From an uncultured Ilumatobacter sp. (GTDB lineage Bacteria; Actinomycetota; Acidimicrobiia; Acidimicrobiales; Ilumatobacteraceae), in assembly GCA_938044705.1 (NCBI GenBank), contig CALIOL010000071.1, forward strand, positions 1 to 44,817: a stretch of 44,817 nucleotides of DNA, read 5' to 3'. Positions 1-44,817 of the stretch are shown piece by piece. The translations under genes were made by a program, and so were the position numbers. The notes beneath the pieces are model-generated. The model worked only from the letters and a program-made list of their open reading frames with translations, was not told the origin of the DNA and did not search any database. Numbering within the stretch: position 1 is the stretch's first letter; every line of letters starts with the position of its first letter.

Positions 1-182
1 AGCCAGTCGCGTGCTCCTGGCGTGCCGCCGATCACGAGCCGATCGCCGACCTGGATCACCCAGATCTCGATGCGCTGAGGGCGGCCGGAGCGGCGTCCGA
101 TCGTGGTGATGTCGACCGTGATCGGCCCGGATTTCGCGCGAGTGAGTTCGGCAACGATCTCCGGATCGGTGTGGTCGCGCAT
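1..182 (-). CDS. Deazaflavin-dependent nitroreductase-family protein (3' end cut by window edge)
   Basis: The N-terminal 60 residues are visible and the frame runs off the left edge, so the C-terminal part is missing. The protein starts MRDHTDPEIVAEL and continues with ITTIGRRSGRPQRIEIWV and a GGTPGARDW segment. This TxGRRSGxxR...P(G)ARDW pattern is typical of the small split-barrel proteins of the F420-dependent nitroreductase/quinone reductase (Ddn-like) group. These usually bind F420 or FMN and reduce quinones or nitro compounds; the substrate cannot be inferred here. The ATG chosen lacks a clear Shine-Dalgarno, so the start is uncertain by a few codons. It lies 44 nt downstream of gatB on the same strand and may be co-transcribed with it. 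Confidence 0.72.
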   Translation of the reverse strand, partial: MRDHTDPEIVAELTRAKSGPITVDITTIGRRSGRPQRIEIWVIQVGDRLVIGGTPGARDW

Positions 183-226
183 GCGGCCATGTTCGCGCCG
201 ACCGAGTGACTCGGTCGAGCGCGAGA

Positions 227-1717
227 TCAGCTCTTCTTCTGATTGAGCAGGGCCGTGACCGCCTTGCCGTCGGCTTGGCCCTTCGACGCCTTCATCACGG
301 CACCCACGAGCGCACCCATCGCCTTGCCTTCGCCGGCACAGAACTTCGCCCAGGCTTCGGGCTGCTCGGCAATCGCAGCGTCGACCATCGATTCGAGCTC
401 TGATGTGTCCATGGCTTCGAAGCCGAGGGCTGCGGCGATTGCTTCGGGGTCGCGCTCATGTTCACCTGCGATCATCGATTCGACGATCGTCTTGGCCTGT
501 GTTGCGGTGACGGCTCCGCTCGACTCCATGGCGGTCAACGCCGCGAGACGGCCGGCCGGCACAACGGTCGACAGATCCGGTGCTTCCTTGACGTGCTTCA
601 AGGCAAGGGCGACATCGCCGCCGTTCGCCGCGGTACCGACTTCGAGCACGTAGGCATCCTGGTCGCGTTCGACGACCTGCATCACCGCTTCGGAGTTCGC
701 CGGTTGACCCGAAGAGGCCGAGAGCGCAGCGCGACGCTCCGCCGGGAGCGGCGGCAGCTCGGCGCGAACCCGTTCGATCCATTCAGGCCCGGGGTCGACC
801 GTGACCAGGTCGGGTTCGAGGAAGTACCGGTAGTCGTCGGCATCTTCCTTCGAGCGCAGCGTGTGCGTCTTGCCATCGTTCTCGTCCCAGTGACGGGTCT
901 GCTGAATGACGGGCTCGCCGGCTTCGTGGAGTGCGATCTGACGCTTGGCTTCGTACTCGATCGCCCGACCCACCGATCGCACGGAGTTGACGTTCTTGAT
1001 CTCGCAGCGGGTGTTGAAGTCAGCGCCGGGCTTGCGCACGCTGACGTTGGCATCCACGCGCATCGAGCCCTCTTCCATTTTCGCGTCGGACGCACCGACG
1101 GCGACGAGGATCGAGCGCAACTCCGACACATATGCCTTGGCCTGCTCGGGGTGGCGGATATCGGGCCGCGTGACGATCTCGACGAGCGGCACGCCGGCTC
1201 GGTTGAAGTCGATCAACGAGTAGTCCGAACCGTGGATACGGCCCCCGGCCCCACCGATGTGGGTGGACTTGCCGGTGTCTTCTTCGAGGTGACCGCGCTC
1301 GATGCCAACTCTGAACCCGTCGGGAAGGTCGAGCCAACCGTCCGCGTTGATCGGCTCGTCGTACTGACTGATCTGATACGCCTTGGGCATGTCCGGGTAG
1401 AAGTAGTTCTTGCGGGCGAACGTCGACTTCTGGACGGTGCAGTTGAGCGCGAGGCCGAGGCGCATCGCGAGTTCCACCGCATGGCGGTTGAGCACCGGCA
1501 ACGCTCCCGGCAGGCCGAGCGTCACCGGGTCGATGTTGGTGTTCGGCTCGTCACCGAAACGGTTGGGGGACGCCGAGAAGAGCTTGGTCTGCGTAGCGAG
1601 TTCGACGTGGACTTCGAGGCCCACGACCATCTCGTAGCCAGCGTGAGTCCACTTCTCGTGTTCGTCGTTCGACGGGAAGAAGTCGTCGTCGTTCACGTAC
1701 AAGGGTTGCGCGCTCAC
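227..1717 (-). CDS. gatB: Asp-tRNA(Asn)/Glu-tRNA(Gln) amidotransferase subunit B
   Basis: This subunit binds the mischarged tRNA and phosphorylates the Glu or Asp side chain so that ammonia supplied by GatA can amidate it. The 496-residue length is normal for the family. The N-terminal catalytic domain shows VGLEVHVELATQTKLFS, the FARKNYFYPDMPKAYQISQ stretch and the family signature IDFNRAGVPLVEI. The last ~150 residues form the helical YqeY-like tail, ending in a typical GxVMKxSxGxAD segment. The start is GTG and overlaps the gatA stop by 4 nt (GTGA), which implies translational coupling. It is the last of three genes in the order gatC-gatA-gatB. Confidence 0.97.
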   Translation of the reverse strand: MSAQPLYVNDDDFFPSNDEHEKWTHAGYEMVVGLEVHVELATQTKLFSASPNRFGDEPNTNIDPVTLGLPGALPVLNRHAVELAMRLGLALNCTVQKSTFARKNYFYPDMPKAYQISQYDEPINADGWLDLPDGFRVGIERGHLEEDTGKSTHIGGAGGRIHGSDYSLIDFNRAGVPLVEIVTRPDIRHPEQAKAYVSELRSILVAVGASDAKMEEGSMRVDANVSVRKPGADFNTRCEIKNVNSVRSVGRAIEYEAKRQIALHEAGEPVIQQTRHWDENDGKTHTLRSKEDADDYRYFLEPDLVTVDPGPEWIERVRAELPPLPAERRAALSASSGQPANSEAVMQVVERDQDAYVLEVGTAANGGDVALALKHVKEAPDLSTVVPAGRLAALTAMESSGAVTATQAKTIVESMIAGEHERDPEAIAAALGFEAMDTSELESMVDAAIAEQPEAWAKFCAGEGKAMGALVGAVMKASKGQADGKAVTALLNQKKS

Positions 1718-3171
1718 GCGAGGGCTCCTTCCTGCTGGGACTGCACGTATCGCTCCAACTCGGCTGCGGCGCGGAACATCGTGTGGTCCTGCAGCGCCGG
1801 AGCGAGCACCTGCACGCCGACGGGCAAACCATGGTCACCCGTTCCGAACGGGACACTCATTCCGGGGTCGCCGGACAGGTTCGACGGAATCGTGTAGGTG
1901 TCGCAGAGGTACATGGCGAGCGGATCGGACGCCTTGTCCCCGACTTCGAACGCGACGGTGGGCGACGCCGGCGTGAGAATCACATCGACGTTCGCATAGG
2001 CCGCTGCGAAGTCGTTGGCGATGAGGCGTCGAACCTTCTGCGCACGGCCGTAGTAGGCCTCCTGATAGCCAGCCGACAGGGCGTACGTGCCGAGCATGAT
2101 GCGGCGTTTCACCTCTGCTCCGAAGCCATCGGTGCGAGTTGCCATGTACATCTGGTTGGTGTCCGGCGCACTCGTTCGAGCGCCGAACCTGACGCCATCG
2201 AATCGGGCGAGGTTGCTGGAGGCTTCAGCCGGAGCGATCAGGTAGTACGCCGTGAGGCCGTAGCCGAACGCCGGGACTTCGACGTCGACGATCTCTGCGC
2301 CGGCGGCTGCGAGCGCATCGAAGGCTTCGTCGAGTCGTTGCTGCACGTCGGGGCTTGCTCCCGCCGGGAGATCGGTGACGCGCCCGACACGGAGTCCGGC
2401 GGCTCCCATCATCAACTTGGAGCGCAGGTCGAGCGGTGGACGCTCGATGCTGGTGGAGTCGGCGGGATCGTGCCCCGAGATCGCCTCGAGTGTCAGTGCC
2501 GCATCGTCAACGGTGTGAGTGAAGGGGCCGATCTGGTCGAGGCTCGAACCGAAGGCGATGAGACCCAACCGGCTGACAGCGCCGTAGGTGGGTTTCACGC
2601 CGACGGTTCCGCACAGCGCAGCCGGCTGGCGGATGGAACCACCCGTGTCGGATCCGAGGCTGATGGCTGCGAACCCCGCCGCGACCGCTGCGGCCGAACC
2701 GCCGGACGACCCGCCGGGAACGCGGGTCGTGTCGTGCGGGTTGCGCGTCGGACCGAATGCCGAATTCTCGGTGCTCGAACCCATGGCGAACTCGTCGAGG
2801 TTCGTCTTGCCGACCGCGACGGCTCCAGCCTCGCTGAGCCGTTTCACGACAGTTGCGTCGTACGGCGGCTTCCAGTCGCCGAGGATCTTCGATGAACACG
2901 TCGTCGGGATCCCTCGGGTGCAGAGGTTGTCCTTCAGCGCGACCGGAACACCGGCGAGCGGGCCGGGATCGCGACCTTCGGCGACGATCGAGTCGATCTC
3001 TGCTGCACGTTCGCGCGCCTCGTCCGCGAGAACGAGGTTGAACGCGTGAATCTCTGCTTCCCGCGTATCGATGCGGGCCAAGTGCTCTTCGAGTACCTGG
3101 GAGGCACTCACCGTGCCGAATCGCACGGCTTCGGCGATCATCGTCGCCTGTTCTGGAATCTCGTTGCTCAT
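1714..3171 (-). CDS. gatA: Asp-tRNA(Asn)/Glu-tRNA(Gln) amidotransferase subunit A
   Basis: This is the glutaminase subunit of the amidotransferase. It is an amidase-signature enzyme that releases ammonia from glutamine and passes it to GatB. The catalytic Ser-cisSer-Lys triad is intact: Lys80 in VALKDNL, Ser155 in GGSSGGSA and Ser179 in DTGGSIRQP. The 485-residue length matches bacterial GatA. It lies 10 nt after gatC and overlaps gatB by 4 nt, so all three subunits should be made from one mRNA. Presence of the complex suggests that Gln-tRNA, and possibly Asn-tRNA, is made by transamidation in this organism. Confidence 0.97.
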   Translation of the reverse strand: MSNEIPEQATMIAEAVRFGTVSASQVLEEHLARIDTREAEIHAFNLVLADEARERAAEIDSIVAEGRDPGPLAGVPVALKDNLCTRGIPTTCSSKILGDWKPPYDATVVKRLSEAGAVAVGKTNLDEFAMGSSTENSAFGPTRNPHDTTRVPGGSSGGSAAAVAAGFAAISLGSDTGGSIRQPAALCGTVGVKPTYGAVSRLGLIAFGSSLDQIGPFTHTVDDAALTLEAISGHDPADSTSIERPPLDLRSKLMMGAAGLRVGRVTDLPAGASPDVQQRLDEAFDALAAAGAEIVDVEVPAFGYGLTAYYLIAPAEASSNLARFDGVRFGARTSAPDTNQMYMATRTDGFGAEVKRRIMLGTYALSAGYQEAYYGRAQKVRRLIANDFAAAYANVDVILTPASPTVAFEVGDKASDPLAMYLCDTYTIPSNLSGDPGMSVPFGTGDHGLPVGVQVLAPALQDHTMFRAAAELERYVQSQQEGALA

Positions 3172-3181
3172 CGCGCCCGCC

Positions 3182-3484
3182 TCAGTCGTCCAGGCCGATG
3201 ATCGGCGGAACGCGGAAGCGGTCGTCTTCGGCCATCGGTGCCGCAGCGAGCACTTCGTCGCGGTCGAGCGTCTCGCCGACCACGTCGTCGCGCATCACGT
3301 TGACCAGGTTGGTCGGGTTGTTCATCGGCTCGACGCCGTCGAGGTCGAGCGCATCGATCTCAGCGAAGTGGTCGAGCATGGCCCCGAGTTCAGTGGTCGC
3401 CGTGGCGAGTTCATCGTCGGTGAGGGTGAGCCTGGCCAGCGTGGCCACCTTGCTCACGTCTGCGGTGGAAATCCGGTCTGACAC
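3182..3484 (-). CDS. gatC: Asp-tRNA(Asn)/Glu-tRNA(Gln) amidotransferase subunit C
   Basis: This small subunit wraps around and stabilises GatA-GatB. I chose the GTG that begins VSDRISTADVSKVATLARL, which gives 100 residues, the usual GatC length. The open frame extends about 50 codons further upstream, but that part is unlike GatC and would run into the region facing the divergent gene. Family features are the N-terminal VxKVAxLARLxLTxxE helix, the MLDHFxxIxxLDxxxVEP segment and the C-terminal FxVPxII tail. It is first in the gatCAB operon. Confidence 0.93.
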   Translation of the reverse strand: MSDRISTADVSKVATLARLTLTDDELATATTELGAMLDHFAEIDALDLDGVEPMNNPTNLVNVMRDDVVGETLDRDEVLAAAPMAEDDRFRVPPIIGLDD

Positions 3485-3593
3485 TCGGTCAAGGCTATCG
3501 ACCCCCTCCACCGCACCCCCGGCCACGGACGTTCGACCTGCAGGAGGCTGCTCGGCATTTTCTGTCGTGCTGGTGGTTCTGAGACGATGGGAC

Positions 3594-4334
3594 ATGACCG
3601 CACGCGACACCCTGACCGCCATCGCCGGACCGACCGGGGACATCGGCGCCGCCTTCTACTTTCATCCGGCGACGGTGGCCGCGGGCAAAGAACTCGGCCT
3701 CAACGGCTTCACCTTCTACATCCTCGGCCGTGGTGGCGCGCTCGGTGACGTGTCGCCCGCGATCGTTTCTGCAGCCTTCGGCTACTTCAACCCCGACACC
3801 ATCGCTACGGCCTGGGAGAAGGCGAGTGCGACGATGACCCCGTCGGCTGCGGCGCAGGCGTATTGGGACGAGTGTGGCAAGCGCGGGACCGAGTCGTTCG
3901 GTGGGATCGACCCCGAGGTGTTGAGTGCCTACGTCGCAGCGGCCGACATCGTGATCGATCACGCCGACCTCGCGGCTGCTCCCCTGTTCGCAGGAACCGC
4001 CCAGCTCACCTGCAGCGAGAACATCGCCGGTCGAGCGATGCAGAAGGCAGCGGTGCTTCGTGAGCTGCGCGGGAGCGTTCACCTCTGCGCAGTGTTGGCG
4101 AGTGGACTCAGCGACGCACAAGCCCATGCCATCAAACGGCCTGGCGACGTCGCGGTGTTCGGGTGGGAAGAAGCGCCGTCGGTCCCGATCGATGGCGACG
4201 ACCGCATGGATGCCGCTGAAGAGCTCACCAACACGATGTTGGAGCGAGCATTCTTCGCACTCACTCGAGAACAAGCCGATGCGCTCCGTGCAGGAACCAG
4301 CGCCATGCACGCGGCCCTCCAGAGCACTGACTGA
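3594..4334 (+). CDS. SCO6745-like conserved actinobacterial protein
   Basis: This 246-residue protein has no assigned reaction. It resembles the SCO6745-type family, which is widespread in actinomycetes. Shared traits are an opening segment of the form 'xxxxYFxPxxxxAxxxLGLxGFxxYxxGRxAPLG' (here AAFYFHP... GLNGFTFYILGRGGALGDV), a following SAAFGYFNP segment, and later the conserved DHADLAAAPLFAG and H-containing stretches. The ATG used follows a weak GATGGGAC leader. It is divergent from gatC, with a ~110-nt gap that should hold both promoters, and it is 74 nt upstream of the citrate synthase-like gene. Helix-rich composition with no membrane segment suggests a cytosolic protein. The biochemical role is unknown. 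Confidence 0.68.
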   Translation: MTARDTLTAIAGPTGDIGAAFYFHPATVAAGKELGLNGFTFYILGRGGALGDVSPAIVSAAFGYFNPDTIATAWEKASATMTPSAAAQAYWDECGKRGTESFGGIDPEVLSAYVAAADIVIDHADLAAAPLFAGTAQLTCSENIAGRAMQKAAVLRELRGSVHLCAVLASGLSDAQAHAIKRPGDVAVFGWEEAPSVPIDGDDRMDAAEELTNTMLERAFFALTREQADALRAGTSAMHAALQSTD

Positions 4335-4356
4335 GCTCGCCATCGGGCGTCGATCG

Positions 4357-4402
4357 ACGTTGACCGATCAACGTTGACGATCCTCGGCCGCGGCGTCACG
4401 AT
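4357..4402 (+). promoter_or_regulatory. Tandem CGTTGAC repeats and likely promoter of the HTH-citrate synthase gene
   Basis: The sequence holds ACGTTGACCGATC (4357) and ACGTTGACGATC (4371), near-identical direct repeats 14 nt apart. Across the second copy runs a 10-bp palindrome, TCAACGTTGA (4368-4377). The second copy supplies a TTGACG -35 box (4374-4379), and after a 17-nt spacer there is CACGAT (4397-4402), a weak -10. Transcription would start at about the ATG (4409), so the mRNA may be leaderless. The repeats look like a regulator-binding site overlapping the promoter. Seen: repeats and palindrome. Inferred: promoter and operator function. Confidence 0.45.
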
Positions 4403-4408
4403 GCAGGT

Positions 4409-5521
4409 ATGACGACGTACCTGCGGGCTCCTGAAGCCGCACGGCGCTTGGGTGTCACCACCGCAACGCTGTACTCGTACGTCAGCCGTGGCCGAATCGA
4501 GCGCACACTCGGCTCGGATGGTCGTTCCTCGCTGTTCGACCTCGCCGACATCGATGCGCTGATCGCCGCCTCGTCGCGGCCGGTACCTCCGGCACCGACG
4601 ATCGATGTGCGTATCTCGACCTCGATCACTCGGCTGGATGAGAGCGGTCTGCGATACCGCGGCGTGCCCGTGGACGAACTCGTCGACGAACCCTTCGAGC
4701 GGGTGTGTTCGCTGTTGTGGAACGGATCGCTCACCAGCTTGGACGACGCGGCACTCCGAGGCGCCAGTCCGACACCGAATGCGGCTCGATCGGATGTGTT
4801 GTCGTTGATTCGTCTCGCGACCGACGTCGACCCGCTCCTCGAGCCGGTCGCAGCAGCCTGCCAGCTGCTCGCAGCGATTGCGTCGAGCGAGACCGGCGAG
4901 CAACAAGGTGCACCGTTCGCCCATCGACTCGTCGCCTGCTGGGCCCCTCATGCGTCTCCGCAGCTGGTTCGGGCGGTGAACTCGACGCTGGTGTTGCTCG
5001 CCGATCACGGACTCGCGACCAGCACACTGGCCGTGCGGGTCGCTGCATCGGTGCGCGCCGCCCCCGTTGCGGCGCTGGTCGCTGGACTGGCCACCGTGCA
5101 GGGCGAGCTGCATGGCGCGGCTGCCTCCCACGCCCACGGACTGTTCGTCGAGGTCGAGAAGCGAGGGGCTGTTCCCGTGCTGACGAGGTATCGAAGCGAC
5201 AACCGTCGGGTCCCTGGCTTCGGCCACAAGATCTATCGAGACTGCGACCCTCGTTTCGAACGACTCCTCGAACGGGTTCGCGAGATCCCTGCTCCGGCCC
5301 ATCGGCGTGCCGTGGTCGACGAGACCATCGAATCGGCAGGCGCGCTCGTGAGCAGAGTTCCGAACATCGACCTCGCCCTCGGCGCACTCAGCTATCTCGC
5401 CGGGCTTCCCTGCGACATCCCGCTGTTCGCGATCGCCCGCATCGCCGGGTGGACCGCGCACTACCTCGAAGAGCTCGAGGAGCGCCCTGTCAGGTTTCGC
5501 GGTCTGGCCAACTCGCCCTGA
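4409..5521 (+). CDS. Citrate synthase-family protein with N-terminal helix-turn-helix domain
   Basis: Residues 1-55 form an excisionase/MerR-like winged helix-turn-helix (APEAARRLGVTTATLYSYVSRGRI). Residues ~65-365 form a citrate synthase fold. The catalytic residues can be aligned: His200 in LADHGLATST, His235 in GELHGAAA, His273 in GFGHKIYRDCDPR and Asp321 in PNIDLAL, with the ARIAGWTAHYLEE helix near the end. The enzyme part should therefore be able to condense acetyl-CoA with oxaloacetate or a related 2-oxoacid. At 370 residues it is shorter than the housekeeping hexameric enzyme. The fused DNA-binding domain suggests a self-regulating or metabolite-sensing role. Similar HTH-citrate synthases occur in actinobacteria, but I do not know of a firm function. 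Confidence 0.88.
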   Translation: MTTYLRAPEAARRLGVTTATLYSYVSRGRIERTLGSDGRSSLFDLADIDALIAASSRPVPPAPTIDVRISTSITRLDESGLRYRGVPVDELVDEPFERVCSLLWNGSLTSLDDAALRGASPTPNAARSDVLSLIRLATDVDPLLEPVAAACQLLAAIASSETGEQQGAPFAHRLVACWAPHASPQLVRAVNSTLVLLADHGLATSTLAVRVAASVRAAPVAALVAGLATVQGELHGAAASHAHGLFVEVEKRGAVPVLTRYRSDNRRVPGFGHKIYRDCDPRFERLLERVREIPAPAHRRAVVDETIESAGALVSRVPNIDLALGALSYLAGLPCDIPLFAIARIAGWTAHYLEELEERPVRFRGLANSP

Positions 5522-5530
5522 CGAACGGAA

Positions 5531-6715
5531 TCAGAACGATGTGGTGCAATGCGCGCCCGGGGACCACCCGAAGAACGCGTCGGCTCGGCCCAGTTGGCCG
5601 GTCGGGCTCACGAGCCGACCGCCACCAGCCAGTTCGCTCGCCGTGACCCCGCCGAGGAGCATCGACCCCATCGCCGCGCGGCTCATCGACAGATCCGGTT
5701 CGGCTCCTGTGGGCTCGCACACCGCTCCGTCGGGGCCGCCGCTGACACGCCACCGCTCGACGTCGGCCCCGACTTCGTGATCGACGACCTCGACGACCAT
5801 CTCGTCATCGACGCGGTACCGGCGTGCAGCGAGCAGCTCACCGACACGGCTCGGGCGGAGCCACAAGAAGTCGTGCACACCCTTGGTGCGAACCGCACGC
5901 TGATCCGACAGCAAGTACGGCAATCGATCGTCGAGCCTGACCGGCGGCCGTGCGACCACGGTGCGAACCAGGTCCACAGAGAGCACGAGGTTCCACAGCG
6001 ACGCGTGCGCCTCCGGCGTGACCGCCACGAGATCGAACAGGCGCAACGTGTGCGCTGGCTCGGCTTCCCCCCAGTCGGCGTCGATCGTCCACAAGGCGTA
6101 GCCGTCCTCATGCAACGCGCAGAAGGGCTGCTTCAGCTGTGCGACACGCATCGCGAGCCACGCCCGAGACTGGGAGACCTCGCCCGGGCAATTCACGCGA
6201 TATCGGTCGAATCGCTCATACAGGTCATCGATGTGATCGGCCGGCGCGACCAAACGCAGCGGGTCGTCGGGAGGGTCGTCGACCGTCGCATCGCGGGTAT
6301 CCATCTCGACGACGCGCCACCGCGTCGCCACGCCGTAGCCGAAGCGCTCGTAGATCGAGCCTTCGCTCGCCATCAGACCTGCGACGGGCTCGCCACGCTC
6401 GTCGATGTCGGCGTGCACCTCATCCATCAGCCGTCGAACGATGCCCCGACGTCGGTGCGTGGGTGCGACCGACACCCACGTGGTTCCACCGAGCGGCACG
6501 ACGGCGCCTCCCGGCAGCGTCAGCTCGAGTTCGTGCGAGCCCGCTGCTGCGACCAGGTCGCTTCCGTCGTAGGCGACCCTGAATCGTTCGAGGTCGAGCA
6601 ACTCACGCCAGGTCGTGCGCTCTTCGGCGGTGAACGTGCCGGAGAACGCCTGGAGGTCGCGCTGGATCAGCGCGTCGAGATCGTCTGAGACCGCAGGTCG
6701 GATGGAGACGCTCAT
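5531..6715 (-). CDS. GNAT acetyltransferase of the Eis family
   Basis: Eis-type enzymes acetylate amines such as aminoglycosides or lysine side chains using acetyl-CoA. The 394-residue protein has two GNAT-like regions and a C-terminal sterol-carrier-like domain. The acetyl-CoA loop is VAPTHRRRGIVRRLM (~84-97). The general-acid tyrosine is in IYERFGYG (Tyr122, matching Tyr126 of M. tuberculosis Eis). The chain ends in a C-terminal phenylalanine (CTTSF), whose carboxylate serves in catalysis in this family. A good GGATGGAG Shine-Dalgarno precedes the ATG. It is convergent with the citrate synthase-like gene (9 nt apart). The substrate is unknown, and aminoglycoside resistance should not be assumed. 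Confidence 0.9.
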   Translation of the reverse strand: MSVSIRPAVSDDLDALIQRDLQAFSGTFTAEERTTWRELLDLERFRVAYDGSDLVAAAGSHELELTLPGGAVVPLGGTTWVSVAPTHRRRGIVRRLMDEVHADIDERGEPVAGLMASEGSIYERFGYGVATRWRVVEMDTRDATVDDPPDDPLRLVAPADHIDDLYERFDRYRVNCPGEVSQSRAWLAMRVAQLKQPFCALHEDGYALWTIDADWGEAEPAHTLRLFDLVAVTPEAHASLWNLVLSVDLVRTVVARPPVRLDDRLPYLLSDQRAVRTKGVHDFLWLRPSRVGELLAARRYRVDDEMVVEVVDHEVGADVERWRVSGGPDGAVCEPTGAEPDLSMSRAAMGSMLLGGVTASELAGGGRLVSPTGQLGRADAFFGWSPGAHCTTSF

Positions 6716-6778
6716 CGCTCCATCCTCGTCGATCAGGCAGATTCCCGTGAACCGAGTTTTTCCGGTGGTCGGCCGAGA

Positions 6779-7264
6779 TCAGAGCCGGTCGAGCCCGAAC
6801 CACGGCTCGGCTGCCAGATCTCCTTCGAAGACCGCCCGGTCCTGCGCATCGGCGACGGTCGCGCTCCGCGCCAGTTCATACGCGAGGGATGCCTCTTCTC
6901 GGCGACGCAGACACGCGAGTGCTCGTGCCCTTGCCTCGTGCGCGTAGGCGGCGTCGAAGTCTGCGGCGAGCGGCCCGGCCTGCTCGACGAACTGCAGCGA
7001 CCGTTCGGCGTACCTCAACGCCAACTCGCCGTGACCGAGTACGGAGTGCGCACGCGAGATCAACCATGCGGCGCGTGCCGAGTTCACGACGGTTGCTCCG
7101 GTTGCACGTTTCCAGTGGTACGCCGCTGCGTACGCACGCTGCAGCAACTCGTCTGCGTCGTCAGGCGTGTGGTCACGCCCGTCGAGGTACTCCCAGGTGG
7201 AGTTGTTGGCAGCGATGGCGAGCGCTCGGTGCTCGTCGCCGGTCGCAGCCGTCGGATCAGCCAC
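6779..7264 (-). CDS. Small all-helical TPR-like protein, unknown function
   Basis: This 161-residue protein starts at GTG (VADPTAATGDEHRALAI) and overlaps the end of the GH36 gene by 8 nt, so it is probably translated with it. It is almost entirely helical, with alanine-rich repeats such as LLQRAYAAAYHWKRATG, LGHGELALRYAERSL and ACLRRREEASLAYELA that look like two or three degenerate TPR units. There is no signal peptide or catalytic motif. I do not recognise a named family. Position suggests a cytosolic accessory protein expressed with the galactosidase, but this is inference from linkage only. Confidence 0.62.
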   Translation of the reverse strand: MADPTAATGDEHRALAIAANNSTWEYLDGRDHTPDDADELLQRAYAAAYHWKRATGATVVNSARAAWLISRAHSVLGHGELALRYAERSLQFVEQAGPLAADFDAAYAHEARARALACLRRREEASLAYELARSATVADAQDRAVFEGDLAAEPWFGLDRL

Positions 7265-9392
7265 CGCGAGCGCCTTCGACTCGAGTCAACGAGATGAGCA
7301 CGGCCGACTCCGGGTGGAGTACGGGTGGCTGTATGCCATGGAACGCAAGCTGTCGACCGGTCAGGGTCACTCCGTCGCGCAGCCAATCTGGCTGCACTCG
7401 CGCCGCACCCCACCGTTCGTAGGGAATGGGGAGATGCTCGACTCGGTAGCGCGCATCGAGGTCGAGTCCGGGCATGCGCAGCGGTGGCGGTGTCTGGCTC
7501 GGCGCCGTCGTCAGCTGTGCGAACGACACGATCGCACGCGACCGGTCTTTCGCGTACACGCCGTGCGCACAGAACGCTGATTCGGTGGAGAACCTCACGG
7601 TGTCTCCGGTGTGCAGCAACTCGCGATGCTCTTTGTGCATCGCGATCACCGCACGCAACGCCGTGCGGTCGGCGTCGCTGAGTTGCGTCACGTCCCACTC
7701 GACACCGAGGTGACCGAAGAGTGCCGTTGCCGCCCGGAACGACAGCGACTGCGTCCGCGCCGTCGTGTGCGATTTCCTCGGCCCGATGTGAGCGCCCATC
7801 ACCTCGGGCGGAATCAACATCGACGCGCCTCGCTGGATGGCCTGACGTTCGAGCGCGTCGTTGCAGTCGCTCGTCCATACACGCTCGGTCCGCTTCAGGA
7901 TCTCGTGATCTACCCGCGCACCGCCGCTGGAGCACGATTCGAACTCGACGTCGGGGTGCTTCGCACGCAGTTCATCGACGAGCCGATACAACGACAGCGT
8001 CTGCACGCGGGTACCAGCCGCCCCGTCGGCACCGCTCGCCTGAATGTGGTCCCGGTTCATATCCCACTTCACGTAGGAGATCTCATGGTCTCGCAACAGC
8101 GCATCGAGGTGATCTTCGATGAATTCGTACGCGTCGGGGTTGGCGAGGTCCAGCACCAACTGCTGGCGACCGAGGACCGGGTCGTAGCCGGGAGTGACCA
8201 GCGCCCAATCCGGATGCGCCCTGAACACATCACTGTCCGGGTTGACCATCTCCGGCTCGACCCAGATGCCGAATTCCATGCCGAGCCCGGTCACGTGATC
8301 GATGAGCGGCGCAAGGCCGTCGGGGTACAGGTCGGTCGACACCCACCAGTCACCGAGGCCCTTGGTGTCATCGCGTCGGGACCCGAACCAACCGTCGTCG
8401 AGAACGAACCGTTCGATGCCGAGGTCGGCGGCTGCATCGGCGAGCGCGGTGAGCTTGCTCGTCTCGTGGTCGAAGTAGACAGCCTCCCACGTGTTCAGGA
8501 GCACCGGCCGAGGCGAGGTCGGGTGCACCTCGTGCGCCCGGACCGCCGCGTGGAATTGCCACGTCGCGGGCGTCAGCCCCTCGGGCGAGAACACGCCGAG
8601 TACGTCAGGTGTCGTGTACGACTCGCCGGCTTCGAGAACGACCTCGCCGGGGTGGAGGAGTTCGCCGGCCTGCACGTAGCGACGGCCGTCGGGCAGGCGT
8701 TCGGCGAACAACGTGTGATTGCCGCTCCAGGCGACGTGCACCCCGAACACGGCTCCGTCCCATTCACCGAACCCCGACTCGCCTGCGAACACCATCGGCG
8801 GAGCCTCGTGTGAGGTCCGCCCGCGCCGGTTCTCGATCAGCAGTTCTCCGTCGAGCCATTCGCGCCGGAGCTGTTGGAACTCGCGTGACCATCGGCCGGC
8901 GAACGTCAGCAACTCGTCGACGTGTTCGGCGATGGGCAGCGTCACGGTCAATCCGTCGAGCGAATAGCGGCGGTCGGCGATGTTCTTCACGGTCGCGGAC
9001 ACCCGCAGGGTCTCGTCGAGCGTGATCGTGGTGGTGAGCTCCAGTTCGGCGACGTCGTCGCGACCCTCGACGACGACGGTGTTGCCCTCGCATCGGTGAG
9101 CCACGACAGAGAACCGCGGCGACCATCCGCGTCCGCCTCCGCGTCTCCCCAACAGGCCGGGGCGACCGGTGAAGCCCGCACCGTGCTCGGGAACCACCGA
9201 GAGTGGGGCGACGTCGTCGAACGTGCCGTGCACGATCGGCCGCGTCAGCGCCGAAGAGATCGACTCGAGGTCTGCCGTCTCGCCCAACGACTCGCCCCAG
9301 TACGCGATGGTCGGCGCTCCGGTCGCTACGTCAACGATGACGTCGACAGGGCCAGAGGCAACGTGTTGTGACAAGCGAACGAACTGGGGCAT
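7257..9392 (-). CDS. GH36 alpha-galactosidase
   Basis: This enzyme hydrolyses terminal alpha-1,6-galactosides (melibiose, raffinose type) by a retaining mechanism. The 711-residue chain has an N-terminal beta-supersandwich (~1-290), a (beta/alpha)8 barrel (~290-620) and a C-terminal beta domain, as in bacterial GH36. The nucleophile is Asp444 in YVKWDMNRDH, and the acid/base is an Asp in WTSDCNDALER (~509-512). Substrate-site residues LDDGWFG and WVEPEMVNPDSD are also present. I chose the ATG at 9392 (MPQFVRLSQHV) because AGAGGAAG lies just upstream and the longer open frame would overlap the preceding gene. There is no signal peptide, so it is cytosolic. It probably acts on imported oligosaccharides. 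Confidence 0.94.
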   Translation of the reverse strand: MPQFVRLSQHVASGPVDVIVDVATGAPTIAYWGESLGETADLESISSALTRPIVHGTFDDVAPLSVVPEHGAGFTGRPGLLGRRGGGRGWSPRFSVVAHRCEGNTVVVEGRDDVAELELTTTITLDETLRVSATVKNIADRRYSLDGLTVTLPIAEHVDELLTFAGRWSREFQQLRREWLDGELLIENRRGRTSHEAPPMVFAGESGFGEWDGAVFGVHVAWSGNHTLFAERLPDGRRYVQAGELLHPGEVVLEAGESYTTPDVLGVFSPEGLTPATWQFHAAVRAHEVHPTSPRPVLLNTWEAVYFDHETSKLTALADAAADLGIERFVLDDGWFGSRRDDTKGLGDWWVSTDLYPDGLAPLIDHVTGLGMEFGIWVEPEMVNPDSDVFRAHPDWALVTPGYDPVLGRQQLVLDLANPDAYEFIEDHLDALLRDHEISYVKWDMNRDHIQASGADGAAGTRVQTLSLYRLVDELRAKHPDVEFESCSSGGARVDHEILKRTERVWTSDCNDALERQAIQRGASMLIPPEVMGAHIGPRKSHTTARTQSLSFRAATALFGHLGVEWDVTQLSDADRTALRAVIAMHKEHRELLHTGDTVRFSTESAFCAHGVYAKDRSRAIVSFAQLTTAPSQTPPPLRMPGLDLDARYRVEHLPIPYERWGAARVQPDWLRDGVTLTGRQLAFHGIQPPVLHPESAVLISLTRVEGARGG

Positions 9393-9438
9393 CGACTTCC
9401 TCTGGAACCAGGACGTGACGCTATCTGCGCTTGCAGCG

Positions 9439-11301
9439 TCACATCTGCCCGTCGAAGAGGTTCTGTGCGTGCCTCGCCGCGATCTCCCCGACCGTTCGAC
9501 CGAGGGATCGACCGACTCGGTCGTCGCTCGGGATGTGGATTCCTCCCCAGATCCGAGATCGGCCGGCCTCATCGGCAGCGTCGCGATAGGTCGCCCACTG
9601 CAGCGTCATGCTCTCGGTGGGACCGTCCTCGTGCAGGAACGACCCCGCCTCGATCGGGTGTTCCGAGAGTCCGCCCGGGAAGAACTCCGAACCAGTGAAG
9701 ACGCTGAGCACCTCTGCACCCGCCGCGCTGAACACGCTGTGGCCGGACACATACGACGCGAACGCCGGGGTCACGAAGGTCGCTCGCTGGTACGGAACCC
9801 AATCGACCGCGCGGATCCACTCGACGCCGGCCACGTCGTTCTCCGGGTCATCGGGCGAACCAGCCCAGGCGAGAATCGCGATCTCGCCGACAGGAAGACC
9901 GGCGTGGCGGGCGCCGCTCGCCGCGGTTTCGGCGGTCACCTGTTCCACGAGCCCGTCGCTGAGCGGGAGTGACCGGTCCCCGGTCTGAACCGCCATCCAC
10001 CGGATCATCGAAATCGGTCGCACCGAGTCATAGAACGCCTTGTTGCCCCACGCGGTGATCGCTGCGTCGTGGAGCCCTCCGTTGAGCATCAGCCCCAACT
10101 TGACGTCCCATTCGAGCCGACCGACCGACGCGGTGGCCTCACCTTGCGACAGGTCGAGCGAACCCTCGGCGGCGAGCGCGTCCGACACGGAGTTCGCGAT
10201 CGAATTCCAGTGTCCCGGCGGCGTCTCCGAGGTAGGGCCATCGGCCCAGTACTCGGCGATCGCCCGGTAGTAGTCCGCTGCGTCGACCTCGTTGATGGCG
10301 TACGCCTCCCCGGTCACGGGGTTGGCCTCGTGGCCAGCGGAGTCTTCGTAGTCCAGCGTCGCGATGTCAGCCGAGCCCGGCCCGATGTCGATCGTCGACG
10401 CTCCCACTTGCAGCTCCGAAGACGCACGAATCACGTCGACCGCCTCGTCGCGATAGGCATCCGCCGTTTCCGGATCAGCGATGAGCGGCTGAGGACCCTG
10501 GTCGAGCGGCGGCTGGGTATCGACCTCGATGGCGAACGGCGTCACCGACCCCCAGTTCGAACCGATGAACGTCTGCTCGCCACCGGGAAGCGGCACACCG
10601 TTCTGCGACACATTGCTCTCGAGCAGGAGGGGCTGCCAACGATCTGGATCCGCGAGCTCGGTACCGGATTCGGCAACGACGAGCGGTTCGTTGACCGGCT
10701 CGTAGTCGACGTCTTCGTACGCCTTGCGTTCGAGTGACCCGTCGTCGATCGTGGCGGCGAGCGCCGCGTCGGCGACCTCGACCCCGAACGCCGCTGCGCT
10801 GTCCGGGTTCTCACCCGCGAACTCCGACTGCACGCCGCATGCCTGCGTCAGCGAGTTGTTGAGCGCGAGTCGCGTCTCGGGGCGAGCAAGACTCAGTTCG
10901 TAGCGCTGCGTCAACACTCGATGTGCTGCGAAGGCAATCGCCTCGTCTCGAGCGGCGTCGACGTCGTCCGCGGAACGTTGCTCGTCGACGAAGACTGCGG
11001 TGCCAGCGGATGCTCCCGGTTCGTACGCACGCCAGACATCCCATGCGACTGCGGAGAGGTGGTACAGGTTGCGGGCGTGCACGGTCGGAGCCGGAAAGTC
11101 GAGGCGGATCGCATCGAGTGCGGCGTCGTTCCACAGCCGGTACATCGAGGCTGCTTCGCCCGGGGAGCACTGCCCACCTTCGGCCTCGACCGCCGCGTCG
11201 GGCACCTCGGAATCCGAGCCGACACCGTCGTCGCTCGCACAGGCCGACACCGCGAGCGCCCCTGCCATCAACACTGTCGTCAGCGACTTACGTGCATGCA
11301 C
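9439..11301 (-). CDS. Vanadium-dependent haloperoxidase / PAP2-like lipoprotein
   Basis: This is a 620-residue exported protein. The GTG start gives VHARKS, a hydrophobic stretch and the lipobox AVSAC (Cys21), so it should be lipid-anchored outside the membrane. The vanadate/phosphate-binding signature is complete: K421-x6-R428P (KAFYDSVRP), S519-G-H521 (YVSGHSVFS), and S582-R583-x5-H589-x3-D593 (SRIWGGIHIPSD). Acid phosphatases of the PAP2 group share these motifs, but the length and the large helical N-terminal half fit the bacterial haloperoxidase branch. Halide preference cannot be read from the sequence, and halogenation is unproven. It sits 46 nt upstream of the GH36 gene on the same strand. 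Confidence 0.86.
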   Translation of the reverse strand: MHARKSLTTVLMAGALAVSACASDDGVGSDSEVPDAAVEAEGGQCSPGEAASMYRLWNDAALDAIRLDFPAPTVHARNLYHLSAVAWDVWRAYEPGASAGTAVFVDEQRSADDVDAARDEAIAFAAHRVLTQRYELSLARPETRLALNNSLTQACGVQSEFAGENPDSAAAFGVEVADAALAATIDDGSLERKAYEDVDYEPVNEPLVVAESGTELADPDRWQPLLLESNVSQNGVPLPGGEQTFIGSNWGSVTPFAIEVDTQPPLDQGPQPLIADPETADAYRDEAVDVIRASSELQVGASTIDIGPGSADIATLDYEDSAGHEANPVTGEAYAINEVDAADYYRAIAEYWADGPTSETPPGHWNSIANSVSDALAAEGSLDLSQGEATASVGRLEWDVKLGLMLNGGLHDAAITAWGNKAFYDSVRPISMIRWMAVQTGDRSLPLSDGLVEQVTAETAASGARHAGLPVGEIAILAWAGSPDDPENDVAGVEWIRAVDWVPYQRATFVTPAFASYVSGHSVFSAAGAEVLSVFTGSEFFPGGLSEHPIEAGSFLHEDGPTESMTLQWATYRDAADEAGRSRIWGGIHIPSDDRVGRSLGRTVGEIAARHAQNLFDGQM

Positions 11302-11354
11302 CCCGCGAGTCTGGCCGCTCGACGTCGCCGTGCCACATCGCCGACGCTCGACGT

Positions 11355-12170
11355 TCAGCAGGCCAACATGCCTCCGTCGACGGCGAGCGCATGCCCCGTC
11401 GTGAACGACGACGCGTCCGAACACAACCACAGGGCTGCGTCGGCGATCTCACTCGGCTCTCCGAAGCGTTCGAACTTGCTCAGCCGCTTCGCGACAGCGG
11501 CGGGCTCCCCACCACGCCGATCCATCGCCTGGCGCAGCATCGGTGTGTCGATCGCTCCCGGACAGATCGCATTCACGCGAATTCCGTGTTGTGCGTAGTC
11601 CATGGCCGCACTGCGGGTCAGGCCGAGCACTGCGTGCTTGCTCGCCGTGTACGCGGGCTGATCATGTTGGGGTCTGAAGGAGTTCGTCGATGCGATGTTG
11701 ACAATCGATGCGCCGTGCCCGGCCCGGACGTCGGCCGTGGCGGCCATGGCACGGAGCTCGTGCTTCATCGACAAGAAGACGCCGCGCACGTTGACCGCCA
11801 TCATGGTGTCGAAGTCGTCATCGGCGCAGTCCGCCAACGGCACCGTCTCGAACTCGATCGCCGCCGCGTTCACTGCACAGTCGAGCCGACCGTGGAGCGA
11901 CACGGCTTCCGCCACGACAGCCGCCACCGAGGTTGCGTCGGCGACGTCCGCCGGGACGAAGGTCACGGTTCCTGGCGCCGCTGCGGTGAGCGCAAGAAGT
12001 TCGTCAGCGTGTCGGTCGTCGCGATCGGTTGCCACGACGTTGACGCCGGCCCCAGCCAGTGCTGCGGTGATCGACCGACCCATCCCTCCGGTCGCTCCTG
12101 TCACGACGCCCGCACGGCCATCGAGTCCGGCAACGTGGCTCTGGGATTGCTGATTCGTCGGCTCGGTCAT
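11355..12170 (-). CDS. SDR-family oxidoreductase
   Basis: This is a classical short-chain dehydrogenase/reductase of 271 residues. It has the NAD(P)-binding TGATGGMG motif (~24-31), a VNAAA version of the NNAG motif, the catalytic Ser in NIASTNSF, and YTASK. The acidic residue after beta-2 (ATDRDD) favours NAD over NADP. Near the C-terminus ICPGAIDTPM and TGHALAVDGGM are typical of the 3-ketoacyl-reductase-like group. The substrate cannot be assigned. It is divergent from the phosphofructokinase gene across a ~105-nt gap. Confidence 0.88.
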   Translation of the reverse strand: MTEPTNQQSQSHVAGLDGRAGVVTGATGGMGRSITAALAGAGVNVVATDRDDRHADELLALTAAAPGTVTFVPADVADATSVAAVVAEAVSLHGRLDCAVNAAAIEFETVPLADCADDDFDTMMAVNVRGVFLSMKHELRAMAATADVRAGHGASIVNIASTNSFRPQHDQPAYTASKHAVLGLTRSAAMDYAQHGIRVNAICPGAIDTPMLRQAMDRRGGEPAAVAKRLSKFERFGEPSEIADAALWLCSDASSFTTGHALAVDGGMLAC

Positions 12171-12243
12171 GGCCTTGACTGTTGCACAGGCCCTGCGCCA
12201 GTTGTCGAGGCGCAGCGTGGTGGATCCATCGGTTCATCAGCGC

Positions 12244-12256
12244 CATCACGGTGATG
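12244..12256. promoter_or_regulatory. Inverted repeat CATCAC-G-GTGATG upstream of phosphofructokinase gene
   Basis: A 13-nt perfect inverted repeat with one central base lies 21 nt upstream of the phosphofructokinase ATG, in the gap shared with the divergent SDR gene. Flanking TCATC and GATGA extend the symmetry imperfectly. It could be an operator or form a small hairpin in the 5' leader. No consensus for a named regulator is recognised. Confidence 0.3.
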
Positions 12257-12277
12257 AGATGACATACGTTTGGCGCC

Positions 12278-13390
12278 ATGGCCGACATTCGAAGAGTTGC
12301 AATCAGCACGGGCGGCGGAGACGCACCCGGCCTCAATGCGGTCATCCGATCGGCGACCCTGGCGTCGCTGAACCGTGGCTGGGAGGTCGCGGGCATCAGG
12401 GACGGGTACAACGGCCTCCTGTTTCCGGAGAACTATCCGGACGGCGGGGTCGTCAACCTCGAACGAGAATCGGTGCGCGGGATCACCCACCTCGGCGGGA
12501 CGATCATCGGCTCCACCAACCGCGGCAACCCCACCGCCTATCCGGTCCAACAGGCCGACGGCTCCTGGGTCGAGGTCGATCGCACCCACGAACTCCTGGG
12601 CCGGTTCGACGAGCACGGCATCGACGCGCTGATCACCGTGGGCGGCGACGGTTCGCTCACGATCGGCAATCATCTTCATCGCCATGGCCTTCGCGTCGTC
12701 GGCGTCCCCAAGACGATCGACAACGACCTCGACAAGACGACCGCGACGTTCGGCTTCGACACGGCGGTGGGTTTCGCCACCGAGTGCATCGACCGGCTCT
12801 TCGCAACCGCGACATCGCACGGACGGGTGATCGTCGTCGAGGTCATGGGACGCTACGCCGGGTGGATTGCGCTGCATGCCGGAATGGCGGCCGGCGCTCA
12901 CTCCATTCTGATTCCCGAGATCCCGTACGAGCTCGCTCCGGTTGCCGAGACGATCCAGCAGCGAGAAGCGCGCGGCGCGAAGTTCTCCATCGTCGTGGTT
13001 GCCGAGGGAGCGGCCCCTGTCGCGGGAGAGGTGTCGGTAAAGGGCAAGGCCGTCGGGCAGGCGGAACAGCTCGGGGGCGTCGGCGCAACGGTGGCTGCCG
13101 AGCTCGAACGGCTGACCGGCAAGGAGGCCCGCACGGTCGTGCTCGGCCACCTGCTGCGCGGCGGTTCGCCGACGTCGCTCGATCGCTTGCTCGGCTTGCG
13201 GTTCGGCGCCGCCGCTGTGCGAGCACTCGACGAAGGCCACGACGGGGTGATGGTCGCCCTCAACCCTCCGGCGGTCACGTACGTGCCGTTGGCCGAAGCA
13301 ACCGACCAGATGAAGACGGTTCCGCCGGACTGCGACACGATCCTCACAGCAAGGGACCTCGGCATCAACTTCGGGGATCAGATGCCCTGA
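12278..13390 (+). CDS. 6-phosphofructokinase (ATP- or PPi-dependent, PfkA family)
   Basis: This enzyme phosphorylates fructose 6-phosphate. The 370-residue length and motifs fit the PfkA superfamily: STGGGDAPGLNAVIR (phosphate donor loop), GGDGSL (~122-127), the catalytic PKTIDNDL (Asp148) and MGRYAGW for substrate. The donor is uncertain. Gly in GGDGS is the ATP-type residue (PPi enzymes usually have GGDDS), whereas Lys in PKTIDND is shared with the PPi-dependent and mixed clades. The Gly/Lys pair is usually read as ATP-dependent. No allosteric C-terminal extension is present. The gene has its own upstream region with an inverted repeat. It could take products of the nearby sugar genes into glycolysis. 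Confidence 0.9.
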   Translation: MADIRRVAISTGGGDAPGLNAVIRSATLASLNRGWEVAGIRDGYNGLLFPENYPDGGVVNLERESVRGITHLGGTIIGSTNRGNPTAYPVQQADGSWVEVDRTHELLGRFDEHGIDALITVGGDGSLTIGNHLHRHGLRVVGVPKTIDNDLDKTTATFGFDTAVGFATECIDRLFATATSHGRVIVVEVMGRYAGWIALHAGMAAGAHSILIPEIPYELAPVAETIQQREARGAKFSIVVVAEGAAPVAGEVSVKGKAVGQAEQLGGVGATVAAELERLTGKEARTVVLGHLLRGGSPTSLDRLLGLRFGAAAVRALDEGHDGVMVALNPPAVTYVPLAEATDQMKTVPPDCDTILTARDLGINFGDQMP

Positions 13391-13442
13391 CGCAACCGAG
13401 ATTCGGCGCCGTCACGCCGCTCGGACCTCGTACGATTCCAGC

Positions 13443-13898
13443 GTGGAGATGCAGCTGTTCGACGAGGTCGGCGAGCTGGTACGGACGATGGCCCCCGACG
13501 AGCTCGGGGACGTTCAGATGCGCAGCCATCGCCGGGGACTCAAGGTCTGGTTCGGGCCGACGTCCCCGATCAAGGAGCACTACGAAGCACAACTGATTCC
13601 TCGGCGGCACGTCGATCGAACCGATGGGCTCGCGTTGGAAATCGGATTCCACGCCGAGCACAAAGATGAGACCGAGAATGACGCCGTGATCGGGGTGCTG
13701 CTCGCGGCGAAGAAGCGTTGGCAGCGCGAGCTCGGTGCCGAGGCGGAGTCAGGTGCGTTTCTCGGCAACGACGGCTGGCGGCGAATCAGCGACATCTGGC
13801 TCGAACCGGACCTGGACGACCCGGAGCTCGGCTTCGAGATCGCCAGCCGGCTCGTGGACTACCTGACGACGCTCGAACCAATCCGCCAGTCGCGCTGA
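13443..13898 (+). CDS. Conserved hypothetical protein, cytosolic
   Basis: I do not recognise this 151-residue protein. It has a GTG start (VEMQLFDEVGELV), with an ATG two codons in as an alternative. It is mixed alpha/beta and very rich in Glu, Asp and Arg, with a central IKEHYEAQLIPRRHV stretch and a WLEPDLDD segment, and it has no membrane segment or cysteine. The segment after residue 35 (VWFGPTSPIKEHYEAQ) looks like an antiparallel beta region. It is 52 nt downstream of the phosphofructokinase gene on the same strand and convergent with the GH4 gene (7 nt). Coding is supported by codon-position GC bias and lack of a better competing frame. Confidence 0.66.
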   Translation: MEMQLFDEVGELVRTMAPDELGDVQMRSHRRGLKVWFGPTSPIKEHYEAQLIPRRHVDRTDGLALEIGFHAEHKDETENDAVIGVLLAAKKRWQRELGAEAESGAFLGNDGWRRISDIWLEPDLDDPELGFEIASRLVDYLTTLEPIRQSR

Positions 13899-13905
13899 GC
13901 TCCGG

Positions 13906-15297
13906 TCAGGCCCGGAAGGTCTCAGGGATGTAGTCGCCGTGGGACTCGAGCATCGTGTCGACAAGCGCCCAGATCTGCTCGAGATCGAGTTCGGCTGCAG
14001 TGTGCGGGTCGAACATCGCGGCATGGTAGATGTGCTCGCGATCTCCCGTCATCAACGCTTCCACGGTGAGTGAGTGCACGTTGATGTTCGTCTGCATCAT
14101 CGCGGCGAGCTGAGGAGGGATCGACCCGATCGTGGTGGGTTGGATGCCGTTGTGGTCGACGAGGCATGGCACTTCGACACACGATTCCGTCGGCAGGTTC
14201 GAGATCAACGTCGACCCGCTCCCTGACTGATCGTTCATCACGTTGCCGTAGACGACGGTCGGTTCACCGGTCTCGATCGCCTTGATGATCGACGCTCCGT
14301 ACTCGACCGACGGGTTGACGTCGATCGTGGAGTCCGGGTCCTCCATCTCGTCGCGAAGATCTTCCCATCCTGCGATCTGGCGTTCGCAACGGACCGGGTA
14401 CTCATCGAGCGGAACACCGAACTTTTCAATGAGGTCGGGGCGGTCACGCTTGATGAAGTACGGCGTGTACTCGGCAAAGTGCTCGCTCGACTCGGTGACG
14501 AAGTATCCGAGCCGCTGGAACATCTCGTACCGAACCGCGTCGGGCAGACCACTCGCTGCGCCGTCGTCACGCGTCGGGTCGCCGCGGTCAGGGATGTTGC
14601 CCGCTGCTGCGAACTCAGCGATTGCTGGGTAGAGGTCTTCCACTGTCCCGTCGGCGAGACGACGCTCGAACTCGAGGTAGAAGGCCATGTGGTTGATCCC
14701 CGCACAGCGGTATCGCACCTCGGAAGCGGGCACGCCGATGTCGCCGGCGAGCTGCTCGGACGTGTGCTGCACGCTGTGGCACAGCCCGATCCTCGAGATG
14801 TTCGACTGCGGTGACGCAGCTCGCGCCAGCGACCACATGTTGATCGACATCGGATTGACGTACTGAAGCAGCGTTGCGTCGTCGCACAACTCCTCCATGT
14901 CGGCTTGCATGTCGAGCAGTACCGGCACGGTGCGAAGCGCTCGCATGATGCCGCCGATGCCGAGCGTGTCGGCAATGGTCTGACGGAGTCCGAACTGCTT
15001 GGGCACTTCGAAGTCGACGACGGTCGACGGCTCGTATCCGCCGACTTGGAACATCGTGATGACGTGGTCGGCACCGTCGAGCGCGACTCGTCGGTCGGTC
15101 GTGGCAGTGATGGTCGGCATGGCCCCCACCGCAGCAGCGGTCTTCCCGGCGACGATCTCCGACGTGTGCAGTCGCTCATCGTCGATGTCGAACAGCGAGA
15201 TCTCCGACTCCGCGAGTTCAGGAATGGAGAGGATGTCACCGAGCAGATTCTTGGCAAAGACGGTGCTGCCCGCACCGACGAACGTGATCTTGGTCAT
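13906..15297 (-). CDS. melA: GH4 family alpha-galactosidase/alpha-glucosidase
   Basis: GH4 enzymes cleave glycosides by an oxidation-elimination mechanism using NAD+ and a divalent metal, and are cytosolic. The 463-residue chain has an N-terminal Rossmann motif (ITFVGAGSTVFAKNLL). The metal ligands are Cys173 in GLCHSVQ and His203 in GINHMAF. The CHS form at this position is typical of the MelA/AglA subgroup acting on non-phosphorylated alpha-glycosides, rather than the 6-phospho-beta type. The ATG overlaps the stop of the ATPase gene by 1 nt (TGATG), so it is the last gene of the sugar-uptake operon and probably acts on the imported sugar. Choice between galactoside and glucoside is not settled by sequence. 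Confidence 0.88.
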   Translation of the reverse strand: MTKITFVGAGSTVFAKNLLGDILSIPELAESEISLFDIDDERLHTSEIVAGKTAAAVGAMPTITATTDRRVALDGADHVITMFQVGGYEPSTVVDFEVPKQFGLRQTIADTLGIGGIMRALRTVPVLLDMQADMEELCDDATLLQYVNPMSINMWSLARAASPQSNISRIGLCHSVQHTSEQLAGDIGVPASEVRYRCAGINHMAFYLEFERRLADGTVEDLYPAIAEFAAAGNIPDRGDPTRDDGAASGLPDAVRYEMFQRLGYFVTESSEHFAEYTPYFIKRDRPDLIEKFGVPLDEYPVRCERQIAGWEDLRDEMEDPDSTIDVNPSVEYGASIIKAIETGEPTVVYGNVMNDQSGSGSTLISNLPTESCVEVPCLVDHNGIQPTTIGSIPPQLAAMMQTNINVHSLTVEALMTGDREHIYHAAMFDPHTAAELDLEQIWALVDTMLESHGDYIPETFRA

Positions 15298-16463
15298 CAG
15301 ATCTTGTTCCCTGTGGCGATGTCGAAGAAGTGCAGACGATTGGTGTCGATCGACACCTCGATCGGCTGACCTTGCTTCACGGTTGAGTGCGGGCTGAAGC
15401 GAGCGACGACGGCGTGCGCGTCGTCATCGCCGCCTGTGAGGTCTTCCATGTCCGGGTCGGTCGAGTCCATCGGTCGCACGCCGATGTCGAGGTGCGTCAC
15501 GATCTCCGAGCCGAGCGATTCGAGCAACACCGGCGTGCCGGTGATCCTCGCCTCGTACTGTGGGGCGAGCGCTGCGTCGTACATGTCGTCGGGGCGGACA
15601 CCCACCGCGATCGTCTGTCCGACCTTGTCGGGCAGTGACGGGTGCGCAGCCAACACCGCTGCAGGGACGGGCACGGTGTTGGGTCCCAGGTGCACAGCGA
15701 CTTCGCCGTCGAGGTTGCTGACCGATCCTTCGAACAGATTCATGGCTGGTGAGCCGATGAAGCCGGCGACGAACATGTTCGCAGGGTTCGAGTACAGGTT
15801 GGCTGGCGTGTCTGCCTGCTGAAGGACGCCGTCCTTCAACACGACGACGCGGTCGCCCATGGTCATGGCTTCGACCTGGTCATGGGTGACGTAGATCGTC
15901 GTGATGCCGAGGTCCTGTTGAATGCGGGCGATCTCGGTGCGCATGTACACGCGGAGCTTGGCGTCGAGGTTCGAGAGCGGCTCGTCCATCAAGAACACCT
16001 TGGGCGAACGAATCAGCGCTCGGCCCATCGCCACGCGCTGGCGTTGACCACCGGACAGGTTTCCGGGCTTGCGGTCGAGGTATTCCTCGAGCTGGAGGAC
16101 TTTCGCCGTCGATTGGACCCGTTCGGCGATCTCCGCTTTGGACACGCCTGCGATCTTGAGTGGGTACGCCATGTTCTTCCCGACGGACATGTGCGGGTAC
16201 AGCGCGTAGTTCTGGAACACCATGGCGATGTCTCGGTTCTGCGGCGAGACATTGGTCATCTCTTCATCGGCGATGTGCAGACCGCCCTTCGTGATGGATT
16301 CGAGACCGGCGACCATGCGCAACGCCGTCGACTTGCCGCAACCCGACGGACCGACGAAGACGACGAACTCGCCTTCGTTGATATCCAGGCTGAGACCGTC
16401 GACGGCTGGCTCGTCGCTGCCCGCGTAGACCTTGGTCAATCCTCTGAGGGATACGTAGCTCAT
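15297..16463 (-). CDS. Sugar ABC transporter ATP-binding protein (MsmK/UgpC type)
   Basis: This is the ATPase that energises a carbohydrate importer. The 388-residue chain has Walker [10 protein letters not shown] (38-46), the Q-loop, signature LSGGQRQR (~136-143), Walker B VFLMDEP (156-162) followed by LSNLDAKLR, and switch His194 in YVTHDQ. The C-terminal 150 residues form the regulatory TOBE/OB domain seen in MalK/MsmK, including GVRPDDM. An AGGAG Shine-Dalgarno is well placed before the ATG. It belongs with the two permeases and solute-binding protein upstream, and such ATPases often serve more than one importer. Confidence 0.96.
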
Positions 16464-16500
16464 GTTGTGCTCCTGGGTTGTTCGATTCGTGAGAGTTGGG

Positions 16501-16521
16501 CGCCTGAGATGACGTCAGGCG
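16501..16521 (-). other. 7-bp hairpin between the membrane-protein gene and the ATPase gene
   Basis: CGCCTGA and TCAGGCG form a perfect 7-bp stem around a 7-nt loop in the 97-nt gap inside the sugar operon. No U-tract follows on the transcribed strand, so it is not a normal intrinsic terminator. It may stabilise the upstream mRNA or lower expression of the last two genes. Function is inferred only from position. Confidence 0.35.
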
Positions 16522-16560
16522 GACGTGGGTGCGAAGACGCAGTGGTCACTGGCGACCGGT

Positions 16561-17040
16561 TCATTCCGACCACCCCATCGGCAGCCCGACGGCGCGTGCC
16601 AGTCGGTCGGGGATCCACGGGTAGTCGAAGGCGTCGAACTTGATGGCGCGGATGGTGCGACTCAGCACGATCATCAACCAGTTGACCAGGCCGACGATGA
16701 AGATGAGCAGGGCCACGGGGAAGAGAAACGCCATCGGAGAGATCCAGTTGCCCGCCTGCGTGCCGAGCCATCCGAGTCCCACCAGCAGCCCGGACCCGAT
16801 GGCGAATGCCACGGCCGAGCGAAAGCCGCGAGGCAGGCCGCGGCCTGCTGCTCGCATGACCATCGCGACCACGACCGGGCCCACCGGGAACAAGAACGCA
16901 ATCCAGCCGAGTGGCTTACCGACCGCAGCGGTCGCCAGGATCGCGACGACGAGCGGCGAGACGTGTGTTGCGACATCCCAACCGCGAGTGGTGGGCCGAC
17001 GTTTGGCGGTCGTGGTGTGGTTCGTCACGGCACTACTCAT
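16561..17040 (-). CDS. Small multipass membrane protein in the sugar operon
   Basis: This is a 159-residue protein with a short charged N-terminus (SSAVTNHTTTAKRRPTTR) and three to four hydrophobic segments (about residues 30-46, 48-66, 76-94 and 100-125). It ends in a soluble tail containing FDAFDYPWIPDRLARAVG. It resembles the DUF4870-type membrane proteins in outline only, and I do not assign a family. Its ATG overlaps the stop of the FG-GAP lipoprotein gene by 4 nt (ATGA), so the two are translationally coupled and may work together, for instance by anchoring or exposing the lipoprotein. That is inference from gene order. Confidence 0.7.
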   Translation of the reverse strand: MSSAVTNHTTTAKRRPTTRGWDVATHVSPLVVAILATAAVGKPLGWIAFLFPVGPVVVAMVMRAAGRGLPRGFRSAVAFAIGSGLLVGLGWLGTQAGNWISPMAFLFPVALLIFIVGLVNWLMIVLSRTIRAIKFDAFDYPWIPDRLARAVGLPMGWSE

Positions 17041-18782
17041 TCCGCCTCCGTGGTCGCCGTACCCGTTGCACGCTCGACCCGAACGGTGTTCCCCGCTGCG
17101 AGATCGTCGATTGACGTGACGGCTCCATCGGGCCAGCGCACCGTTGCCGTGAGGGCGACGTCACTGGACCCGAGGCCCACGTGCACTTGGGTGGCGCTGG
17201 TCGAGATATACCCCCGCGCGCCTGTGATGAGGCCGGTTCGGGTCGTGGCGTCGTCGTCGCTCGCGGTCACCGTGACCGTGGCACCGAGGGCATCGATGTT
17301 CTGCGTCCCCGACCAGATCGGCTCGACGATCACCGACGAACCAGCGCACAGCTGATTCTCCCAGAGCGTCGAGGGGACACCGAGGTTGTTGATCACGATG
17401 TCGAGGTCACCGTCGCCGTCGAGATCAGCCTGAGCCATTCCGCGTCCGCCGTCGGTCGATGCGAGCTCCCAACCGGGCATCGGCTCGAACGGTCCGCCGG
17501 TATTGCGGAACACCTGGTTGGGCTCCACGAGTTCTCCGTCGGGCAGCATGTCGAAGATGCTGACGGCCTGCATGCCGTTGACGACGTAGAGATCGACCAG
17601 CCCGTCGTTGTCGAGGTCGCCGAGCAGGCCCGCCCAACTCCAGCCGGTTGCTTCGACACCGAGGTCAACGGCATTCTCGGTGTACCCGTCGTCGCCAGCG
17701 ATCTGCACGACGTTGCGGGGATGTTGCACCTCATCGATGCGGGCCTGTTCGATGTCGGCCTCGACGGACTCCCAGACGTCGTCGGGCTCACCGGGAAGTC
17801 GAGCCATGTCGGTGCTGACGAGGTCGACGTCACCGTCGTTGTCGATGTCGGCCAGGTCGAGACTCATCGTCGACAGGCTCGTGACGTCGAACAGCTCGGT
17901 GACCGTCAGGCCGTCCACGCCGGGCAGGTCAGCGCTGGCGAGCCAGACACGATCGGGGGTGCCGAGGTCGTTGCCGACGACGACGTCGTCCAGACCATCA
18001 CCGTCGATGTCGACGACCATCGTGGCGAGTGCTTGCGCCGAGTCGGTGAGGAACTCGGTGGCGACGCCCGAGGCCAGCGTGTCCGCGGTGGGTTGGAGCA
18101 CAGCGACTCCGACGTCGGTCCCGGTGAGGACGCGACTGTCGCGATTCTGCGTGAGTTCGGCGTTGTACGACCCGGTCACGACGTCGAGCGTCCCGTCGCC
18201 GTCGAGGTCGCCCGGTGCCATCGAGAACGCGACGACCCGGCTGCGCACCTCTGCGCGCTCGAAGGAGCGAGCGCCGTCGTGCAAGAACGCGATGGGTGGG
18301 CCGATGGCGGTCGAGAGCAGCAGGTCGCGGTCGCCGTCGTCATCGACGTCTGCGGCGATCGCTTGGCGAAACCGGCCGGTGTCGAGCACTGCGCGCTCGA
18401 AGGTCGGGGGTTCGCCGGGTTCCGTCGAGTTCCAGAAAATGCTGGTCTCGCCGGTGAGGTTCGGGAGGACGAGGTCGATTCGGCCGTCGTCGTCGAGGTC
18501 GTCGGCAAAGACGCCGGCGCCGGTGCCGTCGACCATGGCACCGACGTCGCCGCGTGGGGCGGTGGTGTGATCGAGCTCGTGGCGCACGAAGACGCCTGAG
18601 CATGCCGAAGCGGCATGCGGTGTGATGCTCACGATTGCGTCGACTGTGTTCGTCGAAGGCATCTCGGTGGTCCCCTGATTTCCCCCAGAATCGGGGTCGC
18701 CCGCACCGCAAGCGGCGAGGACGACCCCGATGATTACTGCGGCGATGAGTGGTCGCACGGCACGAGCAGTGCGATCAAACAT
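17037..18782 (-). CDS. FG-GAP/VCBS-repeat lipoprotein with C-terminal ASPIC/UnbV domain
   Basis: This is a 581-residue surface protein. The signal peptide ends in lipobox VLAAC (Cys25). Seven calcium-binding DxDxDG-type blades follow at roughly 95, 146, 192, 258, 313, 388 and 453 (for example DLDGDGTLDVV, DIDNDGDVDLV), which is the pattern of an integrin-like seven-bladed beta-propeller. The last ~85 residues (DALGATVTV ... GARGYISTSATQVHVGLG ... VRWPDGA) match the ASPIC/UnbV domain of the CRTAC1-like family. Such proteins bind Ca2+ and probably carbohydrate or protein ligands, but no reaction is known. It sits between the solute-binding protein and ATPase genes of a sugar importer, which is unusual. 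A GTG one codon upstream is an alternative start. Confidence 0.88.
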   Translation of the reverse strand: MFDRTARAVRPLIAAVIIGVVLAACGAGDPDSGGNQGTTEMPSTNTVDAIVSITPHAASACSGVFVRHELDHTTAPRGDVGAMVDGTGAGVFADDLDDDGRIDLVLPNLTGETSIFWNSTEPGEPPTFERAVLDTGRFRQAIAADVDDDGDRDLLLSTAIGPPIAFLHDGARSFERAEVRSRVVAFSMAPGDLDGDGTLDVVTGSYNAELTQNRDSRVLTGTDVGVAVLQPTADTLASGVATEFLTDSAQALATMVVDIDGDGLDDVVVGNDLGTPDRVWLASADLPGVDGLTVTELFDVTSLSTMSLDLADIDNDGDVDLVSTDMARLPGEPDDVWESVEADIEQARIDEVQHPRNVVQIAGDDGYTENAVDLGVEATGWSWAGLLGDLDNDGLVDLYVVNGMQAVSIFDMLPDGELVEPNQVFRNTGGPFEPMPGWELASTDGGRGMAQADLDGDGDLDIVINNLGVPSTLWENQLCAGSSVIVEPIWSGTQNIDALGATVTVTASDDDATTRTGLITGARGYISTSATQVHVGLGSSDVALTATVRWPDGAVTSIDDLAAGNTVRVERATGTATTEAE

Positions 18783-18802
18783 CACGGTTCAGCTATCGAA
18801 GA

Positions 18803-20254
18803 TCAACCAGCGATGAGCTCGTTGATCTCGGCGTTGGCATCGACGATCACCGAGGTGTCGGCTTCGCCACGCATCACCGAGTCGATCGCGTTGCCCATGA
18901 TCGTCTGGATGTCAGCACCCTCGATGGTGATCGGGAACAGGAAGGTCGTGCCTTCGTCCACGTGCACCGTGAAGGCTTCGACGTTCACGCCGTTGGCCGC
19001 GTGGGCCTCCTGCGCGATCGCCGTTGCCGACGGAATCGCCGGGAACACGACAGCGCCGCCGCCGATGATCTCCTGGCACTCGGCCGACGCCATGTACTTG
19101 ACCCACTCGAATGCTTCGTCCGGGTTCGGCGAAGCGGTCGTGATCGAGTCAGCGAGGCCGTTGTACATCGATGCACGTGAGCCGGACGGGCCAACAGGTG
19201 TCGGCACGAACGAGCCGGCCACACCGTCGGTGGACGTCCAGGTGCCGATCTTCCACGAGCCGTCGGTCATCGTTGCGGCGGTGCCGTCAGCGAAGATCGT
19301 GTCAGCGCCGGAACCCGAAAGGGTCTCGGAGTCGGGCATGTAGCCCTTCTCCACCAGCGTGGCCCACCACGCGATGGTGTCGGTGAACAGCGCGTCGTCG
19401 TAGAAGTACTCGCTGCCCCACGGGTTGGAGTCGAGGTACTCCCAGCCGGTGCCGCCGGCGAAGGCGCTCCAGCCGGTCTGGCTGTACGCATCGGCGTACG
19501 GCGTGTTCGACACGTAACCGTAGGTGGCGACGCTGCTGGCGTCGAAGCCCTCCTCGTTGCCGCGAACACCATTGGTGTCGACCGAGAGCGCCGCGATGGC
19601 TGCTTCGAAGCTGCCGCCGTCTTCCGGGTTCCAGTCGAGGTCGCCGAGGTCATCGGTCGTCAGGCCGGAACCTTCGAGAAGGTTCTCGTTGACCACGAGT
19701 GCGACCGTGTCGAAGTCCTTCGGGAGTCCGTAACGGTCCCCGTTCGGAGCGATCCACAGTTCTGCGAGACCTTCCCAGTAGATGTCGGTCGGGACGCTGT
19801 CGCGCTCGATCAGCTCGTTGAGCGGAAGGAGCACACCGGAGTCCACGAAGCCCGGGTACTGAGCGAGGTGGTTGGTGAACACGTCCGGGACGTCGCCGGT
19901 GGCGAAGCCAGCGGTGATGCCGTCCCAGTAGTCGCCCCAGCCGAACTGGGTGATCTCGACCGTGATGTTCGGGTTGGCAGCGGTGAAGTTGTCCGCGCAC
20001 TCCTGGTAGAAGGGCTGCTGGTTGTTGTCCCAGAGCCAGTACGAGATGTTCACGGCATCTCCGGAGGCCTCTGCGCTCTCTTCTTCGGCTTCTTCCGATT
20101 CCGCTTCTTCGGTTTCGGCTTCTTCGGTTTCGGCTTCTTCGCTTGATGCTTCTTCGCCGCTGTCGTCGGCTGCGTCGTCGCTACCACCGCATGCTGCGGC
20201 GACCATCGACAACGCAACGAGACTGGCAGCAACGCGTGCTGTCTGCTTCTTCAC
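18803..20254 (-). CDS. Sugar ABC transporter solute-binding lipoprotein
   Basis: This is the extracytoplasmic receptor of the importer (483 residues, solute-binding family 1, MalE/UgpB type). The GTG start has a strong AAGGGGGAA Shine-Dalgarno. The signal peptide ends in AAACGG with lipid-attachment Cys22. It is followed by a flexible, very acidic linker (~26-65) of repeated EEAET/EEAES units before the ligand-binding lobes start at VNISYWLWDNNQQPFY. Family traits are FxxxNPNITVEI, DVFTNHLAQYPGF, TDGSWKIGTW and SASECQE-like hinge segments. The ligand is probably an alpha-linked di- or oligosaccharide, judged from the GH4 gene in the same operon. Confidence 0.95.
   Translation of the reverse strand: MKKQTARVAASLVALSMVAAACGGSDDAADDSGEEASSEEAETEEAETEEAESEEAEEESAEASGDAVNISYWLWDNNQQPFYQECADNFTAANPNITVEITQFGWGDYWDGITAGFATGDVPDVFTNHLAQYPGFVDSGVLLPLNELIERDSVPTDIYWEGLAELWIAPNGDRYGLPKDFDTVALVVNENLLEGSGLTTDDLGDLDWNPEDGGSFEAAIAALSVDTNGVRGNEEGFDASSVATYGYVSNTPYADAYSQTGWSAFAGGTGWEYLDSNPWGSEYFYDDALFTDTIAWWATLVEKGYMPDSETLSGSGADTIFADGTAATMTDGSWKIGTWTSTDGVAGSFVPTPVGPSGSRASMYNGLADSITTASPNPDEAFEWVKYMASAECQEIIGGGAVVFPAIPSATAIAQEAHAANGVNVEAFTVHVDEGTTFLFPITIEGADIQTIMGNAIDSVMRGEADTSVIVDANAEINELIAG
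20080..20141. repeat. 15-bp tandem repeats encoding acidic linker
   Basis: The unit CTTCTTCGGTTTCGG occurs twice exactly (20104-20118, 20119-20133), with a partial third copy after it and diverged copies before it. On the coding (minus) strand each unit gives a five-residue Glu-rich block. It forms the linker that tethers the solute-binding protein to its lipid anchor. Copy number could change by slippage without shifting the frame. Confidence 0.75.
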
Positions 20255-20327
20255 GATGTTTCCCCCTTCAGGAACATGTTGTATTGCTCACCGCAGCCGG
20301 GATGGCAGCGGAGACTGTGTCGGCGAG

Positions 20328-20349
20328 CGACTGGCCTGTTGTGCAGTCG
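20328..20349 (-). other. 6-bp hairpin just after the second permease gene
   Basis: CGACTG and CAGTCG pair across a 10-nt loop, starting 2 nt beyond the permease stop codon and upstream of the solute-binding protein gene. There is no U-tract. Hairpins in this place can help set the higher level of binding protein over permeases. The stem is short, so this is tentative. Confidence 0.25.
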
Positions 20350-20351
20350 AG

Positions 20352-21386
20352 TCACTTGATGCCGGAGAATTGGATGGAGTCGACGACCTTGCGGCCGAGG
20401 AGTGCGAACAACGCCAGAATGGGCGCCCCCGCAATGAACGTGGCGGTCATGAGACCGCTCCAGTCGGGTCGCGTGGTTCCGGGCGTCTGTGCGCGGAAGT
20501 CGTTGAGTGCGACCGTGATGACACTGAGGTTTCGACCAGCCGTGAACGGCCAGAGAAAATCGTTCCATGCGTTCACATACGTGATGAGCGCGAGCGTGAA
20601 GATCGGCGCTGCCGCCATCGGCAAGATGACCTCGAAGAATCGCCGGAGATGTCCAGCGCCGTCGAGCACGGCAGCTTCTTCGACTTCCTTCGAGATGCCG
20701 ATGAAGAACTGCCGGAGGAAGAAGATGGCGAACGGAGTCATCAGGAAGTACGGCGCGGCGAGGCCGGCGTAGGTGCTCGTCCAGCCGGTGGTTTCCGCGG
20801 CCCATGGCAGCCAACCGAGGTCAATCTCGAACAGATACGTGTCGAGCTTGAGATCTCGAACGAGCAACAGGTTCGGAATCAATGCGAAGATCGGCGGCAC
20901 CATCAGCGCCGAGAGGAACAGCGTGAACAGTGCCTCGCGTCCTTTGAACTTGAGGCGAGCGAACGCATACGCCGACATGGAGCAGAAGAAGACCTGGCCG
21001 ACGGTGATGACGGTTGCGACGATGACCGAGTTGATGATCGGTGACCAGATGTTGAAGTTGGTGTCGTTGCCGCCGACTTCGGAGACCTGCTCTTGGAAAT
21101 CTGCTCGTTCCGCAGGGCTCAGCGTGCTCTGATCCGTGAGCACGCGTTCGAAGTTGAACGTGGTGAACTCGGGCGGCAACAGGTTGTCGGTATCGCTGAT
21201 GATCGCCGTGTTGTTCGACAGTGCGGTTCGCAGTGCCCAGTAGACAGGGAAGAGGCTGGCAATCATGAAGACGCCCAGCAAGCCCCAGGCAGCCACGCGG
21301 CCCAACCGGATGCCACCAGACCGACGCTGCACAGCGGGGGCGGTCACAGCGGCGGCCGTGGCGTCTGAAGTAGTCGTCTCGCTCAT
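20352..21386 (-). CDS. Sugar ABC transporter permease (MalG/AraQ type)
   Basis: This is a 344-residue inner-membrane permease with six predicted transmembrane helices, the first at about 30-50 (LGRVAAWGLLGVFMIASLF). The conserved cytoplasmic EAA loop, which docks on the ATPase, is EEAAVLDGAGHLRRFFEVILP. The loop FFCSMSAYAFARLKFKG and the ending DFLWPFTAGRN...ALFALLGRKVVDSIQFSGIK are typical of this family. Its ATG overlaps the stop of the upstream permease gene by 4 nt (ATGA), as expected for stoichiometric production of the two membrane subunits. The ~65-residue periplasmic insert after the first helix is longer than usual. Confidence 0.95.
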   Translation of the reverse strand: MSETTTSDATAAAVTAPAVQRRSGGIRLGRVAAWGLLGVFMIASLFPVYWALRTALSNNTAIISDTDNLLPPEFTTFNFERVLTDQSTLSPAERADFQEQVSEVGGNDTNFNIWSPIINSVIVATVITVGQVFFCSMSAYAFARLKFKGREALFTLFLSALMVPPIFALIPNLLLVRDLKLDTYLFEIDLGWLPWAAETTGWTSTYAGLAAPYFLMTPFAIFFLRQFFIGISKEVEEAAVLDGAGHLRRFFEVILPMAAAPIFTLALITYVNAWNDFLWPFTAGRNLSVITVALNDFRAQTPGTTRPDWSGLMTATFIAGAPILALFALLGRKVVDSIQFSGIK

Positions 21387-23062
21387 GCCAGGTCACTTTC
21401 TCCCGCACGGGAAATTCTCAATTGCAGCAAGGTGATGGCCATCAGGCCCAGCATCAGGATCGTTGCGGCGGCAGCACCTTCGCCGGCCCGGGCACCGAAG
21501 TTGTCGACGAACGACTTGTCGAAGATGTAGAGATACAGAACTCGAGTCGAGTTCAGCGGGTCGCCCGGGCTTCCGCCGAGACCGCCACCGGCGGCCGCAA
21601 CGACATCGAACACCTGGAACGATCCGATCAGACTGATCACCAAAACGAGAGCGAGCACCGGCCGCAGCAGCGGCAGGGTGATGGTGCGGAACATCTTGAA
21701 CTCTGAAGCGCCGTCGAGCGCCGCAGCTTCGTAGAGACTGCTCGGCACGGTCTGGATTCCGGCGAACAACAGGAGCGCCGTGTAGCCCGTGAACTTCCAC
21801 GTGTTGACCATGGCCAACGCCGGAATCGCCCAGCTCGGGTTCGACAAGAACCCGATCGGGTCGATACCGAAGTAGCCGAGCCACTCGTTCACGATGCCGT
21901 TGGTCGGGTCGAGCATGAACAGCCACAGCAGACCGACCATCACGTTCGGCAACAGCCACGGAAGCAGCAGGATCGAGCGGACGAACACGGACTTGGTCAG
22001 GCGATCCATCATCACGGCGACGCCGAGCGCGAGGATCGTCTGGATACCGATATTGATCACGACGTATTTGAGCGTGACCCAGGCTGCGTTACGGAAGAGC
22101 TTGTCGCCCCACACCTCTCGGTAGTTGTCGAGGCCGATCCAGGTGCCTTCGTTCTCGAGCAGCGGAAAGTCCTGGAAGCTGATGCCGATCGCACGGATCG
22201 TCGGCAGCAGGAAGAACATGAAGAAGCCGACGATGCTCGGTAGCAGGAACCAGAACGCGACTCGCCAGCCGTCGTTGAGACCACCGCCGAGCGTGACGCT
22301 GACCTGCTCGGCTTCGCCGGAATATGCCAGCGCCATGATCAATGCCGACACTGCGACACCGATGGTTTGAGTGAGCGTTCCGTCCGCACCAACCAGGAAG
22401 GTCACCAGGACCGTGACGCCGAGGAGTCCGCTGGCGACGACGTCGTCGAGGCCGAACTGGCGGGCCCCGAGGTACACACCGACCGCGACCAACGCTGCGA
22501 ACAGTACGAATCCGACCACCTGGAAGAAGCGTCCGTCGGTGAATTTCCAGAGGAAGAGCGCCAGGGTTGCAGCAGCCGCGACGATTCCCGCGCCGCGAGC
22601 GATGGTCTCGCTGTGTTCTTGCCCTCGTGCGTACACGAGTGCAAGCGCTCCGAGCAGAAGCGGCACGAGCAACACGCCGACCCAGCGAAAGGCTTCGCCC
22701 TCGCCGGACAGACCGAACACGCCGACCGTGACGACGACGGCCGGAAGCCCGACCATCAGCGAACGACCCATCGGGCGAGAACGCAGCGCCTGGACACCGC
22801 CGTACACCATCGCGAGGCCGAACACCAGGAGGAACAGACCAAAGCCGGTGTACTCCGACTCCGGGCGGTTCGACAGGTCGGCGACCGTGTCCGTCGAGAA
22901 CATCAACAGCAGCGCAACCACCGTTGCGAAGATCCCGGACCCCACTCCGAGCGCGCCCGCGGCGGTTAGCGGCAAGGCTGTATTCGCCGGAGGAGAGACC
23001 CCCTCCGTTCGATCGATGACAGATTCAACCGTACTCATGTGTGTGATGTGGCCGATGCGCAC
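21383..23062 (-). CDS. Sugar ABC transporter permease (MalF/UgpA type) with ~265-residue membrane-embedded N-terminal extension
   Basis: Residues ~265-559 form a standard MalF-type permease with the EAA loop EAAALDGASEFKMFRTITLP (~445-464), LPWLLPNVMVGLLW and the usual WKFTGYTALLL segment. The first ~265 residues are unusual, with about eight further hydrophobic helices (near 34-55, 73-92, 103-118, 127-145, 155-172, 180-199, 210-225, 232-248). Typical MalF/UgpA proteins have at most two extra helices. The GTG start given lies 16 nt after AAGGGGG; an ATG at 23038 (MSTVESVIDRTEG) is equally possible. It is the first gene of the operon and its promoter overlaps the palindromic operator. Confidence 0.92.
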   Translation of the reverse strand: MRIGHITHMSTVESVIDRTEGVSPPANTALPLTAAGALGVGSGIFATVVALLLMFSTDTVADLSNRPESEYTGFGLFLLVFGLAMVYGGVQALRSRPMGRSLMVGLPAVVVTVGVFGLSGEGEAFRWVGVLLVPLLLGALALVYARGQEHSETIARGAGIVAAAATLALFLWKFTDGRFFQVVGFVLFAALVAVGVYLGARQFGLDDVVASGLLGVTVLVTFLVGADGTLTQTIGVAVSALIMALAYSGEAEQVSVTLGGGLNDGWRVAFWFLLPSIVGFFMFFLLPTIRAIGISFQDFPLLENEGTWIGLDNYREVWGDKLFRNAAWVTLKYVVINIGIQTILALGVAVMMDRLTKSVFVRSILLLPWLLPNVMVGLLWLFMLDPTNGIVNEWLGYFGIDPIGFLSNPSWAIPALAMVNTWKFTGYTALLLFAGIQTVPSSLYEAAALDGASEFKMFRTITLPLLRPVLALVLVISLIGSFQVFDVVAAAGGGLGGSPGDPLNSTRVLYLYIFDKSFVDNFGARAGEGAAAATILMLGLMAITLLQLRISRAGESDLA

Positions 23063-23101
23063 GCACGGCGACCAACTACCCCCTTCTTCACAACGGTTCG
23101 G

Positions 23102-23131
23102 ACAGTAGTACGCGACCCTCGGTCACGTCAA
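23102..23131 (-). promoter_or_regulatory. Promoter of the sugar-uptake operon
   Basis: On the minus strand TTGACG (complement of 23126-23131) and TACTGT (complement of 23102-23107) are separated by 18 nt. They fit a sigma-70-type -35/-10 pair for the permease gene. The -35 lies inside the 16-bp palindrome, so regulator binding would block RNA polymerase. AAGAAGGGGG follows in the leader as ribosome-binding sequence. Confidence 0.5.
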
Positions 23132-23140
23132 CGTTGACGT
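23125..23140. promoter_or_regulatory. LacI-type operator, perfect 16-bp palindrome ACGTCAACGTTGACGT
   Basis: The palindrome has the central CG and AACGTT core common to LacI/GalR-family operators. It lies in the gap between the lacI-type gene and the divergent sugar operon. It contains a TTGACG box on each strand, so a single bound dimer would cover the -35 regions of both transcription units. Expected behaviour is repression of the sugar operon plus autoregulation, released by a sugar ligand. The palindrome is seen; binding by the adjacent regulator is inferred. Confidence 0.75.
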
Positions 23141-23187
23141 AGTGGCGACGGATATGCTATTTCTCGGCACGGTATGGGGCTGATTCG

Positions 23188-24195
23188 ATGACTGATGTCG
23201 CACGACGAGACGCCACCCGACCGTCGACGCTGCACGATGTGGCAGCGCTCGTGGGGGTCTCACCGAGGACCGTCTCCCGAGTCGTCAACGACCAGGGCGG
23301 CTTCAGCGAAGCCACCCGCGTGCGCGTCATGGACGCGGTGAACGAACTGCGCTACCGACCCAACGTCATGGCACGCGGTCTCATCACGCGCAGGACCAAC
23401 ACGGTGGCATTCATCGCCCCGGTGTTGAACGACCCGTTCTTCCCTGAGGTGGCCGACAGTGTGCAGACGGCGGCGGCAGCATGCGAGCTCACGCTGTTCC
23501 TGGCGATGAGCAAAGGCGACGTCGACGTCGAGCACGATGTGTTGCTTCGCCTCAACGCCCACGCACCGGACGGCGTCATCATCTACCCCGCAGGCGGCGG
23601 CAGCGAACACTTGCTCAGCCATCTCGACCAAGGAATGCGGATGGTCCTGATCGACACGGAGGTCGACCATCCGAACGCGGTCTCGGTCGTCTCGAATCTG
23701 CGCGGTGGCGCCGGACTCGCGGTCGAGCGACTCGTGCAACGCGGCTGCAAGAAGCTGGCGATGATCGCCAGCACGAAGTCCGGGCCGACCCTGCATCGAC
23801 GAGAGTCCGGGTTTCTCGACGCCCTGCCGGCCGGCATGGAACGGATCGTGCAGGCCATCGACCCGACCGTCGAAGGCGGCTACGCAATGGCGTCATCGCT
23901 GATCGAGCAACACCCCGATATCGACGGGATCTTCGCCTACAACGACGTCGTCGCCATCGGGGCGATTCAAGCGCTGCAGGCTTCCGGCCGCTCCGTTCCA
24001 GGCGACGTCGCGATCGTCGGCTGCGACGACATCGAGATGGGGTCAGTGGTGACCCCGGCGCTCACGACGATCCGCATCGACCGAGAACGGCTCGGCAACC
24101 TCGCGGTCAGAGCCCTCGTCGCGCTCGTGGAAGACAAGCCGGTCGATTCACCGAGTGTCCTCGACGTCGAGCTCGTCGTCCGCGAGTCCGGCTGA
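23188..24195 (+). CDS. LacI-family transcriptional regulator
   Basis: This is a 335-residue repressor. Residues ~14-60 are the LacI helix-turn-helix and hinge (TLHDVAALVGVSPRTVSRVVN ... ELRYRPNVMARGL). The rest is a periplasmic-binding-protein-like sensor domain (NTVAFIAPVLNDPFFPEV ... DVAIVGCDDIEMGSVVTPALTTIRID). It is divergent from the sugar importer operon, with the perfect palindromic operator between them, so it is very likely the local regulator responding to the imported sugar or a breakdown product. Possible own promoter: TTGACG (23134-23139) and TATTTC (23158-23163), 18 nt apart. Its last 48 nt overlap the 3' end of the convergent lgt gene. Confidence 0.95.
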   Translation: MTDVARRDATRPSTLHDVAALVGVSPRTVSRVVNDQGGFSEATRVRVMDAVNELRYRPNVMARGLITRRTNTVAFIAPVLNDPFFPEVADSVQTAAAACELTLFLAMSKGDVDVEHDVLLRLNAHAPDGVIIYPAGGGSEHLLSHLDQGMRMVLIDTEVDHPNAVSVVSNLRGGAGLAVERLVQRGCKKLAMIASTKSGPTLHRRESGFLDALPAGMERIVQAIDPTVEGGYAMASSLIEQHPDIDGIFAYNDVVAIGAIQALQASGRSVPGDVAIVGCDDIEMGSVVTPALTTIRIDRERLGNLAVRALVALVEDKPVDSPSVLDVELVVRESG

Positions 24196-25152
24196 CACCC
24201 GGTCCGGATCCGCTTCGTCGAGATCGGCGTCGTCGACGTCAGCTTCATCGAGATCGGTGTCGTCGAGATCTGCAGTCGGCTCGTCGGAGTTCTCGTCGGC
24301 TTCGCCCTTCGAAGGCGGCTCCACATCTGGGCGGCTTCGCAACACGAGGTACGCCCCGATCCCGACCGCTATCGCCGCCAACGCCACCCACTGGTTCCAC
24401 CGGAACGGGCCGATCTCGTCGGCTGGGTCGACGCGAAGACCTTCGACCCAGAACCGGCCGACGCCATACATCGCGATGTACAACCCGAAGAGCGATCCGC
24501 CCTGGGGGCGCCACCGCCGATCGATGAAGAGCAACAGACCAACCGTCGCAAAGCTCCAGAGCGATTCGTAGAGAAACGTCGGGTGGAAGGTCGTGCCGAG
24601 CAGGAAAGATTCGCCGGTGGCGGGGTCGTTGACGAGGTGGTCCGCATCGATCTGCAACGCCCAGGGCAAATCGGTCGCGCGCCCGTAGAGCTCCTGGTTG
24701 AAGTAGTTCCCCCAGCGTCCGATCGCCTGCGCCAACGGGACGGCCGGGGCGGCGCACGTGGCCGCGGTCGAAATCGCGATGCCTCGTTCCCTGGCCATGT
24801 AGAAACCAACGGCGGTGCCGAACAGCAGACCACCCGGAATACCCAGTCCGCCTTCCCACAGCTTCGGGATGTCGCCGTAGTTGTTCGCGAATCGATCCCA
24901 GTCCGTGGCGACGTGGTAGAGCCTGGCACCGATCACGCCGGCGATGACCGCCCAGATCGCGATCGAGCTCGCGTCGTCCGACGTTCCGGCGTGACGCTGC
25001 TCCAGTCGCCGACCGAAGAGCCAGACACCTGCAATGACGCCAGCCGCGATCATCAGCCCGTAGATGTTGAGACTCAACGGGCCGATGTCGATCGAGTTGA
25101 ACGACGGGCTCGGAATCGAACCGATGACTGCGCTCCTCATCGTGTCCGCCAT
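24148..25152 (-). CDS. lgt: Prolipoprotein diacylglyceryl transferase
   Basis: This membrane enzyme adds diacylglycerol from phosphatidylglycerol to the lipobox cysteine of prolipoproteins, the first step in lipoprotein maturation. Family signature GRWGNYFNQELYGR is clear, with the usual seven membrane helices over residues ~15-265 and GLDGLYxAMYGxGRFxVExLR-type ending (IAMYGVGRFWVEGLR). The segment matching E. coli His103 reads GGLGIPGGL, so that His is not conserved. Residues ~280-334 form an acidic cytosolic tail with four five-residue repeats. The ATG overlaps the upstream esterase stop by 1 nt (TGATG); a TTG one codon earlier is the alternative. It serves the lipoproteins encoded nearby. 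Confidence 0.95.
   Translation of the reverse strand: MADTMRSAVIGSIPSPSFNSIDIGPLSLNIYGLMIAAGVIAGVWLFGRRLEQRHAGTSDDASSIAIWAVIAGVIGARLYHVATDWDRFANNYGDIPKLWEGGLGIPGGLLFGTAVGFYMARERGIAISTAATCAAPAVPLAQAIGRWGNYFNQELYGRATDLPWALQIDADHLVNDPATGESFLLGTTFHPTFLYESLWSFATVGLLLFIDRRWRPQGGSLFGLYIAMYGVGRFWVEGLRVDPADEIGPFRWNQWVALAAIAVGIGAYLVLRSRPDVEPPSKGEADENSDEPTADLDDTDLDEADVDDADLDEADPDRVSAGLADDELDVEDTR
24215..24274. repeat. Four 15-bp tandem units encoding the Lgt acidic tail
   Basis: Units at 24215, 24230, 24245 and 24260 follow TCGTCGAGATCGGCG with a few changes each. In the lgt frame they encode DLDDT, DLDEA, DVDDA and DLDEA. They lie just beyond the lacI-type stop codon (24195). In-frame expansion or loss would change only the length of the tail. 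Confidence 0.7.
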
Positions 25153-25922
25153 CAACTCGCGACACGCTCGATGAACGCAAGGCTGCGCTCGATGATCAGG
25201 TCCTTGTCGTAGTCCTGAGTTGCGACGTGATAGCTCCGTTCGAGCGTCACGAACTCGACCTCGCCACCGGCGGTGTCACGAAGATGCGCGCTGCTCTCCG
25301 GAGGCACGACGTGGTCCTCGACCGACGAGAAGATCAGGATCGGCACGCTCAGTTCCCCGTACCGACCAGCGATGGGTGCGAGACCTTCGTTCGACAGCGA
25401 CATCAACGCTCGAAGCGGCGTCCCGTCGTAGGCAATCTCGGCCACGTCGGGGTCGGCGATGTCGGATCCGATGCCGGGCATCACTTCGTTGCCCTCGTCG
25501 ATCATCTCCTGCACCATCGCCATGACCTCGTCCGGTTGCGGGGCGGTCGCTGCGTTCACACAGATCAGACCCTTCAACCGGTCGTCGTGCTGCCGCTCGA
25601 GCCCGGTCCACAAGGTCAGCGTGCCGCCCATGCTCAACCCGATCACCACGATGTGATCTGCCCGCTCGGCCAGTCGGTCGTACGCAGCGGCGGCCTCGCC
25701 GGACCAGTCGCTCCAGCTCGTGGTCATCATGTCTTCGACCGTCGTCCCGTGGCCCGGAAGCCGTGGCTGTTCGACGTGAAGACCCGCCGCTGCGAAGGCG
25801 GTGGCCTGCGGGGTCATCGAGGACGGGTTGCCGGTGAAACCGTGGATCACCAGCACTCCAGTCGATCCGTCACCGATGTGGGAAAACGGTTCACATCCGG
25901 GCATCACCGCGATCTCGCTCAT
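25152..25922 (-). CDS. Alpha/beta hydrolase, carboxylesterase/monoacylglycerol lipase type
   Basis: This is a 256-residue cytosolic esterase resembling Est30 and bacterial monoacylglycerol lipases. Motifs are the oxyanion loop VLVIHGFTGNPSSM, the nucleophile elbow GLSMGG, the acid Asp in FSSVEDHVVPP and the His in ERSYHVATQDYD, with the family-typical HVATxDxDxxxI ending. A GTG two codons upstream is an alternative start. It is coupled to lgt by a 1-nt overlap and divergent from the acyl-CoA ligase gene. The link with Lgt suggests lipid turnover, but the substrate is not shown. Confidence 0.9.
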   Translation of the reverse strand: MSEIAVMPGCEPFSHIGDGSTGVLVIHGFTGNPSSMTPQATAFAAAGLHVEQPRLPGHGTTVEDMMTTSWSDWSGEAAAAYDRLAERADHIVVIGLSMGGTLTLWTGLERQHDDRLKGLICVNAATAPQPDEVMAMVQEMIDEGNEVMPGIGSDIADPDVAEIAYDGTPLRALMSLSNEGLAPIAGRYGELSVPILIFSSVEDHVVPPESSAHLRDTAGGEVEFVTLERSYHVATQDYDKDLIIERSLAFIERVAS

Positions 25923-26043
25923 TCCCACTGTCTACTGCGAGAGTCGGCGCCTGACTGCACATCACTGCTGAACAATCAGAGTCGGCCGAAGCCGGCGTCG
26001 CTCCGACATCGCGAAGCGATCACCGGCTCGACAGACTCGGTCG

Positions 26044-27510
26044 GTGCCGCTGATCTCGTTTCCCGCCCGCCTCGAAGCGCTGGCCGCGGCCGACCCGGAT
26101 CGTCCCGCGGTCTCCTGCCTCGGCGACACGCTCACCAGACGTTCGTTGCAGTCGGCTTCGTCGCGGCTGGCGCGCGAGTTGCGCGATCTCGGCGTCGGGC
26201 CGGGCGACTTCGTGACGGTCGCCCTCCCGAACTCCGTCGACTGGTTCGTTGCCTACGTCGCCTGCTGGATGTTGGGTGCGGTGCCGCAACCCACCTCGGC
26301 GAAGTTGCCGCCACGAGAGCTCGCTGCGATCGTCGAACTGGCCGACTCGAAGGTCGTGATCGGCGCGCCCGACGCCGCCATCGGCCTGCTCCCGGCAACC
26401 ACTGCAACCCTGCCGCTCGGTCATCGTTCCGACACGTCGATTTCGGACGACGCGCTTCTCGACGCGGTCTCGCCAGCGTGGAAGGCCCCGACCTCGGGCG
26501 GTTCGACCGGCCGACCGAAACTGATCGTCTCGGGCGACCCCGCCGTGTACGACACGGACGCACCGCTCCCCCTGGGGCTCGAAGCCGACGGAGCGCTCAT
26601 GATGCCCGGCCCGCTCTATCACAACGGACCGGGGGTCTGGGCGTGCCAGGCGCTGCTCGCCGGCAACCACGTCGTCCTGCTGCCTCGTTTCGACGCCGAG
26701 GCCACGCTCGCATCGATCGAAGCGCACCGATGTGACGTTGCCTACATGGTCCCCACCATGATGAAACGGATCTCACGGCTCGACGACGACGTACGGCTCG
26801 GTTTCGACCTGTCCTCGCTTCGCGTCGTCTGGCACCTGGCCGAGCCGTGCCCCGCCTGGCTCAAGCAGGAATGGATCGACTGGCTCGGCGCCGAACGCAT
26901 CTTCGAGCTGTACGCCGGGACCGAGGCGCAAGCGGTCACGATCATCACCGGCACCGAGTGGCTCGCGCACCGCGGTTCGGTCGGGCGAGTGACGTCTGGG
27001 GAGATGAAGATCTGCGACGAGCACGGCAACGAGCTCGCGGTCGGCGAACAGGGCGAGGTGTGGATGCGCTCGACCCGGGAGACACCGACCTACGAGTACG
27101 TCGGTGCCGAAGCGAAGACCCTCGAGGGCGGATGGGAATCACTGGGCGACATCGGATGGTTCGACGCCGACGGCTACCTGTACCTGGGCGACCGGGTCGC
27201 GGACATGATCCTGTCGGGTGGGGCGAACATCTACCCCGCTGAGGTGGAGAACGCGCTCAACGAGCATCCCGACGTGCACTCGTGCGCCGTCATCGGACTC
27301 CCCCACGATGATCGCGGCAACGACGTCCATGCGATCGTCCAGGCCGACGAAGCCCAGGCACCAGAGTCGGAGCTGCTCGCATTCTTGGCAGAGCGACTCG
27401 CGGCCTACAAGCTCCCGCGGAGCCTCGAGTACGTGGATGGTCCCCTTCGTGACGACGCCGGGAAGGTTCGGCGCTCGGCACTGCGAGCCGAGCGCATCGC
27501 AGCGCACTGA
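26044..27510 (+). CDS. AMP-dependent acyl-CoA synthetase/ligase
   Basis: This is an ANL-superfamily enzyme of 488 residues that adenylates a carboxylic acid and transfers it to CoA. It has the phosphate loop TSGGSTGRPK (150-159), the ELYAGTEAQ core motif, the LGDIGWFDADGYLYLGDR hinge region and, in the C-terminal lid, the catalytic Lys in DDAGKVRRSAL. The GTG start (VPLISFPARLEAL) gives a normal N-terminus. The lineage resembles bile-acid/steroid or short aromatic acid CoA ligases of actinobacteria, but the acyl substrate is unknown. It is divergent from the hydrolase, with a 120-nt gap. Confidence 0.9.
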   Translation: MPLISFPARLEALAAADPDRPAVSCLGDTLTRRSLQSASSRLARELRDLGVGPGDFVTVALPNSVDWFVAYVACWMLGAVPQPTSAKLPPRELAAIVELADSKVVIGAPDAAIGLLPATTATLPLGHRSDTSISDDALLDAVSPAWKAPTSGGSTGRPKLIVSGDPAVYDTDAPLPLGLEADGALMMPGPLYHNGPGVWACQALLAGNHVVLLPRFDAEATLASIEAHRCDVAYMVPTMMKRISRLDDDVRLGFDLSSLRVVWHLAEPCPAWLKQEWIDWLGAERIFELYAGTEAQAVTIITGTEWLAHRGSVGRVTSGEMKICDEHGNELAVGEQGEVWMRSTRETPTYEYVGAEAKTLEGGWESLGDIGWFDADGYLYLGDRVADMILSGGANIYPAEVENALNEHPDVHSCAVIGLPHDDRGNDVHAIVQADEAQAPESELLAFLAERLAAYKLPRSLEYVDGPLRDDAGKVRRSALRAERIAAH

Positions 27511-27551
27511 CCACCACGTCGACATCGCAGCAACGATGCAAGACTCGTTCG

Positions 27552-28376
27552 GTGCAACTCAACCCCCGATACGGCAGCGACCCGATTCTGGAGCTCGACG
27601 GCGATCTGTCGCTGATCGCCGAAGCGACGACCCGACAGAACCGCCGGCTCGGCGCGATGCTCTCCACGCTCACCGAAGAACAGTGGTCGCATCCGACTCG
27701 CTGCTCGGAGTGGGACGTGCGCGATGTGATCGTGCACCTGGGCATCACCAACCAGTTCTGGACGATGTCGGTGACGGCAGGTCTCGCAGGCGACCCGACT
27801 CGATTCTTGGCCAACTTCGACCCGGTGGCTTCCCCACTGGAAATGGGCGCCAACAACGTCGACTCCCCGTCCACGGTGCTCGCAAAGTTTCTCGAGGCAA
27901 GTGACGCGTGGTGCGCGCTGCTGGCTGACATCTCGCCAGAAGGGTGGCACCAGACCGGCGAAGCTCCGCCCGGTCACATCTCGATCGGCGCGGTGGTTCA
28001 TCATGCTCTGTGGGATTCGTGGGTGCACGAGCGCGACATCTTGTTGCCGCTCGGCGAAGCGCCAACGGAAGATCCCGACGAGGTACTGATGAGCCTTCGC
28101 TACGGCGTCGCGCTCGGTTCGACCCTCGCCATTTCTCAAGGCACCGGCCAGACCGGCTCGGTCACCTTCGACGTCGCACAGCCCGACGCTGTTTTCTCGC
28201 TGTCGGTCGGAGAGGTCGCCGTCGTCGAAACGGGAGCAGTCGACGGAGCACCCGTGATCGCGGCCGACGCCGTGCCGCTGCTCGAAGGCATCAGCATGCG
28301 AGCGCCGATGCCGATGACGCCCAGCGAGGACATCGCCTGGGTCTTCGGCGGCCTCAAAGCGGCGTTCGATCAGTAG
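27552..28376 (+). CDS. Mycothiol-dependent maleylpyruvate isomerase-family protein
   Basis: This is a 274-residue DinB-like protein of the mycothiol-dependent maleylpyruvate isomerase family. The four-helix bundle carries likely metal ligands His62 (VIVHLG), Asp155 and His159 (LWDSWVHERDILLPLG), where the characterised isomerase has Glu at the middle position. A C-terminal sterol-carrier-like domain (~170-270) follows. Members often carry out thiol-dependent isomerisation or conjugation with mycothiol as cofactor, but many are uncharacterised. It has a GTG start and follows the acyl-CoA ligase by 41 nt, so the two may be co-transcribed. It ends 31 nt from the convergent selenoprotein gene. 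Confidence 0.83.
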   Translation: MQLNPRYGSDPILELDGDLSLIAEATTRQNRRLGAMLSTLTEEQWSHPTRCSEWDVRDVIVHLGITNQFWTMSVTAGLAGDPTRFLANFDPVASPLEMGANNVDSPSTVLAKFLEASDAWCALLADISPEGWHQTGEAPPGHISIGAVVHHALWDSWVHERDILLPLGEAPTEDPDEVLMSLRYGVALGSTLAISQGTGQTGSVTFDVAQPDAVFSLSVGEVAVVETGAVDGAPVIAADAVPLLEGISMRAPMPMTPSEDIAWVFGGLKAAFDQ

Positions 28377-28407
28377 GCGTCGACGCACCTCGTGAACTCC
28401 GCGTAGC

Positions 28408-29295
28408 TCAATGGCTTGCGGCCTGGTGCGCGCGACGCGCCTCGCCCGCCTTGGCGAGTTCGGCGCGATTGTGGTCACCGACCGCCATGAACGCGGCGCG
28501 CCACTCGTCGTTGTCCCACCGCTGCGGCGCCTGGACCGTCGTGCGCGGCGCCAGCGCGGTGGCAGCAACTCGAAGTGCGAGGTCGACGATGTCGCGTTGC
28601 ATCTGGACATCCCCCGGCTTGCCGCACGGGTTCCCCAAGGGAAAGTCGACGAAGAGGAACCGAGGTACGCCTGCTTCTTCGACGATGTCGCGGGCGCTGC
28701 CGACGACGACCGTCGTGATACCCGCTTCTTCCAACCGGCGCGCAACCAGACTCACGGTCTGGTGACAGACGGGTCAAAGTGGAACGAGGAGTGCGATGTC
28801 GACCCCGTCTTCAGCACACCAGGCAGCCACCTGGTCGGCGTCGAGACCGGTCTTGCGTTGGCTGTACTCGGTCGGCACGCCGAAGAAACGTTCGTTCAGC
28901 GACCCGATGACACCGCTGTTGGCAAGCGCGCTCAGCGCACCGAGCGGCAGGAACGACTCGGTGTCATCGGTGTGCGTCTCCTGCTTGTCCCAGGACAAAT
29001 CGTCGGTGAACATCCGGTCCGGCGCCTCGGCGACCGGGTGGTGATACACCTCTTTGCCGGTCGCAGGAGCACCCCATGCGGAGTCGTGATGATGGAGAAA
29101 CGACGTCGTCACGACCGCCACTCGGCTGTCTCCGAGGGGTTGTTCCAGCGGCGCGAACGGCACCTCGTCGAACGCCGCCCAGCGGTAGGGCTGCTCGTAT
29201 CCGTGCGCCTCGTAGTACTCGCGCGACTTGTCGATGTAGCTCACGAAACTGCGCCGTTCGAGTTGTCGATCGGCCTTCTTGGCAGCACCTGTCAT
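28408..29295 (-). CDS. Probable selenoprotein: GrdB-like glycine/sarcosine/betaine reductase family protein, Sec174 at in-frame TGA
   Basis: If the TGA at 28776-28774 is read as selenocysteine, one continuous 295-residue frame results. Homology-like sequence is unbroken across it: ...VDIALLVPL-U-PVCHQTVSLVARR... The residue falls in a U-P-V-C redox motif (Sec174, Cys177), where family relatives generally have Cys-x-x-Cys. The first half holds YYExHGYEQPYRWAAFDEVPFAPL and HHHDSAWG...HPVAEAP; the second holds PRFLFVDFPLGNPCGKPGD, all family-typical. A SECIS-like hairpin lies just downstream. Classical GrdB is part of the glycine/betaine reductase of anaerobes; this shorter relative is not that enzyme and its substrate is unknown. 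A ferredoxin gene ends 15 nt upstream. Translated conventionally it would appear as two ORFs (173 and 115 residues). A real nonsense mutation is possible but fits less well. Confidence 0.85.
28745..28763 (-). promoter_or_regulatory. Candidate bacterial SECIS hairpin
   Basis: On the mRNA strand, ten nt after the UGA, ACCAGAC and GUCUGGU form a perfect 7-bp stem with loop CGUGA. The loop begins 17 nt after UGA and has G at its second position. Both fit the general bacterial SECIS description (hairpin directly downstream, loop about 16-37 nt from UGA, G in the first two loop positions). The right arm uses AGT and GTT codons where this GC-rich genome would favour AGC and GTC/GTG, as if pairing constrained codon choice. 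Binding by SelB is inferred. Confidence 0.7.
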
Positions 29296-29310
29296 CGCGC
29301 AACTGTAGGT

Positions 29311-29628
29311 CTAGTACGGGTCGTCGTCCGACTTCGGAAGCGCCCACCACTCGTCGGGCACCTCGGCTGGCGTCCAGTCGGGATTCGGATGGATGCAGTC
29401 CACGGGGCATGCAGGCAGGCACTTGTCGCAGCCACTACACAGCTCGGGAATGATCACGACATCCGGTCCATGGTTGAAGATGGCACCGAACGTCGGAGGG
29501 CATGCGCGGAGACAGGCATCGCAATTGATGCAGTCGAGCATGTCGATCCACAGCGGCGGGTTCTGCCACTTCTCGTTTCGGACCCGACCTTCGATCCGCT
29601 CGTCGCGCGTGGTCGCCTCGCCGCTCAT
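29311..29628 (-). CDS. Ferredoxin with two [4Fe-4S]-type cysteine motifs
   Basis: This is a 105-residue electron carrier with two clusters of cysteines, CINCDACLRACP (~33-44) and CSGCDKCLPACP followed by VDCIHP (~64-80), each in the CxxCxxCxxxCP arrangement. Extra residues at both ends (~30 N-terminal, ~25 C-terminal, Trp/Asp-rich) distinguish it from minimal bacterial ferredoxins. AGGGTGA precedes the ATG. It lies 15 nt upstream of the selenoprotein gene on the same strand and is probably its electron donor, which is inference from operon structure. The only gap before it is 50 nt after the HD-GYP gene. Confidence 0.94.
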   Translation of the reverse strand: MSGEATTRDERIEGRVRNEKWQNPPLWIDMLDCINCDACLRACPPTFGAIFNHGPDVVIIPELCSGCDKCLPACPVDCIHPNPDWTPAEVPDEWWALPKSDDDPY

Positions 29629-29678
29629 GTCGTCACCCTAAGACGCACCGGTCCATGAAGTCGGACCGATGAGAAACC

Positions 29679-31400
29679 TCAACCGTCGGCTTCGGCGACC
29701 AGCTCGGGATGGCGAGCGTTCATCACGGTCACGAATGCCTCGACGAGCCGCGGATCGAACTGTGCGCCACTGCCTGACGCAACGAAACTGACGGCTTCCT
29801 TCAGGCTCCACTCGCGCTTGTAGATGCGACGCGTGGAGAGCGAGTCGTAGACGTCGGCGATGGCAACGATTCGACCCGACAACGGAATGTCGTCGCCGCT
29901 GAGCGAGTTCGGGTAGCCGGAGCCGTCCCACCACTCGTGGTGCGTCCAAGCGCACTCCGCCGCGAGTTCGAAGAGGTCGGTCGACACACCCGAGAGCAGA
30001 CGACGACCGAGCACCGTGTGCTGCTTGATCTCGTTGAACTCGTCGATGTCCAGCGGACCGGGCTTGAGCAACACCGTGTCCGCGATCGCGACCTTGCCGA
30101 TGTCGTGCAATCGCGCCGCGAGGCGCAGGCGCTCCGCCCAATCGGGAGCTTCGCCGATCGCGTGTGCGATCTCCGCTGCGAGGTCACCGACTCCGTCGGT
30201 GTGCTTGGTCGTGTTCCCGCCGCGGAACTCAGCGAGCGATGCAAGACGCTCGAACGCCTCGAGGTGGTACGCGTCTGCGTCGGCATGGTCGGCGGCGAAG
30301 CTCGCGACCAGCTCGGAAGTCTTCAGACGGGTGATCTCCGCACGGTTGCGAGCGGTTTGGTTGTCGTGCGCCACCTGCAGGGTCCGGAGGCGCAGGTCAG
30401 CGGCGTCGGTGAAGATCTCCCGATGCAGCGCGAAGTGGCGCTCGCGGTGCTCGAGTGCTTCGGTGAACCTGCCTGCCTGCTTGTACGCCGTGGCGAGGTG
30501 GTCGTGGATCTCGAGCTCGGTCTCGCGCATGTCGGTTCGATCGGCGAGGTCGAGGGCGGCGACGAGCGAAGCGATCGCATCGTCGAGTTGGCCACTGCGC
30601 AGCGCCACGCGTCCTTCCGACACCATCACACCGAGTTGTTCGGTCGGGGACAGCGAGCCGCCTTCCGCCGTGCGGTACTCCCAGTCAGCGCGAGCTTCGG
30701 CGAAACAGAGCGCCGCGCTCGCATGATCGGCGAGCCCGACATATGCCTCGGCGAGGTCGGCGAGCAGTCCACCGACGAGGTGCGGAGCGTGCTCCCGGGA
30801 CAGCTCGACCGCCTTGCGACCGAGGCTCACCGCCGGGAGGTACTCCCCGCGTCGTCCCCGAATCCGAGCGAGGTTGCCCATCACCATTGCGTCGAGATCT
30901 TTGCGACTCAAGGGCTCGTTGATCGCCAATGCGCTCTCGTAGGTCGCGATCGCTCGTTCGTAGTCGCCCATCGACTGGTAGATCGCAGCGATCGTGTGGA
31001 GGATCTTTCCTTCGTTGATGTCGTCGCCCGTCGCGCGGTACACCTGGATCGCTCGCAAGCAGGCTTCGAGCGCTGCAGCGAAGTTGCTCGCTTGATAGTG
31101 GACGACGCCGATCAAGTGCAATGACCACGCATGCGTGAGGTTCGGTTCACCCGCTGCGGCGAGATCAACGGCTTCGGTGGCCAGAGCGAACGCATCGTCG
31201 GCGTGATGCAGCTGATGCGCGATCGAGGCGAGTTGGTACAACGCCTCGGCCTCGTTGGAGACGAGGCCTGCGGCACGGGCTTGCACCCGGGCATCGAGCG
31301 CCAACTTGCGAGCAGCCTCCACATCGGTGGAGCGAGCCGCTGCGACCTGGTCGAGGAGCGTCCGAACTCGACTCTCCTCCGCTGTCATCGATTCGTCCAC
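29679..31400 (-). CDS. TPR-repeat HD-GYP protein, probable cyclic-di-GMP phosphodiesterase
   Basis: This is a 573-residue cytosolic protein. Residues ~10-340 are seven or so TPR-like helical pairs (for example YQSMGDYERAIATYESALAI). A short coiled linker (~340-390) leads to an HD-GYP domain with HD at 432-433 (ARLHDIGKVAIAD), H461, HHE at 487-489 and GYP at 495-497 (WDGSGYPNSLSG). These residues are those needed for a metal-dependent phosphodiesterase that breaks c-di-GMP to GMP. TPRs probably bind a partner or sense a signal; there is no receiver or membrane segment. The start is GTG; an ATG four codons later is possible. It is divergent from the M48 peptidase gene. Confidence 0.92.
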   Translation of the reverse strand: MDESMTAEESRVRTLLDQVAAARSTDVEAARKLALDARVQARAAGLVSNEAEALYQLASIAHQLHHADDAFALATEAVDLAAAGEPNLTHAWSLHLIGVVHYQASNFAAALEACLRAIQVYRATGDDINEGKILHTIAAIYQSMGDYERAIATYESALAINEPLSRKDLDAMVMGNLARIRGRRGEYLPAVSLGRKAVELSREHAPHLVGGLLADLAEAYVGLADHASAALCFAEARADWEYRTAEGGSLSPTEQLGVMVSEGRVALRSGQLDDAIASLVAALDLADRTDMRETELEIHDHLATAYKQAGRFTEALEHRERHFALHREIFTDAADLRLRTLQVAHDNQTARNRAEITRLKTSELVASFAADHADADAYHLEAFERLASLAEFRGGNTTKHTDGVGDLAAEIAHAIGEAPDWAERLRLAARLHDIGKVAIADTVLLKPGPLDIDEFNEIKQHTVLGRRLLSGVSTDLFELAAECAWTHHEWWDGSGYPNSLSGDDIPLSGRIVAIADVYDSLSTRRIYKREWSLKEAVSFVASGSGAQFDPRLVEAFVTVMNARHPELVAEADG

Positions 31401-31529
31401 TCGGTCCTACTTCGTGCCCCCTCATCGGGAAAGGCGGTTGGGGGCGTCAACTGTTTATCGGCTTCGGGGGCTTCCGTCTGAAGTCTTGCAGAACCCTTTA
31501 CGATCGGCTTCTTCCTATCCTGGTCACCC

Positions 31530-32393
31530 ATGCCGCAGCGGTCCGCGCTCCTCGCGTTTGTTCCGGTGATCGCGATGGCACCGTTCAGCCTGCTGGCACT
31601 CTTCATCTTGTGGGTTCCCGTGTCGTTCTGGGTCCCGTTCGTGTGGCTGTTGATCGGGTTCGCGGCGACCGGTCCGCTGCTGTTCGTCCGCCGCTTCCAG
31701 GTGCTCGTCCTCACGCCCATCCTCGGCGCTCGGCCACCGACAGTGGGCGAACGATCGGCGATCGAACCGCTGTGGCGCGAGATCGTCGAGGCCGGCAATC
31801 TGCGCCACGACCACTACGTCGTGCGCATTCTCCCGTCGGACGAACTCAACGCCTTCGCGTGCGGCGGCCACCTGGTCGTGGTCACCTCGTTCGCGGTGGA
31901 CGAGTTGACCACCCCCGAGTTGCAGGGAGTTCTGGCTCACGAGCTCAGCCATCACCTCGGGTTGCACACCGTGGCGATCACGATCGGACACTGGCTGTCC
32001 ACGCCGGTCGTGCTGCTGGCGAGAATCGGTGTGTTCTTCGAGAACGTCGCGATCGCTGCCCGTGAGAGCTTCGGCAAGGACTCCCCCACCATCGACGCGA
32101 TCACCAATGCCGCTGCGGTCGTGATCCGCGGAGTGTCATGGATTTTCACGGCTGCGATTCGCGGCGGCGTCGCGCTGGGAAACCTGGTCGGACACGGTTC
32201 GGAGTTCGATGCAGACCGCCGGGCGGTTCGGATGGGCTTCGGGCGCGAGCTGGCGAGCGCGCTCCGCCGAGTGCTCGCAGCCCACAACACACCTCGTCCG
32301 GTCGGGTGGCGGGAGCGGCTCGCGTCATCGCACCCGTCGGCGCGAACGCGCGTCGCCCGAATCGAAGCACTGTTGCGACACCCCGCCAGGTAG
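31530..32393 (+). CDS. M48-family membrane zinc metalloprotease
   Basis: This is a 287-residue HtpX/Ste24-like peptidase. The zinc site is HELSHH (His137, Glu138, His141) with a third ligand in GSEFDADRRAV (Glu225). Two hydrophobic helices at the N-terminus (~8-29 and 31-52) and two further ones in the middle (~150-170 and ~195-215) place it in the membrane with its active site cytosolic. Family members degrade damaged membrane proteins. A TATCCT box ends 9 nt before the ATG, which would fit a leaderless transcript, but no good -35 is seen. Confidence 0.92.
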   Translation: MPQRSALLAFVPVIAMAPFSLLALFILWVPVSFWVPFVWLLIGFAATGPLLFVRRFQVLVLTPILGARPPTVGERSAIEPLWREIVEAGNLRHDHYVVRILPSDELNAFACGGHLVVVTSFAVDELTTPELQGVLAHELSHHLGLHTVAITIGHWLSTPVVLLARIGVFFENVAIAARESFGKDSPTIDAITNAAAVVIRGVSWIFTAAIRGGVALGNLVGHGSEFDADRRAVRMGFGRELASALRRVLAAHNTPRPVGWRERLASSHPSARTRVARIEALLRHPAR

Positions 32394-32421
32394 GCCCTGC
32401 CGAGCGAGGTACTGTCAGGCG

Positions 32422-32808
32422 ATGACGGCTGCGCACCCGACGCCCGGTCCACCCGAGCAGTTCGTGTTGACGATCGGCGACATCGGTGTGTCCCCATCCT
32501 GGGTCGTCACGCCGAACGGGACGGCCCCGCTGCGCGGGTCTCAGTGGACCATCCAGGACTGGACCTACACCCGTCAGGCCATCCCGACCTGGGCAATCGT
32601 CGTGGCAATAGTGGGCGCTGTCTTCTGTTTGCTCGGGTTGCTGTTCCTGCTCGTGAAGGAGCCACGCACCGACGGCTTCGTCGAGGTCACCGTTCGGTCG
32701 AACCACGTCTTCCACGGCATTCGGCTCCCGGCAGACACACCACAGGCCGTTGCTCATGCACGGCACCTCGTCGGCCAGGCACAACACATGGCGACGCACG
32801 CAAGCTGA
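32422..32808 (+). CDS. Small single-pass membrane protein, unknown function
   Basis: This is a 128-residue protein with a soluble N-terminus of about 55 residues (FVLTIGDIGVSPSWVVTPNG, a beta-rich stretch). One transmembrane helix (~60-80, IVVAIVGAVFCLLGLLFLLV) is followed by KEPRTDG and a short basic/His-rich C-terminal region. I do not assign a family. The open frame extends upstream into the M48 gene in another frame, so the internal ATG is preferred. It is 28 nt downstream of the M48 gene, probably in one operon with it. Confidence 0.68.
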   Translation: MTAAHPTPGPPEQFVLTIGDIGVSPSWVVTPNGTAPLRGSQWTIQDWTYTRQAIPTWAIVVAIVGAVFCLLGLLFLLVKEPRTDGFVEVTVRSNHVFHGIRLPADTPQAVAHARHLVGQAQHMATHAS

Positions 32809-32832
32809 CACCGACGTCACCTGCGGCATCAC

Positions 32833-33312
32833 TCACGCGGTGATCGGGACGACGATTCCGTCGAGCAGTCCCACCAGATCCATCGGCGCCACCGAGATGT
32901 CCAGGCCGCGCCTCCCGCCGCTGACGTAGATCGTGTCGAACAGCTCGACGCTCTCGTCGAAGACCGACGTGAGTTGCTTGCGCTGCCCGATCGGACTGAT
33001 TCCGCCCACGACGTATCCGGTGATCCGTTCCGCTGCAGACGGGTCGCACATCGTCGCCTTCTTCGCGCCGACAGCCGCGGCGACGAGCTTCATCGAGACC
33101 ATGCAGCTCACCGGCACCACCACGACGACGGGGTCGCGGGGAGCGTCGCCGCCTTCTGCGTCGACCAAGAGCGTCTTGAAGACTTGATCCTGATCGAGGC
33201 CGAGCGCTTCGGCAGCCTCGAGCCCGAAGTCCCGCAGATCTTCGCCGCGGTCGTACTCGTGCAGACCGAACTCGATCCCGTGCTTCTCCAACATCACGAC
33301 AGCCGGCGTCAC
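32833..33312 (-). CDS. Cys-tRNA(Pro) deacylase, YbaK/EbsC family
   Basis: This proofreading enzyme hydrolyses Cys-tRNA(Pro) made by mistake by prolyl-tRNA synthetase. I chose the internal GTG (VTPAVVMLEKHGIEF), giving 159 residues, the normal family length and N-terminus. Lys46 (QVFKTLLV) matches the critical Lys of H. influenzae YbaK. GAKKATM, GYVVGGISPIGQRK and VSGGRRGLDISVAP are further family motifs. It lies convergent with the small membrane protein and divergent from the thioesterase, with a 44-nt gap. Confidence 0.93.
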   Translation of the reverse strand: MTPAVVMLEKHGIEFGLHEYDRGEDLRDFGLEAAEALGLDQDQVFKTLLVDAEGGDAPRDPVVVVVPVSCMVSMKLVAAAVGAKKATMCDPSAAERITGYVVGGISPIGQRKQLTSVFDESVELFDTIYVSGGRRGLDISVAPMDLVGLLDGIVVPITA

Positions 33313-33356
33313 CGATTCATTCTGCCGCTCGAAACAAATCACGGCAGACTCGCAGG

Positions 33357-33788
33357 GTGCGTCTGACCGTCGAGCCGTCCATCGATCCGCAGGACTATGA
33401 GTTCTCACACGACATCCGGGTGCGGTTCGTCGAGACCGATGCGATGGCGATCGTCCACCACTCGAACTACCTGGCGTACTTCGAAGAGACCAGAGTCGCG
33501 TTCCTCGCCGACATCGGCCATCCGTTCACCGAGTGGCGTGAGGCGGGGCTCGAGTCACCGGTCTTGGAATCCTTCGTTCAGTATCGCCAACCGTGCCGGT
33601 TCGACGAGGTGCTGACCGTGCACGTCGCATTGGCTGCAGCCACTCGCGCCACGTTCCAGATGAGCTATCTCGTGATGGTCGATGGACAGCCGCGAACGAC
33701 CGGCGTCACCGTCCACGGTTGCACGACGCTCGCAGGGCGCCCGACGCGGCTTCCCGCGTGGTTGGTCGAGCGCGCTACGCCGGAATAG
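33357..33788 (+). CDS. Acyl-CoA thioesterase, 4HBT/YbgC family
   Basis: This is a 143-residue hotdog-fold protein. The active-site region VRFVETDAMAIVHHSNYLAYFEETR (split here: ETDAMAIVHHSNYL) has the catalytic Asp of 4-hydroxybenzoyl-CoA thioesterases and the YbgC-like HHxNYLxxFE pattern. Substrates are likely acyl-CoA or acyl-ACP thioesters. The GTG start gives a short N-terminal extension before the fold. Its TAG stop abuts the complement of the next gene's stop with no gap. Confidence 0.9.
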   Translation: MRLTVEPSIDPQDYEFSHDIRVRFVETDAMAIVHHSNYLAYFEETRVAFLADIGHPFTEWREAGLESPVLESFVQYRQPCRFDEVLTVHVALAAATRATFQMSYLVMVDGQPRTTGVTVHGCTTLAGRPTRLPAWLVERATPE

Positions 33789-36038
33789 TCACCGCGGGAC
33801 CTGCGGCAACCCGTCGATGTACAAGCCGCCCTCGAACCAGCCGACGACCCACTGCGGGTTGATAGTGCGTTCGAAGAGCGGCCCCCCGGGCACCTCGAAC
33901 GTGATCGCCATGGTCACCCGGGTATCGCTCTCCTGAGTCAGCACGCCATTGGCGACGCCACGGGTGCAGTCACGTTCCTCCGTGCACCATCGTTCGAGTG
34001 CCGCGGCGGTGCCGACGTCTTCACCGACGAGCGCAAACAGATCGGCGAATGCTGGCCGGTCCACCCAGCTCCGACCATCGTTCTCGATGTACGCGACAGC
34101 GTCTTCCCAGCGCTCTTCGGCGAGCGCGTCGAGGTACCCCTGCGTGAACTCGGTGGCCGTTGCCTGCAGGTCGTACGGGTCGGGCTCCGGTTCCGGAACG
34201 CCATCGGGAGGCAGGGAGATACCGATCCCACCGCTCGATATCCGAACGAGGCGTGCGCCTCTCACCTGCACGAGGAGGAACGTGTTGTCGGCGTCGGCCT
34301 GCGGCAGCTCTCGGTCATCGGGCACTCGGAATACCTTCACCTCTGAGGCCAGACTCTCGATGACGCCCTCCGCGATGGGCTCGCCGAGCCAGGCCGCAGG
34401 GTCGTCGACACCTCCGGTCGAGAGCGGCTCAGCCACCGCGACGATCACGGAGTCGCCGTACGTCGTGTAGGACGCTCCGCTGATCGAGAGCGGATCCGGT
34501 GGGTTGGATGCGGAACTGCATCCCCCGCCGATCACGGTCCTCCCCAGCGCGTCGTAGACCGCGACGTACGCACCGTTGTCACCGGCCCGACCACCCGACA
34601 CCGTCCAGGGCAAGACGTACCCGTTCGCCACCTCCGTCGCTGATCCCAGCGTGTTCGTTCCACACGCGCCGAGCTGTTCATCGGGCTGCGTCGGCGGGTC
34701 CATCGCACGTGCGGGCAGCGGCCAGTGTTGGAGCAGCCAGCCACCGTCGGCGGTCGTCGAAATGGTCGAGCCGCCCAGCTCGGTGACGCGCACGACGCCA
34801 CCGCCGTCGCTCGCCACGAAGCGACTCATCGCCGCGGTCCCGTCCGGCCACAGGCGGAGAAGCACCGTCTCGGGGAGCTCACCTGCGCTGTCGTCGGGCC
34901 ACGACCCGGCGATCACGACCGATCCGTCGACCAGGCCGCTCGCGTCGCCCGGGAACGCGACGGTCCAGTCGGTGTCGACTCCACGCTCGTCGGTCACCGT
35001 CCAGCCCCCAGGTCGCTGGCGCACGATGGGTACGAATGGTGCTTCGGGCCCGAACTCGTGCACGCTCACGCCGGTTCGGGTGTGGACGATCGATCGTTGC
35101 TCGAGGATCAGTTCGTCCTCGATCTCGAACCCGTCGATGACGATGTCGATCGTCTCAGCGAACTCCCATGGGAATTCGGTACCGGGCACGAACCGCTGGA
35201 GGCCGACCCGACCGTCGAGCAGAGACCGAACCGGTACGAAGATCTCCTGGCCGCTCGGCGCAACCAACGGTTGACCGATCTCGAGGTCCGACGACTCGAC
35301 GTCGGCGTCGGTCGCGATGGGCAGCGACAGACTCGGAAACAGCCCGTCGATGGCTCCGTCGCCGCTGTTGGCCGATGCGCTGCCGAACTCTTCGCCGTCG
35401 AACTGCTGCTGGCTCAGCTCGACGCCGTACCAGTCGATGACTTGGACTCGGTCATTCGCCCGATCGGCGACCACGAACTTCATGCCGTCGGTCATCGCCG
35501 GTGCGAGTGGTGCTCGTGCACCATCTCCTCCGAGCTCGATCGCGCCCGAACCGGTCCCCATGACTGCCTCGGCCACCGCGAAGCTGTCTTGAACGCTGAG
35601 TCCCGCCAGGTCGACCGCAAACTCTCGTGAGGACGGCGCTGCCTCGCCCTCGGCGTCATCGCCAACGGGCCCGGCGACGGTCGTTGCCACCTCCTGCGTC
35701 GTACTCGGCGCCACGTCTGCAGTACCTGGGGCATCGGTGACCGACGGCTCGGGGGTCGTCGAATCGACCGCTCGGGAATCTGCCGGCACCAACACGTCGC
35801 CGCCGGACTCTCGCTCGACATAGGCCGCCACGGCCGCCACCGAGAGGACGACGACCGACGCCGCAGCAACAACCAACAGCGTTCGCCGGTTCGGGCCAGA
35901 GCCGACGGCGGGAAGGCCGGCGGCCTGACGAACCGACTCGAGATCGGAGTCTGCTCGGGACTCGGCTTGCTGCGACCCCCAGGTCCGAGCCGTCTCGGCA
36001 GCCCTCCGTGATCGTTCGTCGATGGAATCACGGTTCAC
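33789..36038 (-). CDS. Large single-pass membrane protein coupled to ECF sigma factor, possible anti-sigma or sensor protein
   Basis: This is a 749-residue protein of unknown family. There is a cytosolic segment of about 52 residues rich in Arg, Glu and Ser, one transmembrane helix (~53-73, LLVVAAASVVVLSVAAVAAY), a Thr/Pro/Glu linker (~75-140) and a long extracytoplasmic part. The part from ~185 to 600 is rich in short beta-strands with Trp and Gly, suggesting a beta-propeller. The last ~110 residues (ATEFTQGYLDALAEERWEDAVAYI) look like an NTF2-type domain. The GTG start overlaps the sigma-factor stop by 4 nt (GTGA). Coupling suggests it sequesters or senses for that sigma factor, but no anti-sigma motif is recognised. 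Confidence 0.72.
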   Translation of the reverse strand: MNRDSIDERSRRAAETARTWGSQQAESRADSDLESVRQAAGLPAVGSGPNRRTLLVVAAASVVVLSVAAVAAYVERESGGDVLVPADSRAVDSTTPEPSVTDAPGTADVAPSTTQEVATTVAGPVGDDAEGEAAPSSREFAVDLAGLSVQDSFAVAEAVMGTGSGAIELGGDGARAPLAPAMTDGMKFVVADRANDRVQVIDWYGVELSQQQFDGEEFGSASANSGDGAIDGLFPSLSLPIATDADVESSDLEIGQPLVAPSGQEIFVPVRSLLDGRVGLQRFVPGTEFPWEFAETIDIVIDGFEIEDELILEQRSIVHTRTGVSVHEFGPEAPFVPIVRQRPGGWTVTDERGVDTDWTVAFPGDASGLVDGSVVIAGSWPDDSAGELPETVLLRLWPDGTAAMSRFVASDGGGVVRVTELGGSTISTTADGGWLLQHWPLPARAMDPPTQPDEQLGACGTNTLGSATEVANGYVLPWTVSGGRAGDNGAYVAVYDALGRTVIGGGCSSASNPPDPLSISGASYTTYGDSVIVAVAEPLSTGGVDDPAAWLGEPIAEGVIESLASEVKVFRVPDDRELPQADADNTFLLVQVRGARLVRISSGGIGISLPPDGVPEPEPDPYDLQATATEFTQGYLDALAEERWEDAVAYIENDGRSWVDRPAFADLFALVGEDVGTAAALERWCTEERDCTRGVANGVLTQESDTRVTMAITFEVPGGPLFERTINPQWVVGWFEGGLYIDGLPQVPR

Positions 36039-36565
36039 CGTTCGACCTCCGAGGTTTCTTGGTTGAGGCGGACACGAAGGGTGCGCGCCAATTTCACACG
36101 GGCCCTCGACAACGAGGACTTGACCGTGCCCGGAGCGATCTCCAGGATCTCGGCCACTTCCGACACCGAGAGCTGATCGATGTAGTGCAGCGCGACAACG
36201 CTCGCTTGGCGAGCGGGCAGCGAGCGCACGGCGTCGAACCAGCGCTCGTCGTCGACGTCGATGTCGACAGTGCTCTCGCCCCGCGACGAGATCTCAAATC
36301 GCTCGACCATCCGCTCCCGGCGTCGACGCGACCGATGATGGTCGGCAACGAGCCGAATCATCACCCGTCGAACCCAAGCACCAGGGATGTCGTAGTCGAC
36401 GATCGTCGACCAGTTCCGGCACGCTCGGATCAACGCCTCTTGGGCCAGATCGTGCGCGGCGGAAGGAGCGAGAGCTCGCCCGAGTGCAAGCAGCTTCGGG
36501 TACTCGACGCGAAAGAACTCGTCGAACCGGTCGTCAGCGACAAGCTGCCCGTCGAGGGGTGTCAT
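36035..36565 (-). CDS. ECF sigma factor, SigE-like family
   Basis: This is a sigma-70 extracytoplasmic-function factor of 176 residues. Region 2 spans ~15-85 (RFDEFFRVEYPKLLALGRAL, DLAQEALIRACRNW), and region 4 spans ~115-170 (LPARQASVVALHYIDQLS, VSEVAEILEIAPGTVKSSLSRAR, the DNA-binding helix-turn-helix). I chose the ATG with GGAG nine nt upstream; a GTG five codons earlier is possible. The downstream partner protein is translationally coupled. The target promoter is unknown, and no obvious matching pair of motifs is seen upstream of the gene itself. Confidence 0.92.
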   Translation of the reverse strand: MTPLDGQLVADDRFDEFFRVEYPKLLALGRALAPSAAHDLAQEALIRACRNWSTIVDYDIPGAWVRRVMIRLVADHHRSRRRRERMVERFEISSRGESTVDIDVDDERWFDAVRSLPARQASVVALHYIDQLSVSEVAEILEIAPGTVKSSLSRARVKLARTLRVRLNQETSEVER

Positions 36566-36637
36566 CGACTTCGTCTCCACACCATCGGTACACGTCGCTC
36601 CTCACGGATCGGTTGCCCCGATTTTGGCGTGTTGGTC

Positions 36638-37381
36638 TCACATGCGCTGCGTGAGGCCGCCGTCGACCACGAAGATCTCGCCGCTGGTGTACTTGTTGCG
36701 GAGCAGGGCCAACACCGCCTCGGCACAATCGTCCGGTGTTGCCGAGCGAGGCACGGGCGCCATCGCTGCGACGGCTGCGTGTTGGTCTTCCCAATCGGCG
36801 GTCCATGGTGTCGCGACCAGGCCGGGAGCAACCGCGTTGACCCGGATCGGCCCATAGCTCTTCGCGAGCAGCAACGTCATCTGGTTCAGCGCTGCTTTCG
36901 TCATCGAGTACGCCATGGATGATCCGACCGGGCGCACGCCGGCGATCGACGTGATGTTGACGATGTTCGCATCGTCGGACTCGCGCAGGTGCGGAATCGC
37001 ATGCTTCGTCAGCCACCACGTACCGAAGACGTTCACGTCGAAGGTCTTCTGGAAGACCTCGTCGGTCAGGCCGTCGAGGTCGTGGTGGGGAATCGACGTC
37101 GTCCAGCCCGCATTGTTGACCAGGTAGTCGAGTCGTCCGTATTTCTCGATGGTCTGGTCGATGAGTGCGTGCCCTTGAGCCTGATCGGCGATGTCGGCGC
37201 GAATGTACGTCGACGTCCCCGGCAACGACGCCGACACCGCTTCCCCGGCCTCGACGGAAGACGCCGAATTGACCACCACAGTGGCCCCGAGGGCTGACAG
37301 ACGTCGGGCGGTCTCTTCGCCGATGCCGCTCGACGACCCCGTCACGATCGCTACCCGGCCATGAAACTCGCTGTCGCTCAT
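36638..37381 (-). CDS. SDR-family oxidoreductase
   Basis: This is a 247-residue classical SDR: TGSSSGIG cofactor loop (~14-21), NNAGW, catalytic Ser in NITSIAG, and Tyr-x-x-x-Lys as YSMTK (~152-156), with VNAVAPGLVATPW and FVVDGG at the end. The residue after beta-2 (VNSASS) lacks an acidic group, which favours NADP. I chose the internal ATG (MSDSEFHGRVAIVTG) because the extra upstream codons are unlike the family. It is divergent from a TetR gene 71 nt away, which probably regulates it. Confidence 0.9.
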   Translation of the reverse strand: MSDSEFHGRVAIVTGSSSGIGEETARRLSALGATVVVNSASSVEAGEAVSASLPGTSTYIRADIADQAQGHALIDQTIEKYGRLDYLVNNAGWTTSIPHHDLDGLTDEVFQKTFDVNVFGTWWLTKHAIPHLRESDDANIVNITSIAGVRPVGSSMAYSMTKAALNQMTLLLAKSYGPIRVNAVAPGLVATPWTADWEDQHAAVAAMAPVPRSATPDDCAEAVLALLRNKYTSGEIFVVDGGLTQRM

Positions 37382-37452
37382 GACGCGGAACGTACAGGAC
37401 CGGATCCGCCGACACCGTTTCGGACGCCTGGACAGCAACTATCGTTTCGGCG

Positions 37453-38013
37453 ATGGCAGTTGGATTGAGAGAACGGAACCGAGCCGCCGCGATGGACGGC
37501 GCTCGCAACGCTGCCTTCGAGTTGATGTCGGTGCGCGGTTTCGCTTCGGTGACCGTCGAGGAGATCGCATCGGCCGCTGGCGTGTCTGCGTCGACGCTGT
37601 ATCGCTACTTCGGCACCAAGGAAGCGCTCGTCCTGTCATCATCGAGAACCGACCAGCTCACGGAACGCCTGGCAAAGGACTCGAGCGACCGGGGCTGGGC
37701 CGAGGCCTTTCAAAAAGCGGCGACGAAGGTGTGGGGTGACGATTCCACTGCCCATCTCGAGCTCGGCTTGGTCATCGACAACGATGCGCTCCTCGACGCC
37801 TGGGAGCGCCAGCTCCTCGACCAACGCGACGCGATCGCCGAGTTGTTCGCCGAACGCCGCGGGAAGGCGGCTGGGAACAAGGACGCCGTCCGCGGCGCCG
37901 TCGCCGTTGCGGTGCTGACGACGACGCTGCTGCGCTGGCACCGAGACGGTGGCGACAAGCAGGCACTGGCACGTCGGCTCGGCAAGGCCTTTCAGGCGCT
38001 CGAAGAAGCCTGA
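37453..38013 (+). CDS. TetR-family transcriptional regulator
   Basis: This is a 186-residue repressor. The N-terminal helix-turn-helix is FASVTVEEIASAAGVSASTLYRYFGTKEAL (residues ~30-58; the last segment is the family-typical YRYFGTKE). The rest is an all-helical ligand domain without recognisable specificity. It is divergent from the SDR gene. CGTTTCGG occurs at 37416-37423 and again at 37443-37450 near the start codon and could be part of its operator. Confidence 0.9.
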   Translation: MAVGLRERNRAAAMDGARNAAFELMSVRGFASVTVEEIASAAGVSASTLYRYFGTKEALVLSSSRTDQLTERLAKDSSDRGWAEAFQKAATKVWGDDSTAHLELGLVIDNDALLDAWERQLLDQRDAIAELFAERRGKAAGNKDAVRGAVAVAVLTTTLLRWHRDGGDKQALARRLGKAFQALEEA

Positions 38014-38040
38014 ATCGCACTCCCGGTTCAGCGGATTGGA

Positions 38041-38640
38041 TCAGGCGACTGCCAGATGTCGGCGTAGATGCAGCGCCAGTGACTGCCGAATCGCATCGTC
38101 ACTCATTCCGGCGCTCGTGCTGAGGTATTCGAGCGCTTCGAATTGGAACGCGACGTCTACCGCTGGCAGCGCAATGCTGAGTTGGTCCGGACCGAGGGAT
38201 TCGAACTCGCTCGCGAAGTCGTCGGCCAGGCGGGAGCGCAGCGCAGCGCGGGCACGCTCGACACCCTCCGATGCGGTCGCAGCGTGTGCTCGTGCGACGC
38301 GCACGATCGAGCGCAACCGAGCGGCGATCTCGATGCGTGCGGAGACGAAGCGTTCGACCCGTTCCTCGAACGACCCGTCGACGGGTCGGCTTCCGAACAC
38401 CTCTGCAGATGCGGTTGCAAACGCGCGGTCTACTGCTGCCTCGATGAGTTGAGTGCGCGTGTCGAAGTATCGGTAGATCGACCGGTGCGAGATCCCGGCC
38501 ACGGCGGCAATCTCCTCCGACGTCGGGTCGTGATTGCCATTCCCAGCCAACTCGATGACCGCGTCCACCACCGCGTCGATGTTGCGCGTGCGCCGCTGGG
38601 TCCGCCCGTCGACCGTGGGGACGTCCGCGTCTGCGCTCAT
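38041..38640 (-). CDS. TetR-family transcriptional regulator
   Basis: This is a 199-residue regulator. The helix-turn-helix is PTSEEIAAVAGISHRSIYRYFDTRTQLIEA (~40-70), followed by a helical ligand-binding domain with a conserved RLRSIVRVARAHAA stretch. I chose the ATG with GAGGGAGAG 7 nt upstream; a longer frame to a GTG exists. It is divergent from the alpha/beta hydrolase gene and convergent with the preceding TetR gene (27 nt), so it probably controls the hydrolase and/or itself. Confidence 0.9.
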   Translation of the reverse strand: MSADADVPTVDGRTQRRTRNIDAVVDAVIELAGNGNHDPTSEEIAAVAGISHRSIYRYFDTRTQLIEAAVDRAFATASAEVFGSRPVDGSFEERVERFVSARIEIAARLRSIVRVARAHAATASEGVERARAALRSRLADDFASEFESLGPDQLSIALPAVDVAFQFEALEYLSTSAGMSDDAIRQSLALHLRRHLAVA

Positions 38641-38710
38641 GTCGTGCTCTCCCTCATCTTCCCAACCCTCCGTCACCGACGGTACTCGTCACGCGACCGT
38701 CCGACGATGT

Positions 38711-38738
38711 TTCGACGCACTTCTTGACAGAGTATGAA
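38711..38738 (+). promoter_or_regulatory. Possible promoter of the alpha/beta hydrolase gene
   Basis: TTCGAC (38711-38716) and TATGAA (38733-38738) are 16 nt apart and would start transcription close to the ATG at 38746, giving a nearly leaderless mRNA. A consensus TTGACA (38724-38729) also lies here but has no -10 at the right distance upstream of the gene. Weak evidence. Confidence 0.3.
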
Positions 38739-39522
38739 TTGGCAGATGTCACAGAACACCTGCGTCCTCGTCCACGGAAACCCCGAGACCGCTGCGATCT
38801 GGGAAGGACTCGACGCTTCGCTCACACGTCGAGGCGCCGAAGTGGTTCGGCTGTCTCCGCCCGGGTTCGGCGCCGCACTTCCCGCTGACTTCACCCCGGA
38901 TGCGACCAGCTACTGCGCTTGGCTCATCGAGCGACTCATCGAGATCCGAGCCGAGCGACAAGACGGGCAGCCGATCGACATCGTGGGACACGACTGGGGC
39001 GCTGGCCACGTCTATCGCCTTGCGGCAACACGACCTGACCTGCTCCGTTCCTGGTCAGCTGACATCGGCGGCCTGCTGCATCCCGATTACGTCTGGCACG
39101 ATGCCGCCGTCGCCTGGATGACGCCGGACCTCGGCGAAGAGATCATCGAATCGATGGTCGCGATGCCGCTCGCGGACCGAGTCGCTGCCTACACAGGCCT
39201 CGGCCTCGAGGAATCCATAGCGAGCGATATGGCCGCGGCGATGGACGCCGACATGGGTCGCGCCATCCTCACGCTCTATCGATCCTCTCCTGAGCCAGTG
39301 CTGCAGACCTTGGCCGACGACCTGGCTGCGGCGGACCACGGACCGGGTTTGCTCATCACGGCGAGTGACGACGCGTATGTTTCGGCATCACTCTCCGGGC
39401 CGGTCGCCGAGCGACTGGGCGTCGAGGAGCTCGTGCTGGACGGTCAAGGCCACTGGTGGATGGTGAGCGATCCCGAAACCGCAGCAGCTGGCCTCGTCGC
39501 GTTCTGGTCGTCGCTCGACTGA
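38734..39522 (+). CDS. Alpha/beta hydrolase
   Basis: This is a 262-residue cytosolic hydrolase. The oxyanion loop is VLVHGNPET (~11-19), and the nucleophile elbow is GHDWGAGH, with Asp as the nucleophile position as in haloalkane dehalogenases and epoxide hydrolases. The acid lies near TASDDAYV and the His in DGQGHWWM. HGNP plus GHDWG is the dehalogenase/epoxide-hydrolase style, but the halide-binding residues cannot be confirmed. ATG at 38746 (MSQNTCVLVHG) is a plausible alternative start. It is divergent from a TetR gene. Confidence 0.85.
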   Translation: MNWQMSQNTCVLVHGNPETAAIWEGLDASLTRRGAEVVRLSPPGFGAALPADFTPDATSYCAWLIERLIEIRAERQDGQPIDIVGHDWGAGHVYRLAATRPDLLRSWSADIGGLLHPDYVWHDAAVAWMTPDLGEEIIESMVAMPLADRVAAYTGLGLEESIASDMAAAMDADMGRAILTLYRSSPEPVLQTLADDLAAADHGPGLLITASDDAYVSASLSGPVAERLGVEELVLDGQGHWWMVSDPETAAAGLVAFWSSLD

Positions 39523-39548
39523 TCCCGGGCGCCAAGTGCTGACGGCGT

Positions 39549-41075
39549 CTACAGGAACAGGCGGTACGCCGGGTTCTCCGTTTCGTTCCAGTGCCGGTAG
39601 CCGAGCTCGTCGAGGAACTGCTCGAACGCCGCGACGTCCGAGTCGGGGACCTGCATCCCGACCAACACGCGACCGCTGTCCGACCCATGGTTTCGGTAGT
39701 GGAAGAGCGAGATGTTCCAGTCAGGCTGCATCGAGCCGAGGAAGTTCATGAGCGCACCGGGTCGCTCAGGGAACTCGAAGCGGTGCAGCACCTCGTCTCG
39801 TGCGAGTTGCGACTTGCCACCCACCAGGTGACGAAGATGCACCTTCGCGAGCTCGTCGTCGGTCAGGTCGAGGGTCTCGAACCCTGCTGTTCGGAACGTG
39901 GCGGCAACCTCGTCGGCCTCGGCACGCGATCCAACGCCGATGCCGACGAAGACATGCGCGACGGAGTCGTCGCTGATTCGGTAGTTGAACTCGGTGACGT
40001 TGCGACCACCGACGACCTCGCAGAACCTTCGGAAGCTGCCCGGCTGTTCCGGGATCGTGACTGCGAACACCGCCTCGCGCCGCTCACCGATCTCCGCGCG
40101 TTCGGAGACGAACCTCAGACGGTCGAAGTTCATGTTGGCGCCACACGAGACCGCCACCAAGGTCTCCTCCGACACGCCACTGGTTTCGACGTACTGCTTC
40201 AGGCCAGCAATCGCGAGCGCACCCGCTGGTTCCAGCAGGGTTCGCGTCGCGGTGAAGACGTCCTTGATTGCCGCGCAGGTCTGATCGGTGTCGACCACGA
40301 GGATGTCGTCGACGTACTGGTCGACCAGACGCAGCGTTTCGACACCGACCTGCTTCACCGCGGTTCCGTCCGAGAACAGCCCGACTTCGGAGAGCTCGAC
40401 TCGCTCACCGGCTGCGACCGAACGACGCATTGCGTCGGACTCGATGTGTTGCACACCGATGATCTTGATGTCGGGCCGCACCTGTTTGACGTACGCCGCG
40501 ATCCCTGAGATCAACCCGCCTCCGCCGATCGCCGCGAAGATCGCGTGGATGGGGCGTCCGTGCTGGCGAAGGATCTCCATCCCGATGGTGCCTTGGCCCG
40601 CGATGACAGCAGGGTCGTCGAATGGGTGGATGAAGGTCATCCCGCGCTCGAGCATGAGTTCCTGGCCACGTTCGAACGCCTCGGTGTAGGACTCGCCGTG
40701 GAGGACGATCTCGGCGCCTCGAGCGGCGACCGCTTCGACTTTGAGCGTCGGCGCAGTCGTCGGCATCACGATGACGGCGTGGCACCCGAGTTCGTTCGCC
40801 GCGAGCGCGACTCCCTGAGCATGGTTTCCTGCCGAGGACGCGATGACACCTTTGGCGAGTTCTTCGGCAGGGAGGTTGGCCATCTTGTTGTAGGCGCCGC
40901 GCAGCTTGAACGAGAACACTTCCTGCAGGTCTTCGCGCTTCAGCAGAACGGTGTTGCCGAGCCGCCGAGACAGGTCGGATGCAGGCTCGAGCGGCGTCTC
41001 GATGGCGACGTCGTAGACCCGTGCGTTCAGGATTCGCCGGAGGTAGTCGACGTCGTCGACATGGAGATCACTCAT
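39549..41075 (-). CDS. ilvA: Biosynthetic threonine ammonia-lyase with two ACT-like domains
   Basis: This PLP enzyme deaminates threonine to 2-oxobutanoate, the first step of isoleucine synthesis. The 508-residue length fits the long biosynthetic type. PLP Lys57 lies in SFKLRGAYNKM, the phosphate-binding loop is GGGGLISG, and SSAGNHAQGVA binds substrate. The C-terminal ~170 residues form two ACT-like regulatory domains (AVFAVTIPEQPGSFRRFCEVVG; RFEFPERPGALMNFL) that confer isoleucine inhibition and valine activation in characterised enzymes. Divergent from the PAS-GGDEF-EAL gene. A 10-bp inverted repeat lies 16 nt upstream of its start. Confidence 0.96.
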   Translation of the reverse strand: MSDLHVDDVDYLRRILNARVYDVAIETPLEPASDLSRRLGNTVLLKREDLQEVFSFKLRGAYNKMANLPAEELAKGVIASSAGNHAQGVALAANELGCHAVIVMPTTAPTLKVEAVAARGAEIVLHGESYTEAFERGQELMLERGMTFIHPFDDPAVIAGQGTIGMEILRQHGRPIHAIFAAIGGGGLISGIAAYVKQVRPDIKIIGVQHIESDAMRRSVAAGERVELSEVGLFSDGTAVKQVGVETLRLVDQYVDDILVVDTDQTCAAIKDVFTATRTLLEPAGALAIAGLKQYVETSGVSEETLVAVSCGANMNFDRLRFVSERAEIGERREAVFAVTIPEQPGSFRRFCEVVGGRNVTEFNYRISDDSVAHVFVGIGVGSRAEADEVAATFRTAGFETLDLTDDELAKVHLRHLVGGKSQLARDEVLHRFEFPERPGALMNFLGSMQPDWNISLFHYRNHGSDSGRVLVGMQVPDSDVAAFEQFLDELGYRHWNETENPAYRLFL

Positions 41076-41090
41076 GGGCCCAGTCTGGCG

Positions 41091-41133
41091 GTTCGGCGGG
41101 GTGCGGCGGCGACCGTCGGCCAGCCCGCCGAAC
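41091..41133 (-). promoter_or_regulatory. Long inverted repeat in the ilvA leader region
   Basis: GTTCGGCGGG (41091-41100) and CCCGCCGAAC (41124-41133) form a perfect 10-bp stem enclosing 23 nt that can fold further (CGACCGTCGG). On the ilvA mRNA it would be a strong GC hairpin ending 15 nt before the start codon. No U-tract or clear leader peptide is seen. It could be a regulatory leader or, as DNA, an operator between the divergent genes. Confidence 0.4.
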
Positions 41134-41183
41134 TTGTGTCAATTCTTCTCAACACGGCCGACGGTTCTGCCGATGCCCAAGAG

Positions 41184-43115
41184 ATGGACGTGGATCAGTT
41201 GCGACACACCGAAGCTCATGCCTCGGCGCGGCTCGAGGGATGGTCCTCGATGCTCAAAGTGTTGCCGATCCCGGCGGCGATCGTCACCCCTGATGGCGTC
41301 GTGGTCGCCGCAAACCGCTGGCTCGACGTCGGTGCCGGGTCCGCGTTGCTTGCTCCCGAGTGCGACGGCCGCCCCCGAAATCGATTCGGCATCGACGGCA
41401 GCCGCTGGCGCGTACGCCCTCTCGACCATGACGCAACGCTGCTGCTGGCGACCGGTGAACGAGAAGACGCGGGCGATCATCTGTTGCGCCACTTCTATTC
41501 TTCGGGCGACGCATTGTTCGTCGTGTACGACCACGAGAGCCGAATCCTGCAGTCGAACCCTGCGTGGCAACGACTGGTGGGTCTGACCAGCGAAGAAGTC
41601 TTCGGCATGGACACTTGGGACCTCGCTCACGAGGACGACCGCCACAAGCGTGCCGAAATCGAGACCGAACTCATCACCACGGGTCGAGCGCAAGCTGACT
41701 TCCGGCTTCGCGGCGCCGACGGGAATCTGCGCGACGTTCGCCTCCACCTGCAGTACGACAACTCCGTAGGTCGATGCTTCGGAATCGGGCGCGACGTCAC
41801 CGAGGAAGGTCGACTCACCGCGGAGCTCGAACACCGAGCTTTCCACGACGAGCTCACCGGGCTCCACAACCGCGCCAGCCTGATGCACTACCTCGAGGAT
41901 CTGCTCGGCCGCGGCGGCAGACCGTCGCTGCTGTTCTGCGACATGGACCGGTTCAAGATCATCAACGATTCGCTGGGTCACGCGATGGGCGACCTACTCC
42001 TCACCGAACTCGGGACGCGACTTCTCAGCGTCGACTTGGGCAGCGATGCTCGGATCGGGCGCTTCGGCGGCGACGAATTCGTCGTTGTGCTCGGGAGTGG
42101 CGGCGAACAGCGCGCTCGTCTCGTCGCCGAACGCGTTGAGGACGCGCTCCGCGAACCGTTCGATCTCGATGGCCGACGCATCCACATCACCATGAGCATC
42201 GGAATCTCCACGTGTCGCCCCGGCCGCAACCGCACTGCGGAGGAACTGCTCGGTGATGCTGACACCGCCGCCTACGAAGCCAAGGCCCGGGGCCGCGAGC
42301 AATGCGTCGTGTTCGACGACCAGCTACAGGCTGTGGCGCAACGACGACTCGACGTGGAGGAAGGACTCCGCACAGCCATCTCGAACATGGAGTTCGAGCC
42401 GTTCTTCCAACCCATCGTCACGGTGCATGACGGCTCCATCGTTGCCGCCGAGGCGTTGGTCCGCTGGCGCACTCCCGAACGGGTGATCTCGCCGGGTGAG
42501 TTCCTGGATGTCGCCGAGGACGCGGGGCTGATGCCCGAAATCGGCAAGATCATGATCGATGCCACCATCGCGGCCGCCGCACACTTCGCCGCCCTCGGGT
42601 CCCCGATCACGATGTCGATCAACGCGTCGGATGCGGAGCTGCACGTGCCAGGCTTCGGCGAGGCACTGATCTCCCAGGTCGCACAAGCCGGACTCGACGC
42701 GTCATCGTTTCTCATCGAAATCACCGAGTCCGCGGTGCTCGCCACTGATTCGGCGCTCCCGGTACTCCGACGGCTTCGCGATGCTGGCTTCCGAATCGGT
42801 CTGGACGACTTCGGTACGGGCTACTCATCGCTTGCTCACCTCCGCGAGCTCCCGATCGACGTGGTCAAGGTCGACCGCTCGTTCGTCGCCGATCTGCCAA
42901 CGGATCCGGTCACCCACGCGCTGACTGCATCCCTGGTGAGTCTGTGCGCCGCGCTCGGACTGGACGTCGTGATGGAAGGCATCGAGACGAAGGCGCAGGC
43001 CGAAGCCGTTCTGGAAATCGGCGGCACCGTGGCTCAGGGGTACCTGTTCCACCGCCCGATGCCGATCAGCGACCTCGAGGTCGCGTTGGCCGCCGAACGG
43101 TCAACCCATCCCTGA
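41184..43115 (+). CDS. PAS-GGDEF-EAL cyclic-di-GMP turnover protein
   Basis: This is a 643-residue protein. Residues 1-95 have no recognised domain. A PAS fold follows (~100-208, LFVVYDHESRILQSNPAWQRL). The GGDEF domain (~212-378) keeps intact GGDEF at 295-299 (RFGGDEFVVV); the RxxD inhibitory site five residues upstream is absent. The EAL domain (~388-640) has EAL at 423-425, DDFGTGYSSLAHL, KVDRSFV and the EGIET motif, so both synthase and phosphodiesterase activity are possible. No membrane segment or receiver is seen; PAS is likely the sensor. The open frame extends far upstream but antisense to ilvA, so this internal ATG is preferred. Confidence 0.94.
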   Translation: MDVDQLRHTEAHASARLEGWSSMLKVLPIPAAIVTPDGVVVAANRWLDVGAGSALLAPECDGRPRNRFGIDGSRWRVRPLDHDATLLLATGEREDAGDHLLRHFYSSGDALFVVYDHESRILQSNPAWQRLVGLTSEEVFGMDTWDLAHEDDRHKRAEIETELITTGRAQADFRLRGADGNLRDVRLHLQYDNSVGRCFGIGRDVTEEGRLTAELEHRAFHDELTGLHNRASLMHYLEDLLGRGGRPSLLFCDMDRFKIINDSLGHAMGDLLLTELGTRLLSVDLGSDARIGRFGGDEFVVVLGSGGEQRARLVAERVEDALREPFDLDGRRIHITMSIGISTCRPGRNRTAEELLGDADTAAYEAKARGREQCVVFDDQLQAVAQRRLDVEEGLRTAISNMEFEPFFQPIVTVHDGSIVAAEALVRWRTPERVISPGEFLDVAEDAGLMPEIGKIMIDATIAAAAHFAALGSPITMSINASDAELHVPGFGEALISQVAQAGLDASSFLIEITESAVLATDSALPVLRRLRDAGFRIGLDDFGTGYSSLAHLRELPIDVVKVDRSFVADLPTDPVTHALTASLVSLCAALGLDVVMEGIETKAQAEAVLEIGGTVAQGYLFHRPMPISDLEVALAAERSTHP

Positions 43116-43183
43116 CCCCGGCCAGCGTCCGACAGCGAGATCGCGCTTCGAAGCGTTCGCCCGTCGGTGGATAGTTTCGCTGC

Positions 43184-44068
43184 ATGAAACTCGGACTCGC
43201 ATTCGCCAACACCGGTCCCTTTGCTGAAGCCGACGGCGTCGTACAAATGGCCGTCGCAGCCGAGCAGGCCGGGGTCGAGTCGGTCTGGACCGTGGAGCAC
43301 GTGATCTGGCCGAGCAACTACGACTCGGAATATCCCTACTCACCCACCGGCAAGATGCCCGGCGACAAGACATCGTCGATCCCGGATCCACTCGTCTGGT
43401 TGGCCTTCGTCGGCGCCCACACGACGACACTGCGGCTCGGCACCGGGATCGTGATCCTCCCCGAACGCAACCCGCTCGTGTTCGCGAAGGAGGTGGCAAC
43501 CCTCGACCGGCTGTCTGGCGGTCGGATGGAACTCGGCATCGGCGTCGGCTGGCTGGAAGAGGAGTTCGACGCACTGGGAGTCCCTTGGCCCAAGCGGGGA
43601 GCACGAACCGATGAGTACGTGCACGCGATGCGCGAACTGTGGGCGAGCGACGACGCCTCCTTCAGCGGTGACTTCGTTTCATTCGACAACGTGTCGTCCA
43701 ATCCGAAACCGGCCAGTGGCAGCGTTCCGTTCACGATCGGCGGCCATTCCACAGCCGCTGCGAAGCGCGCCGGGCGGCTCGGCGACGGGTTCTTTCCGGG
43801 CAAGGGATCGATCGCGGAGCTGACCGAAATGATCGACATCGTTCACCAGACGGCCGCCGAACACGATCGAGATCCGGCAGCGATCGAGATCACCGCTGCC
43901 CACCCCGGCCTGTTCGGCGACGACCCGACGGGAGCGGCTCAGGAACTTCGCTCGATCGGTGTGGACCGCACAATCGCCCCCGCCTTCATGCTCCTGGGTT
44001 CCGAGGGCGTCGAGGCGAAGGCGACAGAGATGGCCGAGAAGATCATCGCTCCGATCAGCGCCATCTGA
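43184..44068 (+). CDS. LLM class F420-dependent oxidoreductase
   Basis: This is a luciferase-like TIM-barrel enzyme of 294 residues, likely using reduced F420 (or FMN) to oxidise or reduce a small organic substrate. Features are KLGLAFANTGPF at strand 1, ESVWTVEHV, RLGTGIVILPERNPL, LDRLSGGRMELGIGVGW (the LSGGR...GxGxGW cofactor motif) and the TIGGHSTAAAKRAGRLGDGFFP phosphate-binding segment. It is 68 nt downstream of the PAS-GGDEF-EAL gene and 18 nt upstream of an ABC ATPase gene. Actinobacterial genomes carry many such enzymes, and the substrate is unknown. Confidence 0.9.
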   Translation: MKLGLAFANTGPFAEADGVVQMAVAAEQAGVESVWTVEHVIWPSNYDSEYPYSPTGKMPGDKTSSIPDPLVWLAFVGAHTTTLRLGTGIVILPERNPLVFAKEVATLDRLSGGRMELGIGVGWLEEEFDALGVPWPKRGARTDEYVHAMRELWASDDASFSGDFVSFDNVSSNPKPASGSVPFTIGGHSTAAAKRAGRLGDGFFPGKGSIAELTEMIDIVHQTAAEHDRDPAAIEITAAHPGLFGDDPTGAAQELRSIGVDRTIAPAFMLLGSEGVEAKATEMAEKIIAPISAI

Positions 44069-44086
44069 CCCGGTTGGGACGTCGGC

Positions 44087-44817
44087 ATGGGGAGCGTCGA
44101 ACTCGATGAGGTCGGCATGGTCTACCCGGATGGCTACGAAGCGGTCCGGCGAATTAGCCTGACGATCGACGACGGCGAGTTCCGCGTGCTGCTCGGGCCT
44201 TCCGGCTGCGGCAAGAGCACCGTCTTGCGACTCATCGCCGGGCTCGAACAGGTCACGTCCGGCGAGATTCGTCTCGACGGCAGGCGAGCCAACGAGCTCG
44301 GGCCGCGCCGACGCGATGTCGCCATGGCGTTCCAGCAACACGCGCTGTATCCACACATGACCGTCGCCGAGAACCTCGGGTTCCCACTCAAGATGGCCGG
44401 CACACGCTCGAGGGAGATCGCTGCGCAGGTTCGAGACCTGGCGCACACATTGGGGCTCGGCGACGCGCTCGACCGCAAGCCATCGCAACTGAGCGGCGGC
44501 CAGCAGCAACGCGTCGCCCTCGGTCGATCGATCATCCGCAGACCTCGCGTGTTCCTGATGGACGAGCCCCTTTCGAACCTCGACTCTCGACTCAGGATCG
44601 AGTCGCGGTCGGCAATCCTGCGACTCCAACGCCGACTCGCCACGACGACGGTCTTCGTCACTCATGACCAGGCCGAAGCGATGGCGCTTGCCGACACCAT
44701 CACCGTGATGAGAGACGGCGACGTAGTCCAGTCCGGCTCACCCCTCGATCTGTACAACCACCCTGTCGACCTCTTCGTCGCTCAGTTCCTCGGTTCGCCG
44801 GCGATGAACGTCTTCGC
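44087..44817 (+). CDS. Sugar-type ABC transporter ATP-binding protein (3' end cut by window edge)
   Basis: This is the N-terminal 243 residues of an ATPase, and the frame is open to the right edge. It has Walker [10 protein letters not shown] (37-45), signature LSGGQQQR, Walker B VFLMDEP followed by LSNLDSRLR, switch His in FVTHDQAEA, and the start of a SPAMNVF segment like that preceding the MalK/UgpC regulatory domain. It is a different protein from the ATPase of the central operon. It probably opens an importer operon continuing beyond the window. Confidence 0.9.
   Translation, partial: MGSVELDEVGMVYPDGYEAVRRISLTIDDGEFRVLLGPSGCGKSTVLRLIAGLEQVTSGEIRLDGRRANELGPRRRDVAMAFQQHALYPHMTVAENLGFPLKMAGTRSREIAAQVRDLAHTLGLGDALDRKPSQLSGGQQQRVALGRSIIRRPRVFLMDEPLSNLDSRLRIESRSAILRLQRRLATTTVFVTHDQAEAMALADTITVMRDGDVVQSGSPLDLYNHPVDLFVAQFLGSPAMNVF

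Follow-up and report, generated by a model that had tools for sequence, protein, structure and literature searches.

The locus examined here raises two questions: whether an in-frame TGA within a gene of an uncultured Ilumatobacter sp. is read as selenocysteine (Sec), and what kind of enzyme the resulting protein would be. The window, meaning the whole stretch of DNA that was analysed, comprises the 44,817 nucleotides of contig CALIOL010000071.1 (C71) of assembly GCA_938044705.1, a genome of 3.88 Mb in 369 contigs that is 82% complete. On its minus strand, the frame 29295-28408 translates as 173 codons, a TGA at 28776-28774, 121 further codons and a terminal TGA, bearing out the single in-frame TGA inside an otherwise open frame that the initial annotation had described. 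The features on which the argument turns are these:

28408..29295 (-): predicted selenoprotein gene, 295 residues, Sec at position 174, type A (UPVCHQT).
28774..28776 (-): UGA codon, predicted from homologue comparison to be read as selenocysteine (Sec174).
28762..28776 (-): U-P-V-C-H motif; position 174 (Sec/Cys) and Cys177 are kept in types A, A' and B, PrdB and GrdF.
28745..28763 (-): SECIS-like hairpin, 7-bp stem ACCAGAC/GUCUGGU with loop CGUGA.
29311..29628 (-): 4Fe-4S ferredoxin-like gene, 15 bp upstream of the selenoprotein gene; a possible, non-conserved partner.

A search of the window's genome for selA, selB, selC and selD, the gene set expected of a bacterium that makes selenoproteins, recovered all four: selA and selB lie adjacent to each other, the tRNA-Sec has the anticodon TCA, and selD (L025:1501-2421, G000:C215) contains an in-frame TGA of its own, within AGUGCK. 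Two superfamily paralogues in the same genome have their TGA at the corresponding codon, within TPVUPLCTRT, and together with the selD TGA the superfamily genes bring the selenoproteins predicted in this genome to at least four. These paralogues (L002, G000:C49; L003, G000:C89) are of type B, with UPLCTRT and a longer C-terminal part, a type that is common in a sample of 200 genomes of the window organism's family, while a third type, A' (UPVCHQS; L035, L037), occurs in one genus of that family. Across the family sample, selA matched in 52 of the 53 genomes with such a gene (three of the 52 below the cut-off) versus 100 of the 147 without one (Fisher p 1e-6, genomes being counted as independent of kinship). 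Among carrier genomes, 49 of 50 have selA, the exception being the one with the Cys form L135; selA is kept in the genome of another Cys form, L129.

The residue at the TGA position was followed through homologues gathered by a scan of one genome per species over 84,980 species. The best 80 of 115 loci comprised 78 with TGA, two with Cys (L129 and L135) and none with any other residue, a count that may be biased since the motif itself formed part of one of the two scan patterns, so that homologues with other residues at the site could be under-sampled. The TGA site is shared by all seven close orthologues aligned with the window protein, and a homologue stopping at this codon was looked for and not found among the loci examined, where U or C alone occupied the site. 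In the family sample, 53 of 200 genomes gave 68 matches, 66 of them with exactly one TGA; one of the remaining two is a fragment ending before the codon, and the other (G011:C22), a weak match of 54 residues spanning codon 174, was rejected as a true family member, since by eye it looks like a regulator of another kind that begins with a DNA-binding part. Reading 32 superfamily loci placed the TGA inside the UPxC motif in 31, the 32nd being the same truncated fragment. Four Cys forms were seen in total (L129, L135, L136 and L137, with CPVCHQ or CPICHQ), and the further Cys relatives lie on plasmids of Roseomonas (L136) and Haematobacter. The earlier statement that the TGA stands where relatives have the first Cys of CPxCHQ thus holds in that such relatives exist, but they are a minority among the fetched homologues. 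Overall, the in-frame UGA is conserved with only Cys as its substitute, as in bacterial selenoproteins. The Cys form on the Roseomonas plasmid adjoins a gene for SelO, a family that has Sec members elsewhere.

Directly after the UGA lies the hairpin (28763-28745), with 17 nt from the UGA to the loop; its presence at SECIS distance had been noted from the window alone, and it proved to be conserved across TGA homologues. Since the protein sequence at the hairpin is conserved, the null model picked synonymous codons at random according to the codon usage of the gene concerned, and all six tested pairs were Watson-Crick in 79% of 63 distinct TGA sequences, compared with 1.8% expected. These 63 were drawn from 67 distinct sequences, four lying outside the codon table and the type B row L036 being left out; five genomes are present twice in the rows, a duplication that the count of distinct sequences removes. 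Only three of the six pairs are kept in 2 of 88 TGA rows, and the full hairpin occurs in none of the four Cys forms seen, two of which keep three pairs, one four and L135 five. Paired synonymous changes from CAG..CTG to CAA..TTG are seen in L065, L107 and L133, with L123 as an exception in which the CAA/CTG pair is broken. By eye, types A' and B also have a hairpin in roughly this position, with a different sequence. The free energy of the window hairpin is ordinary (z -1.35; 22 of 200 shuffles fold as well), so its support is comparative, and an Rfam search gave nothing meaningful near the gene.

The codons beyond the TGA evolve like those before it, under protein-level constraint: relative to I. 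nonamiensis (L056), 39 synonymous and 25 nonsynonymous changes fall in 120 codons after the TGA, and 52 and 37, respectively, in the 173 codons before it. It is very unlikely that the in-frame TGA arose from a sequencing error or by chance. With selC and selB present, only U or C at the site and a conserved hairpin, the insertion of Sec proposed in the initial annotation is strongly supported, and the assignment of TGA 28776-28774 to selenocysteine has the best support that sequence alone can give. By every sequence test but folding energy, which is neutral, the window gene behaves as a real selenoprotein.

What family this protein belongs to is answered by profile comparison. Its best NCBIfam model is PrdB (TIGR04483), at 82.4 bits against a cut-off of 300, followed at lower scores by the GrdF, GrdH and then GrdB models; TIGR01918 gives 29 bits vs 65.45, below the GrdB threshold. 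No Pfam model, PF07355 included, matches the window protein at E 0.01, whereas PF07355 is matched at that level by 37 of the 54 aligned members, and the PrdB and GrdF models by all 54. Significant profile similarity and the shared UxxC site make the protein a member of the GrdB/PrdB superfamily. The label "GrdB-like" therefore stands at the superfamily level, but the nearest known family is PrdB, far below whose cut-off the protein falls. GrdB, GrdF and GrdH (PF07355, TIGR01917/01918, NF040794/5) belong to the same superfamily, although their profiles are 431-435 long and the window protein has 295 residues. With PrdB, the selenoprotein subunit of D-proline reductase, it shares the UxxCH motif, a similar core and framework residues: D103 (present in 89% of type A), D111, P117, position 174, Cys177, E189, R212, P219 and G221 are common to types A, A' and B, PrdB and GrdF.

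An AlphaFold2 model of the window protein, built with 54 homologues (pLDDT 91, pTM 0.89), places residue 174 between a strand (167-171) and a helix (175-190). A search of solved folds with this model gave no match at E 0.001, the best, a phage neck protein (E 0.0039, TM 0.29), being taken as chance, and a sequence search against solved structures returned nothing significant (best E 0.94). For want of a significantly similar solved fold, the chemistry is reasoned from what holds for PrdB and GrdB. We consider that the gene probably encodes a genuine selenoprotein of a stand-alone UPxC lineage within the GrdB/PrdB superfamily, recycled by thiols and distinct from the amino-acid-fermenting reductases. 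Given the machinery and the hairpin, SelB would deliver Sec-tRNA(Sec) at UGA codon 174, aided by the downstream hairpin, and Sec174, which in the predicted model sits just after a beta strand and at the start of a helix, would most likely attack, as the nucleophile, a small substrate at an electrophilic carbon or heteroatom. Cys177 would then resolve the intermediate, yielding a selenenyl sulfide, and recycling would fall to a glutaredoxin-like protein or another cellular thiol system, mycothiol being a plausible reductant for the window protein.

In one clade of 11 loci, nine have a glutaredoxin-like gene shortly after the selenoprotein gene, the Cys form L135 among them; PF00462 was shown for the L125 copy only. 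This clade spans Pseudomonadota, Myxococcota, Thermodesulfobacteriota, Hydrogenedentota and Rokuibacteriota (support 90/98, not starred). No such gene was found in the other 69 of the 80 loci, three of which have fewer than 600 bases downstream. This neighbour, the UxxC at a modelled strand-helix junction, and a wide distribution with varied neighbours are also what one would expect if the protein were a general thiol/selenol redox protein, a disulfide or peroxide reductase on a GrdB-derived fold that cleaves no substrate. Beyond the UxxC, however, R25, Y28, Y37, W39, R212, W260 and W265 are invariant in the 54 aligned members, which suggests a specific pocket, and the framework held in common with PrdB and GrdF speaks in the same direction. 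We regard such a general redox role as possible but unlikely; it overlaps in part with the substrate-cleaving selenoenzyme proposed above, and the likelihoods of the readings thus do not sum to one.

Anaerobes that ferment amino acids are the main known source of GrdB and PrdB, both of which act together with partner subunits; PF09338 is the subunit family that goes with glycine, sarcosine and proline reductases. If the window protein were a true subunit B of D-proline (or glycine/betaine) reductase, its partner subunit must have been missed. PF09338 is over the cut-off in none of the 200 family genomes (one weak match lies below it), and no such gene was found in the window's genome, which is 82% complete. 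The only carrier among 50 to have it is the Rokubacteria genome with L131 (L152, G247; 272.7 bits); the search recovered it in 5 of 5 positive-control records with PrdB, PrdB-like or GrdF genes. GrdA, found in its positive-control record, was detected in none of the 49 carriers tested and is absent from the window's genome. Neither the PrdA-type partner of PrdB nor the GrdA partner of GrdB was thus found in the genome of the window gene. Many carrier genomes are incomplete drafts, so that single absences are weak, yet the missing partner genes (PF09338, GrdA) support the earlier suspicion that this is probably a different enzyme.

The motif and the tree bear on the same point. U/C-G-T-C is the motif of all five PrdB or PrdB-like rows and of the GrdF row, and U/C-P-x-C that of types A, A' and B; the PrdB rows read UGTC (CGTC in one PrdB-like row), three of them being annotated near prdA, while the window protein reads UPVC. 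A tree built on 112 rows divides the rows of PrdB type and GrdF from those of types A, A' and B and of the Cys forms (support 100/93), at a node where the single GrdF row is very long and where the tree program warned that long branches meet. A reductase subunit B is thus favoured by PrdB being the best NCBIfam match, by the 54 of 54 members that match the PrdB and GrdF models, by the framework from D103 to R212 common to PrdB and GrdF, and by a proline racemase-like gene adjoining the locus in one Ilumatobacter (L059). It is opposed by a score of 82 bits where 300 is required, by the PF09338 subunit missing from 49 of 50 carriers in a search whose positive controls were found, by UPxC in place of UGTC, and by the confinement of a proline racemase relative to 1 of 80 loci; on this balance we hold it to be highly improbable. 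The window lineage is distinct and should not be called GrdB or PrdB.

The stand-alone selenoenzyme proposed here would need neither a GrdE/PrdA-type subunit nor GrdA, in which it would differ from glycine, sarcosine, betaine and D-proline reductases, and is for that reason probably not an amino-acid-fermenting reductase; with no GrdE/PrdA-type subunit to hold an amine, its substrate may need no such activation. A likeness can be drawn with FarB, the GrdB homologue of fluoroacetate reductase, whose GrdB-type Sec is proposed to attack a C-F bond (PMC10838667); we make no claim of dehalogenation here. FarB has a GrdE-like partner, FarE, is predicted to feed GrdA and comes from an anaerobe, in all of which it differs from the window lineage. 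The same paper states that the cysteines for pyruvoyl formation are missing from FarE and that no Schiff base can form with fluoroacetate, its authors inferring that an amine is the preferred substrate (PMC10838667). In two reviews, PrdB and GrdB are presented as amino-acid reductases or appear in lists (PMC13188914, PMC9312934).

The notion that the TGA is a true stop, whether through overlapping genes, a pseudogene or plain read-through, can draw on TGA being also the terminal codon of the gene, but is practically negligible in view of TGA in 78 and Cys in the other 2 of the best 80 of 115 homologues, protein-level constraint on the codons that follow, and a full hairpin in TGA forms and in 0 of 4 Cys forms.

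The lineage of the window protein extends over SAR324, Chloroflexota, Acidimicrobiia (Actinomycetota) and Pseudomonadota. In the tallies given by the Sargasso Sea survey, PrdB is a UxxC selenoprotein that, with 42 sequences, ranks among the most abundant (PMC1088965), and the GOS survey likewise gives 235 sequences, again among the most abundant (PMC2398784); in the same tallies, GrdA and GrdB are rare in both the Sargasso Sea (1 and 1) and GOS (1 and 5) (PMC1088965, PMC2398784). The survey "PrdB" has UxxC as the window lineage does, an identity at the sequence level being proposed only, and from the spread of the lineage over these four groups we propose that many of the marine-survey "PrdB" sequences are of the UPxC type. 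A broader version of this idea, on which we are evenly divided, is that types A, A' and B form a large partner-free UPxC class in Actinomycetota, Chloroflexota, SAR324 and Pseudomonadota, thiol-recycled and substrate-cleaving, and that the marine "proline reductase" selenoproteins are this class and not D-proline reductase. If the marine proposal is true, it would give a reason why a "proline reductase" ranks among the commonest selenoproteins of marine surveys.

The initial annotation had called the protein undescribed-looking, which can be accepted in part. In the open-licence literature, subscription papers being outside its scope, we recognised no description of a stand-alone UPVCHQ selenoprotein; on the other hand, NCBI names two of the Cys forms "glycine/sarcosine/betaine reductase selenoprotein B family protein", and the marine UxxC "PrdB" may be the same lineage. 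The superfamily itself is a known one. A widespread relative that keeps Sec while its genomes lack the partners implies a different reaction. The case also suggests that a family name such as "selenoprotein B family" can be a misleading annotation, and that such proteins would be truncated at the TGA by gene callers that do not allow for Sec.

Around the gene, neighbourhoods called by a simple, rough longest-ORF rule are mostly unconserved, and no widely conserved operon was found outside the glutaredoxin clade. The protein's "own ferredoxin", as it had been termed, does exist, but among eight genomes with a close full-length orthologue it lies near the selenoprotein gene in three, the window's included, is missing from the stretch examined in four, and in one the contig is cut; an obligatory partnership was rejected as a general rule. 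The proline racemase-like gene mentioned above, recognised by eye, separates the ferredoxin gene from the selenoprotein gene in a single Ilumatobacter genome (L059/L141), and its single occurrence led us to reject it as a conserved neighbour. Convergent with the selenoprotein gene, 27552-28376 (+) encodes a mycothiol maleylpyruvate isomerase N-terminal / DinB domain, of which no relative was found beside the seven close orthologues. A PADLOC run gave no match.

Other neighbours are local: a gene of about 450 residues lies upstream in five loci, and a hydrolase-like gene (by eye an alpha/beta hydrolase) lies downstream in ten Acidimicrobiia loci, eight of them nearly identical (L081, L078, L099, L106, L104, L093, L102, L103, L090 and L095). 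Elsewhere in the window, a sugar cluster at 7257-24195 comprises family 36 and family 4 glycoside hydrolases, a solute-binding protein, a permease and a LacI regulator, and within it lies a gene with a vanadium chloroperoxidase-type domain at 9439-11430 (-).
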